NCBI RefSeq assembly: GCF_015240255.1
Contig: NZ_CP061205.1
Coordinates: 2,962,501 to 3,026,500, forward strand
Length of the DNA: 64,000 nucleotides
Direction of reading: 5' to 3'
Origin: Kordiimonas pumila
GTDB lineage: Bacteria; Pseudomonadota; Alphaproteobacteria; Sphingomonadales; Kordiimonadaceae
Shown here piece after piece: positions 1-64,000 of this stretch. How positions within the stretch are numbered: the stretch's first letter is position 1; every line of letters starts with the position of its first letter. A program made the position numbers and the translations under genes. The notes beneath the pieces were generated by a model. That model did no database searches. It was not told where the DNA came from and was given only the letters and a program-made list of their open reading frames with translations.

Positions 1-2
1 AA

Positions 3-434
3 AGTGATTACACTTTTATAGCCCAACATGAAATTCTTGCGGATTATGGTGGCTTAAGCGCCTTAACACAGTGGCAAAAGATAGCAGGGTTTGCCGTTGT
101 TGCTCTACCTGCTCTTATATTGGCCGGTGCTTTGGTTTACTTACTGCGCCTTATAACCATGATCGAAAACAACGCATGGCTTAGTGAAGCATGTGAAAGT
201 GCCTGTCAAAAATTTGGCCAAGCCATGATATGGTTTGTCGTTACACAATTCCTGCACCGCACGGTCCTGATTCTTATCATTACAGCAACATACCCAGAAG
301 GGCAGAAAGAGCTTAGCATTAGTATATCCAGTCATGACATCTTTGCCCTACTCCCTGCTATTTTTGCTTTTGTTTTTGCTCATATTGTTCATGTTGCCCG
401 CCAGCAACAAGAAGAACTTGACCAGATTATATAG
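3..434 (+). CDS. DUF2975-family membrane protein, 5' truncated by window edge
   Basis: The reading frame is open from the left edge of the window (codons from base 3), so only the C-terminal 143 residues are present. Three hydrophobic segments are visible: around the motif FAVVALPALILAGALVYLL, around WFVVTQFLHRTVLILIITA, and the last one beginning IFALLPAIFAFVFAHIV. A charged tail (QQQEELDQI) closes the protein. This matches the usual DUF2975 arrangement, an integral membrane protein of unknown function often coupled to a small XRE regulator, as here with a 13 nt gap. The function is unknown; the family assignment rests on topology, tail and partner gene. Confidence 0.7.
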   Translation, partial: SDYTFIAQHEILADYGGLSALTQWQKIAGFAVVALPALILAGALVYLLRLITMIENNAWLSEACESACQKFGQAMIWFVVTQFLHRTVLILIITATYPEGQKELSISISSHDIFALLPAIFAFVFAHIVHVARQQQEELDQII

Positions 435-447
435 CGGGAAAGCCTGG

Positions 448-663
448 ATGCCCATTATTGTAAAGCTTGATATATTACTGGCCGAACGCAAGGTGAAATC
501 GAAAGACCTTGCTGCGCACATAGGCATTACTGAAGCCAACTTAAGCCTTTTAAAGTCAGGAAAAGTGAAAGGCATACGATTTGGCACACTGGAGGCAATC
601 TGTGCCTACCTTGAGTGCCAACCTGCTGACATCTTAATATTCACACCAGATACCGACACCTAA
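448..663 (+). CDS. Small XRE/YozG-type HTH regulator
   Basis: A 71-residue protein that is almost entirely one helix-turn-helix (about residues 8-65): a KSKDLAAHIGITEANLSLLK recognition region followed by a GIRFGTLEAICAYLECQPAD helix pair, typical of small Cro/C1-type regulators paired with DUF2975 proteins. The frame is open further upstream, but the start at 448 was chosen because the longer form would add a stretch that merely overlaps the DUF2975 gene in another frame, and because a purine-rich AGCGGGA lies upstream. It is probably an autoregulator of this two-gene unit. DNA binding is inferred from the fold. Confidence 0.8.
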   Translation: MPIIVKLDILLAERKVKSKDLAAHIGITEANLSLLKSGKVKGIRFGTLEAICAYLECQPADILIFTPDTDT

Positions 664-746
664 TCCACATATTGGATGATGTACATTTAAGATAATAGTA
701 TGCATAGTACGCCTATTCATTATTATCATTAGTAAATAAAGTTCAT

Positions 747-1952
747 ATGCGCATACTACATATTCTGGACCATTCGCTCCCAAAACATAGCGGTTATGTT
801 TTCCGCACTATGTCGATTATGCATCAACAAAAGGCGATGGGATGGAACCCTGTTCTATATACGACTGCGCGGCACGGAAACACAGACCAGTTTGAAGAAC
901 TGATCGAAGGCTGGACAATATACCGAACACCAAATGATGGTTCACACCTACGCTTGCCCGCAGGCTTACAGTATATACAAGAAATGCGGTTGACGAAAAA
1001 CCGGCTTAAAATACTCATACCTGAAATAAAACCAGACATCATTCACGCACATTCGCCAGTTTTGAACTTTTTCCCTGCAAATAAAGTGCGAGGTAAAATT
1101 CCTATAGTTTATGAAGTAAGGGCTTTTTGGGAAGATGCTGCCGTTGACCTTGGAACGACAAAAGCAAAAAGTTTACGCTATAGGATAAGCCGCGGCCTTG
1201 AGACCAGAGCTTTTAAAAAGGCAACAGCCGTTACAGCCATTTGCGAAGGCCTAAAACAAGACATTATTGCCCGTGGCATTGCAGAGGATAAAGTTACTCT
1301 TATTCCTAATGCTGTCGACATCAAAAAGTTCCCGCTTATAGCGCACAAAAACGAAACGCTCGCACAAAGCCTGAAGCTGCAAAACAAAATAGTGTTAGGC
1401 TTCATTGGGTCTTTTTATGCCTATGAGGGGTTACTCTTTCTGGTCAAAGCCTTGCCTGAGCTTATTAAAATGCAACCCGACATTCGCTTGCTTCTTGTCG
1501 GCGGCGGGCCAGATGAGGAAAAGCTTAAACAATTAACAAATGATCTAAACTTAACAGAGCATGTAATTTTTACGGGCCGCGTTCCTCATGATACAGTGAG
1601 AGACTATTATAGCCTTACCGATATTATGGTTTATCCGCGCCACTCAATTAGGCTAACAGAGACTGTTACCCCTTTAAAACCCCTTGAAGCAATGGCAATG
1701 GGCAAGCTTGTGCTCGCATCTGACATAGGTGGTCACCGCGAACTGATCCAGCAAAATATCAACGGCAAGCTGTTTGAGGCAGATAACAGTGAAAGCCTAG
1801 TCAATGTATGCAATAGCCTGATTGAAAACAGAGACACATGGCCTGCTATCATAACGGCAGGCCGGTCTTATGTAGAAACAGAACGTAACTGGCAAAAAAG
1901 CGTGAGCAACTATGTATCTGTTTATAATACATGCTTTAGGGCTAGAAGCTAA
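747..1952 (+). CDS. GT4 glycosyltransferase, exosortase/PEP-CTERM-associated type
   Basis: A 401-residue GT-B fold glycosyltransferase. The N-terminus MRILHILDHSLPKHSGYVFR is characteristic of the GT4 subgroup found in exosortase A/PEP-CTERM exopolysaccharide loci (family knowledge from memory). The C-terminal half has the nucleotide-sugar fold with LLLVGGGPDEEKL, and the acidic EX7E motif region ETVTPLKPLEAMAMGK around residues 308-323. It probably transfers a sugar from a nucleotide donor at the cytoplasmic face during polysaccharide assembly. No other exopolysaccharide gene lies next to it in this window, so it is isolated here. It converges on the CBS gene with a 20 nt gap. Confidence 0.85.
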   Translation: MRILHILDHSLPKHSGYVFRTMSIMHQQKAMGWNPVLYTTARHGNTDQFEELIEGWTIYRTPNDGSHLRLPAGLQYIQEMRLTKNRLKILIPEIKPDIIHAHSPVLNFFPANKVRGKIPIVYEVRAFWEDAAVDLGTTKAKSLRYRISRGLETRAFKKATAVTAICEGLKQDIIARGIAEDKVTLIPNAVDIKKFPLIAHKNETLAQSLKLQNKIVLGFIGSFYAYEGLLFLVKALPELIKMQPDIRLLLVGGGPDEEKLKQLTNDLNLTEHVIFTGRVPHDTVRDYYSLTDIMVYPRHSIRLTETVTPLKPLEAMAMGKLVLASDIGGHRELIQQNINGKLFEADNSESLVNVCNSLIENRDTWPAIITAGRSYVETERNWQKSVSNYVSVYNTCFRARS

Positions 1953-1972
1953 GGTGCTTGTATCTATTATTT

Positions 1973-2401
1973 CTAGGCAGACGCGATATATTCTTTCAAA
2001 GCGCTAGCTTCTTTTTCAGTTTCAGCCATCCGTTCTTTCACAACGTCACCAATAGATATCATGCCGATAAGTTCGTTGTTGTCCATAATAGGAATATGGC
2101 GAATCCGGCGTTCTGTCATCATAGACATAAGCTTGTGAATAGAATCATCCGGTGTGCAGGTAAAAACCGATTTGGTCATCAAGCTTTCCACCTTATCGGC
2201 CAGAACCGAACCACCACGAATTGCCAGACCACGCATAATATCGCGCTCTGATATAATCCCGGCAAGTTTTCCTTTTGACATAACAGGAATAGCACCAATT
2301 CGTCGTTCACCAAGGAGTTTTGCAACATCCATAATAGTAGCAGCAAGATCGATAGAAATTATCTCAGAAACTTTACTGTCCAGTATACGACGAACTGTCA
2401 T
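1973..2401 (-). CDS. Tandem CBS-domain protein
   Basis: A 142-residue cytoplasmic protein consisting of two CBS motifs (about residues 8-62 and 72-130), which fold as one Bateman module that usually binds adenine nucleotides. Visible signatures are IMDVAKLLGERRIGAIPVM with GIISERDIMRGLA, and IHKLMSMMTERRIRHIPIM with GMISIGDVVKE. The start at 2401 (MTVRRILD) was preferred over the longer in-frame start at 2428 because AAGGAGA sits at proper spacing upstream. Stand-alone CBS proteins of this size are common in alphaproteobacteria. No enzyme domain is attached, so the regulated target is unknown. Confidence 0.85.
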   Translation of the reverse strand: MTVRRILDSKVSEIISIDLAATIMDVAKLLGERRIGAIPVMSKGKLAGIISERDIMRGLAIRGGSVLADKVESLMTKSVFTCTPDDSIHKLMSMMTERRIRHIPIMDNNELIGMISIGDVVKERMAETEKEASALKEYIASA

Positions 2402-2469
2402 GGCATATCTCCTTATTAATATAGGCATAAACAGTATGCACCTGTTTTACGGAAGAATCAAAGCCATAT

Positions 2470-2499
2470 GCTCCCTGCGGTGAATGCTCGCAGGGGAGC
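2470..2499. repeat. Stem-loop in divergent promoter region
   Basis: GCTCCCTGCG (2470-2479) and CGCAGGGGAGC (2489-2499) are complementary except for one bulged base, with a 9 nt loop. No T-run follows on either strand, so it is not an obvious terminator. It lies between the divergent CBS and small membrane protein genes and could be a protein-binding site or 5' UTR structure. Confidence 0.45.
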
Positions 2500-2565
2500 G
2501 TACAATCTTGCAATTCCTCTTATATATGCTTAGGCCTAAGCAACAAACCTGTTAGGAACCCAAAA

Positions 2566-2826
2566 GTGAAACAAAAGATTCTCATACTTCTGGCTGTATG
2601 CTTCGGCGTTAGCATTATATCATATGTCTTGTTGGCTGCTTATATAAACTACCTTGGCATTGAAATGTCATTCCATGGCTATATTGCCATGGGGCTAGGT
2701 ATCTTTTTTGCTTATGCTGTTGGCGGGGGGTTAATGGCTTTACTCTTTTTCTCCAACAGGTCAGGTCATGATGAGGCCGCTTACCACATTCATAAAAGCC
2801 ATGAAAAACGCGATATGCAGGAATAA
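2566..2826 (+). CDS. Small two-TM membrane protein
   Basis: An 86-residue protein with two clear transmembrane helices (about residues 5-27 and 37-64), the second glycine-rich (AVGGGLMALLFF), and a short polar, His-rich cytoplasmic tail. It starts with GTG at 2566 after a TTAGGAAC purine stretch. Its stop is 5 nt from the start of the MscS-type channel gene, so the two are almost certainly co-transcribed. I do not recognise a named family. It could be a small accessory protein of the channel, but that rests only on position. Confidence 0.65.
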   Translation: MKQKILILLAVCFGVSIISYVLLAAYINYLGIEMSFHGYIAMGLGIFFAYAVGGGLMALLFFSNRSGHDEAAYHIHKSHEKRDMQE

Positions 2827-2831
2827 GTGCC

Positions 2832-3986
2832 GTGAATAGTGAAAAACTAACTGACTTTTTAAACCTTGTGAAAGATGTTTGGAGCAATGGCCTTTACGGC
2901 GTTGACATTGGCCAAATCCTGATTGCTGTATGTATAATTCTGTTATCCTATGCTGTTCGCAACCTATTTACCTATTTTGTGTTTAAACGTTTTCAGCGCT
3001 GGGCTGCAGGCACTGCAACCCACTTAGACGATTCTATTCTTGAGGCTGCGGCAGCCCCCTTGCGCTTCATACCTATTGTACTAGGCGTATTTTTGGCTAC
3101 CAGTAGTCTTGAAATGGATGAAAAAACGAGCTTCTTCTTCTCAAGCCTCAACCGCTCACTTGTAGCCTTTACAATATTTTGGGCACTATACCAGATATCA
3201 GAGCCGGTTAGTGAATTGCTCCAACAGGCTGACCGTTTTTTAACTGCCTCAATGATTCAGTGGCTTTCAAAAGCGATCAAGGTAGCTTTTGCTTTACTTG
3301 GTGCTGCTACTATCCTTGAGATTTGGGGTATTGAAGTTGGGCCTCTGATTGCAGGCTTGGGGCTTTTTGGTGTTGCCGTAGCCCTTGGTGCTCAAGATTT
3401 GTTCAAAAATCTTATTGCTGGCCTGTTTGTGCTTGGTGAAAAACGCTTTCAGCCCGGTGACTGGATCTTGGTAAAAGGCATTGTTGAAGGAACAGTAGAG
3501 CATATTGGGTTTCGTACCACGACGGTACGGCGGTTTGATAAAGCGCCCGTTTATGTACCCAATTCAGAACTTGCCGATAATGCAGTCACCAACTTTTCCC
3601 GGATGACCTTCCGCCGTATCAAATGGGTAATTGGGCTCAAGTATGATTCAACATCCGAACAGCTCACTCATGTTCGAGCAGCAATTGAAGTATATCTGCA
3701 AAGCAATACAGACTTTGCCCAGCCTGACGAAACAGCGACATTTGTACGTATTGACCAGTTTTCAGCCAGTTCAATTGATATCCTGCTCTATTGTTTCACC
3801 AAAACAACATCGTGGCTTGAATGGCTGGCCATCAAAGAAAAACTTTTGTTGCATATCAAAACAGTTGTAGAGGAAGCAGGCACAGGCTTTGCCTTTCCAA
3901 GCAGAAGCCTATATATCGAAGCTTTAGGTGAAAACCTTGAAATACCGCAGCTACCATACGGAAAGGGTAATGAGAATGACAGATGA
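2832..3986 (+). CDS. MscS-family mechanosensitive ion channel
   Basis: A 384-residue protein with several N-terminal hydrophobic helices (about residues 25-50, 75-92, 105-122, 145-165), followed by the conserved pore helix region GPLIAGLGLFGVAVALGAQD near residues 170-189. Downstream is the beta domain with FQPGDWILVKG, VEHIGFRTTTVRRFD and VYVPNSELADNAVTNFSR, which are strong MscS hallmarks. The channel releases solutes during hypo-osmotic shock. The GTG start at 2832 gives the full first helix. The 3' end overlaps the thioesterase start by 17 nt, consistent with translational coupling. Confidence 0.92.
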   Translation: MNSEKLTDFLNLVKDVWSNGLYGVDIGQILIAVCIILLSYAVRNLFTYFVFKRFQRWAAGTATHLDDSILEAAAAPLRFIPIVLGVFLATSSLEMDEKTSFFFSSLNRSLVAFTIFWALYQISEPVSELLQQADRFLTASMIQWLSKAIKVAFALLGAATILEIWGIEVGPLIAGLGLFGVAVALGAQDLFKNLIAGLFVLGEKRFQPGDWILVKGIVEGTVEHIGFRTTTVRRFDKAPVYVPNSELADNAVTNFSRMTFRRIKWVIGLKYDSTSEQLTHVRAAIEVYLQSNTDFAQPDETATFVRIDQFSASSIDILLYCFTKTTSWLEWLAIKEKLLLHIKTVVEEAGTGFAFPSRSLYIEALGENLEIPQLPYGKGNENDR

Positions 3987-4353
3987 GCGCCGTGTAACCC
4001 TGCGGGCGATACCCCAGCCATCAGACCTGAATGTAAATGGTAATATCTTCGGAGGATGGATTTTATCACAGATGGATTTAGCAGGTGGCGACACCGCAAG
4101 CACGTATGCAGAAGGCCCTGTTGCCACCGTTGCGATTGAGGGTATGACGTTTCATACCCCTATATTGGTTGGGGATGTTATTAGTGTTTATGCTGAGATC
4201 GAAAAAGTAGGCAAAACATCAATGACTGTGGCACTTGATGTTTATGCCGAGCGCGGCATTGTACGCACACGCTATAAAGTAACGGAAGGCCGCTATATTT
4301 TTGTCGCAATTGATGAGAATGGGCGCCCGAAAGCTATACCTAAAAAGGCCTAA
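3970..4353 (+). CDS. YciA-like acyl-CoA thioesterase (hot-dog fold)
   Basis: A 127-residue single hot-dog domain protein. The motif VNGNIFGGWILSQMDLAGGD carries the conserved asparagine/glycine and aspartate of the YciA/ACOT family, followed by the strand VATVAIEGMTFHTPILVGDV and VGKTSMTVALDVYAE. It hydrolyses acyl-CoA thioesters to free acid and CoA in the cytoplasm. The start at 3970 was chosen over an earlier in-frame ATG at 3928 because GAAAGGG sits 3-9 nt upstream; ATG at 3976 is the alternative. It overlaps the end of the MscS gene and is convergent with the next gene. Confidence 0.88.
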   Translation: MRMTDERRVTLRAIPQPSDLNVNGNIFGGWILSQMDLAGGDTASTYAEGPVATVAIEGMTFHTPILVGDVISVYAEIEKVGKTSMTVALDVYAERGIVRTRYKVTEGRYIFVAIDENGRPKAIPKKA

Positions 4354-4379
4354 CGCCACCTTTACGCCACGACATAATC

Positions 4380-4724
4380 TTACTGTGCAGGTTGGCCAAC
4401 AACAATACCCGCTTTTTCAATTTCAGCTGTGCAATAATTTGCAATAGTATCTAAAAGTTTTCGGTTTTCGGGCTTTAAATCATTTTTTGAAAGCTCTACC
4501 GAAAGATCAAGGTACTGTGAGAAGTCCAACCTTTTGGAAAACTCTGCTACAGTGCAGTCGCAGAGCGGCTTGCATGTAGTTTCACCAAAGCCCGGTACGC
4601 AGTCTTTTAAACAGCGTTGTTTATCAAGCTCCAGCAAATCCTTTGGGATTATGTCAGCTTTTGCAGTCAGTGATGTTAAACCGCACATCATAAATACTGC
4701 ATACAAAAATAGCTTCTTAGGCAT
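4380..4724 (-). CDS. Small exported cysteine-rich protein
   Basis: A 114-residue protein with a convincing signal peptide (MPKKLFLYAVFMMCGLTSL followed by TAKA, cleavage likely after about residue 23). The mature part has six cysteines, five of them clustered in CLKDC, TTCKPLCDC, and one near the C-terminus (NYC), which suggests disulfides or a metal site in the periplasm. The start at 4724 is supported by GGGGAGAAG upstream; a longer in-frame extension lacks coding character. I do not recognise a family. It is divergent from msrA, which is also redox-related, but no functional link is shown. Confidence 0.7.
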   Translation of the reverse strand: MPKKLFLYAVFMMCGLTSLTAKADIIPKDLLELDKQRCLKDCVPGFGETTCKPLCDCTVAEFSKRLDFSQYLDLSVELSKNDLKPENRKLLDTIANYCTAEIEKAGIVVGQPAQ

Positions 4725-4829
4725 CACTTCACTTCTCCCCAAATTTTTACTGGATAATACTCGACAATTATAAAAAGCAATCCCATATTCAATACAGTCA
4801 TAACCTAGGATATGAAAAGGGTCAAAATA

Positions 4830-5300
4830 ATGGCAACGGCAACATTTGGTGCAGGCTGCTTTTGGGGCGTAGAAGAAGTTTTTAGGACAACAAAGGGTGT
4901 AATCGATACATCTGTTGGCTATATGGGCGGGCATTTGAATGACCCAACCTATAAGGATGTGTGCACAGATACAACGGGACATGCTGAAGTTGTACAGGTC
5001 CAATTCGACCCTAATATCATCTCTTATAATACACTTCTTGACTTATTTTTCGAGAATCACAACCCAACTCAGCTCAACCGGCAAGGACCGGATTATGGTA
5101 CACAGTATCGTTCTGTAATTTTCTGTGAAGACAGTGAACAAACAACCCTTGCTGAAAAAAAACGGGCTGAACTCATAAAAGCCGAAAAATACGATAAACC
5201 TATAGTAACGGTGATAGAACCGGTAAGAACATATTGGCCCGCTGAGGAGTATCATCAAAAGTATTTACTGCGCCGTGGCCTATCTGTCTGCCACATATGA
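4830..5300 (+). CDS. msrA: Peptide-methionine (S)-S-oxide reductase
   Basis: A 156-residue MsrA. The catalytic motif GAGCFWGVEEVF near the N-terminus contains the nucleophilic Cys, and the family landmarks VGYMGG, PTYKDVCTDTTGHAEVVQV and NPTQLNRQGPDYGTQYRS follow. It reduces methionine-S-sulfoxide, free or in proteins, using thioredoxin. The start at 4830 was preferred over ATG 4812 because AAAAGGG lies about 8 nt upstream and MATATFGAGCFWG is the standard N-terminus. The C-terminal tail is short (ending LSVCHI), with a Cys that could act as a resolving residue. The gene converges on zur. Confidence 0.95.
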   Translation: MATATFGAGCFWGVEEVFRTTKGVIDTSVGYMGGHLNDPTYKDVCTDTTGHAEVVQVQFDPNIISYNTLLDLFFENHNPTQLNRQGPDYGTQYRSVIFCEDSEQTTLAEKKRAELIKAEKYDKPIVTVIEPVRTYWPAEEYHQKYLLRRGLSVCHI

Positions 5301-5310
5301 TAGAGCCATT

Positions 5311-5781
5311 TTAGCTGCCACTAATTCCCGTGCATGTTTGACAAAGACCATGCAACTCTAATGTCTGCCTTCGAATGGTAAAAAAAGCAGCCCTTGCAGC
5401 TTCCGTTACGGCCTCGCCCAAAGCATCGGTCATAACTTCCTGTACGGTTTCACATTTATCACAAATCAGAAACTGGCTAATATGCTGGTCGCCTGGGTGC
5501 GGACATCCAATATAGGCATTCAGGGATTGAATTTTATGAACCAGCCCTTCTTCCATCAAGAAATCAAGTGCTCGGTAGACCGTCGGCGGCTTAGCTGACC
5601 CACCTTCAACAGCAAGTTGGTCTAGTAAATCATATGCTTTTACGGCTTTATGGCCTTGCCAGATCATGACGAGTATTTGTTTGCGGAGCTTTGTAAAGCG
5701 CGACCCACGCGCATTACATAGCCGCTCCGCCTCGGCAACAGCCTGGTCTACACATAGCGTATGATCATGCTTTTTTGGCAC
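5311..5781 (-). CDS. zur: Fur-family regulator, Zur type
   Basis: A 156-residue Fur-superfamily protein: a winged helix (about residues 25-85, with KAVKAYDLLDQL and KPPTVYRALDFLMEEGLVHK) and a dimerisation/metal domain carrying CDKC and CQTC zinc-structural pairs. The lineup SLNAYIGCPHPGDQHISQFL is closer to zinc-sensing Zur than to Fur. It represses zinc uptake genes when zinc is replete. The GTG at 5781 has GGGGAA at about 6 nt spacing and was preferred over TTG 5784. No zinc transporter is adjacent, so Zur rather than another Fur paralogue is a family-level judgement. Confidence 0.85.
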   Translation of the reverse strand: MPKKHDHTLCVDQAVAEAERLCNARGSRFTKLRKQILVMIWQGHKAVKAYDLLDQLAVEGGSAKPPTVYRALDFLMEEGLVHKIQSLNAYIGCPHPGDQHISQFLICDKCETVQEVMTDALGEAVTEAARAAFFTIRRQTLELHGLCQTCTGISGS

Positions 5782-5903
5782 CAACTTCCCCTTAACTTTA
5801 CAGGACTTAACTGTACCCTGCCTTACAGCAACTCAATAGCATATTGTTAGTGAGACGGCTACGTCAATGATGTACAACAGCTCTTCAGTATGCCTGCACC
5901 TTA

Positions 5904-7058
5904 TTACCCAATACCACTGCCACGCGGTGCCAATGTAACATGGCGGTGAATAGCAACAGAGAGAATAAGCCCGAAAGCAACCGACCATGTGAGCATGGCA
6001 GACCCCCCGTATGAAATAAGCGGCAATGGCACACCAACAACCGGCATAAGCCCCATCACCATACCCACATTTATAAACACATATAAAAATAGAGTAATCG
6101 CCAACCCTGAAGCCATAAGCCTGCCGAACTGATTTCTACACCCAATACCAATGAGCAAGGCATAAATCAAAACTGTGGCATACATAGTTAAAACAACAAT
6201 CGCGCCAACAAGACCAAACTCCTCTACCAACACGGTAAAGATAAAATCAGTTTTCATTTCAGGTAAAAAATTCAAATGGCTTTGGGTACCCTCCATAAAA
6301 CCTTTGCCCATAAGCCCCCCTGAGCCAAGAGCAATTTTTGATTGTGTTATCTGATACCCTGCTCCTAATGGGTCTGCTTCAGGGTTCAGAAATGTCAAAA
6401 CCCGGTCACGCTGATAGCTTTTCATTAATTGCCACACAATAGGAACTGCCGCTGTAACACTAACCCCGGCAGCTACAAAAATCCATGCAGGCAACCCGCT
6501 TAAAAACAGAATAGAGGCTCCGCCCATAATGATCATAAGGCCTGTACCAAAATCAGGCTGCCTGATAACCAAAAGTGCTGGGATAAAAATAAGGATAAAG
6601 GGTATAAATAGTGACCTTAGACTACGAGCCTGATCATAGGTACGGCCATGAAAGTACCGTGCAAGCGCCATAATAACTGCAATTTTGACAAGCTCGGAAG
6701 GCTGAATACGCATAACCCCAATATCAAGCCAGCGCTGCCCCCCCATACCAGTAGCCCCAATAAACTCAACCAGCACAAGCAACAATAAGCCTAAGACCCA
6801 TGCAGGATAAGCCATTGCCATCCAGTAGCGAATATCAGTTACAGCAATAACCAGCATTAGAATAAACGCAAAGCCAAAGCGCACGGTATGACGTGATGCC
6901 CAAGGTTCCCAGTACCCGCCAGAAACAGAATAAAGCATGGCAACACCAACACCTGCAAGGCACACAATCAAGGCAATAATTCCCCAATTCAAGCTAGCCA
7001 AACGCTGATATAGGCTTTTGTCTACCCTTCTAGGGCCAAACATCCGTGTAGTGCCCAT
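5904..7058 (-). CDS. rodA: SEDS peptidoglycan glycosyltransferase RodA
   Basis: A 384-residue SEDS-family polytopic membrane protein with about ten transmembrane helices. Conserved stretches are RQPDFGTGLMIIMGGASIL (the catalytic aspartate region), ALGSGGLMGKGFMEGTQSHL, FLPEMKTDFIFTVLVEEFGL and VGVPLPLISYGGSAMLTW. RodA polymerises glycan strands from lipid II during lateral wall growth together with PBP2. It is the last gene of the mre operon, and its start overlaps the mrdA stop by one base. The C-terminus (HRHVTLAPRGSGIG) is complete. Confidence 0.97.
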   Translation of the reverse strand: MGTTRMFGPRRVDKSLYQRLASLNWGIIALIVCLAGVGVAMLYSVSGGYWEPWASRHTVRFGFAFILMLVIAVTDIRYWMAMAYPAWVLGLLLLVLVEFIGATGMGGQRWLDIGVMRIQPSELVKIAVIMALARYFHGRTYDQARSLRSLFIPFILIFIPALLVIRQPDFGTGLMIIMGGASILFLSGLPAWIFVAAGVSVTAAVPIVWQLMKSYQRDRVLTFLNPEADPLGAGYQITQSKIALGSGGLMGKGFMEGTQSHLNFLPEMKTDFIFTVLVEEFGLVGAIVVLTMYATVLIYALLIGIGCRNQFGRLMASGLAITLFLYVFINVGMVMGLMPVVGVPLPLISYGGSAMLTWSVAFGLILSVAIHRHVTLAPRGSGIG

Positions 7059-8917
7059 TACAGTTGCCCCTCATCAAGCTCTTTTGCATCCATAAGTTCA
7101 AGTGCTTTGTCCATAACGGCACGGGCTATAGGCGCCGCTACTTTCGAACCGCCGCCGCCGTGCTGCACCAGCACAGCGACCGCAACACGGGGCGCCTCTA
7201 CTGGCGCAAACCCCACAAACAATGCATGGTCCCGCGCGCCCCAAGGTAATTCATTATTATCCAGCACTCCTGTTACTCGCTCTTCTTTTGTAATGCGACG
7301 AACCTGTGCTGTACCTGTTTTACCTGCCTGTTTTATGGCGCTCTTTGGCCTGCGGTAATCGTGTGCGGTACCGCCTGCAGCCATAACCATTTCCATACCT
7401 TTTCTAACAATACGCAAGTGTAAGGGGTTAACATCCAATTGGTTAAAAACACCATCTGCGCTGAACTCGAGCTGATCCGACCGTTTTAAAACATCATTCT
7501 CACGGATCAATAAAGGCCGCACACTCATACCCGATGCAATGCGAGATACCATTACAGCCAATTGCAAGGGTGTAACAAGCATGGCTCCCTGACCAATCGC
7601 CACATTTAACGTGTCTCCAAGTTGCCAGTTTTGCTGTAAAAAAACGGACTTCCAGCGTCTATCTGGCACCAAGCCTGGTTTTTCACCGTCCACCCCCAAT
7701 TCAAAACTTTCGCCAAGGCCGAAACGACGGCTCATATCGGCGATCATATCAACGTCCAGCCTTTCTGCTATTTCATAGAAATAAACATCGCAGCTATTGG
7801 ATATGGCCCCAAGTAGATCCAGTGTTCCGTGCCCCCCTCTTTTCCAACAGTGAAAGGTATGGTCGCCCAGTTTATGGTTGCCATTACAGTAAAACTTTGT
7901 GTCCTGCGTAATGATACCGTGCTCAAGCGCCGCAAGAGCAATAACCATTTTAATGGTTGAACCCGGCGGATACTGCCCAGACAAGCACTTGTTCAAAAGA
8001 GGCTTTCTCGGGTCATTCAGTAAACCCTGCCAATTCTCTTGACTAATACCCCGGTTAAACTCATTCGGGTCGTAACTGGGCGCGGACGCAAGTGCCAGCA
8101 CGTCACCTGAATTGACATCCATAGCAACCACGCCTGCCGCATTCTCATTTAATTGCTCCAAAGCATAGCTTTGCAGATTTATATCAAGCGCCAAATGCAA
8201 GTCATTGCCTTTTACAGCCTCTTCCTTGGGAGGCAGATCTCGAATTTCACGCCCTACAGCATTCACTTCAACACGGCGTGTGCCCGCTGTGCCGCGCAGA
8301 TAATTTTCAAAACGTTTTTCAATGCCCTGTCGCCCCACCTTGAAACCGGGGAGTCGGTACATGGGGTGGAGGCGAACTTCTTCCTCGTCGGGTGATGCTA
8401 AATACCCAACGATATGAGCAACTTCATACCCTTTTGGATAAAACCGAGATAATCCAGCAGTTGTTTCAACACCGGGCAATTCAGGCATTGCAACATTCAC
8501 CTTTGAAAACGTTTGCCAATCAAGCCCCTGTGCCACCGTAACCGGGAAAAACTTTCGCTGCCTGCTAATTTGCCGCCGCACACGGGTTAAGCGTCTTTCA
8601 TCCAACTTAACTATGCGCCCCAGTTTTTGCAAAGTAGCAACCACATCGTGCGCCTGTTCCGGGATTAAAAAAACGCTAAAATCTGGGCGGTTTGTAGCAA
8701 TTTTTATGCCGTTACGGTCAAGGATTTCGCCGCGCTCTGGCGGCGTAAGGCGAATAGAAATACGATTTTTTTCTGCCCGTAATTTATATTGCTCACCGTT
8801 TACAATGGACAAATAATATAGCCGCCCAGCAAGGGCTGTAAAAGCAAGCCCTTTTGCTCCTGCCAATAAAAAAGCTCGCCGGCTAAAGGTTTGGTATCTA
8901 AGGCCCTCTCTTGCCAT
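7058..8917 (-). CDS. mrdA: Penicillin-binding protein 2 (peptidoglycan transpeptidase)
   Basis: A 619-residue class B PBP. There is an N-terminal membrane anchor (about residues 14-38), a non-penicillin-binding pedestal with RGEILDRNGIKIATN and KVGRQGIEKRFENYLRG, and a transpeptidase domain with PPGSTIKM (Ser320-Lys323), SCD (375-377) and GKTGTAQV. It cross-links new glycan strands in the periplasm as partner of RodA in the elongasome. It lies 3 nt downstream of mreD and overlaps rodA by one base, so the operon is translationally coupled. All catalytic motifs are intact. Confidence 0.97.
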   Translation of the reverse strand: MAREGLRYQTFSRRAFLLAGAKGLAFTALAGRLYYLSIVNGEQYKLRAEKNRISIRLTPPERGEILDRNGIKIATNRPDFSVFLIPEQAHDVVATLQKLGRIVKLDERRLTRVRRQISRQRKFFPVTVAQGLDWQTFSKVNVAMPELPGVETTAGLSRFYPKGYEVAHIVGYLASPDEEEVRLHPMYRLPGFKVGRQGIEKRFENYLRGTAGTRRVEVNAVGREIRDLPPKEEAVKGNDLHLALDINLQSYALEQLNENAAGVVAMDVNSGDVLALASAPSYDPNEFNRGISQENWQGLLNDPRKPLLNKCLSGQYPPGSTIKMVIALAALEHGIITQDTKFYCNGNHKLGDHTFHCWKRGGHGTLDLLGAISNSCDVYFYEIAERLDVDMIADMSRRFGLGESFELGVDGEKPGLVPDRRWKSVFLQQNWQLGDTLNVAIGQGAMLVTPLQLAVMVSRIASGMSVRPLLIRENDVLKRSDQLEFSADGVFNQLDVNPLHLRIVRKGMEMVMAAGGTAHDYRRPKSAIKQAGKTGTAQVRRITKEERVTGVLDNNELPWGARDHALFVGFAPVEAPRVAVAVLVQHGGGGSKVAAPIARAVMDKALELMDAKELDEGQL

Positions 8918-8920
8918 CGC

Positions 8921-9427
8921 TTACCACGCCCAGCGCCTAAGGCGCCCCAGAAGAAAAGCAACAGGGGCGTAGGAAAAGGCTGTTACAAGCCACTGCATCA
9001 AGACCGGTTTAATTGGCCAAAATTCGCTATGAATAGCCGAAAACAGTATCCATGAAATCAAATATAGTCCGCACGACATAACGGCAAAAACACCCCAGTG
9101 CACTGCCCTGTTACGGCCTTTATAATGTTTAAGCTGATTCAGTACAAAAAGACGCGTTAAAAGCAACAACAACATATTAAGCCCTAACGGTACATTAAGC
9201 CATAGGTCAATACACAAGCCTAAAACTGCACAGGCTCCGTAAGGCATTAACAGCGGCCGTGAGGATAACCAGTAAAATATAGAGATCATAACAAGATGCG
9301 GCATAATAATATTAGAGGCGCCACTACCAATGGGCAGCAGCATTAAAATTGCCATGAAAAAAGTAATACTAACTGGTAAAAAACCAACAGGGCCGCTGGA
9401 CACTATGGCAGATCTAGCTTTTGCCAT
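8921..9427 (-). CDS. mreD: Rod shape-determining protein MreD
   Basis: A 168-residue hydrophobic protein with about five transmembrane helices and the typical alphaproteobacterial MreD features: a PIGSGASNIIMPHLVMISI first-helix region followed by FYWLSSRP, then GLCIDLWLNVPLGLNMLLLL. It is an inner membrane component linking MreC/MreB to PBP2-RodA. The start overlaps the mreC stop by one base, and mrdA follows after 3 nt. The sequence is divergent, as MreD usually is; identification rests on topology, size and position. Confidence 0.93.
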   Translation of the reverse strand: MAKARSAIVSSGPVGFLPVSITFFMAILMLLPIGSGASNIIMPHLVMISIFYWLSSRPLLMPYGACAVLGLCIDLWLNVPLGLNMLLLLLTRLFVLNQLKHYKGRNRAVHWGVFAVMSCGLYLISWILFSAIHSEFWPIKPVLMQWLVTAFSYAPVAFLLGRLRRWAW

Positions 9428-10344
9428 TATTCTGCACCCTCTTCCGTTGTCGTATTACTCGTGCCTTCTTCCAGAAGTCCCTCAGCTAAGTCAGCCGTTT
9501 CAGGCAATGTGCTGTAGGCCATAATGCGTACATGATCAAGCCTGCCCAAAAGCCCTACAGGCTCAAGAAAAATATAGTCCCCATCAATATGGCTAACTCT
9601 TGCCACCGGCAAATCAGGAGGGAAAACGCCGCCATGACCAGAGGTAATAACCCTGTCACCAATTTCAACATGAATATTCTTTGCCAAATACTGAAGCCGC
9701 AGATAAGCCTCATTTTGCCCCTCGGCAATGGCAACATCACCGGTACGTTCGAGACGAACAGGCACACGGCTATTTAGATCAGTAATCAGCAGAACTCTGC
9801 TTGTTAAATATCCTACCTGAATAACACGGCCAATAAGACCATTTTCATCAACGACCGGCTGGCTATTTTTTACGCCGTCACCTTGCCCGGCATTGGTAAG
9901 AATGCTGCGTTCAAAACTACCCCCACCAACACCAATAACACGAGCTGTTGCTGCGGGAGGAATTTCTCGTTTGGGCACTTTTAAGATTTTGCGCAACGTT
10001 TCATTTTCGCGGCTCAACTGCATTGCCGCCTGACGCCACTGTTTAAGGCGTTCGTTTTCCCCGCGTAAATCTTCATTTTCCTGATAAATATCAGACACGC
10101 CAGCTAGTCGCTCGAGGCCAGACTGGGCAATTCTAACAGGGCGCTCAAGCGTGCTTAAAACAGGGCTTACAATATCGCTGGCAATCGCACGTATCTGTGA
10201 CGGTACGCCAGAGCCAAAAAGCTCCAAGCCCAAAAATACAAGCGTAATAAGAAAATAAAACCAAAGAGTCTCTCTACCGCGGCCCGTGCGACGTACGCCG
10301 GACCCACCACTTGATCCCCCTCGTGACAGCAAGAGCGGTTTCAG
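9427..10344 (-). CDS. mreC: Rod shape-determining protein MreC (probable CTG start)
   Basis: A bitopic periplasmic protein of about 305 residues: one N-terminal transmembrane helix (LWFYFLITLVFLGLELF), a coiled coil (IYQENEDLRGENERLKQW), then the MreC beta-barrel core (AATARVIGVGGGSFERSIL, VIQVGYLTSRVLLITDLNSR). No ATG or GTG lies in frame near the 5' end. A GAGGAGG Shine-Dalgarno at 10352-10358 is 7 nt from an in-frame CTG at 10344, giving MKPLLLSRGG. An in-frame TTG at 10332 is 19 nt from the SD, and the nearby ATG at 10351 is out of frame. I therefore place the start at CTG 10344, with moderate confidence. Confidence 0.9.
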   Translation of the reverse strand: MKPLLLSRGGSSGGSGVRRTGRGRETLWFYFLITLVFLGLELFGSGVPSQIRAIASDIVSPVLSTLERPVRIAQSGLERLAGVSDIYQENEDLRGENERLKQWRQAAMQLSRENETLRKILKVPKREIPPAATARVIGVGGGSFERSILTNAGQGDGVKNSQPVVDENGLIGRVIQVGYLTSRVLLITDLNSRVPVRLERTGDVAIAEGQNEAYLRLQYLAKNIHVEIGDRVITSGHGGVFPPDLPVARVSHIDGDYIFLEPVGLLGRLDHVRIMAYSTLPETADLAEGLLEEGTSNTTTEEGAE

Positions 10345-10366
10345 AAGACATCCTCCTCGTAGAATA

Positions 10367-10394
10367 AAACCGGCTTTCCCGCAGAAGCCGGTTT
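10367..10394 (-). terminator. Intrinsic terminator/attenuator between mreB and mreC
   Basis: Perfect 10-bp arms AAACCGGCTT (10367-10376) and AAGCCGGTTT (10385-10394) with an 8 nt loop; on the minus strand the stem is followed by TTTTATT. It lies 15 nt after the mreB stop and just upstream of the mreC Shine-Dalgarno. Partial termination here would give more MreB than MreC-RodA. Confidence 0.8.
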
Positions 10395-10408
10395 ATCAAT
10401 TCTTTGTT

Positions 10409-11443
<1,035 letters not shown>

Positions 11444-11854
11444 TTATCCGCCTCTTATGGTTAAAGGCCCCAAGGACCTTTTTATATGGTTACAATATCG
11501 GTTATGGGACAGTTGGCTTAAGGAAACAAGAGTTCTTACACATGAATACGGCAAGTTTGTGTTTTTTCATGCATTTTTCTGGTTTTTCGGCAAAATAAAG
11601 GCCTGTGTGATGCTCAGTATGAGTTTTATTCACTTCTGGTTAAGCTTGGATCAATTTCAAAAAGATTTCACAGATTAAATATGCTTGGCGCTGTAATCGG
11701 GCACGGCGCTACTATAGTAGCCTTACAGAAAATGTTCTGCCTTTCACAATTGTTGGCCAAAAACCTACCAAGGTTAATAAAATACGCTTTGGTGCCGCAA
11801 TCATAATGGCGGGGTCAGTAAATCTTCACGACATTCCTGAATAGAAAAAGAAAA
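11444..11854. promoter_or_regulatory. mreB upstream region, no gene seen
   Basis: About 410 bases without a credible gene on either strand; open frames here lack a ribosome site and coding character. AAAGGCCC (11463-11470) and GGACCTTT (11474-11481) form an imperfect 8-bp stem in the expected mreB 5' UTR, about 20 nt before the start codon, without a T-run. The mreB promoter must lie here, but I cannot place the -35/-10 with confidence. Confidence 0.5.
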
Positions 11855-11882
11855 GATAAACCCCGAAAAATCGGGGTTTATC
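11855..11882 (-). terminator. Intrinsic terminator of outer-membrane barrel gene
   Basis: Perfect 12-bp arms GATAAACCCCGA (11855-11866) and TCGGGGTTTATC (11871-11882) with an AAAA/TTTT loop. On the minus strand the stem is followed by TTTTCTTTTTC, a strong U-tract. It lies 22 nt past the stop of the barrel gene. Confidence 0.92.
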
Positions 11883-11904
11883 TCCATATATAAAAGCTAA
11901 AGGC

Positions 11905-12399
11905 CTAGAAGCGAGCAAGAACGCCAAGACCAAACTGCGTATCGTCAAAGCCAGCTGTAATAACCTGACCCCGTACGCTGAAGCGGCTTGACAAAGCATA
12001 CTCGTAACCAGCCTTTACAGCATAGTCATCACCGGTAACACTAACACCAAAAGCTGAAGCTTTTGCTTTAGTATAGCCACCACCAACGTACACAAGGCCT
12101 TTTTTATCTTCGCCAACAACCAGACCAACAGTACCGGTTACAGACCAGATATGATCAAGATAATCAACATCTGCGCTACCAAAAGCACCTTCAACACCTA
12201 GAACAATGTTGTTTTCGAGCTGGATACGACCGCCAGCAAAACCGCCATATGAAATACCGTCAAGGCCGCCAGAGAAATCAGCATAGCCAAGTTCTGCACC
12301 AACATAGGCACCATTAAAGAGTTTTGCATCATCTGCATGTGCAGAAAATGCGACAGACGTTGCAAGCGCAGCCAATGCTACTTTAAAAATATTTTTCAT
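11905..12399 (-). CDS. Small outer-membrane beta-barrel protein
   Basis: A 164-residue protein with a signal peptide (MKNIFKVALAALATSVAFSA, cleavage after AHA), then about eight alternating strands of the OmpA/porin-like 8-stranded type (GAYVGAELGYADFSGG, GGRIQLENNIVLGVEGAFGS, YAVKAGYEYALSSRFSVRGQ). It ends in ...LGVLARF with the terminal Phe recognised by the BAM complex. No peptidoglycan-binding OmpA domain follows. ATG 12399 was chosen over 12414 because it gives a normal signal peptide with GGGA about 9 nt upstream. It is monocistronic with its own terminator. A structural or adhesive role is likely, but the exact function is unknown. Confidence 0.85.
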   Translation of the reverse strand: MKNIFKVALAALATSVAFSAHADDAKLFNGAYVGAELGYADFSGGLDGISYGGFAGGRIQLENNIVLGVEGAFGSADVDYLDHIWSVTGTVGLVVGEDKKGLVYVGGGYTKAKASAFGVSVTGDDYAVKAGYEYALSSRFSVRGQVITAGFDDTQFGLGVLARF

Positions 12400-12603
12400 G
12401 AAATTTTTTCCCATTAACTAAATACAATTGCATTTATAAATGCGCGTCTTTCTAGTCAGAGGGATGCCTTAAAGGCAATTAAATTACCTTCAAAAACAGG
12501 GGCTTATTATTTATTACCTCAATATTGTTGCAATAATACAACTTATAGTTGATTTATCATATAATGACTTTATTTCAATGAGTTAAAACGCGCCAAAAAC
12601 GCA

Positions 12604-12627
12604 CAAGAGCGCCAAAAGGCGCCCTTG
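12604..12627 (-). terminator. Intrinsic terminator of leuA
   Basis: Arms CAAGAGCGCC (12604-12613) and GGCGCCCTTG (12618-12627) pair over 10 bp with one G-U on the minus strand and a 4 nt loop. They are followed on the minus strand by TGCGTTTTTGG. It lies 33 nt after the leuA stop. Confidence 0.78.
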
Positions 12628-12659
12628 AATTGTTCTTATAATAGTAATGCAATAATGGC

Positions 12660-14204
12660 TTATTTAGGGCCAGGGGCTGATTTATCACGCTTCACCAAAA
12701 GCTTATTCACAGCAGAAACATAAGCACGCGCCGCAGCGGTTACTGTATCTTCGTGCGCACCCTGCCCGTTGACGGTTCGCCCCTCATGCTCAAGGCGCAC
12801 TGTGCATTCTGCCTGTGCATCTGTGCCATGCGTAACAGCATGAACCTGAAAGAGCTGTAAGTGCGGTTCAAAGCCAATCAGTTCCTTAATAGCAACGAAC
12901 GCAGCATCAACTGGGCCTGAGCCATACGTAACGGTTTTTTTCTTTTCACCGTCAATTGTCATTGTCAGGTCAGATACAGCACTGCCCAAACTTGAAGAGT
13001 AAGTGTTCAGGGACAAAACCTGCATGCGATTTGCGCTTGTGGCAACTTCGTCGTCTACGAGCGCAATAATATCTTCGTCGTAAATATTTTTCTTGCGGTC
13101 ACCAAGCGCCTTAAAACGTCGGAAACATTCCTGAAAAGCATTATCGCCCAGTTCATAGCCTAAATCTTTAAGCTTATCTGCAAAAGCATGACGGCCTGAG
13201 TGCTTACCCATCGTAAGGGATGATTTCATAAGCCCAATAGATGCTGGTGTCATAATTTCATATGTTTCAGCATTTTTTAGCATACCATCCTGGTGAATAC
13301 CGCTTTCATGCGCAAAGGCATTTGCACCAACAATAGCCTTGTTATTCTGTACCGCAAACCCGGTAACAGTTGAAACAAGCTTGCTGGCTCGCATTATCTC
13401 TGGCGTTACAATGCGGGTATGAAAGGGTAGCGCGTCACCACGCGTTTTAATCGCCATCACAACCTCTTCCATAGCAGCGTTGCCCGCACGCTCACCAATA
13501 CCATTGATGGTGCATTCAATCTGCCGGGCACCGCCTGCAACACCCGCAAGCGAATTTGCAACAGCAAGGCCCAAATCATTATGACAATGGGTCGAAAAAA
13601 TAGCCTTATCTGCATTTGCTACATTCGCAATAACCGACCGGAACATCGCCATATATTCATCTGGCGTCGCATATCCCACAGTATCGGGCAGGTTAATTGT
13701 GGTAGCCCCCGCCTTGATCGCTGTTTCAATAGCCCGGTACAAAAACGGTAATTCACTGCGGGTCGCATCTTCTGCCGACCATTCTACATCATCTGTATAT
13801 TTGCGAGCATGACTTACCGATTTATGGATCGCTTCGATCACGTCTTCTGGGTCCATTTGCAGCTTCACCTGCATATGAAGAGGACTTGTTGCAATAAATG
13901 TGTGAATGCGGCCAGATTTTGCTGGCTTAATCGCCTCGCCTGCACGTTCAATATCACCAAGCGCTGCACGCGCTAGGGAACACACTGTCGAATTTTTTAT
14001 TTGCTCTGCAATTTTTTGAACACATTCAAAATCACCATTTGAAGCAATGGCAAAACCGGCTTCAATCACATCAACTTTCATCGCCTCCAATACTTCGGCA
14101 ATTCTGAGTTTTTCTTCAAGCGTCATTGACGCGCCCGGTGACTGTTCACCATCGCGCAGTGTCGTGTCAAAAATCCGCACACGGTTAGCTTCACTGTGTG
14201 ACAT
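12660..14204 (-). CDS. leuA: 2-isopropylmalate synthase
   Basis: A 514-residue LeuA, the first committed enzyme of leucine synthesis: acetyl-CoA + 2-oxoisovalerate to 2-isopropylmalate. The HMGL-like TIM barrel shows FDTTLRDGEQSPGASM at the N-terminus, NLPDTVGYATPDEY and the metal-binding STHCHNDLGLAVANS. A C-terminal LeuA allosteric domain (from about residue 390) would bind leucine for feedback inhibition. ATG 14204 is preceded by CAGGAAG. Upstream is a leucine-rich leader peptide with alternative hairpins, so transcription is probably attenuated by charged tRNA-Leu. No other leu gene is adjacent. Confidence 0.97.
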   Translation of the reverse strand: MSHSEANRVRIFDTTLRDGEQSPGASMTLEEKLRIAEVLEAMKVDVIEAGFAIASNGDFECVQKIAEQIKNSTVCSLARAALGDIERAGEAIKPAKSGRIHTFIATSPLHMQVKLQMDPEDVIEAIHKSVSHARKYTDDVEWSAEDATRSELPFLYRAIETAIKAGATTINLPDTVGYATPDEYMAMFRSVIANVANADKAIFSTHCHNDLGLAVANSLAGVAGGARQIECTINGIGERAGNAAMEEVVMAIKTRGDALPFHTRIVTPEIMRASKLVSTVTGFAVQNNKAIVGANAFAHESGIHQDGMLKNAETYEIMTPASIGLMKSSLTMGKHSGRHAFADKLKDLGYELGDNAFQECFRRFKALGDRKKNIYDEDIIALVDDEVATSANRMQVLSLNTYSSSLGSAVSDLTMTIDGEKKKTVTYGSGPVDAAFVAIKELIGFEPHLQLFQVHAVTHGTDAQAECTVRLEHEGRTVNGQGAHEDTVTAAARAYVSAVNKLLVKRDKSAPGPK

Positions 14205-14239
14205 AATTCTACTTCCTGATATTTATTAAAAGACTGAAA

Positions 14240-14267
14240 TTAAGGTATCAGTTGGCACTACCCTTAA
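14240..14267 (-). terminator. Attenuator terminator hairpin upstream of leuA
   Basis: On the minus strand TTAAGGGTA (14267-14259) pairs with TACCTTAA (14247-14240), 8 bp with one bulged G, and is followed by TTTCAGTCTTTT. Its 5' arm is shared with the longer antiterminator stem, so the two structures are mutually exclusive. It is the expected terminator of a leader-peptide attenuator. Confidence 0.7.
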
Positions 14268-14318
14268 ACACCGAAGCACATATCTGAATGTACTCTTGCC
14301 TGCGTGCTTAAGGGCCAA
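14252..14318 (-). promoter_or_regulatory. Antiterminator stem of leuA leader
   Basis: On the minus strand TTGGCCCTTAAGCAC (14318-14304), covering the leader peptide stop codon, is complementary to GTGTTTAAGGGTAGTGCCAA (14271-14252) with a bulge. A ribosome at the leader stop would cover the first arm and free 14259-14267 for the terminator. A ribosome stalled at the upstream Leu codons would let this stem form and keep transcription going. Confidence 0.7.
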
Positions 14319-14472
14319 TTAGTCGACCAGCACCCAGTAGAAGAAGGAGGCTTAGTAGAAGAGAAAAAGAAAGCAGCAAAGCACGAGCATGGCCCGCACG
14401 TGCTGCAGATATAACAGCAGCCTTCGCACGACGGCGATGGGATGGGATGTTATGTCTTTCTCTTACAGTCAT
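14308..14472 (-). CDS. leuL: leuA leader peptide (leucine-rich, attenuator)
   Basis: A 54-codon reading frame ending 103 nt before leuA. It translates to an Arg/Ala-rich first half (MTVRERHNIPSHRRRAKAAV...), then the run LLLSFSLLLSLLLLL, with 11 leucines in 15 codons, and a twelfth Leu four residues before the end. All six Leu codon types except TTA appear. The stop codon sits inside the 5' arm of the antiterminator stem. This is the classic architecture of leucine attenuation; the peptide itself need have no function. The ribosome site (AGATTTAGA) is weak. The gene name follows usage for such leaders. Confidence 0.8.
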   Translation of the reverse strand: MTVRERHNIPSHRRRAKAAVISAARAGHARALLLSFSLLLSLLLLLGAGRLIGP

Positions 14473-14593
14473 TCTAAATCTATTAATAGCCTACACAAAT
14501 ATTGTTCATAGTTCATATCTATTCATACGATTTATCAGATTATCACCGATAAGCAAGAGGCAAATCAACTATTCTTTCCATTAATCTGGTAAA

Positions 14594-14614
14594 AAGGCGG
14601 CACAAGGCCGCCTT
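14594..14614 (-). terminator. Terminator of the lpoB-like operon
   Basis: AAGGCGGC (14594-14601) and GCCGCCTT (14607-14614), a perfect 8-bp stem with a 5 nt loop, followed on the minus strand by TTTACC, extending the T-run to TTTTT. It lies 24 nt after the last gene of the four-gene envelope cluster. Confidence 0.88.
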
Positions 14615-14637
14615 CCCTTTGGTTGGAATTACGACAT

Positions 14638-15561
14638 TTACTCCATGGCAAACATCATGCGCCAATAGTCAGTTATCTCGCGCATTGTATCAATCGCCAA
14701 CTGCTTCCCTATAGTTTGGTCAGAAAAACCTTCCCTATTAACGTTTCTAACAAAACCATTCGATGTTGCCTCATAACTTACGGTATCAATTGTCGGAGGC
14801 ATCGCTTCTGTAAATACGCTAGCTAAGGTTTCGCCCGTTTCAATAACAACAACATTTGCTTGAAACGCAAGCCCTGTTTCGCTCTCAAAACTTGGGGTTA
14901 AAACAATTTCAACCAACAGGTCTGCCTTGCCTACTATGGCAGATGTTTCAAGCGCATGCGTATTTATTTTTTCATCAGCTTTGGCGGTAACACCGGTCGT
15001 TCTTATAGCCATTTCACGGTTAATAAGCCTAGCGCCACCTTTAATAAACATGCTCTTAAAGCTGCTTTCAAGCTTCATATTAATAAGCTCGTCAAGGTTT
15101 TTTCTTGCCTCATCCTTGTTCATCCGTGCCACACCTACCTGATCAACACGTGTAGCTTCGACTGTTGAGCCTGAGATATCAACCGAACGCCGAGAGGTTG
15201 CGGAAACCCCAGCTCCTGTCCATGTTCCACCTACAACACTGGTACTATCGCGCCCATATGCGGATATAGAACCACCTGTTGCCTCTGCCTGTTTAGCCTG
15301 GTAATCAATATAATATGTTACTACTTCATCGGATAATTCTCTATTCCAGAACAGAATAAATTTAGGCCTGTTCATACGCTTATTTTCTTTAAAAAAAGCA
15401 CGTACAATATCCATTTGATTAGGCAATTCAGGCGGCGGTGCTTTCTGCATAACAGGTGGTACATTCGTTCGTTCCTGAGCGAAAGAGGCCTGCCCAACAC
15501 CTAAAAGGGAAAAGCATGAAATCACCCCTGCATTCATTAGCAGCCTACTAAGTTTTCTCAT
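14638..15561 (-). CDS. Exported protein of lpoB-like cluster (DUF6844-like)
   Basis: A 307-residue protein with a signal peptide (MRKLSRLLMNAGVISCFSLL, cleaved near SFAQ). The mature protein begins with a proline-rich linker, then KFILFWNRELSDEV, a Ser/Gly/Thr-rich stretch, and a mixed alpha/beta domain including TFEMV-like strands (LLVEIVLTPSFESETG, FQANVVVIETGETLASV) reminiscent of CsgG/LpoB-type folds. It is the last gene of the cluster, 3 nt after the YcfL-like gene. I recall this family accompanying COG3014 and LpoB-like proteins as DUF6844; that label is from memory. The function is unknown, probably in envelope assembly in the periplasm. Confidence 0.65.
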   Translation of the reverse strand: MRKLSRLLMNAGVISCFSLLGVGQASFAQERTNVPPVMQKAPPPELPNQMDIVRAFFKENKRMNRPKFILFWNRELSDEVVTYYIDYQAKQAEATGGSISAYGRDSTSVVGGTWTGAGVSATSRRSVDISGSTVEATRVDQVGVARMNKDEARKNLDELINMKLESSFKSMFIKGGARLINREMAIRTTGVTAKADEKINTHALETSAIVGKADLLVEIVLTPSFESETGLAFQANVVVIETGETLASVFTEAMPPTIDTVSYEATSNGFVRNVNREGFSDQTIGKQLAIDTMREITDYWRMMFAME

Positions 15562-15564
15562 GCT

Positions 15565-16050
15565 TTAATCTCCCTCATCAACTTCTATCAAATAATACCC
15601 AACATCAGGTAACATGGATTTTTCCGTATATACTTGCGTAGATTTTGGCGACAAGAACAGTCGTTTCCATATTGATGTTGGTTCACTTGGCATCTGGCTT
15701 AAATCCATAAAAGATGTACGAACAAGAATCTCTTGATCATAATCTGTACAATTCACCAATCTGGCCATCACTTCCACTGTCCCTGTAGGAGACATGCGCG
15801 CAAAAACAGCCTGCGGCATAATCTTTTTGCGAATATTTTTGTCAACAATTTGTACGCTATTTAGTGCTACAGGTGTCATTATACTAGGCACATCTGTCAC
15901 AAGCGCAGGCTTTGGTGGCCCCAGCTTTTTAAGCGGCCTAAAATCACACTTCAATGTATCAGCAGATACTGAAGGTACAATAGCGCCACCAAACACTAAA
16001 CCGACCACGACCACCCGTGATAAAAACTTTCTTAAGAACGTCATTTTCAT
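15565..16050 (-). CDS. YcfL-like (DUF1425) exported protein
   Basis: A 161-residue protein with an N-terminal signal sequence (LSRVVVVGLVFGGAIVPSVSA) and a compact beta-sandwich-like domain: VALNSVQIVDKNIRKKIMP, TGTVEVMARLVNCTDYDQEI and VRTSFMDLSQMPSEPTSIWK. The pattern of a tunable-size strand pair followed by a W-K-R-L-F-L block resembles YcfL, which is encoded next to lpoB in enterobacteria. It lacks the lipobox Cys usual in YcfL and seems soluble. Its start overlaps the TPR gene stop by 4 nt (ATGA), indicating coupling. The family call is moderate. Confidence 0.6.
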   Translation of the reverse strand: MKMTFLRKFLSRVVVVGLVFGGAIVPSVSADTLKCDFRPLKKLGPPKPALVTDVPSIMTPVALNSVQIVDKNIRKKIMPQAVFARMSPTGTVEVMARLVNCTDYDQEILVRTSFMDLSQMPSEPTSIWKRLFLSPKSTQVYTEKSMLPDVGYYLIEVDEGD

Positions 16051-17675
16051 AACCCTGCTTTCTGAATAACACTAGGTGCTTCATTCGCCAGCCAGCCTCT
16101 AAAGGCAACATCCTTTTCTTGGATGGTTTTCTTCTGCTTGCGTATTTGGCTCCAACTATACCGTGCACCAGGGCTGGATTCTGGTACAGACAATGCGCTT
16201 CTTGACCTGCTCCAGACTACACCACACTCTGGCGTACCCCCTATCATGATAGCACTGGCAGAATTGGCAATGTCCATGCCATTTTGGCCTGAGTATATAG
16301 TCTCAACTTTAGCATCAGGCATATAATGTAAAGCCTCTGACCCTACCAGAATATCTTGCGGCAATGTATCCCACATACGAATATCCGCATCAGGCTTTGA
16401 TGCATTGGCGATGCCTTTAAATATGCCTCCAATAAGCATAATTCCGGCGCCGGCAAGCGCTGCATCACTATCCCCTGAATATATACCAGCCAGAGCGGTT
16501 GCCGCTCCTACAGTTGTCGCAACATCTCCCACTGTATCTGTTGTTTTCTTAAACTGGGCCTTGCCCTCTAAAATACCATCAATGGGGCGCCCCCCTCTGG
16601 TAGAAGACTGCCAATATAAATCTGAAGCTAACACTACAGGGATAGACTTTTGAGCACCCGTTCTATTGGTAATCACATAAGTTGCGCTTGTTTCACCATA
16701 GCGCTCATCCGGCTTAAATTTGAGTATTTCGTTATATTCACCCTCACCATACTTGATAGGCCCTGCCCGCAACTCTGCGATAAAGAGAGTATTATGACTA
16801 TCTTCAGGCAGCAATAACTGGCTATTCACATCCGCTGCTCGCTGGAATGATTCCGCCGCATCACGCCCCTGACAGTGTAATGACCAACCATCGAGATAGT
16901 TTAACACTGCAAAGTCCGCTTGAAACTCTTCCTCATCAGCCACGGTATCCTGATACTCACCCGCACGAAATACCGCACGGGCATTTTCAAAATCACCTTC
17001 TCGCAGATAGAGTAATCCTCGATAGTAATATGCCATAGCGCGCTCATAAGGCTCGCCTTTAAAGTCTTTTATTTTTTCAGCCTTAAACTTTGATTTTGCA
17101 GCTTTTGCTTCAGGATTATTCGCATAAATGGATTCAATTCGGTCAATACTGCGATCCAAAGCCCATGCTGCGTGATCATAAAGACCAACCTCCATCGCAG
17201 CAAGCCCAAGCCTGTCAAAGTTCAGTGCAGCATTGCGCTCACCTTCAATATAAAGGCTACGATAAAAAGGAATTAATGCCTGTGGCTTATCAGCCAAAAA
17301 TCTTTCAATTTCATATGGGTAAGGACCTAAACCATACTCTTTCTCAAGCTTTTTTTGTAAAGCTGCCAAACTCTTTCTTCTTTGTTTCAGCGCTTTCTTA
17401 TTCGCCTTTGAAAGAGATTTATATTCTAACTTCGCTACTTTCAGCTCTGATTTTAGGGATACTTTTTCATCCTTAGATAAATCTTTCTGCGACAAGCGAG
17501 CTGACAGATTAGCTATATGATCAAACAAAAACTGCTCCCTACTCTGGTCTGCAGGGCTAACAACAGGATCATTTTGTAGATGATAGTATTCCAAACTGTC
17601 ATCTGCCATCAAAGGAACAGAACTAAGCGCGGCTGCAATAACGATTGCAGACACAGAACTTCTTACATTAAACAT
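16047..17675 (-). CDS. Exported TPR protein (COG3014-like)
   Basis: A 542-residue exported protein: signal peptide (VSAIVIAAALSSVPLMA), a Lys-rich coiled coil (residues about 55-110), TPR-like helical repeats with GEPYERAMAYYYRGLLYLRE and a following GDFENARAVFRAGEYQD (residues 215-245). After that come a beta-rich region and a Gly/Ala-rich hydrophobic stretch (ATTVGAATALAGIYSG, LAGAGIMLIGGIFKGIAN) that could insert in or lie on a membrane. The GEPYER..YY..L.YL.GD..NAR pattern is that of COG3014 proteins, which co-occur with LpoB-like genes. A scaffold role in an envelope complex is an inference. GGGGGG before ATG 17675 is the ribosome site. Confidence 0.7.
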   Translation of the reverse strand: MFNVRSSVSAIVIAAALSSVPLMADDSLEYYHLQNDPVVSPADQSREQFLFDHIANLSARLSQKDLSKDEKVSLKSELKVAKLEYKSLSKANKKALKQRRKSLAALQKKLEKEYGLGPYPYEIERFLADKPQALIPFYRSLYIEGERNAALNFDRLGLAAMEVGLYDHAAWALDRSIDRIESIYANNPEAKAAKSKFKAEKIKDFKGEPYERAMAYYYRGLLYLREGDFENARAVFRAGEYQDTVADEEEFQADFAVLNYLDGWSLHCQGRDAAESFQRAADVNSQLLLPEDSHNTLFIAELRAGPIKYGEGEYNEILKFKPDERYGETSATYVITNRTGAQKSIPVVLASDLYWQSSTRGGRPIDGILEGKAQFKKTTDTVGDVATTVGAATALAGIYSGDSDAALAGAGIMLIGGIFKGIANASKPDADIRMWDTLPQDILVGSEALHYMPDAKVETIYSGQNGMDIANSASAIMIGGTPECGVVWSRSRSALSVPESSPGARYSWSQIRKQKKTIQEKDVAFRGWLANEAPSVIQKAGL

Positions 17676-17701
17676 GAGACCCCCCGTATCTGTAAAAAGA
17701 A

Positions 17702-17727
17702 AAACAGCGCCGAATAAGGCGCTGTTT
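17702..17727 (-). terminator. Terminator/attenuator between lpoB-like and TPR genes
   Basis: AAACAGCGCC (17702-17711) and GGCGCTGTTT (17718-17727), a perfect 10-bp stem with a 6 nt loop; the minus strand continues TTTTTCTTTTT. It sits in the 64 nt gap inside the otherwise compact cluster, so it probably makes the LpoB-like transcript more abundant than the rest. Confidence 0.88.
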
Positions 17728-17739
17728 AAGAAGTTATAT

Positions 17740-18393
17740 CTATCTATAAACTATATCGTCTGCTGCTGCTTTCGATAGCTCGTACATACCACTCCAAACA
17801 ATAACCCCCCGTTCCAAATCAACCATTTCAAAAGTAATTTGCGTATACCGTTGCATCAGCCCAGTAGCAGCATCCCTACTATCAGCCGATGCAATCGTTC
17901 CGCCCAAGCGATAATCTCCACCCGCTTGAGCTGCGGTTGTGCCCTGCGTACCAGTATCTACAACACCATCACGTTTCAGGTTACGCTCTTGCTCGACCAT
18001 ATTAGCATAATTACGACCAACAAAAACCATGCGCCCAAGCGATGCTCTATTAAGGTTCACTCGCAAACGGTTTGTAATCAGGTCCTTATTCATACGCTGC
18101 GTGCTGTCATTCACAAAAAAACCACTATCAATAATAACCTGCGGTGGATTTGCGGCATTAGCCAACATTGGATTAGAGAGCATATCTCGTACCATTTGGT
18201 CTGTCATTGCCTGAATATCTTGCCCCTCAATTCCGATCCCAGAAACTGCGCCTTGACGACTTGGGTCCTGAACAGTCGTTGCAACTCCAGGAGAATTGTT
18301 TACTGCTGGTCCGCACGCAACAAGACCTGCGCTCGCCCCAATAATAAGTAAAGCTTGCTTGCCTCGATTAATTGAAAAGAAACTACCCATCAT
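17740..18393 (-). CDS. LpoB-like outer-membrane lipoprotein (PBP activator family)
   Basis: A 217-residue lipoprotein: signal peptide with lipobox GLVACGP (lipid-modified Cys near residue 28), a short disordered linker, then the LpoB domain with NPPQVIIDSGFFVNDSTQRM, LRVNLNRASLGRMVFVGRNY and the C-terminal signature ITFEMVDLERGVIVWSGMYE ending KAAADDIVYR. In enterobacteria LpoB reaches from the outer membrane to activate PBP1B; whether the partner here is a class A PBP is not shown. ATG 18393 was preferred over 18405 because GGGGG then has proper spacing. It is the first gene of the four-gene cluster. Confidence 0.78.
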   Translation of the reverse strand: MMGSFFSINRGKQALLIIGASAGLVACGPAVNNSPGVATTVQDPSRQGAVSGIGIEGQDIQAMTDQMVRDMLSNPMLANAANPPQVIIDSGFFVNDSTQRMNKDLITNRLRVNLNRASLGRMVFVGRNYANMVEQERNLKRDGVVDTGTQGTTAAQAGGDYRLGGTIASADSRDAATGLMQRYTQITFEMVDLERGVIVWSGMYELSKAAADDIVYR

Positions 18394-18639
18394 ATTCACC
18401 CCCATCCATCAACTATAAAGCTAGGTTTTATAGTTGATCGCACTGTAAAATAACAATTTAAAGATTCAAAAATACACTTAAGGTAATATGCAGCTATTAA
18501 AATTCCTTGGTCAAGATAATTTAAATACAATTTTAAATATTCATGCCGACCACCATATCCTGTTATTATACAAGCCCCCACAAAAGGAATAGCATGCTAT
18601 TACTATCCCTTTAGGCTGTGTATTTACGTCAAGAGTGCA

Positions 18640-19415
18640 TTACAGGAACATGCCACCAGAAGCCTCAAGGCGTTGACCATTGATCCAGCGGTTATCGCCA
18701 GACAAAAAGGCACTGACCACCTTGCCAATATCATCTGGTAGACCAACACGACCCAAGGCTGTTTGCTGTGCTATCGCTTGGTTCATAAGTTTATTATCAC
18801 GTACAACACCGCCGCCAAAATCTGTTTCAATCGCACCAGGCGCTACGACATTCACTGTTATATTGCGGCTGCCAAGCTCTTTGGCCATATAGCGTGTCAT
18901 CACTTCAACAGCGCCTTTCATTGCAGCATAAGCCGCATACCCCGGCATGCTAAACCTTGTAAGGCCTGAGGAAACATTTAAAATACTGCCGCCATTTGTG
19001 ATAAGCGGTAATAAAGACTGAGAAAGAAAAAATGGCCCTTTCATATGTATATTCATCATCATATCAAACTGCTCTACCGATGTGTCAACATACGGTACAT
19101 TAACCCCAGCACCCGCATTATTCACCAGATAATCAAATGTGTCCCTGCCCCAAGTTTCATGTAGAACAGTCTTTAAAGCATCAGCAAAAGCAACAAAGGA
19201 AGCTTGCTTGGCAACATCTAGCTGTAAAACACCAGCCTTGCAGCCCATCCCGCGAACAGCCAAAGCCGTCGCATCAGCCTCTTTTTGTTACTGTGATATG
19301 TAATAATGCTATCAATGCCTTTACTGGCGAGATGCAGCGCCATACTCCGGCCTAGACCACGGCTTCCCCCAGTGATAACAACAATTTTCCTTACTGTGTG
19401 CTTTTTTTGGTGCAT
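18640..19415 (-). pseudogene. SDR-family oxidoreductase, frameshifted
   Basis: Two frames together make a complete short-chain dehydrogenase of about 258 residues. The first (from ATG 19415, AAGGAG upstream) carries the Rossmann motif TGGSRGLGRSMALHLASKG. The second carries YLVNNAGAG, the catalytic SILNVSSG with PGYAAYAAMKG (Tyr-x3-Lys) and the closing NRWINGQRLEASGGMFL. The break lies at a run of five T on the plus strand (19282-19286): adding one base restores HSNKKEADATALAVRGMGCK. It is either a recent null mutation or a base-call error. It would be an NAD(P)-dependent reductase, substrate unknown, divergent from and probably controlled by the AraC gene. Confidence 0.85.
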
Positions 19416-19592
19416 GACATTCTCCTTTAAGGTCATGCCTCTAGCATCGTAGCCCACTCCTTGCAGATAAATACACAAAGCTTTCCATGCATTGCCTATT
19501 TCTACAAATAAATAACAAATGAAAGATTTCGGATATATTCAATGATATATAATAGTTATAAATTACCCTTGAAAATGCTGGAAATTCCCAAA

Positions 19593-20492
19593 ATGGCTCA
19601 AAACGACCTAACACAGCTGATTGAAAAATACTCCATTACAGACAGTGTCTATCAAACTGAAATACCATCACTCCGCCTGATCAAAATGCTTTCTGCCAAT
19701 ATCAAGATGCCAACGATTTACAACCCGTCGCTCTGTATCATTGCGCAAGGGGAAAAGTCTGTCTCACTCGGCGCTGAAGCCTTTAGCTACGGTCCATCGC
19801 AGTATCTTGTTGTATCTGTTGATCTGCCTATTATTGGCCAGATCACAAAAACAAGCATCGAAAAACCTTATTTGTCCCTCCAAATTGATATAGACCCCCA
19901 CCAAATTGGGGATTTAGTCTCTCAAGCCACCCTGAAGCCATCTGCTAATACATGCAGAGGTTTGTTTGTTGGCAATACAGACAATGCCATGGCAGACAGC
20001 GTCCTCAGGCTTGTAAAGCTACTTGAAACCCCGGCAGATATACCTGTTCTGGCACCACTTGCCCTGCGTGAAATATATTATCGCTTATTAAACAGCCCAT
20101 ACGGTAACGAAATTGCCCAACTCACCCTGAATGGTAGTAATATTCAGCGCATATCCAGCGTTATTCAATTACTGAAAGAAAACTTTACAAAACAAATTAG
20201 AATTGAAGATATGGCAGCTACTGCAAAAATGAGCCTGTCCTCTTTTCATAACCATTTTAAAAGCATTACGGCCATGAGCCCGCTGCAATACCAGAAGCGC
20301 TTGCGCCTGACAGAAGCGCGGCGCATCATGCTCGTGAATGATACAGACGCTGCTAGTGCAGCTTACAGTGTAGGCTATGAAAGCACGTCGCAGTTTAGCC
20401 GCGAATATGCCCGCATGTTCGGTGCCCCTCCAATGAAAGACATTAACACTATTAAAGGCAAGCCTTTAGAGCAAATGGCTCTCGCGGAATAA
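19593..20492 (+). CDS. AraC-family transcriptional regulator
   Basis: A 299-residue regulator: N-terminal AraC_N cupin-like domain (about residues 20-170, with YNPSLCIIAQGEKSVSLGAE and YLVVSVDLPIIGQI) and a C-terminal pair of AraC helix-turn-helices (IRIEDMAATAKMSLSSFHNH, then AASAAYSVGYESTSQFSREY). This N-domain type is typical of YqhC-like activators of aldehyde/oxidoreductase genes. Start at MAQNDLTQ (19593) chosen by homologue length and a GGAA 9 nt upstream; ATG 19542 is possible. It is divergent from the SDR gene, so activation of that gene is likely. Confidence 0.88.
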   Translation: MAQNDLTQLIEKYSITDSVYQTEIPSLRLIKMLSANIKMPTIYNPSLCIIAQGEKSVSLGAEAFSYGPSQYLVVSVDLPIIGQITKTSIEKPYLSLQIDIDPHQIGDLVSQATLKPSANTCRGLFVGNTDNAMADSVLRLVKLLETPADIPVLAPLALREIYYRLLNSPYGNEIAQLTLNGSNIQRISSVIQLLKENFTKQIRIEDMAATAKMSLSSFHNHFKSITAMSPLQYQKRLRLTEARRIMLVNDTDAASAAYSVGYESTSQFSREYARMFGAPPMKDINTIKGKPLEQMALAE

Positions 20493-20495
20493 CAC

Positions 20496-21731
20496 CTAGA
20501 TAAGCCTATCAAGAGCATCAATAAGCTGTGCCACATCATTTGCTGATGTATAATGAACCATTGAAAACCTTAAAACACCTAATGATGGGTCGATATTCAA
20601 CGCTTTAAGAAGACGATACGAATAAAAGTGCCCTGCCCCACAGAAAAACCCTTCCAAGCCAAGCTTTTCAGCCAATTGCAGGGGTTCATACCCTTGCACC
20701 GTTATAGATACTGTCGGCGCTCGGCCTTCTGTACCCTCAGGACCAATAACACGGACAGATGGATGCTGGTTTAGATATTCTATAAGCGGCGCTAAAAGGC
20801 TCGCCTCTGCATCATGTAACAAAGACCTTACCGCAGTTGCCTTCTGTTCAGGGCTAGTCATACCTTTCAACCCAAAATGGTGCACGTAAAGACTTTCAAA
20901 ATAATCTGCCACCCCTTTTGTGGCAGCTATTTGCGCATGGTCCGGCCCAGCTGGCATCAGGCGCTTTTCTCGAATGTCTGCATTAAAAAAATGCCCCTCA
21001 TTACCAAGCAGCTCAGCCATGTCTCTACCAATAACCATCACACCCTGGTGTGGGCCATAAACTTTATAGAGTGAAAAGAGATAGATATCAGCCCCTAGCT
21101 TTTTAAAATCAGGTAAACCGTGGCCCGCAAATGAAACGCCATCCACAATAGTTCGAATGCCATAGGCTCGCGCTAGACGGCAAATTTCAGCAACCGGGTT
21201 AATTTCACCCAGAATATTAGAGCAATGCGGAAAGACCAGCAGCTTGGATTTACTTGTAAAGATATTCTCTAGTGCCTTAACATCAAGCTTACCATTCTCT
21301 GGGTTTACCTGCCATTCGCGCACAATCACCCCGCGGTCAGCAAGCCGGCGCCAAACGCCAGAATTGGCCTCGTGATCCTGATTAGTAACAATAATTTCAT
21401 CACCTGGCTGTAACCATCGATGCACAGCATTCGCCAGCACATAAGTGTTCTGTGATGTTGAAGGTCCGAAATAAATATCGTCCGCTGAAACATTAAGCCA
21501 TGGAGCCAAAGCACTATAGCCTTCATCCATCCAGTCACCCGCCTTAGATGACGCAGAATTGGGGTAATAAGGCTGCAATTTAAGCTGGCGAAAATAGGTT
21601 TCAAACCGGCCCATTACCTGCTTGCACATATAGGAGCCGCCAGCATTCTCAAAGAAAGCAGTTCCTTGCAAACTTGGCTCGGCAAAAGCGGGGAATTGCT
21701 GGCGAACAAAATCCAAATCAAGTGTAGGCAT
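20496..21731 (-). CDS. Class V aminotransferase, cysteine desulfurase-like
   Basis: A 411-residue PLP-dependent fold-type I enzyme. Landmarks: FFENAGGSYMCKQV, PSTSQNTYVLANAVHRWLQP, TNQDHEANSGVWRRL, LLVFPHCSNILGEINPV, IVDGVSFAGHGLPD and the PLP lysine in FSLYKVYGPHQG. The family includes SufS/CsdA-type desulfurases, but the usual active-site Cys loop is not clear here (a candidate is GFFCGAGHFYSYR), so it may act on another amino acid. It is convergent with araC (3 nt gap) and downstream of the SLC13 permease on the same strand, possibly co-transcribed. Confidence 0.82.
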   Translation of the reverse strand: MPTLDLDFVRQQFPAFAEPSLQGTAFFENAGGSYMCKQVMGRFETYFRQLKLQPYYPNSASSKAGDWMDEGYSALAPWLNVSADDIYFGPSTSQNTYVLANAVHRWLQPGDEIIVTNQDHEANSGVWRRLADRGVIVREWQVNPENGKLDVKALENIFTSKSKLLVFPHCSNILGEINPVAEICRLARAYGIRTIVDGVSFAGHGLPDFKKLGADIYLFSLYKVYGPHQGVMVIGRDMAELLGNEGHFFNADIREKRLMPAGPDHAQIAATKGVADYFESLYVHHFGLKGMTSPEQKATAVRSLLHDAEASLLAPLIEYLNQHPSVRVIGPEGTEGRAPTVSITVQGYEPLQLAEKLGLEGFFCGAGHFYSYRLLKALNIDPSLGVLRFSMVHYTSANDVAQLIDALDRLI

Positions 21732-21815
21732 AAGACATCCCTTTATATGATAATTGGCATTAAGAGTAAAATTAACCAGATGTAAATGCTACTACAACAC
21801 AGATTGCAACATTGA

Positions 21816-23606
21816 TCACAGTGGCCATAACATAGGAATAAATACCGTTGCAGCGATCCAAAAAATAATGTTCAGCGGCACACCTATTTTCACAAAATCC
21901 ATAAACTTGTAACCACCAGCATTATAAACAAATGTATTGGTTTGGTATCCAATAGGCGTTGCAAAACTGGCACTCGCCGCAAACATAACCGCCACCACGA
22001 AGGGGCGTGGGTCCACACCAAGCTGATGAGCAAGCCCAATAGCAAGAGGTGTTATGAGAATGGCTGCTGCGTTATTACTCATAACCTCTGTCAGCATTGA
22101 GGTTATGAGATAAACAGCCGATAAAACCGCGACAGGACCAAGGCCGCCAATCAGGCCGGCAAATCCATCAACAACCAGTTTGGCGGTACCGGTTTTTTCC
22201 ATAGCAGTACCAAGTGCAAGCATCCCAAAGATAAGAAACAATATATTCCACTGGATGGCACCGTAAGCTTCATCTGATTCAAGGCAGCCAAGCAACACAA
22301 CCATAACCGCCGCTATAATAGCGAGACCGGCAATCGGCAACACTTCAAACGCTGCCAAGCCCATAACCAGTAAAACCGCACCAAACGCAATTGGTGCCTT
22401 TGTGCGGCGATACGGCCGTTCCGTTGGTGTGGAAAGATTGATAATTTCACCGCTATCAAAAAGCCTATTGATACCACCAGCCGTGCCTTCAATGAGCAAA
22501 GAATCGCCAACACGTAGGCGCACATCAGCAAAGTCCAGGCCAAGGTTTTGGCCGTGCCGGTGGATCGCAAGCACATAAACACCATATGTACGGCGCCAGC
22601 CCAAGTCCTTAACCCGCCGACCAATCGACGCAGAATCAGGGCCAACAATACTCTCAACTATGGTTGTTTCCTTTGTCGCGATTGGTTCAATCGGGTGTGC
22701 TTTTCCCTTACCACCAAAGGCGACATCGCCCGCTTCACGGAGGCCAATCATATCCCGCACTTTGCTGCGTATAACAAGCCTGTCACCCGCCTTGATCGGG
22801 GTTACCTCCATATCATAGCGTAGGGATAGGTCTTCTCTGATCAAGTCGATCACCTGGAAACCACGTACTGCTGTAAAGCCAGCAGCTTTAATTGTTTGCC
22901 CAATCAGCGGAGAGTTTAGCGGGATCAAAACTTCTGCCATAAACTTGCGGTCCAGCCCTGTTGGTAACATGGACGCAAGTGTTTCCCGATTTGGGAGTAA
23001 CCAGCGGCCCACAAAGAGCATATAGCTTATGCCAATACCTCCCATAATCAGACCAAGCAAGGTTATCTCAAACACACCAAATGGGGCGATACCATTTCTC
23101 TGTGCTACACCATCAACCAAAATGTTGGTTGATGTACCTATCAATGTTGTTGTGCCACCAAATATGCAAGCAAATGACAAGGGAATCAGCAGTTTGGACG
23201 GTGCTATTTTCATGGCACGTGCCAGTGAAATAACCACGGGAGTTAAGATAACAACAACAGGTGTGTTATTGATAAAGGCAGAGAAAACCATCACTCCCAG
23301 CATCAAGGCACCTGTCGCGAGAATGGTTGATGTGCTGGCAGTTTTTGCAACCATACGCCCCATGCTGTCAATAGCACCCGTACGATCAAGTGCCGCACTT
23401 AATACAAACATGGCCCCGACAGTTACAGGAGCACTACTGCTAAAAACCTTTAAAAGCTCTGATGTATCCAGAATGCCGGTTAACAACAGTATAACAACGG
23501 CACCCATTGCCACCACATCAGGCGTCAATTTTTCACGGATAAATCCAAAAAACACAACACAAACGAGCACTAAAACAATTATAATATCAATTGTTACATT
23601 TTCCAT
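21816..23606 (-). CDS. SLC13/ArsB-type permease with two TrkA-C domains
   Basis: A 596-residue transporter of the divalent anion:Na+ symporter (SLC13/CitT) superfamily. There are two membrane bundles (residues about 1-180 and 395-596) with the repeated signatures INNTPVVVILTPVVISLARA and MSNNAAAILITPLAIGLAHQ. Between them are two cytoplasmic RCK_C/TrkA-C domains (VIDLIREDLSLRYDMEVTPI..., VLAIHRHGQNLGLD). Substrates in the family include sulfate, dicarboxylates or other anions; none can be assigned. The start at 23606 places the first helix properly; an in-frame GTG at 23663 exists. Confidence 0.85.
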   Translation of the reverse strand: MENVTIDIIIVLVLVCVVFFGFIREKLTPDVVAMGAVVILLLTGILDTSELLKVFSSSAPVTVGAMFVLSAALDRTGAIDSMGRMVAKTASTSTILATGALMLGVMVFSAFINNTPVVVILTPVVISLARAMKIAPSKLLIPLSFACIFGGTTTLIGTSTNILVDGVAQRNGIAPFGVFEITLLGLIMGGIGISYMLFVGRWLLPNRETLASMLPTGLDRKFMAEVLIPLNSPLIGQTIKAAGFTAVRGFQVIDLIREDLSLRYDMEVTPIKAGDRLVIRSKVRDMIGLREAGDVAFGGKGKAHPIEPIATKETTIVESIVGPDSASIGRRVKDLGWRRTYGVYVLAIHRHGQNLGLDFADVRLRVGDSLLIEGTAGGINRLFDSGEIINLSTPTERPYRRTKAPIAFGAVLLVMGLAAFEVLPIAGLAIIAAVMVVLLGCLESDEAYGAIQWNILFLIFGMLALGTAMEKTGTAKLVVDGFAGLIGGLGPVAVLSAVYLITSMLTEVMSNNAAAILITPLAIGLAHQLGVDPRPFVVAVMFAASASFATPIGYQTNTFVYNAGGYKFMDFVKIGVPLNIIFWIAATVFIPMLWPL

Positions 23607-23924
23607 AATATTGCCCAACGCCAGATACTCTCTGCCATAATATAGCATGCGAATATTTTCCACACCATCTGCTCTCAGCGCCCAGAATGCAATTCCATGC
23701 GTGCCACCTTGAGCATTCAGTGCGACATTATGCTATATAACTACTAAGTCAATAGGGATATAGAATTTATAAATGAAAAATTCAAACCAGACATTGGCCC
23801 GCCCCCTGCAGGGGGCGGCAAATATAGGATATATAAAAGGTCTTAGAATGCCTGTTGGTTAAAGAAAGATAAGCCACAAGTGAAAGCTCTATAAAAATCA
23901 AACCTGCAGCTCACTGGAGCGGCC
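23607..23924. other. Non-coding gap with 20-bp perfect palindrome
   Basis: About 320 bases between the MCP stop and the permease start without a credible gene. It contains the palindrome at 23799-23818 and presumably the permease promoter. No T-run follows the palindrome on either strand. Confidence 0.5.
23799..23818. repeat. Perfect GC-rich palindrome
   Basis: CCGCCCCCTG and CAGGGGGCGG are perfect inverted arms with no spacer, strikingly GC-rich in an AT-rich gap. It follows the MCP stop by about 106 nt on the minus strand. With no U-tract it is a weak terminator candidate; a protein-binding site is possible. Confidence 0.6.
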
Positions 23925-25790
23925 TTATCGCTGCAAGCTACGGTACAGATCAATGCTTTCCTGTGCTTGTGTATTTGCCTCAGCAACATCGCCTGAGAGC
24001 TCTGTTAAGCTTTGGCTTACCTCGGCAACAGCGCCTGATGCTGTTTGCATATTCCCTGATATTTCATTCGAAACAGAACTTTGCTCTTCAACAGCACTCG
24101 CAATACCAACAACGCTGTCCTGCAGTTCGCTCACAGCATGCTTAATTGCCCCAAGCCGATCCACAACCTCCGAAGACACATTTTGCATTCTGGCAATCTC
24201 GTCGGATATCTGATTAGTTGCCTGCCCCACCTGGTTTGCAAGGTTTTTCACTTCACTTGCCACCACAGCAAAACCTTTGCCAGCCTCACCTGCCCGAGCA
24301 GACTCTATCGTAGCATTAAGCGCTAACAAATTAATCTGCGAGGCAATATCGTCAATCAAAGTCACAATCTTGTTCATAGCTTCTGCTGCCACTGTCAATT
24401 CGTGTGTGGATTTCCCTGCAGCTTCGGTTTCACCAAAAGTTTTCTCAGCTGATGTCCGGGCATAAGAAACACTTTGCGCAATTTCTTGTATAGAAACATT
24501 CAGTTCCTCTGCTGCAGAGGCTACAGTCTGCACAACCATATCTGTCTGTTCAGAAGCACCAACCGCCGTGCGCGTTTTGCTGTTAACATTAACAATGATA
24601 TCCAATATTTTAGCAAGATTTTGGTCAACCAGCGCGGCTACACGCTCCTGCTCAGCACGCACTTTTACCATATCTGTTATGTTACTTGCAAATTTGACAA
24701 CCTTAAAAGGCTTACCATCAGGGCCTATGATGGGGTTATATGTTGCTTGTAACCAAACCTCTTTGCCGCCTTTGCCGCTGCGTTTATATTCACCACTCAG
24801 GTATTTACCGCCCCTTAAGGTTTCCCAAAATTCTTGATAAGCCTCAGTTTGACTGTAGCTTGCTTCCACAAACATGCTGTGGTGCTTGCCGCGCACTTCA
24901 TCAAGCGAATAGCCCACGGCCTTTAGAAAATTATCATTAGCTGTAATGATGGTCCCGTCAGGATTAAACTCAATAGAAGCCTGAGCCTTGTCCAGCGCCT
25001 CAACCTTACCTTCAAATTCAGCACTTTTTAGCTTCTGTTCCGTAATATCTACCGCAAACTTAACTACCTTGACTGGCTTACCGTCATGATCAAAAATAGG
25101 GTTATAACTGGCCTGCAACCAAACACTGCGCCCTCCTTTTGCTATTCGATTATATTCACTACTAAAGTAGTGACCACTTCGTAAAGTTTGCCAAAAGTCT
25201 TGGTACTCTGCAGTCTGACTATAACCCTTATCCACAAACAAGCTGTGGTGCCGACCTTTCACTTCATCAAGCGAATAGCCTACGGCCCTCAAAAAGTTAT
25301 CATTGGCTGTAATGATGGTGCCGTCCAGTTCAAACTCTATAACTGCCCAAGCTTTATTAAGAGCAGCCAGCTTACCACCTGCATCCACGCTCATGGCCTG
25401 TGTACTAGTAATATCTGTAGCGAACTTCACAACTTTGTTTACTGCCCCTCCTCGCCCAAATACAGGTACATAAATTGCCTGCAACCAAAGAGGAGCCCCA
25501 CATTTAGTCAGTCGTTTAAAAGTGGCTGATTGAGGCTCACCTCTTTTAAGTGCAGCCCAAAATGCCTTATAAGCAGGATCTTCTAAATATGCTTTTTCGA
25601 CAAACAAGCCATGATGGCGGTCTTTTAACTCTTCTAATTTATAGCCAAAAACATCCAAAAAAACCTGGTTGGCATTTAGAATAATACCATCAACAGTAAA
25701 CTCTATCATGGCCTGAGAACGGGACAAAGCATCTAGAACCGCATCAGTTTTTTTGTTGGCTGATGAAGCGGATCTTAAAATATCAAGCAT
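23925..25790 (-). CDS. Cytoplasmic chemoreceptor with three PAS domains
   Basis: A 621-residue methyl-accepting chemotaxis-type protein without transmembrane segments. Three PAS domains in tandem (about residues 15-125, 137-248, 262-372) each contain a near-copy of [16 protein letters not shown] and a VVKFAxxIT end; this type often binds haem or flavin and senses redox or ligands. The signalling domain follows with the hairpin core [20 protein letters not shown] and [23 protein letters not shown] 25790 has AAGGAAG 6 nt upstream. No other che gene is adjacent. The last two PAS repeats are especially alike, suggesting internal duplication. Confidence 0.92.
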
Positions 25791-26174
25791 AAAAAACTTC
25801 CTTACTGTCCAGATAAAACCGAACACCTTTACTTATACCCTCACCACCCCCGCAACTATCATGTCTAAATGGTTGGTATATAAAATAATAGATTCGGCTT
25901 TACTTTGCGAGCCTAAAAAAACAACGTATTATTACATCTTAAATATTTGCATTATATTTATTCATCAAAGCCTTAGTGAAATTTATAAGAACTTGAAAAC
26001 GTGAGTACATGATTAAGCTTGCCTTTTCTTGAAAAGAAAAACAGCACACAACAGCATAGAAACCTGCAGAAGTATAAAAAATTTCCAAACTGTCATTTTT
26101 TCTCTTGCGCCACAGGAATGATCGCATTATATCCAAGCCCGACCCCAAGGGTACCAGTTTCCAAATGTGGAAAT
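25791..26174. other. Intergenic region before tRNA-Thr
   Basis: About 380 AT-rich bases between the divergent MCP gene and the tRNA. No credible gene is seen. TTTTCTT (26024-26030) and AAGAAAA (26034-26040) form a 7-bp inverted repeat. A TTGCGC and a CATTAT element about 40-60 nt upstream of the tRNA may be its promoter, but spacing is not ideal. Confidence 0.45.
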
Positions 26175-26250
<76 letters not shown>

Positions 26251-26464
26251 CTTTTAGCTTTTGAAATTAAATGGTTAAGAGTTACCCAGTGCATATTATA
26301 TGCAACCGCATGGGCACATACATCATCATAACGAGAAGAATAGCCTCTGGTGAGAACTTATTATCAAATAAAGTTTCACGTCACATAACATAGAGGGACT
26401 GATAGTGAGCTACAACAGCCAGCATCAACATGTAATCCAACAATTCTCAGTAAAATAATACAAA

Positions 26465-26504
26465 GACGCACCAACTGAACCAATCATCGTTCAATTGATG
26501 CGCC
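26465..26504 (-). terminator. Terminator of TonB-receptor gene
   Basis: A long imperfect stem: GACGCACCAACTGAAC (26465-26480) against GTTCAATTGATGCGCC (26489-26504), 8 nt loop, with a G-U pair and mismatches. The minus strand continues TTTGTATTATTTT. It lies 11 nt past the receptor stop. Confidence 0.7.
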
Positions 26505-26514
26505 CTAATGTAGA

Positions 26515-28761
26515 TTAGAACATATACGAGAGAGAAATACCGTAAGTACGCGGTGTATTATACCAAACGTTCTGGTAGCCAAAGAGCCCAACCTCAACAA
26601 CATCAATAATATTCACCTCGTTGGTTAGGTTTCGTGCCCAAAGGGATGCTTCTATGTTTTCGCCCTTGCTGGTCCATTTCAAACTGGCATTAAGGTTTGT
26701 CGTTGCACCTTCACTACTGATTTCGTCTAGCTCACGTTCGTCATAGTAACGATTGCTTGTGTAACTAAAGTCACCCCGCAGTGCAAAATCACCTATCTCT
26801 GTTGGCAGAGTATACGTCGCCACTAAATTAAGCTGCGTAGACGGTGCCCCAATTAGCTTATTCCCGCTCAAATCCTCAACCGTGGCGCCATTTGCCCGGG
26901 TAAAGTTTTTATATTCGCTATCAAGGAAACCAGCACTAACACCAATTTCAAGATTTTGTGTTACCAGTGCCTGTAATTCAAACTCAAGGCCTTTTACCTC
27001 AGCGTCTGATGCATTTTCAATAAATTGCTGACCAGCGGCGTTGAAAGTAAACACCTGCAGGTCACTATAATCATAAAGAAATGCCGTTGTGTTAAACCTA
27101 ACTCGCTTATTTAGGAGCGTTGTCTTCAGGCCCGCTTCATAGCTTAGAATAACTTCAGGGTTATAAATTTCAGCAGCCCCAAGCGGGTCATTAAAAGCAC
27201 CCGTATTAAAGCCGCCGCTTGTAAAACCACGGTTCATGCTAATGAAGGCCAAAATGTCATCACTAATTTTATAATCAAGCGCTGCACGACCTGACCATTC
27301 TGACCAGCTTTCCTCTAGCTGAACATCAAAAAGCGGCCCAGGGAAAACTGATGTACGGGCTGAATCTGTCGCATAAGACTGATGGTCAACATCCCGCTTC
27401 TCATAGTTAATCCTACCACCAAGTGTCAGGGTAAACTTGTCAGTTATGTCGTATGAGCCCTGCGCAAAAGCAGCATAGGTATCTGTATGCTGAACATAGA
27501 ACTGATTAAAAGCATCAAACCCAAGCGCAAAATTAACCGATGCCATGTTATAGAAGTTGTTTACGTCACCCTTTTCCGTGAATGCAAACGCACCAATCAG
27601 CCAAGAAAAGGCACCATCATCCGGTGAACTGAGGCGAATTTCCTGAGAATAAGAACGGAAGGTTGATGGACCCCAGTCGATTGTAAAGATCGTTGATGGC
27701 GCCCCGTTACCTTCCTGTAAAACATGGCGTTTTGATTGCTCAAAACCCGAAACCGTGGTGATTGTATAACCATCACCAAAGCTAAAATCACCTACAAGAG
27801 AAACACCGACCAAATCAATTTTCGCAAACGTGTCACCCTCATATGTATTTACATAAGGATCTGGATTCGGATCCTGATAGCCAAGGATATCCACGCCGTT
27901 ACCCGCAATAATATCAGCTGCAGATAACTTCACAAACTGTCCACTTCCAAGAGCAACTGGATCAAAAATACCGCGGTGAACGCTGTTATTATGTGTTGAA
28001 CTTGAACCACCACCGTGAATGTTTAGTTTCAGGTCAACATCTGCGTTTGGCTGCCACCTTATAATACCACGTGCAGCCCATTCATCGATATCGTTTACTT
28101 TTTCACCGTTTCTGGCATCAGTTAAATAGCCATCCCGCTTGCTGTACGTGCCTGCAACTCGTGCCGATAATGTTTCACTAAGGGGCACTGTCGCAGCACC
28201 CTCAAATTTCATGGCATCATAATTACCGTAGCTTGCGCTTACATAACCGTCTGTTTCTCCGTCCATTTCAGGCAGTTTCGAATAAACAGAGATAGCACCG
28301 CCAGTTGCATTTTTACCGTACAGTGTTCCTTGCGGACCACGCAGCACCTCAATTCGTTCCAGATCATACATCTGGAACAATTGGCCTGAAGGCGCTGAGA
28401 GGTAAACCTGATCAAGATAAACTGCAATTTTGCTTTCTGCGGTTTGGTTAAAGTTATTATTACCAATACCCCGCATGAAGATTTTCGGACTAGATGTTCC
28501 CCAAAGCGCACTAATATGCAAATTTGGTGCAACAGCAGATAGGTCTTCTATATCTTCAAAACCACTTTCACGTATACGTTTGGCATCAAGCGCAGATACC
28601 GCCACAGGAATATCCTGCATCGATTCCTGCCTGCGCTGCGCTGATACAACAATTTCTTCAATCGCAAAAATGTTTTGTTCTACTGTACTCTGAGCGGTAC
28701 CTGTGGTGGATAGTACCATTGCTGGCAGTGCAGCCAGAACAGCATATTGTGAAACTTTCAT
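26515..28761 (-). CDS. TonB-dependent outer-membrane receptor
   Basis: A 748-residue receptor: signal peptide (VLAALPAMVLSTTGTAQS), TonB-box/plug start EEIVVSAQRRQESMQDIPVA, plug motifs FMRGIGNNN and GPQGTLYGKNATGGAISVYS, then a 22-stranded barrel ending YGISLSYMF with the terminal Phe. It imports a scarce or large ligand across the outer membrane using TonB energy. The plug type is the one common in sphingomonads and other degraders for hydrophobic or aromatic compounds. It lies beside the apc-like operon on the same strand, with its own upstream CCCACCC-N4-GGGTGGG site, so it probably imports the substrate or precursor of that pathway (inference). Confidence 0.93.
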   Translation of the reverse strand: MKVSQYAVLAALPAMVLSTTGTAQSTVEQNIFAIEEIVVSAQRRQESMQDIPVAVSALDAKRIRESGFEDIEDLSAVAPNLHISALWGTSSPKIFMRGIGNNNFNQTAESKIAVYLDQVYLSAPSGQLFQMYDLERIEVLRGPQGTLYGKNATGGAISVYSKLPEMDGETDGYVSASYGNYDAMKFEGAATVPLSETLSARVAGTYSKRDGYLTDARNGEKVNDIDEWAARGIIRWQPNADVDLKLNIHGGGSSSTHNNSVHRGIFDPVALGSGQFVKLSAADIIAGNGVDILGYQDPNPDPYVNTYEGDTFAKIDLVGVSLVGDFSFGDGYTITTVSGFEQSKRHVLQEGNGAPSTIFTIDWGPSTFRSYSQEIRLSSPDDGAFSWLIGAFAFTEKGDVNNFYNMASVNFALGFDAFNQFYVQHTDTYAAFAQGSYDITDKFTLTLGGRINYEKRDVDHQSYATDSARTSVFPGPLFDVQLEESWSEWSGRAALDYKISDDILAFISMNRGFTSGGFNTGAFNDPLGAAEIYNPEVILSYEAGLKTTLLNKRVRFNTTAFLYDYSDLQVFTFNAAGQQFIENASDAEVKGLEFELQALVTQNLEIGVSAGFLDSEYKNFTRANGATVEDLSGNKLIGAPSTQLNLVATYTLPTEIGDFALRGDFSYTSNRYYDERELDEISSEGATTNLNASLKWTSKGENIEASLWARNLTNEVNIIDVVEVGLFGYQNVWYNTPRTYGISLSYMF

Positions 28762-28856
28762 TGGTCGTTCCCCTTCCTGATAATCCCCTTGTCCGCAGAA
28801 ATATTCACCCCAAATATTTCTGCTATATACTGGTTATCAAAGATATTGAAATAACC

Positions 28857-28874
28857 CCCACCCAGTAGGGTGGG
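28857..28874. promoter_or_regulatory. Candidate LAL-regulator operator upstream of TonB receptor
   Basis: Perfect inverted repeat CCCACCC-AGTA-GGGTGGG, 96 nt upstream of the receptor start. The same arms with a 4 nt spacer occur at 41904-41919, and 14 bases (CCCCACCCAGTAGG) recur at 39144-39157. Confidence 0.6.
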
Positions 28875-28918
28875 AAAACGCCTGAAAGCTGATTAATTCA
28901 TTATTTCCAATATTATAT

Positions 28919-30064
28919 TCAAAGACTGCGGCCAATAATTTCGCGCATAATTTCATTAGTCCCGCCAAATATTCTGGTAACACGCGCATCTTTCCAAAGG
29001 CCTGCAATCGCATATTCAGTCATATAGCCTGCTCCGCCGTGCAACTGAAGGGCGGCGTCACAGCATTTCCACTGAAATTCAGTGTGCCATAATTTAGCGG
29101 CTGATGCCTCCGTTGCTGTCAGATTACCGCTCACATGGCGGGCCAGTGCCCAATCAATATGCGCCCAACCGACCTGTAATTCTGTTTTTAGATCCGCGAG
29201 CACAAACTTGGTGTTTTGAAACTCTATTACCTTTTTACCAAATGCACTGCGTTCTGACGTAAAGGTAACCGCTTCCATGAAGGCGCGCTGTGCTGAAGCT
29301 TGCGCATAAATGGCAATTGAAAGCCTTTCTTGCGGCAACTGATTCATAAGGTTGGCAAAGCCTTTTCCCTCATCCCCAAGCAAATCGCTTTCATCCACGT
29401 GGACATCTTCAAAAAACAGTTCACACGTGTCAGAACAGTGTTGCCCAATCTTTTCTAATGGGTTGCCGCTTTTAACGCCCGTCAAGCTGGCATCCACCAG
29501 AAAAAGGCTAACACCCTTTGCTCCCGCCGATGGGTCTGTTTTTGCGGCAACAATAATAACATCGGCATGCTTGCCGTTCGTAATGTATGTTTTGCTGCCA
29601 TTTAAGACAAAACCATTACCGCTTTTTTTGGCGGATGTTCGAATTGCCTGCAAATCAGAGCCAGTGGAGGGCTCTGTCATCGCAATCGCACCGACAGCCG
29701 CACCGCTTACCATGCCCGGCAACCACCGGTTTTTTTGTTCTTCTGTGCCGTATTCAAGAATATAATCTGCCACAATGTCGCTATGTACCAGCACAGCTGG
29801 CGGAAAACTCTCGAACCCTAACTCTTCCGCAACAACAGCATTATAGCTAAAATCAAGACCTAGGCCGCCATATTCTTCTGGTATTTGTGGACACAGCATA
29901 CCCGCTTCACCGCATTTAAGCCAAAAGCTACGATCCACCATGCCCTCAGCCTGCCAACGTTTCAAATTGGGGCTAATTTCCGCCGCAATAAACTTACAAA
30001 TACTGTCGCGAAATTGCATGTGAGTATCGTCATAAACTTCACTAACAGAGCGCTTTAATTGCAT
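28919..30064 (-). CDS. Acyl-CoA dehydrogenase
   Basis: A 381-residue FAD-dependent acyl-CoA dehydrogenase introducing an alpha-beta double bond in an acyl-CoA. It has the signatures MTEPSTGSDLQAIRTSA (FAD/substrate site), TYITNGKHADVIIVAAKTD, LHGGAGYMTEYAI and the C-terminal FGGTNEIMREIIGRSL. The catalytic Glu is probably in the GYMTEYAIAGL segment. It is the last gene of the seven-gene operon, 4 nt after the CoA ligase, so it likely acts on an acyl-CoA produced by the same pathway. Confidence 0.93.
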   Translation of the reverse strand: MQLKRSVSEVYDDTHMQFRDSICKFIAAEISPNLKRWQAEGMVDRSFWLKCGEAGMLCPQIPEEYGGLGLDFSYNAVVAEELGFESFPPAVLVHSDIVADYILEYGTEEQKNRWLPGMVSGAAVGAIAMTEPSTGSDLQAIRTSAKKSGNGFVLNGSKTYITNGKHADVIIVAAKTDPSAGAKGVSLFLVDASLTGVKSGNPLEKIGQHCSDTCELFFEDVHVDESDLLGDEGKGFANLMNQLPQERLSIAIYAQASAQRAFMEAVTFTSERSAFGKKVIEFQNTKFVLADLKTELQVGWAHIDWALARHVSGNLTATEASAAKLWHTEFQWKCCDAALQLHGGAGYMTEYAIAGLWKDARVTRIFGGTNEIMREIIGRSL

Positions 30065-30068
30065 AACT

Positions 30069-31625
30069 TTATCCTACACCACGGCTAACATGTTCCCAGT
30101 ATGGCTTCTTTAAAACCTGTTTCAAGACCTTGCCGCTTGCATTCCGAGGAAGCTCAGAAACACATTCAACAAGCCGTGGTACCTTATACCCACCAAGTTT
30201 GGTCCGACAGAAAGCGACCACATCTTCCCTTGAAAGCGGTGCGCCATCTTTCGTTACAATGATCGCAAGCAAGGCTTCACCGTATTTATCGTCAGGTACT
30301 CCGATCACAGCTGCATCAATAATGTCCGGATGCTCAAAAAGCGCATTCTCCACCTCACGCGGGTAGATATTTTCACCGCCGCTTACGACCATATCCTTGA
30401 TACGGTCCTTGATATAAAGGTACCCTTCATCATCAATAATTCCGGCGTCCCCCGTATGAGCCCAGCCCCCTTCAAGAAAAGATGCCGTGGCATCTGGTAA
30501 ATTCCAGTACCCCGGCACGATCTGCGGACCGCGCGCCTGAATTTCACCGACACTGCCTTCTTCTGTAACGATGCGGATGTCACAACCTGGCAAGGGCCTG
30601 CCCGCTGCCAAAAGCAAATGTGTTTCCCCGTCAAGTGCACGCCTGTGCTCATCGGCGCCCAGCAAGGTAAGAATAGCTGTAGTTTCTGTCATCCCATATG
30701 CCTGATACATATCACAGCCAAAAACATTAACCGCACGGCGCAGCACATCTTCTGCAATGGGCGAGGCGCCGTACATCAACATCTTTAAATTGTCCCAGTT
30801 CCGGCTTCTAATGTCCGGTACTTGTGTCAGACACGCCTGTATCATTGCTGGCACAAGAAAGGTAAAAGCCACCTTTTCGGTATCCAACGTATTAACAACA
30901 TCAACAGGGTCAAAATCTGTCTTAAAGATGATCGACATACCGCGCCCCATAGAAAAAGCCGCGATCCAAACTGCTGCCGCATGATACAGCGGCGTTACCA
31001 CAAGTACTGTATCTCCGGCATCTGGTAATCGTGTCACCATATTGGTGCATTGTGCCAAATTGGCAGCGTAATTTTCGTGGGTGACAAGCACCCCTTTTGG
31101 CAAACCAGTAGTCCCGCTTGTATACATCTGATAGAAAATATCATCGGAATGCACGTTGATATCTGGAAGTTGATCTGACTGATTATCAAACCACGTATCA
31201 TACAGCACGGCACCGGCAAGTTCGTCTTCGAACGCCACAAAATGCTTAATCGTAGTTAAACGGTCTTTGATGGAAGCAACAACCTCAGTATATCCTGCGC
31301 CAACAAATAGGGCTTTGGCACCGGCATTTTCTAGAATAAATTCCCATTCAGCGGGCGCTAGGCGGTAATTAAGTGGCACGGGCACAGCACCCGTTTTAGA
31401 GGCAGCCAAATACATCAGCCACATATCAGCGCAGTTTTTGGAAAGGTATCCAAACCGATCCCCTTTCTGGAGGCCAAGTGACACCAAGCCATTTGCGATC
31501 TTGTTCACCTCAAGGGCAGCCTCTGCAAACGTTAAAGCACGTCTATCATCCCTTACACACAGTTGCGCTGGGCGTGACCCCACTAAAAAGTCAAACATGT
31601 CGTGAAACAGTAGGGTCTTATGCAT
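30069..31625 (-). CDS. AMP-forming acyl-CoA ligase (bal-like position)
   Basis: A 518-residue ANL-superfamily ligase: carboxylate + ATP + CoA to acyl-CoA + AMP + PPi. Motifs: P-loop YTSGTTGLPKGV, QAYGMTETTAIL, WAHTGDAGIIDDEGYLYIKD, VVSGGENIYPREVENAL and the catalytic Lys near NASGKVLKQVL. It follows the apc5-position gene directly (TAG then ATG, GGGGGCG as SD). In the acetophenone operon of Aromatoleum the gene after apc5 encodes benzoylacetate-CoA ligase; by position and logic this enzyme would activate the beta-keto acid made by the carboxylase. The actual substrate is unknown. Confidence 0.9.
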   Translation of the reverse strand: MHKTLLFHDMFDFLVGSRPAQLCVRDDRRALTFAEAALEVNKIANGLVSLGLQKGDRFGYLSKNCADMWLMYLAASKTGAVPVPLNYRLAPAEWEFILENAGAKALFVGAGYTEVVASIKDRLTTIKHFVAFEDELAGAVLYDTWFDNQSDQLPDINVHSDDIFYQMYTSGTTGLPKGVLVTHENYAANLAQCTNMVTRLPDAGDTVLVVTPLYHAAAVWIAAFSMGRGMSIIFKTDFDPVDVVNTLDTEKVAFTFLVPAMIQACLTQVPDIRSRNWDNLKMLMYGASPIAEDVLRRAVNVFGCDMYQAYGMTETTAILTLLGADEHRRALDGETHLLLAAGRPLPGCDIRIVTEEGSVGEIQARGPQIVPGYWNLPDATASFLEGGWAHTGDAGIIDDEGYLYIKDRIKDMVVSGGENIYPREVENALFEHPDIIDAAVIGVPDDKYGEALLAIIVTKDGAPLSREDVVAFCRTKLGGYKVPRLVECVSELPRNASGKVLKQVLKKPYWEHVSRGVG

Positions 31626-32354
31626 CTACGCCCCCTCTTTCAAATCTTTAATGCGCGACAAAACAAACTCTGGATTGCTATCTGCCGGGATCATAATCCG
31701 AACATCCATAGCATTAGCATTGACGGCACCGCCTGACTTGAACGCATCGGGGCCAATTGTTTGACACTGCGCGAACAGTTCACTGCTATCCGCTGCAGGA
31801 AAAGCTTTTGCAGCTTGTTCGCCGTGCTGGTGGTTTAATACGGCAACAGAAAGGCCAAAATGGTCAGCAATGCGAAACATGCTGGATGCCATTTGAAGCC
31901 CTGCAGTATGCTTTTCATCAAGCCCAATCTGGACAATAGAAGCCGAACCGGCCTTTCTTAAAATGTCCCCAAGCGCAAGGCTTGCCAAGTCCATGGCATC
32001 TTCATCACTGTTCGATAAAACAGCAGTGGCAGGCCCCGGCAAAACCAGAAGAATATTAGAGAGAACGCCGTTTGCAGACAGGGAAGCAATTGCAGTTTCA
32101 AGTTCACCAAGTAACGCACCGTCTTCAACAGCGTCATTGAGGGCTTCCGCAATATCCTCCGGGTCACCGTCTGTTTGTGTCATATGTTTTTGCAAAAGCG
32201 GTGCAACTGGCAGCATAAAATAATCTGCGGATAATAGCTTCAACACCTCACCGCAAAAAAGCCCCATGCCATCAGGTTGGCCCCAAGGGTCACCCCCTGC
32301 CCTTAAGAGGCCGACGGCATAGTCGTAGCCGTCAATCCAAACCTTCGCACTCAT
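31626..32354 (-). CDS. Small carboxylase-operon protein at apc5 position
   Basis: A 242-residue soluble protein with no motif I can name. It is acidic and alanine-rich with a repeated hydrophobic/acidic helix pattern (AEALNDAVEDGALLGELETA, DEDAMDLASLALGDILRKAG) and no signal peptide. Its start overlaps the HyuB-like stop by 4 nt (ATGA), so it is translationally coupled to the carboxylase. It occupies the place of apc5, a subunit of about 34 kDa loosely associated with the acetophenone carboxylase core; this one is smaller (about 26 kDa). Equivalence is inferred from position only. Confidence 0.6.
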   Translation of the reverse strand: MSAKVWIDGYDYAVGLLRAGGDPWGQPDGMGLFCGEVLKLLSADYFMLPVAPLLQKHMTQTDGDPEDIAEALNDAVEDGALLGELETAIASLSANGVLSNILLVLPGPATAVLSNSDEDAMDLASLALGDILRKAGSASIVQIGLDEKHTAGLQMASSMFRIADHFGLSVAVLNHQHGEQAAKAFPAADSSELFAQCQTIGPDAFKSGGAVNANAMDVRIMIPADSNPEFVLSRIKDLKEGA

Positions 32355-34624
32355 GATGCTACGCTTTCCCCGCGCGCGGCAGCCAGTTCAGCCTCCAGTT
32401 TTGCGATTTTGACGTTAAGTGGATTAGGCATCATCACAGGCGGGGTCACTTCCCCTGCTGGATAATATTTATCTGGCGAACCGGCATAAACCATCGACGG
32501 GTCGTCCCATGAACCAAAATATGGTACATCGCTAGACGGTTTATCTTTAACCCAACTGTTTTTGAAGTCTTCAAAACTCATGCTTTTTGCAAGCCGTTCA
32601 TCTTTGACAACCTGACGCGCAGCGGCGGTTTTCGCCTCATCAACTATCCGTGTCGCAGGGTCAAACACAACATGATATATACGCTCAATAACATCTTCTG
32701 AAACCAAGTCTTCTTCATAGTCGCGCATTACATCAGCGGGGTCACGTTCAAGCGGATCACCAAAGCCACCGCCTGTGCCCTGTGAAATCATATAAAGCTC
32801 GCCGCGCGAAGCCAGTGAATAAGGCAGGAACATAGGATGCGTGCTATATTCGCCTTCTTCAAATGGTTGCTGGTTCATCAATTCTTCGATGGAATAGCGA
32901 AACTTCGATGGATCAGCATGCATTTCATCAAACACATCCACACCCTGAATCCGGCATAGTGGATATGTTGGACACCCATAGCCGCCAAACAGACCAGGGA
33001 TATTCGGGAATTTCGAACCAATTGCTGTCAGCATGAACCCCCATGCGGGGCTGTCCCGCAGCGCCAAAATCATCTGGTACCCCATACCACCGCGTTGCCG
33101 GCCAAAGCCCTGATTGTCGCGCATCAATTTTTTGGAAACCAGTTGCACAAAGGGCATTTCTTCTTCCATGAACTCTTGTTCACCTAGATCGGCCATGGTT
33201 GCAAAAATTGGCGCACAGCTATGCTGTCCGTCGCGGTCAGGCAAAGCACCACCGCCCATGCCGTTAATGTCCGCGCATACGTTCCCAACCATTTCACCAT
33301 GCTGGGTTACACCGCCAAATAGAAACGTGTTAATCATGTTAAACCACGGAGCAATCACACGAGTGTATTTGCTGGGTACGGAATACAGGAACTTCATGGT
33401 TGAAACCTGCGCCACACTCCATGCTGTAAAAACCGACATCATGCTCTGTGCGTTTGGTGTCCCAAAGGCAGGGCGTAAAATGGATTTTTCATCAAACAAA
33501 AACTTGATGGGATTAAGAACCCCTTGGTTCCGAGGCAAATCCGGCCATATGTACGTTAAAAAAAGCTGTGCCAACATCCCCTTCAAGGTAATATCCAGCG
33601 AATTATTAGACCTGTTGGTAAACTCAGGCGATGACCCCCTGTAATCAAAGGTCAAAGTGTCGCCTTTTTTAGTGAGAGTCAGATTAATTTTAATGAGCGC
33701 ATTTTCACGCAAAGTGCCGTCTGTCCACCATGCATGCCGTGTTGTACCGTCTGGCCATTCCTGAAGGCGGCGACGTACTTCTGCCTCAGTGTCTTCAAGG
33801 TTGGAGCGCAAGCAAGACACAACGGCTTCAAGGCCGTAATCCTTTATGGCTTCATGCACACGTTGCTCAAGGCGGCGGCAGGTGAACATTTTCACTTTCA
33901 TATCGGAATACTGTAATTTTGGTTCTCGAACAGAGTTTTGAAGAAACGTAACAATGTCCCGGCGCAGCGTATAATTCTCCGCAACACGGAATGGAGACAT
34001 TTTCAAGCCTTCATCCCATACCTGCTCTGCCATTGAGGGCATACCGCCCGGCTCAATAGCGCCGTTTTCACCTTCGTGTACAGTGGCCCCCACCCATGCA
34101 ACCAGTTCACCTTCCCAGAAAACCGGCATCATCATGGACTGGTCCGTATTATGTGCCTGACCGTAGCGGGCATCATTTACAAGGAACACATCGCCTTCCC
34201 GCACACCCACTGTGGGTTCATTTGTCCAGTATTTATTGATGTACTTGATGGGGTATTGCACAAGGTTACAAAAAATAACCACACCGCCTGTGCTCGCAAG
34301 GCTAAGATCGCCTTTCGCCGTGAAAATAGCGGAAACACAGTCCCCCCATTTCGCCCCCGGTGCTGCGCCCATATTTTCCAGCATATCAAAACTTTCATTG
34401 GCGCCAGCAAGCAGTCGCTCACGGACAATTTCCAGTTTTGCCGGATCATTTTCAGCCTGCATGCTACGTTCTTCTAGAACGGTGCGGTCTTCAATGCCGT
34501 GGTTATCCATGATTTCCTTGTCGGGCGCCAAAAACAGGCTCGTATCCTTCAGGAACTCACTGACAGAATCGCTTTGAACATCTGCCGCACTAGATTTTTG
34601 GGTATTTACGTTCTCAATGCTCAT
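32351..34624 (-). CDS. HyuB-family ketone carboxylase subunit (apc4-like)
   Basis: A 757-residue hydantoinase B/acetone carboxylase alpha-type protein. Features: DNHGIEDRTVLEERSMQAEN, ASTGGVVIFCNLVQYPIKYI, FLVNDARYGQAHNTDQSMMM, FDYRGSSPEFTNRSNNSLD, GVTQHGEMVGNVCADINGMG and the C-terminal SQGTGGGFGDPLERDPADVM. In acetone and acetophenone carboxylases this subunit combines the phosphorylated enol of the ketone with bicarbonate-derived carboxyl phosphate. The start at 34624 follows GAGGAGAGATACA; the upstream extension in frame is just the ribosome site. It lies 11 nt after the HyuA-like subunit. Confidence 0.88.
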   Translation of the reverse strand: MSIENVNTQKSSAADVQSDSVSEFLKDTSLFLAPDKEIMDNHGIEDRTVLEERSMQAENDPAKLEIVRERLLAGANESFDMLENMGAAPGAKWGDCVSAIFTAKGDLSLASTGGVVIFCNLVQYPIKYINKYWTNEPTVGVREGDVFLVNDARYGQAHNTDQSMMMPVFWEGELVAWVGATVHEGENGAIEPGGMPSMAEQVWDEGLKMSPFRVAENYTLRRDIVTFLQNSVREPKLQYSDMKVKMFTCRRLEQRVHEAIKDYGLEAVVSCLRSNLEDTEAEVRRRLQEWPDGTTRHAWWTDGTLRENALIKINLTLTKKGDTLTFDYRGSSPEFTNRSNNSLDITLKGMLAQLFLTYIWPDLPRNQGVLNPIKFLFDEKSILRPAFGTPNAQSMMSVFTAWSVAQVSTMKFLYSVPSKYTRVIAPWFNMINTFLFGGVTQHGEMVGNVCADINGMGGGALPDRDGQHSCAPIFATMADLGEQEFMEEEMPFVQLVSKKLMRDNQGFGRQRGGMGYQMILALRDSPAWGFMLTAIGSKFPNIPGLFGGYGCPTYPLCRIQGVDVFDEMHADPSKFRYSIEELMNQQPFEEGEYSTHPMFLPYSLASRGELYMISQGTGGGFGDPLERDPADVMRDYEEDLVSEDVIERIYHVVFDPATRIVDEAKTAAARQVVKDERLAKSMSFEDFKNSWVKDKPSSDVPYFGSWDDPSMVYAGSPDKYYPAGEVTPPVMMPNPLNVKIAKLEAELAAARGESVAS

Positions 34625-34635
34625 TGTATCTCTCC

Positions 34636-36777
34636 TCAACCTTGTTCACTGCGCTGCAACCAGCCTGATCCATACTTTCCAATGGAGATTTGCCAGCCGG
34701 GCTCGACAAGGAAGGTTGTTGACTGTGATGTGATAACCGCAGGCCCTTGCACAACAGAGCCAAAATCAAGACTTTCAAGGTCATAAAACCCTGTTTCAAT
34801 AGGGTCATCATGGCCCACAAAATAGCAGGCGCGCTTCACCGGCGCGGCAGGCGCATCCTTAAGGTCACTGCCTTTTGGCAGAACGCCAGAAAATTTCAGC
34901 TTTGGTGTTTGCACGTAGGACGCAACACGAACCGTATTGACACGAATACCCGCTTCAGGGGCCTGACTGCCTTCGCCGTATCTTTTGCCGTAGTCCTTCC
35001 CAAACACACCAATAACATCAAGAAGATCATCAGCATTTTCAATACGTGTTTTACTAACAACTACGGCAGTTTGCGCCAGTTGGTTACCATAACGCATATC
35101 CAGTTCAAGCCGGTGCTCAATGTCTTTTTCGTCGTAGCCTTGACGAATAAGGTCTGCTTTTCCGCGCTCTTCAAGCTGTTCGATATGTGCATTAAAGGAA
35201 TCAAAATCAGAAAGCAGTTTCCGTGTACCACTGTCATACACCTGCAAGTAAAGGGATCGCTCATGGATATGAAGCTGGTCCATATTACCCGCACCAACAG
35301 CAGAGAAAATTGAGCTAAACGGCGGCACAAAAACCCTATTAATACCAATCACACTGGCAATACCGCATGCATGCAAAGCACCGTTACCACCGTATGAAAG
35401 CAGCGTGAAATTATCAGGCTCATAACCACGCGCGCGCAGTTCCTGTGCAATACCATTGGCCATATCATTATCAATTTTTTGCTTGATAAGTTTGGCAACC
35501 TCAATCTCATCGATGTCTAGTGGCTTGCCAATCGTCCGGCGCATAACGCTTTTCGCGCGGTCTTCGTTCAGGGTAATCCTGCCACCCGCATAATCATCAG
35601 GTTGCAAGTACCCAAGGACCAGATCAGCATCAGTGACCGTTGCAGCCCTACCGCCTTTATCGTAGCAGGCTGGCCCGGGGTCAGACCCCGCACTCTCAGG
35701 GCCAACAGCGATTGTTTTACGAAGCCTATCATACCGGGCGATAGATCCACCGCCTGCCCCAAGCGTTACAAGGTGCACCATCGGCACATTAACCATCCAG
35801 CGCTCAATAACAGGGTTAAAATCATAAAACTTCACCCCGCCTTTAACCACTAGGCCAATATCAAATGATGTCCCGCCCATATCACTGCAAACAATGTTGC
35901 CAATGTCTGTTTCAGCGGCCAAATGCTCTGAAGCACTGATGCCAGCAACAGGGCCTGAATGGATAGTTTGCAAAGCATCCGTTGAATTAAGCTGCGCCAT
36001 CCCACCAGAATTATGCACCACCTGCATCGGGCGCTCGTGACCATTATCCCTCAGGTTTAATTCTAGTGACGAAAGACCCAGATACATGGCCTTATGCAAA
36101 AAAGCATCAATGATAGCTGATGACGTTCTTGCATACTCACCTTTACGGCCCACAACCATGTGTGCCAAAATAATTGGTGCTGAACCAAGTGTATGTTCAG
36201 GGTATTCTTCCCTGATTATTTCCTCTACACGGATTTCGTGGGCTGGATTCACAACTGAGTTCACAAGGCTGACGACGTAAGCCTGCGCGCCCCTATCTAC
36301 CAGACGGCGAACCTGCTTGCGTACATCTTCCTCATCAAGCGGCATAATCACTTCACCGCGTTCTGATAGGCGTTCACGCACCCCGGCAATAAGCGGAATA
36401 GGCACAATCGGATCAGGCCGCTCGGCCATCGGCAGGTCTTTTTTGAACCGCTCAGATACACCTTCACCGTAGCCACGCCCACGGCTTAAGGGAACAGTGC
36501 TTTCAAAACCAGCCGTTGTAATCAAGCCAACTTTTGGGCCCCTACGCTCAATCAGCGCGTTTGTACCAAGAGTTGTAGCATAGCGGACGCTATCCACTTG
36601 CTGCATAACATCTTCGAGTGACAAACCAATCTGGTCATAAGCATGCGCCAGCGACGCATTGAAACCAAGTGCAAGGTTTTGATGTGTTGTAAGGGCCTTG
36701 GCCGTTACATAATGATCATCCCAAACAAGGAAACAATCCGTAAAGGTGCCCCCAATATCTACTGAAACTCTACGCAT
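34636..36777 (-). CDS. HyuA-family ketone carboxylase subunit (apc3-like)
   Basis: A 713-residue hydantoinase A/oxoprolinase-type ATPase of the actin-like fold: VDIGGTFTDCFLVWDD (phosphate loop) at the N-terminus, TNALIERRGPKVGLITTAGF, NSGGMAQLNSTDALQTIHSG, CSDMGGTSFDIGLVVKGGV, ESAGSDPGPACYDKGGRAAT and LLSYGGNGALHACGIASVIG. Such subunits use ATP to phosphorylate the substrate ketone or bicarbonate. Size (about 77 kDa) and place correspond to Apc3. 2 nt separate it from the small subunit upstream. Oxoprolinase is unlikely because of the gamma-like partner. Confidence 0.88.
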   Translation of the reverse strand: MRRVSVDIGGTFTDCFLVWDDHYVTAKALTTHQNLALGFNASLAHAYDQIGLSLEDVMQQVDSVRYATTLGTNALIERRGPKVGLITTAGFESTVPLSRGRGYGEGVSERFKKDLPMAERPDPIVPIPLIAGVRERLSERGEVIMPLDEEDVRKQVRRLVDRGAQAYVVSLVNSVVNPAHEIRVEEIIREEYPEHTLGSAPIILAHMVVGRKGEYARTSSAIIDAFLHKAMYLGLSSLELNLRDNGHERPMQVVHNSGGMAQLNSTDALQTIHSGPVAGISASEHLAAETDIGNIVCSDMGGTSFDIGLVVKGGVKFYDFNPVIERWMVNVPMVHLVTLGAGGGSIARYDRLRKTIAVGPESAGSDPGPACYDKGGRAATVTDADLVLGYLQPDDYAGGRITLNEDRAKSVMRRTIGKPLDIDEIEVAKLIKQKIDNDMANGIAQELRARGYEPDNFTLLSYGGNGALHACGIASVIGINRVFVPPFSSIFSAVGAGNMDQLHIHERSLYLQVYDSGTRKLLSDFDSFNAHIEQLEERGKADLIRQGYDEKDIEHRLELDMRYGNQLAQTAVVVSKTRIENADDLLDVIGVFGKDYGKRYGEGSQAPEAGIRVNTVRVASYVQTPKLKFSGVLPKGSDLKDAPAAPVKRACYFVGHDDPIETGFYDLESLDFGSVVQGPAVITSQSTTFLVEPGWQISIGKYGSGWLQRSEQG

Positions 36778-36779
36778 GA

Positions 36780-37190
36780 TTAATGCCCACCCTTCTTATG
36801 GTGATGTGGCGGCGCCACAAACTCAGGCCCCATAACCGGCTCTGACAATTCTTCCCTTTCTGCCCATTGTTTTTTAAGGGCATCAATATCCAGTTCAATG
36901 TCATGTGCAGGTGGGTGACCCGGTGGCAAATACTCAGCTTCTGCAAGGCGGGCACAGTGCGGGCAATAATATTCAACGATTTGTACCCAGTTTGCGTCTG
37001 GTGCAAATGTGATTTCATATTTGTTTGGGTCAATAATGGGGGCATGAATCTCTTTTGGATCCCGCGGCCTAACCTTCATGAAATGCTTATAAGATTCTCT
37101 GGCAGAACCCAGCTCTGTATCGCACGAACGGCAAACCCAGTTCTCAGATTCCAGATCTATAATCAGTGCATCTGTAATAAAAACACGCAT
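36780..37190 (-). CDS. Acetone-carboxylase-gamma-like subunit (apc2-like)
   Basis: A 136-residue protein (about 15 kDa) of the acetone carboxylase gamma family, carrying CRSCDTELGSARESYKHF and YYCPHCARLAEAEYLPPGHP. The two CxxC pairs probably bind zinc, as the small subunit of acetophenone carboxylase does. A His-rich tail (PPHHHKKGGH) ends the protein. This family occurs in acetone/acetophenone carboxylases and not in hydantoinases or oxoprolinases, so it is the gene that identifies the cluster as a carboxylase. GGAG lies before ATG 37190. Confidence 0.88.
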   Translation of the reverse strand: MRVFITDALIIDLESENWVCRSCDTELGSARESYKHFMKVRPRDPKEIHAPIIDPNKYEITFAPDANWVQIVEYYCPHCARLAEAEYLPPGHPPAHDIELDIDALKKQWAEREELSEPVMGPEFVAPPHHHKKGGH

Positions 37191-37194
37191 GGCA

Positions 37195-39057
37195 CTATTC
37201 TCCTTTACGCTCTACAAGCAGGTCATTGTTGGCCGTGACAGTGAACTGCCAGCCAGGCTTGATCCATGCTGTAAAAAATTCTTCCTCGACAAGGCACGGC
37301 CCAGCAGCACAGTCACCTACGGCTAGTTCCTCCAGTTTATAGAGGGGCAGTCCACCTGAAATATCGCGTATTTCTGAGGATTTCGCCTGATGTGTAGTTG
37401 CCGTAACTGCCGCATTTAGCCCAATTGTTGGAATTGGCCGAACAACTTCCAGTTCCACAAGCCCCCCTACCCCAGCAGGTGCTTCCGCAAGCGGCATAAC
37501 AGCCGTACCAACAACCGCCCGCCAAACCAACTCGCAGCCTTCAATGTCAAAACCTTCACTGGTCATCGACCGAGCAGCCGTTTCCATAAGCACAGCTTGA
37601 ATGGCCTCAATATCTGTCGCATCAAAGCTACCAACTGACTTACTGTGAACGTGGCGAATAGGGCTAAAACCAATACCAAAGGCACTGAAAACTGCCGCAT
37701 ACCGAGGTATCAAAACAGTATTAATCCCGGCTTTTTCAGCAATACCGCAGGCACTCATCGGGCCAGCCCCGCCAAAGGCCATTAGGGTTGTGACATCATC
37801 GCCGTTTGCAGGGCACGCTATTGCTTTCGCAATTTTTTCATCATACGCGTCAACTGCACGCGTGATTGCAACGTCAAGGCTAATCCCAAGCGGCGTCGCA
37901 ATATTATCTGTGACAGCCCTCAGGGCTCTATCTCGGTCCAAAACCAGTTTGCCCCCAAAGAAACTTTTAGGATCAAACAGGCCTGCCACCAGCAAGACAT
38001 CAGTTATGGTTGCCTCGGTGCCGCCGCGCCCAAAACAAGCAGGCCCCGGCAATGAACCAACACTTTCAGGCCCCACTTTAACAGTTCCATCTACAACCTT
38101 TAGGATTGAGCCACCACCAACAGCAACGCTGTTGATACGTGCCATTGGGAACGCCACAGGCGCATCTTCAACATGCCCGCAGCGGTCTTCAGCAACCTTA
38201 CCGTTTTCAAGCACCAAATGGTCTGTCGTTGTGCCCCCAATATCAATGGAAACCATTTTGTCATTACCATAAAGGGCCGCAAGAACAGCAACACCCTCAG
38301 CACCGCCGCGCGGGCCAGAAGAATAGGTGTTGATCGCAATAGACCGTGAAACACGGGTGGAACTACCATCATTGCGGAAAATAAGAAGTGGATTTCGAAT
38401 GCGCCGATAGCGCAGTTTCTCTTCCGCATTATGTAGGAACTGCTCCATTGATGGATGCAGAAAAGCATTAATAACGCTTGTCCAGCCACGCTGTGTGGCG
38501 TCAGCACCCGGCACCAGATCAGCTGAAAACAATAAGGGCACTGCCCCCAGAAGGTGACGCGGGAACGCAGCATAAAGTGCTCTTTTAAGCTTTGGCTCGT
38601 TTGCAGCAAAACTATCGCCGCCAAGGCACACAACAAGACGGCTGGCCCCTCTGGCCACTAGGTTACGAACTGTTTGCACAACTTCCCTGTCGGACTGCCC
38701 GCCTACATAACTGAACCGTGTATCAATAAAGGCATCGAACAGCTCTGGTGAGGCTGCGTATAAAGCATCCTTCTGCTTTTCATCAGACAATAATATACCA
38801 ATACGCGGCCCTTTGCGCTGCGCTATGGCATTCGTTCCTTGTGTTGTTGAATACCTAAGATGATCAATTGATGCTACAAGCTCAAGCAACTCAGGTTTAT
38901 CATCCAATTTATCAGACAGTGCTGACAAGCCCGTCATAAGGCATTCTGTTAAATCGTGCGGTGTCGTTAACGTTTTTGCATGGACGACTTTGTTGCCGTC
39001 AAATGCACATATATCAGTTAGCGTTCCGCCATTATCTATGCTGACCAATAGCCCCAT
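37195..39057 (-). CDS. HyuA-family ketone carboxylase subunit (apc1-like)
   Basis: A 620-residue second HyuA-type ATPase, shorter than the apc3-like one. N-terminal SIDNGGTLTDICAFDGNKVV, TTQGTNAIAQRKGPRIGILL, FRNDGSSTRVSRSIAINTYS, VSIDIGGTTTDHLVLENGKV, ESVGSLPGPACFGRGGTEAT and MAFGGAGPMSACGIAEKAGI show an intact nucleotide-binding fold. Two different HyuA-like subunits in one operon is the particular feature of acetophenone carboxylase, which uses two ATP. Start at MGLLVSIDNGG (39057) with GGGAGGG upstream. It is the first gene of the operon, 124 nt below the regulator. Confidence 0.88.
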   Translation of the reverse strand: MGLLVSIDNGGTLTDICAFDGNKVVHAKTLTTPHDLTECLMTGLSALSDKLDDKPELLELVASIDHLRYSTTQGTNAIAQRKGPRIGILLSDEKQKDALYAASPELFDAFIDTRFSYVGGQSDREVVQTVRNLVARGASRLVVCLGGDSFAANEPKLKRALYAAFPRHLLGAVPLLFSADLVPGADATQRGWTSVINAFLHPSMEQFLHNAEEKLRYRRIRNPLLIFRNDGSSTRVSRSIAINTYSSGPRGGAEGVAVLAALYGNDKMVSIDIGGTTTDHLVLENGKVAEDRCGHVEDAPVAFPMARINSVAVGGGSILKVVDGTVKVGPESVGSLPGPACFGRGGTEATITDVLLVAGLFDPKSFFGGKLVLDRDRALRAVTDNIATPLGISLDVAITRAVDAYDEKIAKAIACPANGDDVTTLMAFGGAGPMSACGIAEKAGINTVLIPRYAAVFSAFGIGFSPIRHVHSKSVGSFDATDIEAIQAVLMETAARSMTSEGFDIEGCELVWRAVVGTAVMPLAEAPAGVGGLVELEVVRPIPTIGLNAAVTATTHQAKSSEIRDISGGLPLYKLEELAVGDCAAGPCLVEEEFFTAWIKPGWQFTVTANNDLLVERKGE

Positions 39058-39070
39058 AACCGGAGACCCT

Positions 39071-39085
39071 CCCACTTGAGGTGGG
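39071..39085. promoter_or_regulatory. Second candidate operator, imperfect, before apc1-like gene
   Basis: CCCAC-TTGAG-GTGGG, with the following GGGAAAAC also resembling the flank of the 28857 site. The spacer differs from the main motif by 3 nt, and the site overlaps the ribosome-binding area, so its role as operator is doubtful. Confidence 0.35.
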
Positions 39086-39143
39086 GAAAACCCACCCGTT
39101 CCTTATCCGTGGATACTGGTTTGCAGTAAGAAGGGGCCGCCCA

Positions 39144-39157
39144 CCCCACCCAGTAGG
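39144..39157. promoter_or_regulatory. Candidate LAL-regulator site upstream of carboxylase operon
   Basis: CCCCACCCAGTAGG is identical over 14 bases to the left part of the 28857-28874 palindrome; the right arm is degenerate (ATAGGATGG). It lies 87 nt upstream of the apc1-like start, comparable to the other sites. Confidence 0.55.
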
Positions 39158-39181
39158 ATAGGATGGACAAAAGAAATGTAT

Positions 39182-41830
39182 TTAATCGATCAATTTATAA
39201 TGCCGCGCTGCTTGAACAGCTTGCATTCTATTGTTTACAGACAGTTTTGCGTAAACGTTCCTGAGATGGAATTTTACCGTGTTTCTGGAAACAGCAAGCC
39301 TGTCAGCAAGGTCATTATTTGAGTGGCCACTTGCTAAGAACTTCAAAATATCAACCTCGCGCGGCGTTAATGATTCGCCGAGTGCAAGTTCTCCGTCGCT
39401 GTCGCTATCAAAGCCATTTGCCTTGCCCCCACTCCCACCAGCACGGGCAACGAGGTCTTTTACATATCCAGCGATTGGGTCATCTACCCACTCTGGCGAA
39501 TGCGCAAAATTTTCTGCAGACAGGCGGTTCAGCACTTTGCTAACGGCAGGCCCTTCATCCAGGAAAATACGCCTTAAGCCGCCCGGTGCTGCAAGTTGCA
39601 AGGCTTCCATCATCACACGGCTTGAATGTGCATGCTGTTCGTCCATGTCCAGGCTAATTGCCAATAGCGTTTTCAGCCTGATAAGGCGCCTGATGCGTTT
39701 CTTCAGGGTTGCCGTTCTTATTTCAGCTTGCAGAATTGCCCGTGCTTCACCTTGTTGTTTGCTGTGAACCAGAAACCGCGCATAGGTAATGCGCTGTACT
39801 TCAAGTTCGCTGGAGACAAAACACAGTTGTCCATCAAGGGACATCCGTGCTTCTGAACCAAGCGCCCGCAACCGCCGTTCAGCGGTATCAAAATCACCAT
39901 TTAGAGTTGCTTCCCGCGCAAGTTCAGCACGCCCACAATTAACAAGCCGTGTTAGACCGTATTTATGACCAGAGGTAATTAACCGTTCATATATTTCATG
40001 GGCATATTCCTGTTTGCCTTTCAAAACGGCCATACGCCCCAAATTCACCATACCAAGACAGTATGGGTCCACGATGCATTGCTGCTCGATAAGCGGCAAA
40101 TAAGCCTGAATAACATCTTCTGCCTCGCGGAGCCTGTCACTTTCATAAAGGGCATCACCCAAGTGAGCTGCAACCACACCGCCCGCTAGTGCCCCCGGCG
40201 GAGCGTCAGATTCTATACCTTCCAGTGCACGGGTTAAATCGGCTGTGGCCTCAGCAAGATTACCCTCAGCCAGTTTCAAGCTGGCATGAATGGAATCAGC
40301 GTAAGATTTACCAAAAAAACTACCCGATTTTTCATGCAATGGCTGCGCACGTAGCAACAGATCATACGCTTCTTGAAATTGGCTTTGAGCGCCAAGCCAA
40401 AAAGCATGCGCATTATAGGCAACTCCCTTTGAAAAGGATTGTTCATCACTGAGCCATTTTTCTGCATCGCGAGCAACTTCGCCCATTTCCATCACTCTAT
40501 CTTCAGCCGCCAGCACAAACGCGCGAAGAATTTCCATCTCGGCACGGGCCGCATTATCATCATCAGGCAAGTTTTTTTCTCGCCAATCAATCAGATTATG
40601 CGCCTTGGAAAATTCACGCTGAAACCCGTAGGCAATTGAGGCAGCTTCAACAAGTTTCACAGAGCCTTGTAGCATCTGACTGTCTATTTGTTCTGCAAAC
40701 GAAATCACAAGCCCCAGCCGTTCTTCACGGATAAGCTTGCCGACAACCTGCTCCAAGCAATCGATAGCCATAGTCTGGTCACCAGCCGCCAAATAGTGTT
40801 TCACAGCCATTTCGCGCATGCCTTGACCCGCAAACCAATTAGCGATTTCAACATGCATCTTTGCAAGCTGTTCATTACTGTTAGAACGTGCCAACCGCCC
40901 CCTTAAAAAATCACCAAAAACAGAGTGAAACCTGAACCAGTGCCGATCACCGTCAACAGGATCAAGAAAAAGGCCTGAACGGCTTAGATCATTCAGTGTA
41001 TTCAAACCATCCTGCTGTCCAGTAAGCGTATTAACAAGACTGTCACACAGTCTGTCAGGCAAGCATATTTTCAGTAACAGGTCTTGAACACAGCTCTCTT
41101 GTAAGGAAAATACTTCTTCAGCTAAATAATCCAGCACTTCCTGATTCATGCCGCTGCGCATAGCCCGAACAGCTGTATGCCCACCGGACTCGAGGGATAG
41201 ATTAAGGAATTGCAGAGCTGCCGGCCAGCCATCAACCCGGCTATAGAGCCGCTGGACCTCTTCTAGGCCCAGATGGGTCCTCTCCGTCATAAACTGGTAA
41301 GCTTCACCAAGGTCAAACTTAAGGTCCACACTTCCAAGAACAACAGCTTTGCCCATTAATTTCAGTTTAGAACTGGCAATATTGGGGGTGGTGCGTGTCG
41401 CGATTACAATACGTTTGCTTTCGGGTAAAGCGGCTATGATTTGCCTCAGCTGTGCATCCACCTGCGGGTCTTGAATTTGATCATATTCATCAAAAAGAAA
41501 AGTGGCAGACCCCTCTATAGTCGCAAACCAACCAGCAACATCATGCCCTGCATTTTTAAGGGAGGCCGCTGTTGTCTTATCGGCGATACGGGCACAAGCG
41601 TCACTGAACAAACGCATAAAACGGGAAACGTCTGCATCTTGCGAAACAGGGGTAATCCAAGCAACCTTTGCACCATGTTCCTCAGCATCTTCAGCAAGCT
41701 GGCGCAGCAAAGTAGATTTGCCATACCCCGCTGGGGCCTGAATAAGGATTAGCTGCGCATCCTTTGCTTGCCGTATGCGGTCTAGAAGATTTTCGCGGAT
41801 TAAATCCACCCTTAATGTCCCGTTTTTCAT
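39182..41830 (-). CDS. MalT/LAL-type LuxR-family transcriptional activator
   Basis: An 882-residue STAND-class regulator: Walker A LIQAPAGYGKSTLLRQLAED near residue 28, Walker B ATFLFDEYDQI, an arginine-sensor TRTTPN region, a long helical TPR-like sensor (residues about 330-780), and a C-terminal LuxR helix-turn-helix LTPREVDILKFLASGHSNND with RNTVKFHLRNVYAKL. MalT-like proteins bind ATP and an inducer, then oligomerise on promoter sites. It is encoded between the carboxylase operon (same strand) and the divergent thiolase, and repeated GGGTGG-type palindromes occur at the neighbouring promoters. It is probably the pathway activator. Confidence 0.92.
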   Translation of the reverse strand: MKNGTLRVDLIRENLLDRIRQAKDAQLILIQAPAGYGKSTLLRQLAEDAEEHGAKVAWITPVSQDADVSRFMRLFSDACARIADKTTAASLKNAGHDVAGWFATIEGSATFLFDEYDQIQDPQVDAQLRQIIAALPESKRIVIATRTTPNIASSKLKLMGKAVVLGSVDLKFDLGEAYQFMTERTHLGLEEVQRLYSRVDGWPAALQFLNLSLESGGHTAVRAMRSGMNQEVLDYLAEEVFSLQESCVQDLLLKICLPDRLCDSLVNTLTGQQDGLNTLNDLSRSGLFLDPVDGDRHWFRFHSVFGDFLRGRLARSNSNEQLAKMHVEIANWFAGQGMREMAVKHYLAAGDQTMAIDCLEQVVGKLIREERLGLVISFAEQIDSQMLQGSVKLVEAASIAYGFQREFSKAHNLIDWREKNLPDDDNAARAEMEILRAFVLAAEDRVMEMGEVARDAEKWLSDEQSFSKGVAYNAHAFWLGAQSQFQEAYDLLLRAQPLHEKSGSFFGKSYADSIHASLKLAEGNLAEATADLTRALEGIESDAPPGALAGGVVAAHLGDALYESDRLREAEDVIQAYLPLIEQQCIVDPYCLGMVNLGRMAVLKGKQEYAHEIYERLITSGHKYGLTRLVNCGRAELAREATLNGDFDTAERRLRALGSEARMSLDGQLCFVSSELEVQRITYARFLVHSKQQGEARAILQAEIRTATLKKRIRRLIRLKTLLAISLDMDEQHAHSSRVMMEALQLAAPGGLRRIFLDEGPAVSKVLNRLSAENFAHSPEWVDDPIAGYVKDLVARAGGSGGKANGFDSDSDGELALGESLTPREVDILKFLASGHSNNDLADRLAVSRNTVKFHLRNVYAKLSVNNRMQAVQAARHYKLID

Positions 41831-41903
41831 TCACTTCCTGACCTTGTTATACCACCATTTCTAGTAGGCACCCTGATAATTCAACTAAACAGGCGCGCCC
41901 GCC

Positions 41904-41919
41904 CCACCCTTTCGGGTGG
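41904..41919. promoter_or_regulatory. Candidate operator between regulator and thiolase genes
   Basis: CCACCC-TTTC-GGGTGG, a perfect 6-bp inverted repeat with a 4 nt spacer, 73 nt from the regulator start and 61 nt from the thiolase start. It has the same architecture as 28857-28874 and could serve both divergent promoters. Confidence 0.6.
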
Positions 41920-41980
41920 TTTTGACCTGACTGTAAGCTGAAAAACTGCGCCTTAAGATTGCTAAAACAAGGAAAACTCT

Positions 41981-43177
41981 ATGCCCGAACACGTTATTGT
42001 TGCCGGTATCTCCATGATTCCGTTTAAGAAACCCGGTGATAGCGCTGATTACCGCACTATGGGGTCAGCGGCTGCCAAAGCGGCCCTTGAAGACGCCGGT
42101 GTTTCTTACAGTGACGTCAAACAGGCATATGCTGGCTACGTATACGGAGACAGCACATCAGGGCAAGCGGCGCTTTATCCTGTTGGACTAAGCGGTATTC
42201 CTATCGTTAATGTTAATAACAACTGCGCAACAGGATCAACCGCCCTATTTTTAGCGCGGCAGGTGATTGCAAACGGTGTTACCGACTGTGTTATTGCTCT
42301 GGGGTTTGAGCAAATGTCACCCGGATCACTTGCTTCCGTTTACAAGGACCGCCCCGATCCACTTGCAGACTTTCTTAGCACAATTGATGAACGTTTTGGC
42401 ACATCAGATGCACCTATGGCACTCAGGCTTTTTGGGGGTGCCGCGCTTGATTACCAAGAGCGTTACGGCGCATCCGATGAAACATTCGCCATGATCACCG
42501 AGAAGGCCCGAAAGCATGCAGGCAAAAATCCCCATGCCCTTCTTCGTGCCCCCATTACTGTTGAAGAGGTTTTAGCCTCACCAAAAATGTTTGGGCCGCT
42601 TACACGGTTTCAGTGCTGCCCCCCAACATGCGGTGCAGCCGCAGCCATTTTATGCAACGAAGAATTTGCAAAAAAACATAACATCAATGGTGATATTGTT
42701 ATAAAATCTCAAGCCTTCACAACGGATGAAGCAGCCTCCTTTGACAAAGATGATCTTCGCAACACAGTAGGAGCTGGCATGTCCAGAAAGGCTGCTGAGC
42801 AGGTATACACTGACGCCGGTATTAATCCAGAAGACCTTGATGTTATTGAACTTCATGACTGTTTCACCGCAAACGAACTCTTAAGCTACGAATCGCTAAT
42901 GCTAACACCAGAAGGCACAGCTGAGCGCTTTATAAGGGACGGCAATAACACCTATGGTGGCCAGTTTGTTGTTAACCCGTCTGGTGGATTACTGGCGAAA
43001 GGTCACCCCCTTGGAGCAACCGGCCTTGCGCAGTGCTATGAATTAACATCCCACCTAAGGGGAAGTGCTGGTGAGAGGCAAGTTGAAAGAGCGAGGCTTG
43101 CCCTGCAACACAACATAGGCCTTGGCGGCGCCTGCGTTGTGACACTTTATGAAAACACCAAAGGACACGCCAGATAG
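41981..43177 (+). CDS. SCPx-type thiolase / lipid-transfer protein
   Basis: A 398-residue thiolase-fold protein of the sterol-carrier-protein-X group. The nucleophile Cys is in VNVNNNCATGSTALFLA, with ELHDCFTANELLSYE, GGLLAKGHPLGATGLAQCYE and QHNIGLGGACVVTLYE supplying the other catalytic residues, so it looks competent for thiolysis of a beta-ketoacyl-CoA. AAGGAAA precedes ATG 41981. It is divergent from the LAL regulator and followed by an NADP-dependent reductase. In the proposed pathway it would cleave the beta-ketoacyl-CoA formed after carboxylation and CoA ligation. Confidence 0.9.
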   Translation: MPEHVIVAGISMIPFKKPGDSADYRTMGSAAAKAALEDAGVSYSDVKQAYAGYVYGDSTSGQAALYPVGLSGIPIVNVNNNCATGSTALFLARQVIANGVTDCVIALGFEQMSPGSLASVYKDRPDPLADFLSTIDERFGTSDAPMALRLFGGAALDYQERYGASDETFAMITEKARKHAGKNPHALLRAPITVEEVLASPKMFGPLTRFQCCPPTCGAAAAILCNEEFAKKHNINGDIVIKSQAFTTDEAASFDKDDLRNTVGAGMSRKAAEQVYTDAGINPEDLDVIELHDCFTANELLSYESLMLTPEGTAERFIRDGNNTYGGQFVVNPSGGLLAKGHPLGATGLAQCYELTSHLRGSAGERQVERARLALQHNIGLGGACVVTLYENTKGHAR

Positions 43178-43211
43178 AAAACATTACACTGGGGAAATAA
43201 AGGGGAAGACC

Positions 43212-44219
43212 ATGACTGTAAAAATTGCAAAAAGCTGGCATTTCAATAAACGTCCAAAAAATATGATCGAAAGCGACACTTTTGTTCTCAAAGAACTGCC
43301 AATACCACCGCTGAAAGACGGCGAATTCCTCTTTAAAACCATCTATCTTTCCCTTGATGCCACAAACCGTGTTTGGTTAAGCGACTGGGATATTTATATG
43401 GAGCCGGTCCACATTGGTGACCCCATGCGAGGCTTTGTTTTTGGGCAGATTATTGAAAGCAGAAATCCTAACTTTCCGGTTGGCCGCTATGCCGCTGGCC
43501 TCCATACATGGTCTGACCATATTATCACTAACGGGGATAGCTTCGACCTTTTCCCTGTACTAGATGGCCTTGACCTTGCTGAAACCTTCGCGATCCTTAG
43601 CGTCGCGGGCCCAACCGCCCATGTCGGACTGCACGAAATTGGTGGTCTAAAGGAAAATGAGACTGTTGTTGTGAGCGGTGCTGCAGGTGCCGTCGGCACC
43701 ATTGTGGGGCAAATCGCTAAAATCCGGGGTTGCCGTGTTATAGGCATTGCCGGGTCTGATGAAAAATGCGCCATGATTGTCAATGAGTTCGGATATGACG
43801 CTGCTATAAATTATAAAACGGAGGATGTAACAGAGGCTCTTGGCAAACTGTGCCCAGATGGCATTGATCTCTGCTTTGAAAATGTGGGCGGTGATATTCT
43901 AGATGCATCCCTAACACACATGAAGGACTTTGGCAGGGTTGTCATTTGCGGCCTTATATCCAGCTATAACAGCTCAGAGCCTGTTCCGGGACCTTACATG
44001 TTCAGGAACCTTATCATGCGGCGGCTAACAGTACGCGGGTTTGTTATCCTGGATCATGCTGACATTATGCCAGATGTACTTAAAGAGCTCGCTAGCTGGG
44101 TTGCTAACGGTAAATTGAAAATGCCCACACATATTGTGGACGGCCTAGAAGCCGCCCCAAATGCCCTAAACCTTCTCTATACAGGCGGAAACACAGGTAA
44201 GCTACTGGTAAAAATATAA
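43212..44219 (+). CDS. Medium-chain NADP-dependent enone/alkenal reductase
   Basis: A 335-residue zinc-independent medium-chain dehydrogenase of the PTGR/leukotriene B4 dehydrogenase-like family. SLDATNRVWLSD is the substrate-domain start, and the Rossmann motif is VVSGAAGAVGTIVGQIAKIR with GCRVIGIAGSDEKCAMI and INYKTEDVTEAL. Family members reduce alpha,beta-unsaturated ketones with NADPH. Start at MTVKIAK (43212) with AGGGGAAG upstream; the 35 nt after the thiolase stop suggests a two-gene unit. It could reduce an enone precursor before carboxylation (inference). Confidence 0.88.
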   Translation: MTVKIAKSWHFNKRPKNMIESDTFVLKELPIPPLKDGEFLFKTIYLSLDATNRVWLSDWDIYMEPVHIGDPMRGFVFGQIIESRNPNFPVGRYAAGLHTWSDHIITNGDSFDLFPVLDGLDLAETFAILSVAGPTAHVGLHEIGGLKENETVVVSGAAGAVGTIVGQIAKIRGCRVIGIAGSDEKCAMIVNEFGYDAAINYKTEDVTEALGKLCPDGIDLCFENVGGDILDASLTHMKDFGRVVICGLISSYNSSEPVPGPYMFRNLIMRRLTVRGFVILDHADIMPDVLKELASWVANGKLKMPTHIVDGLEAAPNALNLLYTGGNTGKLLVKI

Positions 44220-44344
44220 TGCTCAAATAGAGAATCTCCAGTCAATCATGAATACCCTCAAAGGGTGAAACAAGGGCAAAAGAAAGAACAAAACTCGCCA
44301 AGGGCATGCTCTTGGCTGCATAACGGTTCTACTTTTGAAGCCCT

Positions 44345-44798
44345 CTATAATGGGGGCATTACCGGGTCGGTTTGCAGGAAACGGCCCAGCTTAGGGCTGT
44401 AGTAGCGCGCACGGTAGTAATAGAGATCTGTCTCTGCGTCATACCGGCGGCCCGTGTAGCGGAACGGCTGGCCAGCTGTTTCATCATCCGGTATCCGGCC
44501 CATACGCATCATAGGTGTATGGCCCCTCACTCACGCCGTCAGTTGACTGCGCAAGCGCAATGATGCTGCCCTGATGGTTGCGGTGATAATAGCTTTCCTT
44601 ATTGTTCACATGATCAAGATAGATCAACCGCTCATCAATCACCTGCCCGTTCACATATTGCCTGAGCAGCGTACCATTACTACCATCATGATGACGTTGC
44701 GCCCCTTCGGGTGCTGACGCGTCCGCTTCGCGACCCGCAATCGGCTCGTCTCCGGGTATTACCCCTGCACCAAAGAGATTATACGCCGAAGTATCTAA
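44345..44798 (-). pseudogene. RHS-repeat core fragment, frameshifted and truncated
   Basis: Reading from 44798 down, the sequence gives AYNLFGAGVIPGDEPIAGRE, later TLLRQYVNGQVIDERLIYLD, NKESYYHRNHQGSIIALAQS and GPYTYDAYG. After a shift at a CCC run (44499-44501) it continues GQPFRYTGRRYDAETDLYYY and RARYYSPKLGRFLQTDP, the RHS core. It stops at once after the core without the usual C-terminal toxin tip. It is a remnant of an RHS/YD-repeat protein. A second shard in the same orientation lies at 52411-52491. Upstream, an in-frame stop follows at once. Confidence 0.85.
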
Positions 44799-45263
44799 TT
44801 ATAAATTGTGCAAGCTCGCTCTTTAGACTTATAGATACGTATCAAATTTCATGTGGCTCAAGCTAGATATTGTGAAATAAATAGAGCAGCAATGTAATCG
44901 CATATTTATGTTTTTTTTTGTAGACCATCAAAAGTGAAAGCCCTTGACATTAGGTGATCACAGGCCTTTTAAAACATAAGTTCGCTGTACAGCTTGTAGA
45001 GTAAGATTATTAATAGTTAATTACAAATTTGGCATGGAGCTTATGTGATAGCCTCTGATGCTGAATTTACTTAGCCAGCTAGAAGATACCGCGATGCGCA
45101 TCTATTGGTTTTATGTTAAAGTAAAGCATGCTTTTCCCTACAGCAGGGAAAAGTAGGATGTCCGTCGTCAGAACATTTGTCTCAGATTGAGCGCTATATG
45201 ATATGAGTATTTGGCTCATCATTTATTGATATTATGCCGCTTTATTATAATTTTAAAGCACCA
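44799..45263. other. AT-rich gap with inverted repeat
   Basis: About 465 bases with no credible gene. CTTTTCCCT (45131-45139) and AGGGAAAAG (45145-45153) form a perfect 9-bp stem with a 5 nt loop, without a T-run. The base composition is clearly more AT-rich than the flanks, fitting a decayed accessory segment. Confidence 0.5.
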
Positions 45264-45590
45264 CTATTTAGTAACATTACTGTCTTTTTTAATAAGCGGT
45301 ATAATGCGCGGGATAGCCTGAGCAGTCTCGTCAACATCGAGAAGGGTGATACGATCAAGCTTACGGATAAGGGCTTCTAAAAAACGGTCACCCGTAGTAT
45401 GTACAGGTCGTTGTCACTGTGCTGGTTCGGGGTAAAAATACAGAAACCGGGCTGGTCAAGGCCGCCATCATCGCCCTTAAGCGCCGCAAGCAAAGGATAG
45501 TAGGAGTTCGGGAATACGCCTTAGATGTTGAAGTCTTTAGTCAGGGCCGCAGCTGGCCTGAGCTCTATTAATATTTCCTGATGGGCAGAA
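45264..45590 (-). pseudogene. Broken gene remnant of unknown family
   Basis: On the minus strand three pieces read on from each other: EILIELRPAAALTKDFNI then a stop; GVFPNSYYPLLAALKGDDGG followed by LDQPGFCIFTPNQHSDND; and, after a one-base shift near 45400, TTGDRFLEALIRKLDRITLL to IIPLIKKDSNVTK with a stop at 45264. Each piece has protein-like composition, and they join with one stop and one indel. I do not recognise the family. It sits between RHS debris and phoX and is probably part of the same decayed element. Confidence 0.5.
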
Positions 45591-45636
45591 CTGCTATTAT
45601 TGCAGCACACAGTAGGCTAGAGCGACCCGAAAAAGA

Positions 45637-45663
45637 CCCGTAAATACCTTAGCTATTTACGGG
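45637..45663 (-). terminator. Terminator of TonB receptor-phoX operon
   Basis: CCCGTAAATA (45637-45646) and TATTTACGGG (45654-45663), a perfect 10-bp stem with a 7 nt loop; the minus strand continues TCTTTTTC. It lies 10 nt past the PhoX stop. Confidence 0.88.
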
Positions 45664-45672
45664 CATTGATTA

Positions 45673-47589
45673 TCACTCCCACATAACTGCAATAACAGAC
45701 GGCCTTGGTGGCTCGCCGTCAACAAAATCAGGCCACCGTGTTATCGCATCTTTGATTGAGGCAGAATCCTGCCCTGGGTGCTGAATAGCGACAAACATGG
45801 TTTTGCCATCTGGCGTGAATGCCGGGCCGCAGCACTCTGCCCCTTGTGGTGACAGAAAGAAAAGCTGAGATAACCACGCATTTTCGCCGCGGGTTTCCAT
45901 TTTCCACAAGCCATCTTCACCGCGCACATTTGGCCCGTCACTGCATATCCACATAGCCCCTTCCGGGTCAAAATTGATATTATCTGGCGCGTAAAAATAG
46001 CCATTCGTTTTTGTTGCAGGGTGAAACCCGGATGCTTTCATGGTGTCTTCATCGCATAAAAGCCTGACCTGCCATTCAAACATGGTTGCTGCATGGTCTG
46101 GCCCGGCCCCGCTATCAGGCGGTGTAAGCTCAAGCAAATGGCCACTTTTATTCATAGCACGTGGGTTAGCAGCGTTTACGGTAGCCTCCGCACGGTCTTC
46201 ATTGCCAGACAAGGTAATATAAACCTTCCCCGTACTTGGGTCTGGCATATAGCCCTCAGGGCTATCCATTGGGGTTGCGCCGAGAAGGTCAGCCGCGCGG
46301 CGCGTTTGTATAAGAACATCGCCCTGATCTGCAAAACCGTTTGCCGCTGTCAGAGGCCCTTTGCCGTAAACAAGTGACTTCCAAAGAACGGTACCATCTT
46401 CGGAAAAGCAAGCAACAGACAAAACGCCTTCATCCAATAAGTCTTTATTGGCAATGCGATTATCAGGGTTATACGCACGGTCTGTCACAAACCGGTAGCA
46501 ATATTCAAATTCCCAATCATCACCCATATAGACAACTACACGGCCATCAGGCGCAAGTGTGCAGTGTGCCCCTTCATGGGCAAAACGGCCGAGGGCTGTT
46601 CGCTTCACCGGCACCGCCGCAGGGTCATATGGATCTAGCTCCACAACCCATTCAAACCTGTTCGGCTCGTTTGGCTCTGTGGCTATATCAAAGCGCTTGT
46701 CATAGCCCGGCCAACCATATTTACCCGTGGGCGTACTGTCATCATAGTGATAGCGCATCAGAAGATCGTAGTCTGGTGCACTCGATATATCACCCCCCAG
46801 AAAATCCTGCGATCCTTCTTCACCTGATAACACCGTGCCCCACGGGGTAACACCGCCGTTGCAGTTGTCATGTGTGCCAAGCACAGTGTGCCCTGACAGA
46901 TCAGCGCTAGTTTGCATTTTCAGGTGCCCCGCGGCAGGGCCAGAGAACTTAATAGGCGTTGTACCCGTTACACGGCGGTTAAACTTGCTATCTTCTACAA
47001 TAGCCCAGCCTGCGTCACCGCGTTTTATTTCAACCACCGAAAGGCCAACTGATTCAAGCGTGGTGGCAACCTGCTCATCTGTCAGTGCCTGCGGCACACT
47101 ATCTCTCGTCACCCCTTTAAACATCAGGTGAGGTACGGGGTACTCATGATTTGCAACCAAAAGCCCATGATCAGAGGATGTGCTCCCATAAGGGAGCGGT
47201 AGAAACGTAATGAAATCATTATTGTAACCAAAGCGCTGTGCAGCATCTTGTGGTTTTAATGCTGTCAGTTCAACCGCAGGTGCTGTGGACCATAACGGGT
47301 CGCCCCAACGGATCAGCACTTGCTGCTTGTAGCTTCCAAAATCAGGCTCTGGTGTTATCGCACCCAATGCAGCGCGTGACCGCATACCGGCGACTGACGC
47401 CACAGCCACAGCCGCAAGCCCTGATAGCAATACATGCCTGCGGGTAATAAGCGCGGAAAGCGAGGGAGCCTCGCTTTTAGCTACAACTTTTGAAACAGTG
47501 CCTTTATCGTTAGACACCACACGCCGAGAAGCAGGGTTACCCCTGCCTCCAGCATTTTTATCTGCTTTCATCATCTTAGAATCTGGCAT
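45673..47589 (-). CDS. PhoX-family (DUF839) alkaline phosphatase
   Basis: A 638-residue protein of the PhoX family. A twin-arginine signal is present after a long n-region: ITRRHVLLSGLAAVAVASVA. The mature protein shows DNCNGGVTPWGTVLSGEEGS, ALGRFAHEGAHCTLAPDGRV, VVYMGDDWEFEYCYRFV, DNINFDPEGAMWICSDGPNV and PQGAECCGPAFTPDGKTMFV, the calcium/iron-binding propeller blocks. Characterised members release phosphate from organic esters in the periplasm or outside. It overlaps the receptor stop by 14 nt (start 47589) or begins at 47574; either way it is coupled to the upstream TonB receptor gene. Confidence 0.9.
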   Translation of the reverse strand: MPDSKMMKADKNAGGRGNPASRRVVSNDKGTVSKVVAKSEAPSLSALITRRHVLLSGLAAVAVASVAGMRSRAALGAITPEPDFGSYKQQVLIRWGDPLWSTAPAVELTALKPQDAAQRFGYNNDFITFLPLPYGSTSSDHGLLVANHEYPVPHLMFKGVTRDSVPQALTDEQVATTLESVGLSVVEIKRGDAGWAIVEDSKFNRRVTGTTPIKFSGPAAGHLKMQTSADLSGHTVLGTHDNCNGGVTPWGTVLSGEEGSQDFLGGDISSAPDYDLLMRYHYDDSTPTGKYGWPGYDKRFDIATEPNEPNRFEWVVELDPYDPAAVPVKRTALGRFAHEGAHCTLAPDGRVVVYMGDDWEFEYCYRFVTDRAYNPDNRIANKDLLDEGVLSVACFSEDGTVLWKSLVYGKGPLTAANGFADQGDVLIQTRRAADLLGATPMDSPEGYMPDPSTGKVYITLSGNEDRAEATVNAANPRAMNKSGHLLELTPPDSGAGPDHAATMFEWQVRLLCDEDTMKASGFHPATKTNGYFYAPDNINFDPEGAMWICSDGPNVRGEDGLWKMETRGENAWLSQLFFLSPQGAECCGPAFTPDGKTMFVAIQHPGQDSASIKDAITRWPDFVDGEPPRPSVIAVMWE

Positions 47590-50497
47590 TGATACCAAAG
47601 GTAACCGTACGTCCCGTGTAGGTTGCCCCCTCCAGATAATGTGTGCCATCGCCGTACCGTTCATCAACAATTGGTTTATCACCGCTATTGAAAATGTCCA
47701 CGGCGTCAACTGATAGCTTAATCGCATCAGTTACCTGATAGCTAATTTGCGCATCAAACGATCCGTATGGCTCTTCAACAATAGGGGTATCATAGCTTGA
47801 GAGCCTGACAATCTGGCTATCGCGCCATGAGTATATCAGCGCCGCTTCAACACCGTATTTCTGGTATGTTACAGCACCTGTATAAAACATTTTGGGTGCA
47901 TAGAAGAAATCGATTTCCTCCATACCTTCAATGCCGGTTTCTGCTTCGCTGTGCTGGAAGGTTGCGTTGGCATAAACACCAAGCCCGCCCCATGCGCCCG
48001 GTAGGCTGGTAAAGTTTTGAACCAAATTAAGCTCAATGCCGTAAATGGTGGCCTGCTCGCCGTTGGTATAGGTTGTAACATCATCAATTATTTTACCAGC
48101 AAGCCGGGGGTCATTTTCAAAGCGGGTACGGTCAGCCTCGGTTTCGCCTGCAATACCGCTAAAGATAAAGTTGTTGATCTTTTTCGCATAAACACCCGCA
48201 GAGATAAGACCAACAGTATCAAAATAATGCTCAACGCTCAGATCAAAGTTATGGGCATAAGCTGGCTTTAGGCCTGGGTTGCCAACCGTTACATCAACTT
48301 CGCCGTCATCTTCCTCAATCTCAATCGCACCAGAAATAAACAAAGGCTCAGGGCGGGCGATGGAGGTGAAATATGCAGCCCTGATTACGGTATCTGAAGA
48401 AAGCCTGTAGTTCGCCTGCAAGCGCGGCAGGAAGTTCGTATAATGTGCCTTGCCCGTCACATCCGAATAAATCGGATCCTGATCTTCCAGCTCAATAATT
48501 TCATAATTGTCTGAGGTAATGCGCGTATGGTCAAACCTGACACCGCCAACAATTTCAAGCTCCCCAAATGTCGCCTGCCCCATTAGGTAGCCAGAAAAAA
48601 CGTCTTCCGTGCTGGAATAGCTATCTTCATCAATTGGAATACCGCCGTCATCCACATATTCATTTTCGAAATCAGCATTACCGTCAACCAGTGACTGAGA
48701 ATAATTGCGCCAATCTTTCAGCCGTTCAATATCAAGAGAAAGATATTTATCATACGGTGCACCAGTATCCGACACATCTACAAACCCGCCAACACCAAAT
48801 TCTGTCAGGCTTAGGGGGCCAGAAAGCTCCATAACGTTCGCTTCAAAAAGCGTTCGTTTTGAACGTTCAAACTTCACACCGCCCTTGATTTCGTGCAACC
48901 AGTTAGAGCCAAGATCGTAAGTGACATCAAATTTGGCTGAGTATCGCTCGTTTTTAGAATCGTCGATATCTATATCATTATAACCCAGTTCATAGCTGTT
49001 TGGGTCTGCAATGGTGGCGCGGTCATTTGCTGTCAGGTTTGGCATGGGGAAATCACCCGAAAAATCATACCCAAACAGATTGCTTTCCAGTTCTGCTTCA
49101 AATGCTACTTCGTTATCAAAGGGTTCTTCCCGTACCGCGCTAGAATACCCAAGGCTATAATCAAACGTAAAGGCACCCGCCGTTGTTTGGCCTTCCAGCG
49201 TGTAGACCTGCTGGGTCAGGATTGTTTCTTCATACTGATTAAAGATATTGGCGGTGCCCGGCTCTGTCATAATAAGGTTGCCTTCGTCGTCATAATCTTC
49301 GGTACCACCTTCAAAATACAAGGCTTTACTCAGTTCCTGATCGAACAAACGGTTATAACTTGCCTTAAAAACAAGGTCAGTTGCTGATGAAACCGCCCAG
49401 TTTAAAGCAAGGTTTGCAGAGATATTTTCGCGCTGGTTTTCATAGGAAGTAAGATGATATTGCAGTGGGGTTACCCCTGCATCCGGCTCATCTTCAACAA
49501 GGGCTAGCTGGTCTTCATCGTTATAAAACACATACCCACTGGTAGACCGGTCAGCATAGGAAACTGCCGCCAGAATGCCAAACTGCTCGTCACTACCAAA
49601 ACGTGTTGCATACATGGCCTGAAGTAACGGGTCTACGCCGCCTGCAAGCCCCTGATGGTAGCCACGTACACTGAGATCAAGAACAGGCCCCGCAAAATCA
49701 AACGCTGTTGCCGTTTCCAGTTCAACAGCGCCGCCAATACCATCTGAATCAAGATCTGGCGTTAGTGTTTTATGTACTGTGATTTGTGACAAAGCACTGG
49801 TCTGGATCATATCAAGCGGTACACGGCGGTTTTCCTTTTCAGGCTGGGCTGCATTCACGCCGTTCACCTGTGTATTATTAAGGCCGCTATCCATACCGCG
49901 GATGGAAATATAACGCCCTTCACCACCAACCACTTCCCGCTGTACAGACACACCCGGAATACGGCGCAGCGATTCAGCGGCATTCAAATCTGGAAAGCGA
50001 CCTGCTTGGTCAGCCGACACAACATTGCGCGAATTATCAGCCGCAAATTGATCGTTAAGCGCGCGGGCCTGCCCGGCCCTGCGGCCTGTAACCACTATCT
50101 CTTCGTCTATGCCCCCACGGCCCATAACGGTTTGAAGCATCTCACGGTTTGAAGCGCCAATGCTAACAGGCACCGTAACATCCTCGAAACCAACATATTC
50201 AAACCGAAGGGTATAATCACCCTGTGCAATATTAGCGAACCGGTACCGGCCCTGATCATCTGTTACTGCGGTTTTACCCAACCCCGTAACATGCACCTGA
50301 ACACCCGGCAGCGGCCTTTCACTGCCTGCTTCGGTAACGGTACCTGCAATTATAGCTTCCACAGGCTGCACCACTGGTGCCTGCGCAGATACAGCCGCCG
50401 AACCAACAAAGGTAAGGCCTGTGCCAGCACATAACAAAAGCACTGGCATTATAGAAACACTTGATAATAGATTTAATCGATTCCTGAGCACACTCAT
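47576..50497 (-). CDS. TonB-dependent receptor, TonB-Xanth-Caul type
   Basis: A receptor of about 973 residues: signal peptide ending VSAQA, a carboxypeptidase-regulatory-like beta domain (GTVTEAGSERPLPGVQVHVT, QGRYRFANIAQGDYTLRFEY), TonB box DEEIVVTGRRAGQARAL, plug with FPDLNAAESLRRIPGVSVQR and YISIRGMDSGLNNTQVNG, and a barrel ending YTGRTVTFGINARF. This is the large Caulobacter/Xanthomonas subfamily often used for oligosaccharides or other complex nutrients. Coupled with PhoX, it may import phosphorylated organic matter (inference). ATG 50497 chosen; GTG 50491 has better SD spacing. Confidence 0.9.
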   Translation of the reverse strand: MSVLRNRLNLLSSVSIMPVLLLCAGTGLTFVGSAAVSAQAPVVQPVEAIIAGTVTEAGSERPLPGVQVHVTGLGKTAVTDDQGRYRFANIAQGDYTLRFEYVGFEDVTVPVSIGASNREMLQTVMGRGGIDEEIVVTGRRAGQARALNDQFAADNSRNVVSADQAGRFPDLNAAESLRRIPGVSVQREVVGGEGRYISIRGMDSGLNNTQVNGVNAAQPEKENRRVPLDMIQTSALSQITVHKTLTPDLDSDGIGGAVELETATAFDFAGPVLDLSVRGYHQGLAGGVDPLLQAMYATRFGSDEQFGILAAVSYADRSTSGYVFYNDEDQLALVEDEPDAGVTPLQYHLTSYENQRENISANLALNWAVSSATDLVFKASYNRLFDQELSKALYFEGGTEDYDDEGNLIMTEPGTANIFNQYEETILTQQVYTLEGQTTAGAFTFDYSLGYSSAVREEPFDNEVAFEAELESNLFGYDFSGDFPMPNLTANDRATIADPNSYELGYNDIDIDDSKNERYSAKFDVTYDLGSNWLHEIKGGVKFERSKRTLFEANVMELSGPLSLTEFGVGGFVDVSDTGAPYDKYLSLDIERLKDWRNYSQSLVDGNADFENEYVDDGGIPIDEDSYSSTEDVFSGYLMGQATFGELEIVGGVRFDHTRITSDNYEIIELEDQDPIYSDVTGKAHYTNFLPRLQANYRLSSDTVIRAAYFTSIARPEPLFISGAIEIEEDDGEVDVTVGNPGLKPAYAHNFDLSVEHYFDTVGLISAGVYAKKINNFIFSGIAGETEADRTRFENDPRLAGKIIDDVTTYTNGEQATIYGIELNLVQNFTSLPGAWGGLGVYANATFQHSEAETGIEGMEEIDFFYAPKMFYTGAVTYQKYGVEAALIYSWRDSQIVRLSSYDTPIVEEPYGSFDAQISYQVTDAIKLSVDAVDIFNSGDKPIVDERYGDGTHYLEGATYTGRTVTFGINARF

Positions 50498-50873
50498 TCT
50501 CCATGCAAAATGGCTTAACCGGACCACCGTCCGGACAAATTTATTGGGATAATTAAGCCTCTAAGCCCTGGTTCAAGCTGTCCACATCTGAGCTTCGGAA
50601 ATGCGCGGGCGCGCCAAGTCCTTTATGAAACTTCGCAGCCAAAGGCTGGGTGGGCAGTGAAAGTTGCCGGTAGACTTCGATCGAAACTACTAAAGGAACT
50701 ATATTTCAATATTGTGACGCGATTTAATATCGCTTCTTTTATGTGATACTTTATTCAGGCTTTACACGTGCAGACCAGTATACCAGAAGGCGCTAATTCC
50801 AATTGACCCAGCAGCTATAATTTTGCACGTTGCAGGCACAGTACAGTCTGCTTGCTTTAAACAGGGTTTCTCT

Positions 50874-51914
50874 ATGGCGTCATATCCAAATGCATCGGTT
50901 CATATTTCCTTTTGTGCCTTTGCAACAAGCTTTATGAATGTAAGGGTACAACACCCCATTGCAGCCATGCGGATGCTGGGTGCCTCTATCGCCTTGCAAG
51001 AAAAAAAGTTTGCCTTCATAGAGGGCCTGCCTTCAGACGAACCCAAGGTCCTGATTTTACAGCGCGGGTTCCTGACTAAAGATGGCTGGCCAAAAGCTGT
51101 AAAACAGGCAATTGAGCGCGATTATCTTTTCATTGTTGAATATGATGATTACCCAGAAAACCCGTTTAATGCGGCAAAGCGTGCCAACTCGCTTGACTGG
51201 GAACGTTTTAGCATGTGCCATGCTGTGCAGTGCAGCACCAAACCCCTTTATGATGCTTTTACCCCGCACAACCCGGAAGTGGCCCTATTTGAAAACCACC
51301 TGTTTCAAATGCCAGCCCCCATAACCCGCACAGATACAGAAATACGGGTGTTTTTTGGTGCCTTAAACCGGAAAGATGCGTGGGCGCCTCTTATTAAAAG
51401 CTTTAACAAAGTACTCGCAAAATATCCACAGCTTAGGGCGGTTATTCTTCATGATGAGGAGTTTTTTGCGGCTCTCAACACCAAAAACAAAGTTTTCAAA
51501 CCTGCCTGCGACTATAACACCTACCTTAAACTGCTGCATAGCTGCGACATCAGCCTGCAACCGCTCGATAACAGTGTATTTAACCGCTATAAAAGCGACA
51601 TTAAGTTTGTAGAGGCTGGTGCAGGTGGTCTTGCAGTTGTTGCAAGCCCAACCGTGTATGCTGACACTATAGAAGACAGTATAACAGGGCTTATTGCCCA
51701 CACCTCAAAAGACTGGGAACGGGCCCTTGCAAAACTAGCACAGGATGCAGAATACCGCAAAACACTGGGGCAAAATGCCAAAAACTATATTCTGTCAGAG
51801 CGCCTTCTTATTAAACACGCTCACAAGCGGCTTGATTGGTACCGCGACCTGTGGGCCCGCCGCGACGCGCTGAACGCCCGCCTGTTTGAGCTTTATCCAC
51901 AGCTTAAGCCTTAA
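50874..51914 (+). CDS. Glycosyltransferase, GT-B fold
   Basis: A 346-residue protein with a GT4-like C-terminal half: VFFGALNRKDAWAPLIKSFN, LRAVILHDEEFF, LLHSCDISLQPLDNSVFNRY, KSDIKFVEAGAGGLAVVASP (donor-binding Glu), DSITGLIAHTSKDWERAL. The N-terminal half is atypical, without a glycine-rich acceptor loop, though VEYDDYPEN is typical of O-antigen or protein glycosyltransferases of this kind. AGGG lies 7 nt before ATG 50874. It is alone and divergent from the TonB receptor. Acceptor and sugar are unknown. Confidence 0.78.
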   Translation: MASYPNASVHISFCAFATSFMNVRVQHPIAAMRMLGASIALQEKKFAFIEGLPSDEPKVLILQRGFLTKDGWPKAVKQAIERDYLFIVEYDDYPENPFNAAKRANSLDWERFSMCHAVQCSTKPLYDAFTPHNPEVALFENHLFQMPAPITRTDTEIRVFFGALNRKDAWAPLIKSFNKVLAKYPQLRAVILHDEEFFAALNTKNKVFKPACDYNTYLKLLHSCDISLQPLDNSVFNRYKSDIKFVEAGAGGLAVVASPTVYADTIEDSITGLIAHTSKDWERALAKLAQDAEYRKTLGQNAKNYILSERLLIKHAHKRLDWYRDLWARRDALNARLFELYPQLKP

Positions 51915-52037
51915 AAACTGAGCACACGCTACAGAAGCGGAAACATAGCCCCCACAAGGGCAACCTACTATAGCAATTAAGCACTGTGTCCCCGGGATTT
52001 CCCCATTTAAAAACACCCCAAGGCTTCTCATCTACAT

Positions 52038-52279
52038 TCAGTTATTTAAAGAAGGCACGCACAGCACCATGCCCTTTTTGATAAGGAAGAGACGAATAAA
52101 AATATTCACTATAAAGAATGGAAACAACAGCATAACCAAGGGGCTAACAATCTATGAATACTCGGTCCACTTGAATGGAAAACGCTAAAGACAGAGAGCA
52201 TAAAGCCTGCCAATAAAAAGGAAAATACAGCTCCTAACTTCTTCTTGTTTAACTGTATTACCATCCCTGCCTTTTCCAT
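52038..52279 (-). pseudogene. Possible frameshifted small membrane protein
   Basis: From ATG 52279 (or 52264) the minus strand reads KKKLGAVFSFLLAGFMLSVF then SIHRLLAP and soon stops. At the GGGG run 52140-52143 a one-base change in either direction opens about 31-35 more codons, one hydrophobic (LLFPFFIVNIFIRLFLIKKG), one polar (YSEYFYSSLPYQKGHGAVRA). So a roughly 80-residue membrane protein may have existed. The evidence is only hydrophobicity and position beside an RHS shard. Confidence 0.25.
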
Positions 52280-52410
52280 TATTTAGTGCGCCACATCAAC
52301 CCTGAGTATGCCTGCACCACAATTGCAATGTGAGACTATCCCAAAAATTATCAAACACATATTCCGTTCCAAATCCAGTTGCTGATTAAGAGGACATAAT
52401 ACTGAATTAT

Positions 52411-52491
52411 GGCGCGCCCCTTCGTGGCTTTCACCAGCCGGTTCTCGACATCATAAGCATATGTCCACTCCCTCGCCTGATATAAGGTTGC
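52411..52491 (-). pseudogene. RHS/YD-repeat shard
   Basis: The minus strand encodes ATLYQAREWTYAYDVENRLV followed by KATKGRA, a textbook YD repeat of an RHS protein, with stops soon on both sides. It has the same strand as the fragment at 44345-44798, and in an intact RHS gene it would lie upstream of it. Both ends carry the 11-mer GCGCCCCTTCG. Confidence 0.7.
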
Positions 52492-52551
52492 CCTAAAATT
52501 CAGGACGGGAATTAAAAAACCTTTTGGCAAAATACCACACTTTACAAAACC

Positions 52552-55182
52552 TTAGTATCCAAGGTTTGGCCTGAGCCAGCGTTCTGCCTGCTCCACGTCT
52601 ACACCACGCCGTTTGGCATAGCTTGCTACCTGATCCTTGCCTATCTTGCCAATACCAAAATAATGACTTTCCGGATGGCCAAAATAATACCCGGAAACCG
52701 CTGCTGTTGGCAGCATGGCAAAGCTTTCAGTTAGTTCAATGCCGGTTTGCGCTTCTGCACCCAACAGGCGGAAAAGCTCTGGCTTTTCAGAATGGTCTGG
52801 GCACGCAGGATAGCCCGGCGCCGGACGAATACCTTTGTATCGCTCCTTTATCAGGTCCTCATTCGAAAGGTTTTCATCCGCCGCATAACCCCAAAATTCC
52901 GTACGTACCCGCTGGTGCATACGCTCGGCAAACGCTTCGGCCAACCTGTCGGCAAGTGCCTTCAGCATAATTTCATTATAATCATCGTGCGCAGCCTTAA
53001 AGCGCGCGACATGTTCATCTATACCGTGCCCTGTCGTTACTGCAAAGCCACCAACCCAATCAGGCTTGGTGCCTTTTGGGGCCACAAAATCAGCTAGGCA
53101 ATCATTTGTGCGGCCTTCACGCTTTGTTATTTGCTGCCTAAGGCAGTGAATGCGGGAAAGTTCTTCTTCTCTATTATCCCCTGTATAGAGAATGACATCA
53201 TCGCCGTCAGCGTTTGCAGGCCAAAAGCCGATAACCCCTTTTGCTGTTAGCCATTTTTCATCCACAATCTGTTTTAGCATTGCTTTAGCATCAGCAAATA
53301 GGCTGGTTGCGCTTTCACCAACCACCTTATCTGTAAGGATCGCGGGGTAATTGCCTGCCAGTTCCCATGTGCGGAAAAACGGTGTCCAGTCAATACGGTC
53401 CACCAGCTCCGCGAGCGGATAATCATCAAACACCTTGGTGCCCGTAAAGGATGGGCGAACCGGCGTAAAGCCAGTAAAGTCAGCGCTTGCTTTATTTTCC
53501 TTTGCCTGAGCATACGCTATGAGCCGATCTGCTTTTGGGTTTGCCAACCGTTTGGCAACAATATCGGCATATTCAGCTTGGGTTTTGGCAACAAAAGCCG
53601 CTTTCAGATCATCAGACACCAGCGTGCTAGCCACCCCCACAGCGCGGGATGCATCAAGCACATGGGTAACGCCGCTTGCATATTCAGGGGCAATTTTAAC
53701 AGCGGTGTGAACCCGGCTAGTGGTGGCACCGCCAATAAGCAGCGGCACCGTAAAGCCTGCACGCTGCATTTCGGCCGCAACTGTCACCATTTCATCAAGC
53801 GACGGTGTAATCAGCCCGGAAAGGCCGATCATATCGGCGTCATTATCCTTTGCCGCCTTCAGGATGTTGGGCCACGGCACCATTACGCCCAGATCAATCA
53901 CCTCAAAATTATTACACTGCAACACAACCCCGACGATATTTTTGCCAATATCGTGCACGTCGCCCTTTACGGTCGCCATCACAATTTTGCCTTTGGCTTT
54001 TGCGCCCTCTTCTTTTTCGGCCTCAATATAGGGTTGCAGGTAATTTACCGCTTGTTTCATGACGCGCGCTGATTTCACCACCTGCGGCAAGAACATCTCA
54101 CCCGCACCGAACAGGTCCCCCACCACATTCATGCCATCCATTAAGGGGCCTTCAATAACCTGAATCGGCTTTTCAAATAATTGCCGGGCAGCTTCCGCGT
54201 CTTCTGTAATATAGTCGGCAATGCCTTTCACAAGGGCATGTTCAATACGCTTTGCAACAGGCAGTTCGCGCCACGAGAGGTCTTCCACCTTGGCTTTAGC
54301 ACCATGACCTTTAAATTCATCGGCAATTTCAAGCAGGCGTTCTGTGGCATCGTCTCTGCGATTTAGAATAACATCCTCTACCCGCTCTTTCAGGTTTGGC
54401 GGAATATCAGAATAAACTGTAAGTTGGCCAGCATTTACAATGCCCATATCCATGCCAGCCCGAATGGCATGGTATAGAAAAACACTGTGCATAGCCTCGC
54501 GTACAGGGTTATTACCCCTAAACGAGAAAGACACGTTTGAAACGCCACCAGAGATTTTAACATAAGGCAAATGGGTTTTAATCAGGCGCGTTGCCTCGAT
54601 AAAATCAACACCGTAATTATTATGTTCCTCAATCCCGGTTGCGACCGCAAAAATATTGGGATCAAAAATTATATCTTCCGGCGGGAAACCAACTTCGTTC
54701 ACCAAAATATCGTATGACCGTTTGCAAATATCAAACTTGCGGTCAATGCTGTCGGCCTGCCCTTGTTCGTCGAATGCCATCACAACAACAGCAGCACCGT
54801 ACCGCATGATGCGCCGGGCCTGCTCTTTAAACGGCTCGGCTCCTTCTTTCATGCTGATAGAATTTACAATAGCCTTGCCTTGAACGCACTTTAGGCCCGC
54901 TTCAATTACGGCCCATTTTGAACTGTCGATCATGACCGGAACGCGGGCAATGTCAGGCTCTGCCGCAATCAGCTTCAGAAAACGCTCCATAGCATCAACA
55001 GCATCAAGCATGGCATCGTCCATGTTGATATCAATGATCTGGGCTCCGCCCTCAACCTGTTGGCGCGCAACACTTACGGCTTCATCATATTTTTCATCTA
55101 AGATAAGTTTTTTAAAAACCGCCGAGCCTGCAACATTGGTGCGCTCGCCTACGTTTATAAACTGTGCTATCGGCTTACTCAT
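52552..55182 (-). CDS. metH: Methionine synthase, pterin/B12/activation part
   Basis: An 876-residue protein containing MetH domains 2-4: pterin-binding barrel ([44 protein letters not shown]), cobalamin cap and Rossmann domain with [20 protein letters not shown] (DxHxxG, His as cobalt ligand), and the SAM-binding activation domain ([30 protein letters not shown]). It transfers methyl from 5-methyl-THF via cobalamin. The homocysteine-binding domain is on the separate upstream gene, overlapping by 4 nt (ATGA). This split is typical of many alphaproteobacteria and is not a broken gene. Confidence 0.96.
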
Positions 55183-56260
55183 GAACTTTTCCTGGTCGGT
55201 GTAATGCTTGCTATCTGAACCGGATCAATACCAGAGAGACGCATGATTGTTTCCACGCGGGGAATTGCCCTTGGTTTCATACCCTCTACAGCACGTGCAA
55301 TAGCTGCAATATGTTCTGGCGTCGTGCCGCAGCACCCCCCCACTAGGTTGAGAAGCCCGTCTTTGGCCCACTGGCCTAGCATGCTGCCTGTTTGCTCTGG
55401 CGTTTCATCGTATTCGCCCATTTCATTTGGCAGGCCAGCATTGGGGTACACACATACATTAGTATCGGCAATATGGGCAATTGTAACCGCGTGTGGGCGC
55501 AGATGCTCTGCCCCAAAAGCGCAGTTCAGGCCCACTGAAAATGGCACAGCGTGCCGCACACTGTGCCAAAAGGCTTCTACCGTTTGCCCCGAAAGGTTAC
55601 GGCCAGACATATCAGTTACCGTGCAGGATAGCATAATCGGCAGTTTTATGCCCTTTTCTTCAAATACTTCCTGTGTTGCAAAAATTGCAGCTTTTGCATT
55701 CAGGGTATCAAAAACAGTTTCAATAAGAATAATATCGACGCCGCCCTCAACCAAACCTTCAACCTGTTCTTTGTAGGCTGCGACTACCTGATCAAAAGAA
55801 ACAGACCTGTAGCCGGGGTTGTTCACATCTGGCGAAACCGAAAGTGACTGGTTCATTGGCCCAATAGAACCAGCTACAAAACGTGGCTTTTCTGGTGTCT
55901 TTAACGTCCATTCATCGGCAACACGGCGCGCGAGAGCAGCCCCAGCAACATTAAGCTCACGAGCAAATTCCTGCATACCATAATCTGCCATAGAGATGCG
56001 CGTAGCATTAAAGGTATCGGTTTCAATAATGTCTGCCCCAGCCGCCAGAAACTCACCGTGAATAGCCGCAATAACATCTGGCTTTGTCAGAACCAGCAAA
56101 TCATTATTACCCTTCACATCAGAGGGCCAGTCGGCAAAACGCTCACCGCGGTAATCAGCTTCTTGCAGCTTATAACGCTGGATCATCGTGCCCATAGCGC
56201 CGTCTATTATCAGGATACGCTCACGGCATAATTGCTCTAGCTGTTTTGTTTTATCAGTCA

Positions 56261-56261
<1 letters not shown>
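55179..56261 (-). CDS. metH: Methionine synthase, homocysteine-binding part
   Basis: A 360-residue homocysteine S-methyltransferase domain: [55 protein letters not shown], the zinc ligand in [14 protein letters not shown] and the Cys pair in [20 protein letters not shown]. It activates homocysteine thiolate for methylation by the cobalamin subunit encoded next. ATG 56261 overlaps the metF stop by one base (TAATG). All three zinc cysteines are present. Confidence 0.95.
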
Positions 56262-58125
<1,864 letters not shown>

Positions 58126-58159
58126 ACATAGGCCCTTATGATTCACAAGATCATAATAT

Positions 58160-58186
58160 AAACTTTTCTTTATATAAGTAAAGTTT
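58160..58186. promoter_or_regulatory. Palindromic operator candidate of the met operon
   Basis: AAACTTTTCTT (58160-58170) and AAGTAAAGTTT (58176-58186) are inverted arms matching at 10 of 11 positions with a 5 nt centre. The site lies 35 nt upstream of the ArsR-fusion start, typical for ArsR autoregulation. A smaller ATGAT/ATCAT repeat lies next to it at 58138-58154. Confidence 0.65.
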
Positions 58187-58320
58187 TATTTTAAATAATA
58201 ACATTCAGGAATTTTCGAATGAGACAAAAGCCGCTAATATGTTAAAGCATTATGACAAGAAACTATGCTTATTGCAGGCAATAGCCTGTCATAGCCGACA
58301 GCTCAGAGACTGAGGATTAT

Positions 58321-59094
58321 ATGAAAAACACATTTATTACAAAAACTTTTATACTGGCAGCATGTCTGCTGCTTGGGGCATGCGCATCAACACGCCAGCA
58401 GTCCGATATTCAGGCCAATGACCCGTTAGAGCCTATGAACCGAGCAACATATGCTTTCAATAAAGCGATAGATCAAAATCTATACCAGCCTATCACTGAT
58501 ATATACCAAGCTGTTTTACCTGAAACACCAAGACAAGGTGTGAGCAACGCCATGAGAAACCTGCGGGAACCTTGGGTGTTTATTAATGACATTCTGCAGC
58601 TAAAATTCAAGCGTGCGGGTCAAACACTCTCTCGTTTCGTTATTAACAGTACACTTGGCATTGGCGGTTTATTTAAAGTATCCGATGATATGGGCATCAA
58701 ATATCATAGTGAAGATTTTGGCCAAACACTTGCTGTTTGGGGTGTGGGTGATGGTCCGTATTTAATCATTCCCTTTGTCGGCCCATCAAGCGGCCGTGAT
58801 TTTGCGGGCTTTACAGCATCGTTCTTTGGCGATCCTGTAACACTGGTGATTGCAGACATGGACGAAAAGGGCTTGAACCTGACCAGAACCGGGGTCGATG
58901 CTCTTGATGCGAGATCGCGCCTAAACAGAACTATTCAGGATACATACCGGGACCCTGACGGTTATGTGCTGATGCGTTCGGCTTTCCGGCAAAACCGCCG
59001 CTACGAGATCTATGACGGCAACGCCCCGAATAGTGAAGCCGATGATATCTTTGATGAGCTTGAAACCGACGAACAATTTGGCGAACAGGAATAA
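58321..59094 (+). CDS. mlaA: MlaA/VacJ-family outer-membrane lipoprotein
   Basis: A 257-residue lipoprotein: signal peptide with lipobox LLLGACAST (Cys near residue 21), then the MlaA core DPLEPMNRATYAFNKAIDQN, GVSNAMRNLREPWVFINDIL, VINSTLGIGGLFKVSDDMGI, EDFGQTLAVWGVGDGPYLII and PFVGPSSGRDF. It forms a donut in the inner leaflet of the outer membrane that removes mislocalised phospholipids and passes them to MlaC. No other mla gene is nearby. A charged acidic tail follows the domain. GAGGA lies before the start. Confidence 0.95.
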   Translation: MKNTFITKTFILAACLLLGACASTRQQSDIQANDPLEPMNRATYAFNKAIDQNLYQPITDIYQAVLPETPRQGVSNAMRNLREPWVFINDILQLKFKRAGQTLSRFVINSTLGIGGLFKVSDDMGIKYHSEDFGQTLAVWGVGDGPYLIIPFVGPSSGRDFAGFTASFFGDPVTLVIADMDEKGLNLTRTGVDALDARSRLNRTIQDTYRDPDGYVLMRSAFRQNRRYEIYDGNAPNSEADDIFDELETDEQFGEQE

Positions 59095-59099
59095 TAAAA

Positions 59100-59119
59100 A
59101 AGGGGGCTTAAGCCCCCTT
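59100..59119 (+). terminator. Terminator after mlaA
   Basis: AAGGGGGCTT (59100-59109) and AAGCCCCCTT (59110-59119), a perfect palindrome folding to a GC-rich stem, followed by TTGATTTT. It lies 5 nt after the mlaA stop and may also stop the convergent gene. Confidence 0.85.
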
Positions 59120-59143
59120 GATTTTGCATGTTAAAGTACCGAC

Positions 59144-59704
59144 CTAAAACTCGTTACTGAGCTTTTTATAGCCTTGCACCAGATAATGATTGGCGCCAAT
59201 AACAGACTCTGAAAAGCTTTTAAGTTCAGGTACTACACGGGGGATAGTATCCAAATCAAAATCAGGTCCAAGGTGCATTGTAGATGGTACATGGAATTTG
59301 TCAGGCAAATCACAGCCATCAATCACTGAGTTATGACGCACAACACAGCCGTCACCAACATTCGTGTTAAACAGAACTGAGTTAAAACCGATAAAGACAT
59401 CATTACCAACTACACAAGGGCCGTGAATGATAGAGCGGTGCGCAATTGATGTACGCTCGCCAACAATAACCTGCGCTCCGGCTTTTGAGTGGATCACAAC
59501 ACCATCCTGCACGTTAGAGTCACGCTTGATAATGATGGGCTCCATTTCTCCGTTTTCATCAACTTCATCAGCACGAATAACCGCGTAAGGCCCAATGAAA
59601 ACATTCGCCTCAATAATAACCTTGCCGCAGATAATGGCCGTATTATCAATGTAAGCTTCGCTACTAACCTCTGGATAGTGACCACTTGGATTTTTTCTAA
59701 GCAT
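59144..59704 (-). CDS. Gamma-class carbonic anhydrase-like hexapeptide protein
   Basis: A 186-residue left-handed beta-helix protein of the gamma-carbonic anhydrase/CcmM group. The zinc ligands are expected in NVQDGVVIHSKAG and SIAHRSIIHGP, both intact; YAVIRADEVDENGE supplies the conserved Arg/Asp. It probably interconverts CO2 and bicarbonate, although many homologues are inactive or have other roles. GAGGCG lies 5 nt before ATG 59704. It is downstream of ettA on the same strand (80 nt gap). Because the carboxylase cluster also consumes bicarbonate a link is conceivable but unsupported. Confidence 0.85.
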   Translation of the reverse strand: MLRKNPSGHYPEVSSEAYIDNTAIICGKVIIEANVFIGPYAVIRADEVDENGEMEPIIIKRDSNVQDGVVIHSKAGAQVIVGERTSIAHRSIIHGPCVVGNDVFIGFNSVLFNTNVGDGCVVRHNSVIDGCDLPDKFHVPSTMHLGPDFDLDTIPRVVPELKSFSESVIGANHYLVQGYKKLSNEF

Positions 59705-59784
59705 TAATTCGCCTCTTTTTTATCTGTAAGCCTAACCAATAGGGCTTATCACATATAGCCCTGATGACCCCCATAAAGTTTTTT

Positions 59785-61455
59785 TTACCGTTCAAACCGG
59801 CGGTATTTAATTCTGTGGGGCTGTGAAGCATCGGCCCCAAGCCGACGTTTTTTATCTTCTTCATACGCTTGGAAGTTACCTTCAAACCACTCAACATGGC
59901 TATTACCCTCAAAAGCAAGGATATGTGTGGCTATCCGGTCTAGGAAGAAGCGATCGTGGCTAATAACCACAGCGCAGCCTGCGAAATTCTCCAGGGCCTC
60001 CTCAAGAGCTGACAACGTTTCTGTATCCAAATCGTTTGTTGGCTCATCAAGAAGTAGCACGTTACCGCCTTCTTTCAGCATTCTTGCCAAATGCACACGG
60101 TTACGCTCACCACCAGACAAAAGTCCAACCTTTTTCTGTTGGTCTCCACCTTTAAAGTTAAAAGCACCTACATAAGATCGGGTTGCGACCTCGTGCTTGC
60201 CAAAATAAAACATATCATGGCCGCCAGAAATTTCTTCCCAAACGTTTTTATTAGGGTCTAATGCATCACGGCTCTGGTCCACATAGCCAAGCTCAACAGT
60301 ATTACCTACATCAATAGTACCACTATCTGGCTTTTCCTGTCCGGTTATAAGCTTGAAAAGTGTTGTTTTACCGGCGCCGTTCGCACCAATAACACCAACA
60401 ATACCGCCTGGCGGCAAACTAAAGCTCAAGTTGTCGAATAGCAGTTTATCGCCAAATGCCTTTGTAAGCCCTTCAGCTTCAATAACCTTGCCACCCAAAC
60501 GGGCTGGCGGCTGAATTTTGATCTGTGCTGGGCCAGCCACACGGTCTTGCTGCTGCTGAAGCATTTCATCATAAGCTTTGATGCGGGCCTTTGATTTTGC
60601 TTGGCGAGCTTTTGGTGACTGCCTGATCCACTCAAGCTCATCTGTCATGGCTTTTTGACGCGCTTTATCAGAGCGTTCTTCTTGTGCCATGCGCTTGGTT
60701 TTCATCTCAAGCCATGCAGAATAATTACCCTCGAACGGGATGCCTCTGCCACGGTCAAGTTCAAGAACCCAACCCACAACATTATCAAGGAAGTATCTAT
60801 CGTGCGTTACCAGAATAACGCAGCCTTTATATTCCTGCAGGAAGCGCTCAAGCCAGCCAACAGTTTCTGCGTCCAAATGGTTTGTTGGTTCGTCAAGTAG
60901 TAGAATTTCAGGTTTTTCAAGCAGGAGTTTACAAAGCGCAACGCGGCGTTTTTCACCGCCAGAGAGTTTATCAACGGGCCAATCGTTTGGCGGACAGCAA
61001 AGAGCATCCATCGCAACCTCGGCCTGAGACTGCAAATCCCAAGCATCCGCAGCATCAACCTGTTCTTGAAGTTCACCCATTTTATTCAACAGGTCCATAT
61101 TTTCAGGGTCTTCGCCGTAAGCCATGGCAACAGCGTTAAATTCGTCGACTATAGCCTGCGTTGCGGCCAAGCCTTCCATCACATTACCAAGAACATCTTT
61201 TTCAGAATTTAGCTTTGGTTCCTGCGGCAAATAGCCAACACGAACACCTTCAGCGGCCCACGCTTCACCGCTAAATTCTTTATCATACCCCGCCATGATC
61301 TTCATAAGCGTTGATTTACCTGCACCGTTTTGCCCGATGATAGCAATCTTGGCATTAGGCATAAAATTAAGCGATATTTCGTTTAATACTGGCTTGCCAC
61401 CTGGATAGGTTTTGGACAGCTTTTGCATTTGGTAAACATACTGATAAGAAGCCAT
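59785..61455 (-). CDS. ettA: ABC-F protein EttA (energy-dependent translational throttle)
   Basis: A 556-residue ABC-F ATPase with two nucleotide-binding domains: Walker A IIGQNGAGKSTLMKIMAG and VIGANGAGKTTLFKLITG, signatures LSGGEKRRVALCKLL and LSGGERNRVHLARML, and Walker B LLLDEPTNHLDAE and LLLDEPTNDLDTE. The EttA arm lies between residues 95 and 140. It binds the ribosomal E site and gates the first elongation steps according to ATP/ADP. The length equals E. coli EttA, and all motifs are intact. There are no membrane segments. Confidence 0.96.
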   Translation of the reverse strand: MASYQYVYQMQKLSKTYPGGKPVLNEISLNFMPNAKIAIIGQNGAGKSTLMKIMAGYDKEFSGEAWAAEGVRVGYLPQEPKLNSEKDVLGNVMEGLAATQAIVDEFNAVAMAYGEDPENMDLLNKMGELQEQVDAADAWDLQSQAEVAMDALCCPPNDWPVDKLSGGEKRRVALCKLLLEKPEILLLDEPTNHLDAETVGWLERFLQEYKGCVILVTHDRYFLDNVVGWVLELDRGRGIPFEGNYSAWLEMKTKRMAQEERSDKARQKAMTDELEWIRQSPKARQAKSKARIKAYDEMLQQQQDRVAGPAQIKIQPPARLGGKVIEAEGLTKAFGDKLLFDNLSFSLPPGGIVGVIGANGAGKTTLFKLITGQEKPDSGTIDVGNTVELGYVDQSRDALDPNKNVWEEISGGHDMFYFGKHEVATRSYVGAFNFKGGDQQKKVGLLSGGERNRVHLARMLKEGGNVLLLDEPTNDLDTETLSALEEALENFAGCAVVISHDRFFLDRIATHILAFEGNSHVEWFEGNFQAYEEDKKRRLGADASQPHRIKYRRFER

Positions 61456-61575
61456 GGTTCAGGTCCCTGAAGTTCGTAATGTAAAGTTGGCATCTGTTAG
61501 CGCAGAATACGTTGCTTCACAAGCTTATAACCACAGTAAATGGCTAAGATCTTTACATATGCAATATTCCTGAAT

Positions 61576-61797
61576 ATGAGCAATAGCAGCAAAAACAGGA
61601 ATGGACACTTGATAGGTACAATAGAATCCCCATGTGTGAAAACATGTAAGCTAGATATCAAAGGCACATATTGTATTGGCTGCCTACGCACGCGCAGCGA
61701 AATAGCCGTATGGTCTAGCAGTGATGATGAAACGAAGCGGGAAATACTCAAGCGCGTAGAACAGCGTATACACTCAGTCTTGCCTGATCAGGGCTGA
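61576..61797 (+). CDS. DUF1289 small cysteine protein
   Basis: A 73-residue protein of the DUF1289 family, defined by SPCVKTCKLDIKGTYCIGCL, followed by RTRSEIAVWSSSDDETKREI. The four cysteines probably bind a metal ion or cluster. Start at MSNSSKNRN (61576) is preferred; the in-frame extension to 61540 has no family counterpart. The ribosome site is weak. Its 3' end overlaps the convergent GFA gene by 10 nt. The function is unknown. Confidence 0.85.
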   Translation: MSNSSKNRNGHLIGTIESPCVKTCKLDIKGTYCIGCLRTRSEIAVWSSSDDETKREILKRVEQRIHSVLPDQG

Positions 61798-62210
61798 TTA
61801 TCTTCGCTAGAAAACGCTTCAAATTGCTCTAATCCATCATCCATACTTACCCACGGCATACGTGTTTTTACATAGGTATGCCCCGTAGGTGTAAAGGCAG
61901 ATGCATTATCAAGCAATTGTACATGCAAATGGATTTCATCTGGCCATGTTTCACCTTCGAACGATACGGGGCTACCACATTTGCCACAAAAGCGCCGGAT
62001 TACGCCGGGGCTTGATTCGAAAACCTTTGGCTTTTCACCTTTAAAAAAAACTGATGATACTTTAAAGCCGGCATAAGTAGCATAACTTGCACTTGTCGCC
62101 TTCCTGCAGCTAGGGCAATGACAATGCCCAACCCATAGTGGCTCAGCAAAAATTTCTACTCTTACTGCCCCACAGAGACACTTCCCCTGAAACAAGCTGT
62201 TATTATCCAT
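61788..62210 (-). CDS. GFA/CENP-V-family zinc protein
   Basis: A 140-residue GFA-type protein with the usual zinc-binding cysteines: GKCLCGAVRVEIF, GHCHCPSCRKATSA and RRFCGKCGSPVSFEGE. Members of the family resemble glutathione-dependent formaldehyde-activating enzyme, but most have no shown activity. The sequence is complete and of normal length. AGAGGGAAGG lies before ATG 62210. It sits beside the PKHD hydroxylase with a 68 nt gap, same strand. Confidence 0.88.
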   Translation of the reverse strand: MDNNSLFQGKCLCGAVRVEIFAEPLWVGHCHCPSCRKATSASYATYAGFKVSSVFFKGEKPKVFESSPGVIRRFCGKCGSPVSFEGETWPDEIHLHVQLLDNASAFTPTGHTYVKTRMPWVSMDDGLEQFEAFSSEDNQP

Positions 62211-62278
62211 ACCTTCCCTCTAACATAAGATAAAAGTATGCCCCGTCTTTTTAACAATAACAAGGATGGAAAAACAGA

Positions 62279-62962
62279 CTAAACTTCTGCCCACCGGCGT
62301 ATTAAATTATGATAAAGCCCCGAAAGTTTAACCGCAACTGGGCTATCCACACCGTCTTTAGCGGATAACTCCTGTATAGACTGGTCAAAATCATACAGGT
62401 GTTCACGCTGGCCTGCATCGCGGACCATGCTTTGCAGCCAAAAGAAAGAGCATAACCTTGTACCACTTGTTACAGGCTGCACATGATGCAGGCTCGTTGA
62501 CGGGTACAACACCAAGCTGCCCGCGTCTAGTTTCACCTCCTGTGCGCCGTAGTTACTTTCTACAACCAGTTCGCCGCCTTCATATGTGGCAGGGTCATTT
62601 AAAAACAGGGTAGCAGACAAATCTGTTCTAATCCGCACCGCCGTGCCCTTAACACCCCTGATAGAGTTATCAACGTGTGAGCCAAAATACTGGCCTCCAG
62701 CATACCGGTTAAACAGGGGCGGAAATATTTTGTTTGGCAATGCCGCGGATATAAATGCAGGACTGCGGCCCAGCGCATCCAGAATAATATTACCCGCCTC
62801 TTTTGCCTCAGGGCTTTCTTCTGGCAACTGTTCATTTTTCTTAACTTGCCCAGACTGCGCACCAGCAGTTACTTTACCATCAATCCACTGAGCAAATTCG
62901 AGAAGTTTTCTGCAATATAAAACTTCGTCTGATGTCAAAATATCAGGGATACAAATCAACAT
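62279..62962 (-). CDS. PKHD-type Fe(II)/2-oxoglutarate hydroxylase (PiuC/YbiX-like)
   Basis: A 227-residue prolyl-4-hydroxylase-fold enzyme. FNRYAGGQYFGSHVDNSIRG contains the HxD iron ligands and PSTSLHHVQPVTSGTRLC the distal His and 2-oxoglutarate Arg; LSATLFLNDPATYEGGELVV is the family core. PiuC-type proteins are found beside siderophore receptors and are thought to act on iron-chelate ligands. ATG 62962 (MLICIPD) is preceded by AAAGGTGAAAGC. It follows the TonB receptor gene on the same strand by 75 nt. Confidence 0.92.
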   Translation of the reverse strand: MLICIPDILTSDEVLYCRKLLEFAQWIDGKVTAGAQSGQVKKNEQLPEESPEAKEAGNIILDALGRSPAFISAALPNKIFPPLFNRYAGGQYFGSHVDNSIRGVKGTAVRIRTDLSATLFLNDPATYEGGELVVESNYGAQEVKLDAGSLVLYPSTSLHHVQPVTSGTRLCSFFWLQSMVRDAGQREHLYDFDQSIQELSAKDGVDSPVAVKLSGLYHNLIRRWAEV

Positions 62963-63037
62963 GCTTTCACCTTTAATATAAAGAGGTTTCGCTGCGAAAA
63001 ACACAACGAAACCCTTCTGTTTTGCATAAGCTACGTT

Positions 63038-64000
63038 TTAAAAATCAACATCAAGTGTAATCAGTGCAGATCGCCCAGGCGCAATATATGTGAAGGGCGC
63101 ACTGCTTCTATACAGGCTGTCATAGTACACTTCATCAGTCAGGTTTTGCACATTAAGAGAAACACCAACCTTTTCTGTAAGCTGGTAGCTCGCGAACACA
63201 TCAAACCGCCAGTAAGATGGCAAAAAAGTTGTGCCTGCCGATGAAGTACCACCGTATACTTTACTGGAATAGTTTACCGAACCACCAACATCAAGGCCGG
63301 GGCCCATTTTGTATTTAGCAAGGACCGTAAAGCTGGTTTCGGCAACGTTTGGCAACTTGCCGCCTATGTCAGTCGTAACATTTGAAGCCAAAATTTCAGT
63401 ATCAAGTAGCGTAAGGCCGCCAAAGAGGCTTAAGCGTTCTGAAACATTACCTGAAAAACCAATTTCAAGACCATCAACACGCTGCCTGCCATCCAGCGTT
63501 GTCACCTCAGGCTCGCCTCGCCCCCCCGAGGTTACACGGCCATCCACTTTATCAATCCGGAAAACAGCAGCGCTTACCAGCAGATGCTCATCAAACAAGG
63601 CCCACTTGGTGCCCAGTTCATAGCTTTTGTTACGTTCTGGAGCCAAATCTTCATTACTTGCCGTAATGCCGCCATATGCAGCGCCGCCACCGTCAACCTG
63701 TTCGCCCGGCGGGTTAGAGGAAGAGCCAAAAGAAACATAAATATTGCCATTATCTCTTGGTTTATAGGTAACACCCGCATGCCAGTTCCAGAAACCCATG
63801 TCACTGTTGAATGTGCTATCACCACTGCGGCCACCAACGCTGGTATATTCAATCTGATAATCATCATACCGAATACCACCAAAAACCTGCACCTTGTCAG
63901 TTATTTCAATAGTGTCGATCAGGAAAATAGCCTTGGTATCAATATCAGATTTGGTATAGGCACCGCTTTCCTCACGGCCAAACACCCATTCCTGAAATGG
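63038..64000 (-). CDS. TonB-dependent siderophore receptor, C-terminal part (window edge)
   Basis: The reading frame is open to the right edge, so the plug and the start of the barrel are missing; 320 residues remain. They show outer-membrane barrel strands (VQVFGGIRYDDYQIEYT, DNGNIYVSFGSSSNPPGEQ, NEDLAPERNKSYELGTKWAL, FDVFASYQLTEKVGVSLNV) and the closing APGRSALITLDVDF with the terminal Phe. The LAPERNKSYELGTKW and SLNVQNLTDEVYYDSL blocks are typical of catecholate-siderophore receptors (Fiu/CirA-like). Coupling to a PiuC-like gene fits iron uptake. Confidence 0.9.
   Translation of the reverse strand, partial: PFQEWVFGREESGAYTKSDIDTKAIFLIDTIEITDKVQVFGGIRYDDYQIEYTSVGGRSGDSTFNSDMGFWNWHAGVTYKPRDNGNIYVSFGSSSNPPGEQVDGGGAAYGGITASNEDLAPERNKSYELGTKWALFDEHLLVSAAVFRIDKVDGRVTSGGRGEPEVTTLDGRQRVDGLEIGFSGNVSERLSLFGGLTLLDTEILASNVTTDIGGKLPNVAETSFTVLAKYKMGPGLDVGGSVNYSSKVYGGTSSAGTTFLPSYWRFDVFASYQLTEKVGVSLNVQNLTDEVYYDSLYRSSAPFTYIAPGRSALITLDVDF

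Follow-up and report, generated by a model that had tools for sequence, protein, structure and literature searches.

What does the minus-strand operon that ends at position 28919 of this window do, and do the genes around it serve the same function? The window is the whole 64,000-nucleotide stretch of the Kordiimonas pumila genome that was analysed. A preliminary description had read the region as an acetophenone-carboxylase-like ketone degradation cluster with its own receptor, regulator and thiolase. The features concerned are:

26515..28761, minus strand: TonB-dependent receptor, 748 aa (Pfam Plug and TonB_dep_Rec_b-barrel); own transcription unit behind an operator-like palindrome
28858..28873: palindrome CCACCC-TACT-GGGTGG, before the receptor gene
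28919..30064, minus strand: acyl-CoA dehydrogenase, 381 aa (Pfam); optional member
30069..31625, minus strand: AMP-forming acyl-CoA ligase, FadD-like, 518 aa (NF004837, 508.6 bits vs. a cut-off of 476)
31626..32354, minus strand: probable epsilon subunit, UroD-like barrel, 242 aa (AF2 model and Foldseek)
32351..34624, minus strand: predicted beta subunit (HyuB-like, ApcD), 757 aa (match to 5l9w_A)
34636..36777, minus strand: predicted alpha subunit (HyuA-like ASKHA kinase, ApcC), 713 aa (match to 5l9w_B; ASKHA motifs)
36780..37190, minus strand: predicted gamma subunit (ApcB), 136 aa, two CxxC (match to 5l9w_C; PF08882)
37195..39057, minus strand: predicted alpha' subunit (second ASKHA kinase, ApcA), 620 aa (match to 5l9w_b; motifs)
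39146..39161: palindrome CTATCC-TACT-GGGTGG, one mismatch, before the apc operon
39182..41830, minus strand: LAL/MalT-type transcription regulator, 882 aa (TPR_MalT, GerE, STAND NTPase)
41904..41919: palindrome CCACCC-GAAA-GGGTGG, between the regulator and thiolase genes
41981..43177, plus strand: SCPx-type thiolase, 398 aa (6hsj match; motifs; NF006102)
43212..44219, plus strand: NADPH enone (double-bond) reductase, curcumin/LTB4 reductase family (4b7c match; NF058644)

The open reading frames lie where the preliminary description had placed them, and the operon runs alpha'-gamma-alpha-beta-242 aa-CoA ligase-acyl-CoA dehydrogenase with gaps of at most 11 nt (4, 2, 11, −4, 0 and 4 nt in that order). 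Pfam and NCBIfam matches agree with the family names it gave to the cluster proteins; the 242-aa protein (31626-32354) had no family match in the Pfam and NCBIfam searches. The receptor named in its title is outside its span of 28919..44219.

Among solved relatives, every core subunit is nearest its own Apc counterpart. Beta scores 295.7 bits with 5l9w_A, against 146.9 with acetone carboxylase and 99.2 with a hydantoinase, and alpha matches 5l9w_B with 566.8 bits, vs. 309.3 for acetone carboxylase and 299 and 283.5 for the oxoprolinase/hydantoinase types. Alpha' scores 302.5 bits with 5l9w_b vs. 215.2 with the other Apc kinase, and gamma 118.8 bits with 5l9w_C vs. 33.5 with acetone carboxylase. 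CxxC motifs at residues 20 and 76 of gamma provide the four cysteines expected of the Apc type, and the gene order is that of Aromatoleum apc, alpha'-gamma-alpha-beta-(epsilon), as defined in Weidenweber 2017. The ASKHA adenosine, phosphate 1 and phosphate 2 motifs are present in both alpha and alpha' (DNGGTLTD, DIGGTTTD and GSLPGP in alpha').

The 242-aa protein gave an AF2 model with a pLDDT of 90.5, whose top Foldseek match is ApcE (9fou_A, E 1.2e-5, probability 1.00, 12% identity); in VIA, UroD chains score as high as ApcE. The profile of its family (74 ORFs) recovers EbN1 ApcE at 4e-10 with filters off, and not with default filters. Predicted fold and family sequence support an epsilon subunit of the ApcE kind.

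By its sequence, the predicted carboxylase is not the enzyme of Aromatoleum. Alpha shares 39% identity with EbN1 ApcC, and its proposed pocket reads T-I-H-P-I-H-L where Apc has L-F-N-P-I-Q-T (5 of 7 residues differ); 2 of the 3 proposed pocket residues of alpha' also differ. All four NCBIfam Apc equivalog cut-offs were missed (NF042960, 335.7 vs. 1250 bits; NF042974, 136.3 vs. 250; NF042975, 590.1 vs. 1500; NF042976, 331.9 vs. 1500). The alpha fingerprint R/KERiDsxG reads RERLSERG, with RER and Gly kept and Asp replaced by Ser; this Asp is also missing in related loci L030-L033, L040 and L016, and is kept in L015, L025, L083 and L100. Because the proposed Apc pocket residues differ, acetophenone is doubtful as the substrate, and alpha and alpha' can be assigned their roles by analogy only.

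Shared with ApcABCDE and Bal of Aromatoleum aromaticum EbN1 (5l9w, 9fou) are the subunit order alpha'-gamma-alpha-beta-epsilon with a CoA ligase behind it, the two ASKHA kinases, the four cysteines of gamma and an ApcE-like epsilon. Besides the diverged alpha and its pocket, the present cluster differs in the FadD-like ligase, the LAL regulator and the added SCPx thiolase, enone reductase and TonB receptor. EbN1 Apc is reported to be regulated by the AdiRS two-component system (PMC4729919). Acetone carboxylase AcxABC (5m45, 5svb) is likewise an ATP-dependent, biotin-free ketone carboxylase with a gamma subunit, but it has three subunits in the order alpha-beta-gamma, without alpha' or epsilon, and is the weaker match for each shared subunit; neither this three-subunit set nor the two-subunit, gamma-less set of hydantoinases/oxoprolinases is what we found here. 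The Hpe/Xcc carboxylases for acetovanillone and 4-hydroxyacetophenone also carboxylate aryl methyl ketones, directly or in phosphorylated form, and are described as biotin-dependent three-component enzymes (PMC9618137, PMC8461187). As of Weidenweber 2017, there was a single characterised Apc enzyme; its host, a denitrifier, uses it with or without oxygen. We found no studied member in the Apc-type clade of the cassette, which includes the apc-type copy on pRHL2 of Rhodococcus RHA1 (alpha 58%); PMC6498646 lists apc1-4 of R. ruber Chol-4 as no more than a putative cluster for anaerobic acetophenone carboxylase.

Phylogeny, a check proposed in the preliminary description, gave a divided answer. 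The trees do not show branching with hydantoinases, and the best tree has a 20-row Apc side with an SH-aLRT of 93. A joint clade with Acx was rejected (p-AU 0.0185), but one with hydantoinases fell short of formal rejection (p-AU 0.0616); joining with EbN1 Apc alone gave a p-AU of 0.22.

The nearest solved chains to the ligase are fatty-acyl- and feruloyl-CoA synthetases. It is FadD-like, neither Bal-like nor an acetoacetyl-CoA synthetase, and is proposed as the beta-keto acid activator. The thiolase matches 6hsj (SCP2-thiolase type-1) with 435 bits and NF006102 with 640 bits vs. a cut-off of 436, and has the motifs NNNCATG, HDCF and GHPLGATG. Thiolases of the SCPx type handle alpha-branched beta-ketoacyl-CoA. 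The reductase matches 4b7c with 285.8 bits, with LTB4 12-hydroxydehydrogenase and double-bond and pulegone reductases among the related matches, and reaches 315.8 bits with NF058644, under the cut-off of 440. Its frame is open from an ATG at 43149; the ATG at 43212, behind a purine-rich stretch, is the likelier start. Thiolase and reductase are divergent from the operon. The acyl-CoA dehydrogenase has lost weight as a hint that the ketone is larger: it is present in two of five cassettes (here and in L031), and the stretches of L030, L032 and L033 gave no match.

These cassettes are the present one and those of four other Sphingomonadales genomes (L030-L033), where the layout recurs with the receptor at the same place (alpha 80%, receptor 71–73%, LAL regulator 52–62% identical). 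A named strain with the cassette is Sphingosinicella soli DSM 17328. Such conservation is more than chance; the recurring layout and a shared palindrome are what is new here. In 5 of 5 cassette genomes, the receptor gene, the apc operon and the pair of thiolase and regulator are each preceded by CYACCC-N4-GGGTGG (≤1 mismatch). When the pattern was relaxed slightly, the present 4.04-Mb genome gave four matches, three of them in the cassette. The fourth (C1:892225), inside an open reading frame, was taken as chance; so was an extra match in G419, where the 8.8-kb contig carries genes that look phage-like by eye.

The regulator has all LAL/MalT features, namely an N-terminal STAND NTPase, MalT-like TPR and a C-terminal LuxR HTH, and would bind the palindrome, a putative operator. 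Association was scored over 83 loci, 9 of which were left unscored for missing upstream sequence or scorable alpha (L035, L052, L063, L068, L094, L098, L099, L106, L107). At ≤1 mismatch, the palindrome occurs in 18 of 28 loci where a LAL gene is in view and in 10 of the 46 where none is (Fisher p 0.0004, with relatedness making the loci non-independent). When the five cassettes were removed, 13 of 23 loci with a LAL gene carried it (p 0.006, again for related, non-independent loci). Seven loci with no LAL gene in view carry perfect palindromes; their LAL gene may sit outside the stretch examined. Because the palindrome is conserved before all three units, it is very likely that the receptor, regulator, carboxylase, thiolase and reductase genes belong to a single regulon, which bears out the cluster's "own" receptor, regulator and thiolase. 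The conserved putative operator would name the regulon and link the carboxylase with receptor, reductase and thiolase; it offers a direct route to the inducer and hence the substrate.

Among relatives, an acetoacetyl-CoA synthetase gene follows beta in 19 of 85 loci, and this supports a beta-keto-acid product; the locus stretches of the five cassettes have none. Of the 85 loci, 51 show a ligase or CoA transferase (46 of the 61 that are ≥17 kb) and 25 show a thiolase (20 of those 61), so these genes are missing from the vicinity in many relatives. Epsilon is missing in 9 of the 68 loci with room for it, and alpha' in five.

Subunit matches, gene order, the ApcE-like protein, the synthetase beside relatives and the common operator support the prediction of a ketone carboxylase of the Apc type, with five subunits and with a CoA ligase and an SCPx thiolase to go with it, much as the preliminary description had proposed. 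We give a self-contained ketone-catabolic regulon, as the explanation of the whole, a probability of about 0.8. Counting against it are the altered pocket residues, the missed equivalog cut-offs, the joint clade with hydantoinases that fell just short of rejection, the FadD-like ligase, and the relatives that have no ligase, thiolase, epsilon or alpha' in their loci. The locus is very probably a ten-gene package for ketone uptake, carboxylation by an ATP-driven five-part Apc relative, cleavage of the product and a common switch. From the observed gene set, families, motifs, conserved layout and palindrome, and the epsilon fold of the predicted model, we infer reaction, direction and substrate as follows. 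The TonB receptor would import the ketone, enone or a precursor, and the reductase would saturate the C=C adjoining the carbonyl. Alpha would phosphorylate the enolised ketone and alpha' make carboxyphosphate from bicarbonate, while beta and gamma hold the core, to which the epsilon barrel would attach for turnover; the complex would add CO2 at the position alpha to the carbonyl and so yield a beta-keto acid. The ligase would form its CoA ester, which the thiolase may cleave to acyl-CoA and acetyl-CoA (or an alpha-substituted analogue), and the dehydrogenase, where present, may take the acyl part into beta-oxidation. All three transcription units would be under the control of the LAL regulator, acting via the palindrome.

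Our best guess for the substrate is an enone or the corresponding saturated ketone. That the SCPx type betrays an alpha-substituted, e.g. cyclic, ketone is improbable: a cyclic or terpenoid enone would be saturated, carboxylated on the ring next to the carbonyl and made into a CoA ester, and the thiolase would open the ring. If true, ring cleavage by carboxylation, not by Baeyer-Villiger oxygen insertion, would be carried as one transferable regulon. For phytone, another lead, no paper naming the compound was among those that the literature search listed. Apocarotenoid ketones were set aside, since carotenoid oxygenase PF03055 shows no enrichment (4 of 5 cassette genomes vs. 8 of 12 congeners).

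A general scavenger of short alkyl ketones (butanone, pentanone) has a small chance of being the better account. The acetoacetyl-CoA synthetase of relatives and an SDR gene immediately 3′ of beta in nine loci fit small ketones and secondary alcohols, but the five cassettes have, in place of that synthetase, a FadD-like ligase, enone reductase, SCPx thiolase and TonB receptor, which small diffusible ketones should not need. Plain acetophenone carboxylase, turning acetophenone or ring-substituted acetophenones into benzoyl-CoA, is very improbable: order and subunits are those of A. aromaticum apc, but the alpha identity, pocket and missed cut-offs speak against it, the ligase is not Bal-like, and the acetophenone route is not known to involve an enone reductase or a TonB receptor. 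Very improbable, too, is the opening of a cyclic amide by an ATP-dependent amidohydrolase (lactamase/hydantoinase type), with ligase and thiolase degrading the acid. This reading draws on the homology of alpha and beta to hydantoinases, the AU test (p 0.062) and an EbN1 set (L147, taken as a gamma-lactamase) that also has an AMP ligase and acyl-CoA dehydrogenase, but leaves aside that hydantoinases have two subunits and no gamma, that gamma, alpha' and epsilon are present here and match Apc, and that relatives pair with acetoacetyl-CoA synthetase.

The GC content of the cassette (0.482, vs. 0.447 and 0.473 in the flanks) decides nothing. To look for an empty site, a sign of recent gain, the PhoX and CitMHS-transporter proteins that flank the cassette were compared with 18 congeners, where they had no close match except for one at 49%. 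Apc-type sets as such are common: the gamma scan yielded at least 555 confirmed relatives, from more than one clade.

When re-derived on the window, the ORFs, sizes and spacing of the preliminary description proved right. The cassette, which lies in a genome assembled as a single 4.04-Mb contig, is arranged as follows.

39057 to 28919, minus strand: carboxylase operon encoding alpha′ (620 aa), gamma (136 aa), alpha (713 aa), beta (757 aa), a fifth protein (242 aa), an AMP-forming CoA ligase (518 aa) and an acyl-CoA dehydrogenase (381 aa)
39182-41830, upstream of the operon: MalT-like LAL regulator (882 aa)
Divergent from the LAL gene: SCPx thiolase and double-bond reductase
26515-28761, 157 nt beyond the operon end: TonB receptor
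28858, 39146 (one mismatch) and 41904: palindrome

Successive intergenic gaps within the operon are 4, 2, 11, −4, 0 and 4 nt. A PAS-domain chemotaxis receptor (23925-25826) adjoins the cassette, and relatives of this receptor also occur near apc-type operons in two other loci, at 15041-16945 of L020 (46%) and at 9138-10628 of L014 (29%). At 45673-50527 a PhoX alkaline phosphatase, with no close match among 18 congeners, is found beside a 983-aa protein that by eye resembles an outer-membrane receptor.

Each core subunit was scored against all solved chains, and its top score was with its own counterpart in acetophenone carboxylase (Apc, 5l9w). Alpha yielded 566.8 bits, vs. 309.3 for acetone carboxylase and 299.0 and 283.5 for oxoprolinase/hydantoinase types; beta 295.7 bits, vs. 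146.9 for acetone carboxylase and 99.2 for a hydantoinase; gamma 118.8 bits, vs. 33.5 for acetone carboxylase; and alpha′ 302.5 bits to Apc alpha′, vs. 215.2 to the other Apc kinase. The structural description gives as Apc traits the order alpha′-gamma-alpha-beta-(epsilon), two ASKHA kinases, four gamma cysteines and the alpha fingerprint R/KERiDsxG (Weidenweber et al., 2017, PMC5214803). The window set shares that order, the two kinases and the four cysteines, and the fingerprint reads RERLSERG. Among the sequences looked at, the fingerprint Asp was also absent from L030–L033, L040 and L016, and was retained in L015, L025, L083 and L100.

Judged from these sequences, the window carboxylase is not the same enzyme as Apc of Aromatoleum aromaticum EbN1. 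We infer that locus L143 (genome G404) is the EbN1 apc operon, because its ApcC equivalog score (1580 bits) is above the cut-off and its alpha residues 81, 281, 282, 285, 333, 344 and 345 match those given in the paper (PMC5214803). The window alpha is 38.9% identical to this ApcC, and its proposed ketone pocket reads T-I-H-P-I-H-L, whereas that of EbN1 Apc is L-F-N-P-I-Q-T. All four Apc equivalog cut-offs were missed by the window subunits. Four of the window pocket residues recur in nearly all of the 86 sequences taken as clade 1, the Apc-type clade that contains the cassette (T81 in 86/86, H282 in 85/86, H344 in 83/86 and L345 in 85/86). Asp274 of alpha′ was retained in 75/75 sequences (two of EbN1 type), with Glu248 replaced by Ser in 64 and Lys281 by Asp in 73.

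The trees, whose long branches call for caution, placed the cassette within the large clade 1, apart from EbN1 Apc and from a second Apc-type clade. Clade 1 includes, among others, Rhodococcus, Cupriavidus, Neorhizobium, Azotobacter, Aromatoleum diolicum, Solimonas, Hydrocarboniphaga and Gordonia. A phylogeny of the HyuA/HyuB-like subunits had been proposed as a check on their Apc affinity: separation from acetone carboxylase held, a joint clade being rejected (p-AU 0.0185), and separation from hydantoinases fell just short (0.0616). A joint clade with EbN1 Apc was not rejected (0.22). In a literature search that covered few subscription journals, no published account of the function, cassette or operator of clade 1 was recognised. 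The Rhodococcus ruber apc1-4 cluster is given as putatively anaerobic in one report (PMC6498646), and the other aryl ketone routes encountered use biotin-dependent carboxylases or a BVMO (PMC9618137, PMC8461187).

The product of the carboxylase was approached through the neighborhoods of 85 loci selected for gamma similarity, among which L024 and L090 are duplicates. Genes for a possible CoA ligase or CoA transferase were present in 51 loci and for a thiolase in 25 (46 and 20 of the 61 loci of ≥17 kb). Acetoacetyl-CoA synthetase, which activates a beta-keto acid, had 24 homologues, spread over 22/85 loci; 19 of these 24 genes lie on the same strand ≤4.4 kb after beta, those in L049, L052 and L059 being elsewhere or reversed, and both homologues tested scored above the TIGR01217 cut-off. 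Such a neighbor is expected if the complex carboxylates ketones. In nine loci an SDR gene follows beta by ≤200 bp, fitting a secondary-alcohol precursor. The window ligase is FadD-like rather than an acetoacetyl-CoA synthetase, and the window thiolase, closely related to type-1 SCP2-thiolase (6hsj, 435 bits), has the motifs NNNCATG, HDCF and GHPLGATG.

A gamma scan with one genome per species confirmed at least 555 relatives, and 78 loci were kept. The four nearest cassettes among the matches listed were L030 (Sphingopyxis NORP11), L031 (Parasphingorhabdus), L032 (Sphingopyxis BWSM_133) and L033 (Sphingosinicella soli). Their layout is that of the window, with a divergent reductase and thiolase pair, the LAL gene, the five carboxylase genes from alpha′ to epsilon, ligase and receptor, and with identities to the window of 80% (alpha), 78–84% (beta), 71–73% (receptor), 52–62% (LAL) and 31–44% (epsilon). 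Only the window and L031 have the acyl-CoA dehydrogenase. An apc set was found in 1/18 congeners (G008; its contig L025 and the separate record L054 are identical), on a different branch of the clade (alpha 59%). L040 is a rearranged set (reductase 52%, LAL 34%, ligase 55%, thiolase 63%) with a TonB receptor unlike that of the window (28%).

Alignment of intergenic stretches revealed the palindrome CYACCC-N4-GGGTGG at three places in 5/5 cassettes: ahead of the receptor gene, ahead of alpha′, and in the stretch that separates LAL from thiolase. In L040 it precedes the reductase and alpha′ and lies between receptor and LAL (one mismatch in two of three); the palindrome therefore travels with the genes through rearrangement. 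Across the whole genome that holds the window, CYAYCC-N4-GGGTGG has 4 matches, of which 3 are in the cassette (reversed control, 0). The genomes of L030, L031, L032 and L033 have 4, 3, 3 and 3 matches to CYACCC-N4-GGGTRG, all but one of them inside the cassette, and the genome of L040 has one. For the reversed control the numbers in these five genomes are 0, 0, 2, 4 and 1, so the position of the palindrome counts, not its number. Of 74 scored clade loci, 28 had a palindrome (≤1 mismatch) in the 500 bp that precede their first apc gene, vs. 2 with a scrambled-arm control. The receptor, carboxylase, thiolase, reductase and LAL genes very probably make up one regulon. The LAL protein is the likely binder, because the palindrome is commoner where a LAL gene is in view (18/28 loci vs. 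10/46 without).

By family, the window reductase is one of the NADPH double-bond reductases that act on enones. Its relatives occur in 12/85 loci, and those of L040, L050, L083 and L084 (51–57%) are found with apc and LAL genes; on these grounds our best guess is that the substrate would be an enone, or a ketone made from one. The TonB receptor speaks for a substrate that does not diffuse in easily.

Variant sets were also observed. The second Apc-type clade (L019–L023 and L026; alpha 40–42% to the window) has the same order except that epsilon sits between gamma and alpha, with AMP ligase, SCPx-like thiolase and TonB receptor downstream in 6/6 loci; in L019, L020 and L026, the three that were checked, a ChsH2-type zinc-ribbon/OB-fold protein is encoded between the ligase and the thiolase. 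Clade-1 gamma-alpha-beta sets with neither a called alpha′ gene nor an epsilon relative (L050, L074, L081, L083, L084) are possibly three-subunit ketone carboxylases; those of L050, L083 and L084 adjoin LAL and enone reductase genes. The clade-1 operons of L014 and L062, with no LAL gene in view, are near a sigma-54 factor and a sigma-54 activator gene, respectively, and near a GTP-binding gene (CobW-like by eye); L146 resembles them by eye. Finally, a plasmid of the haloarchaeon Halorientalis marina (L018) carries an apc-type operon of five genes (its alpha 46% to that of the window), accompanied by ligases and a thiolase.
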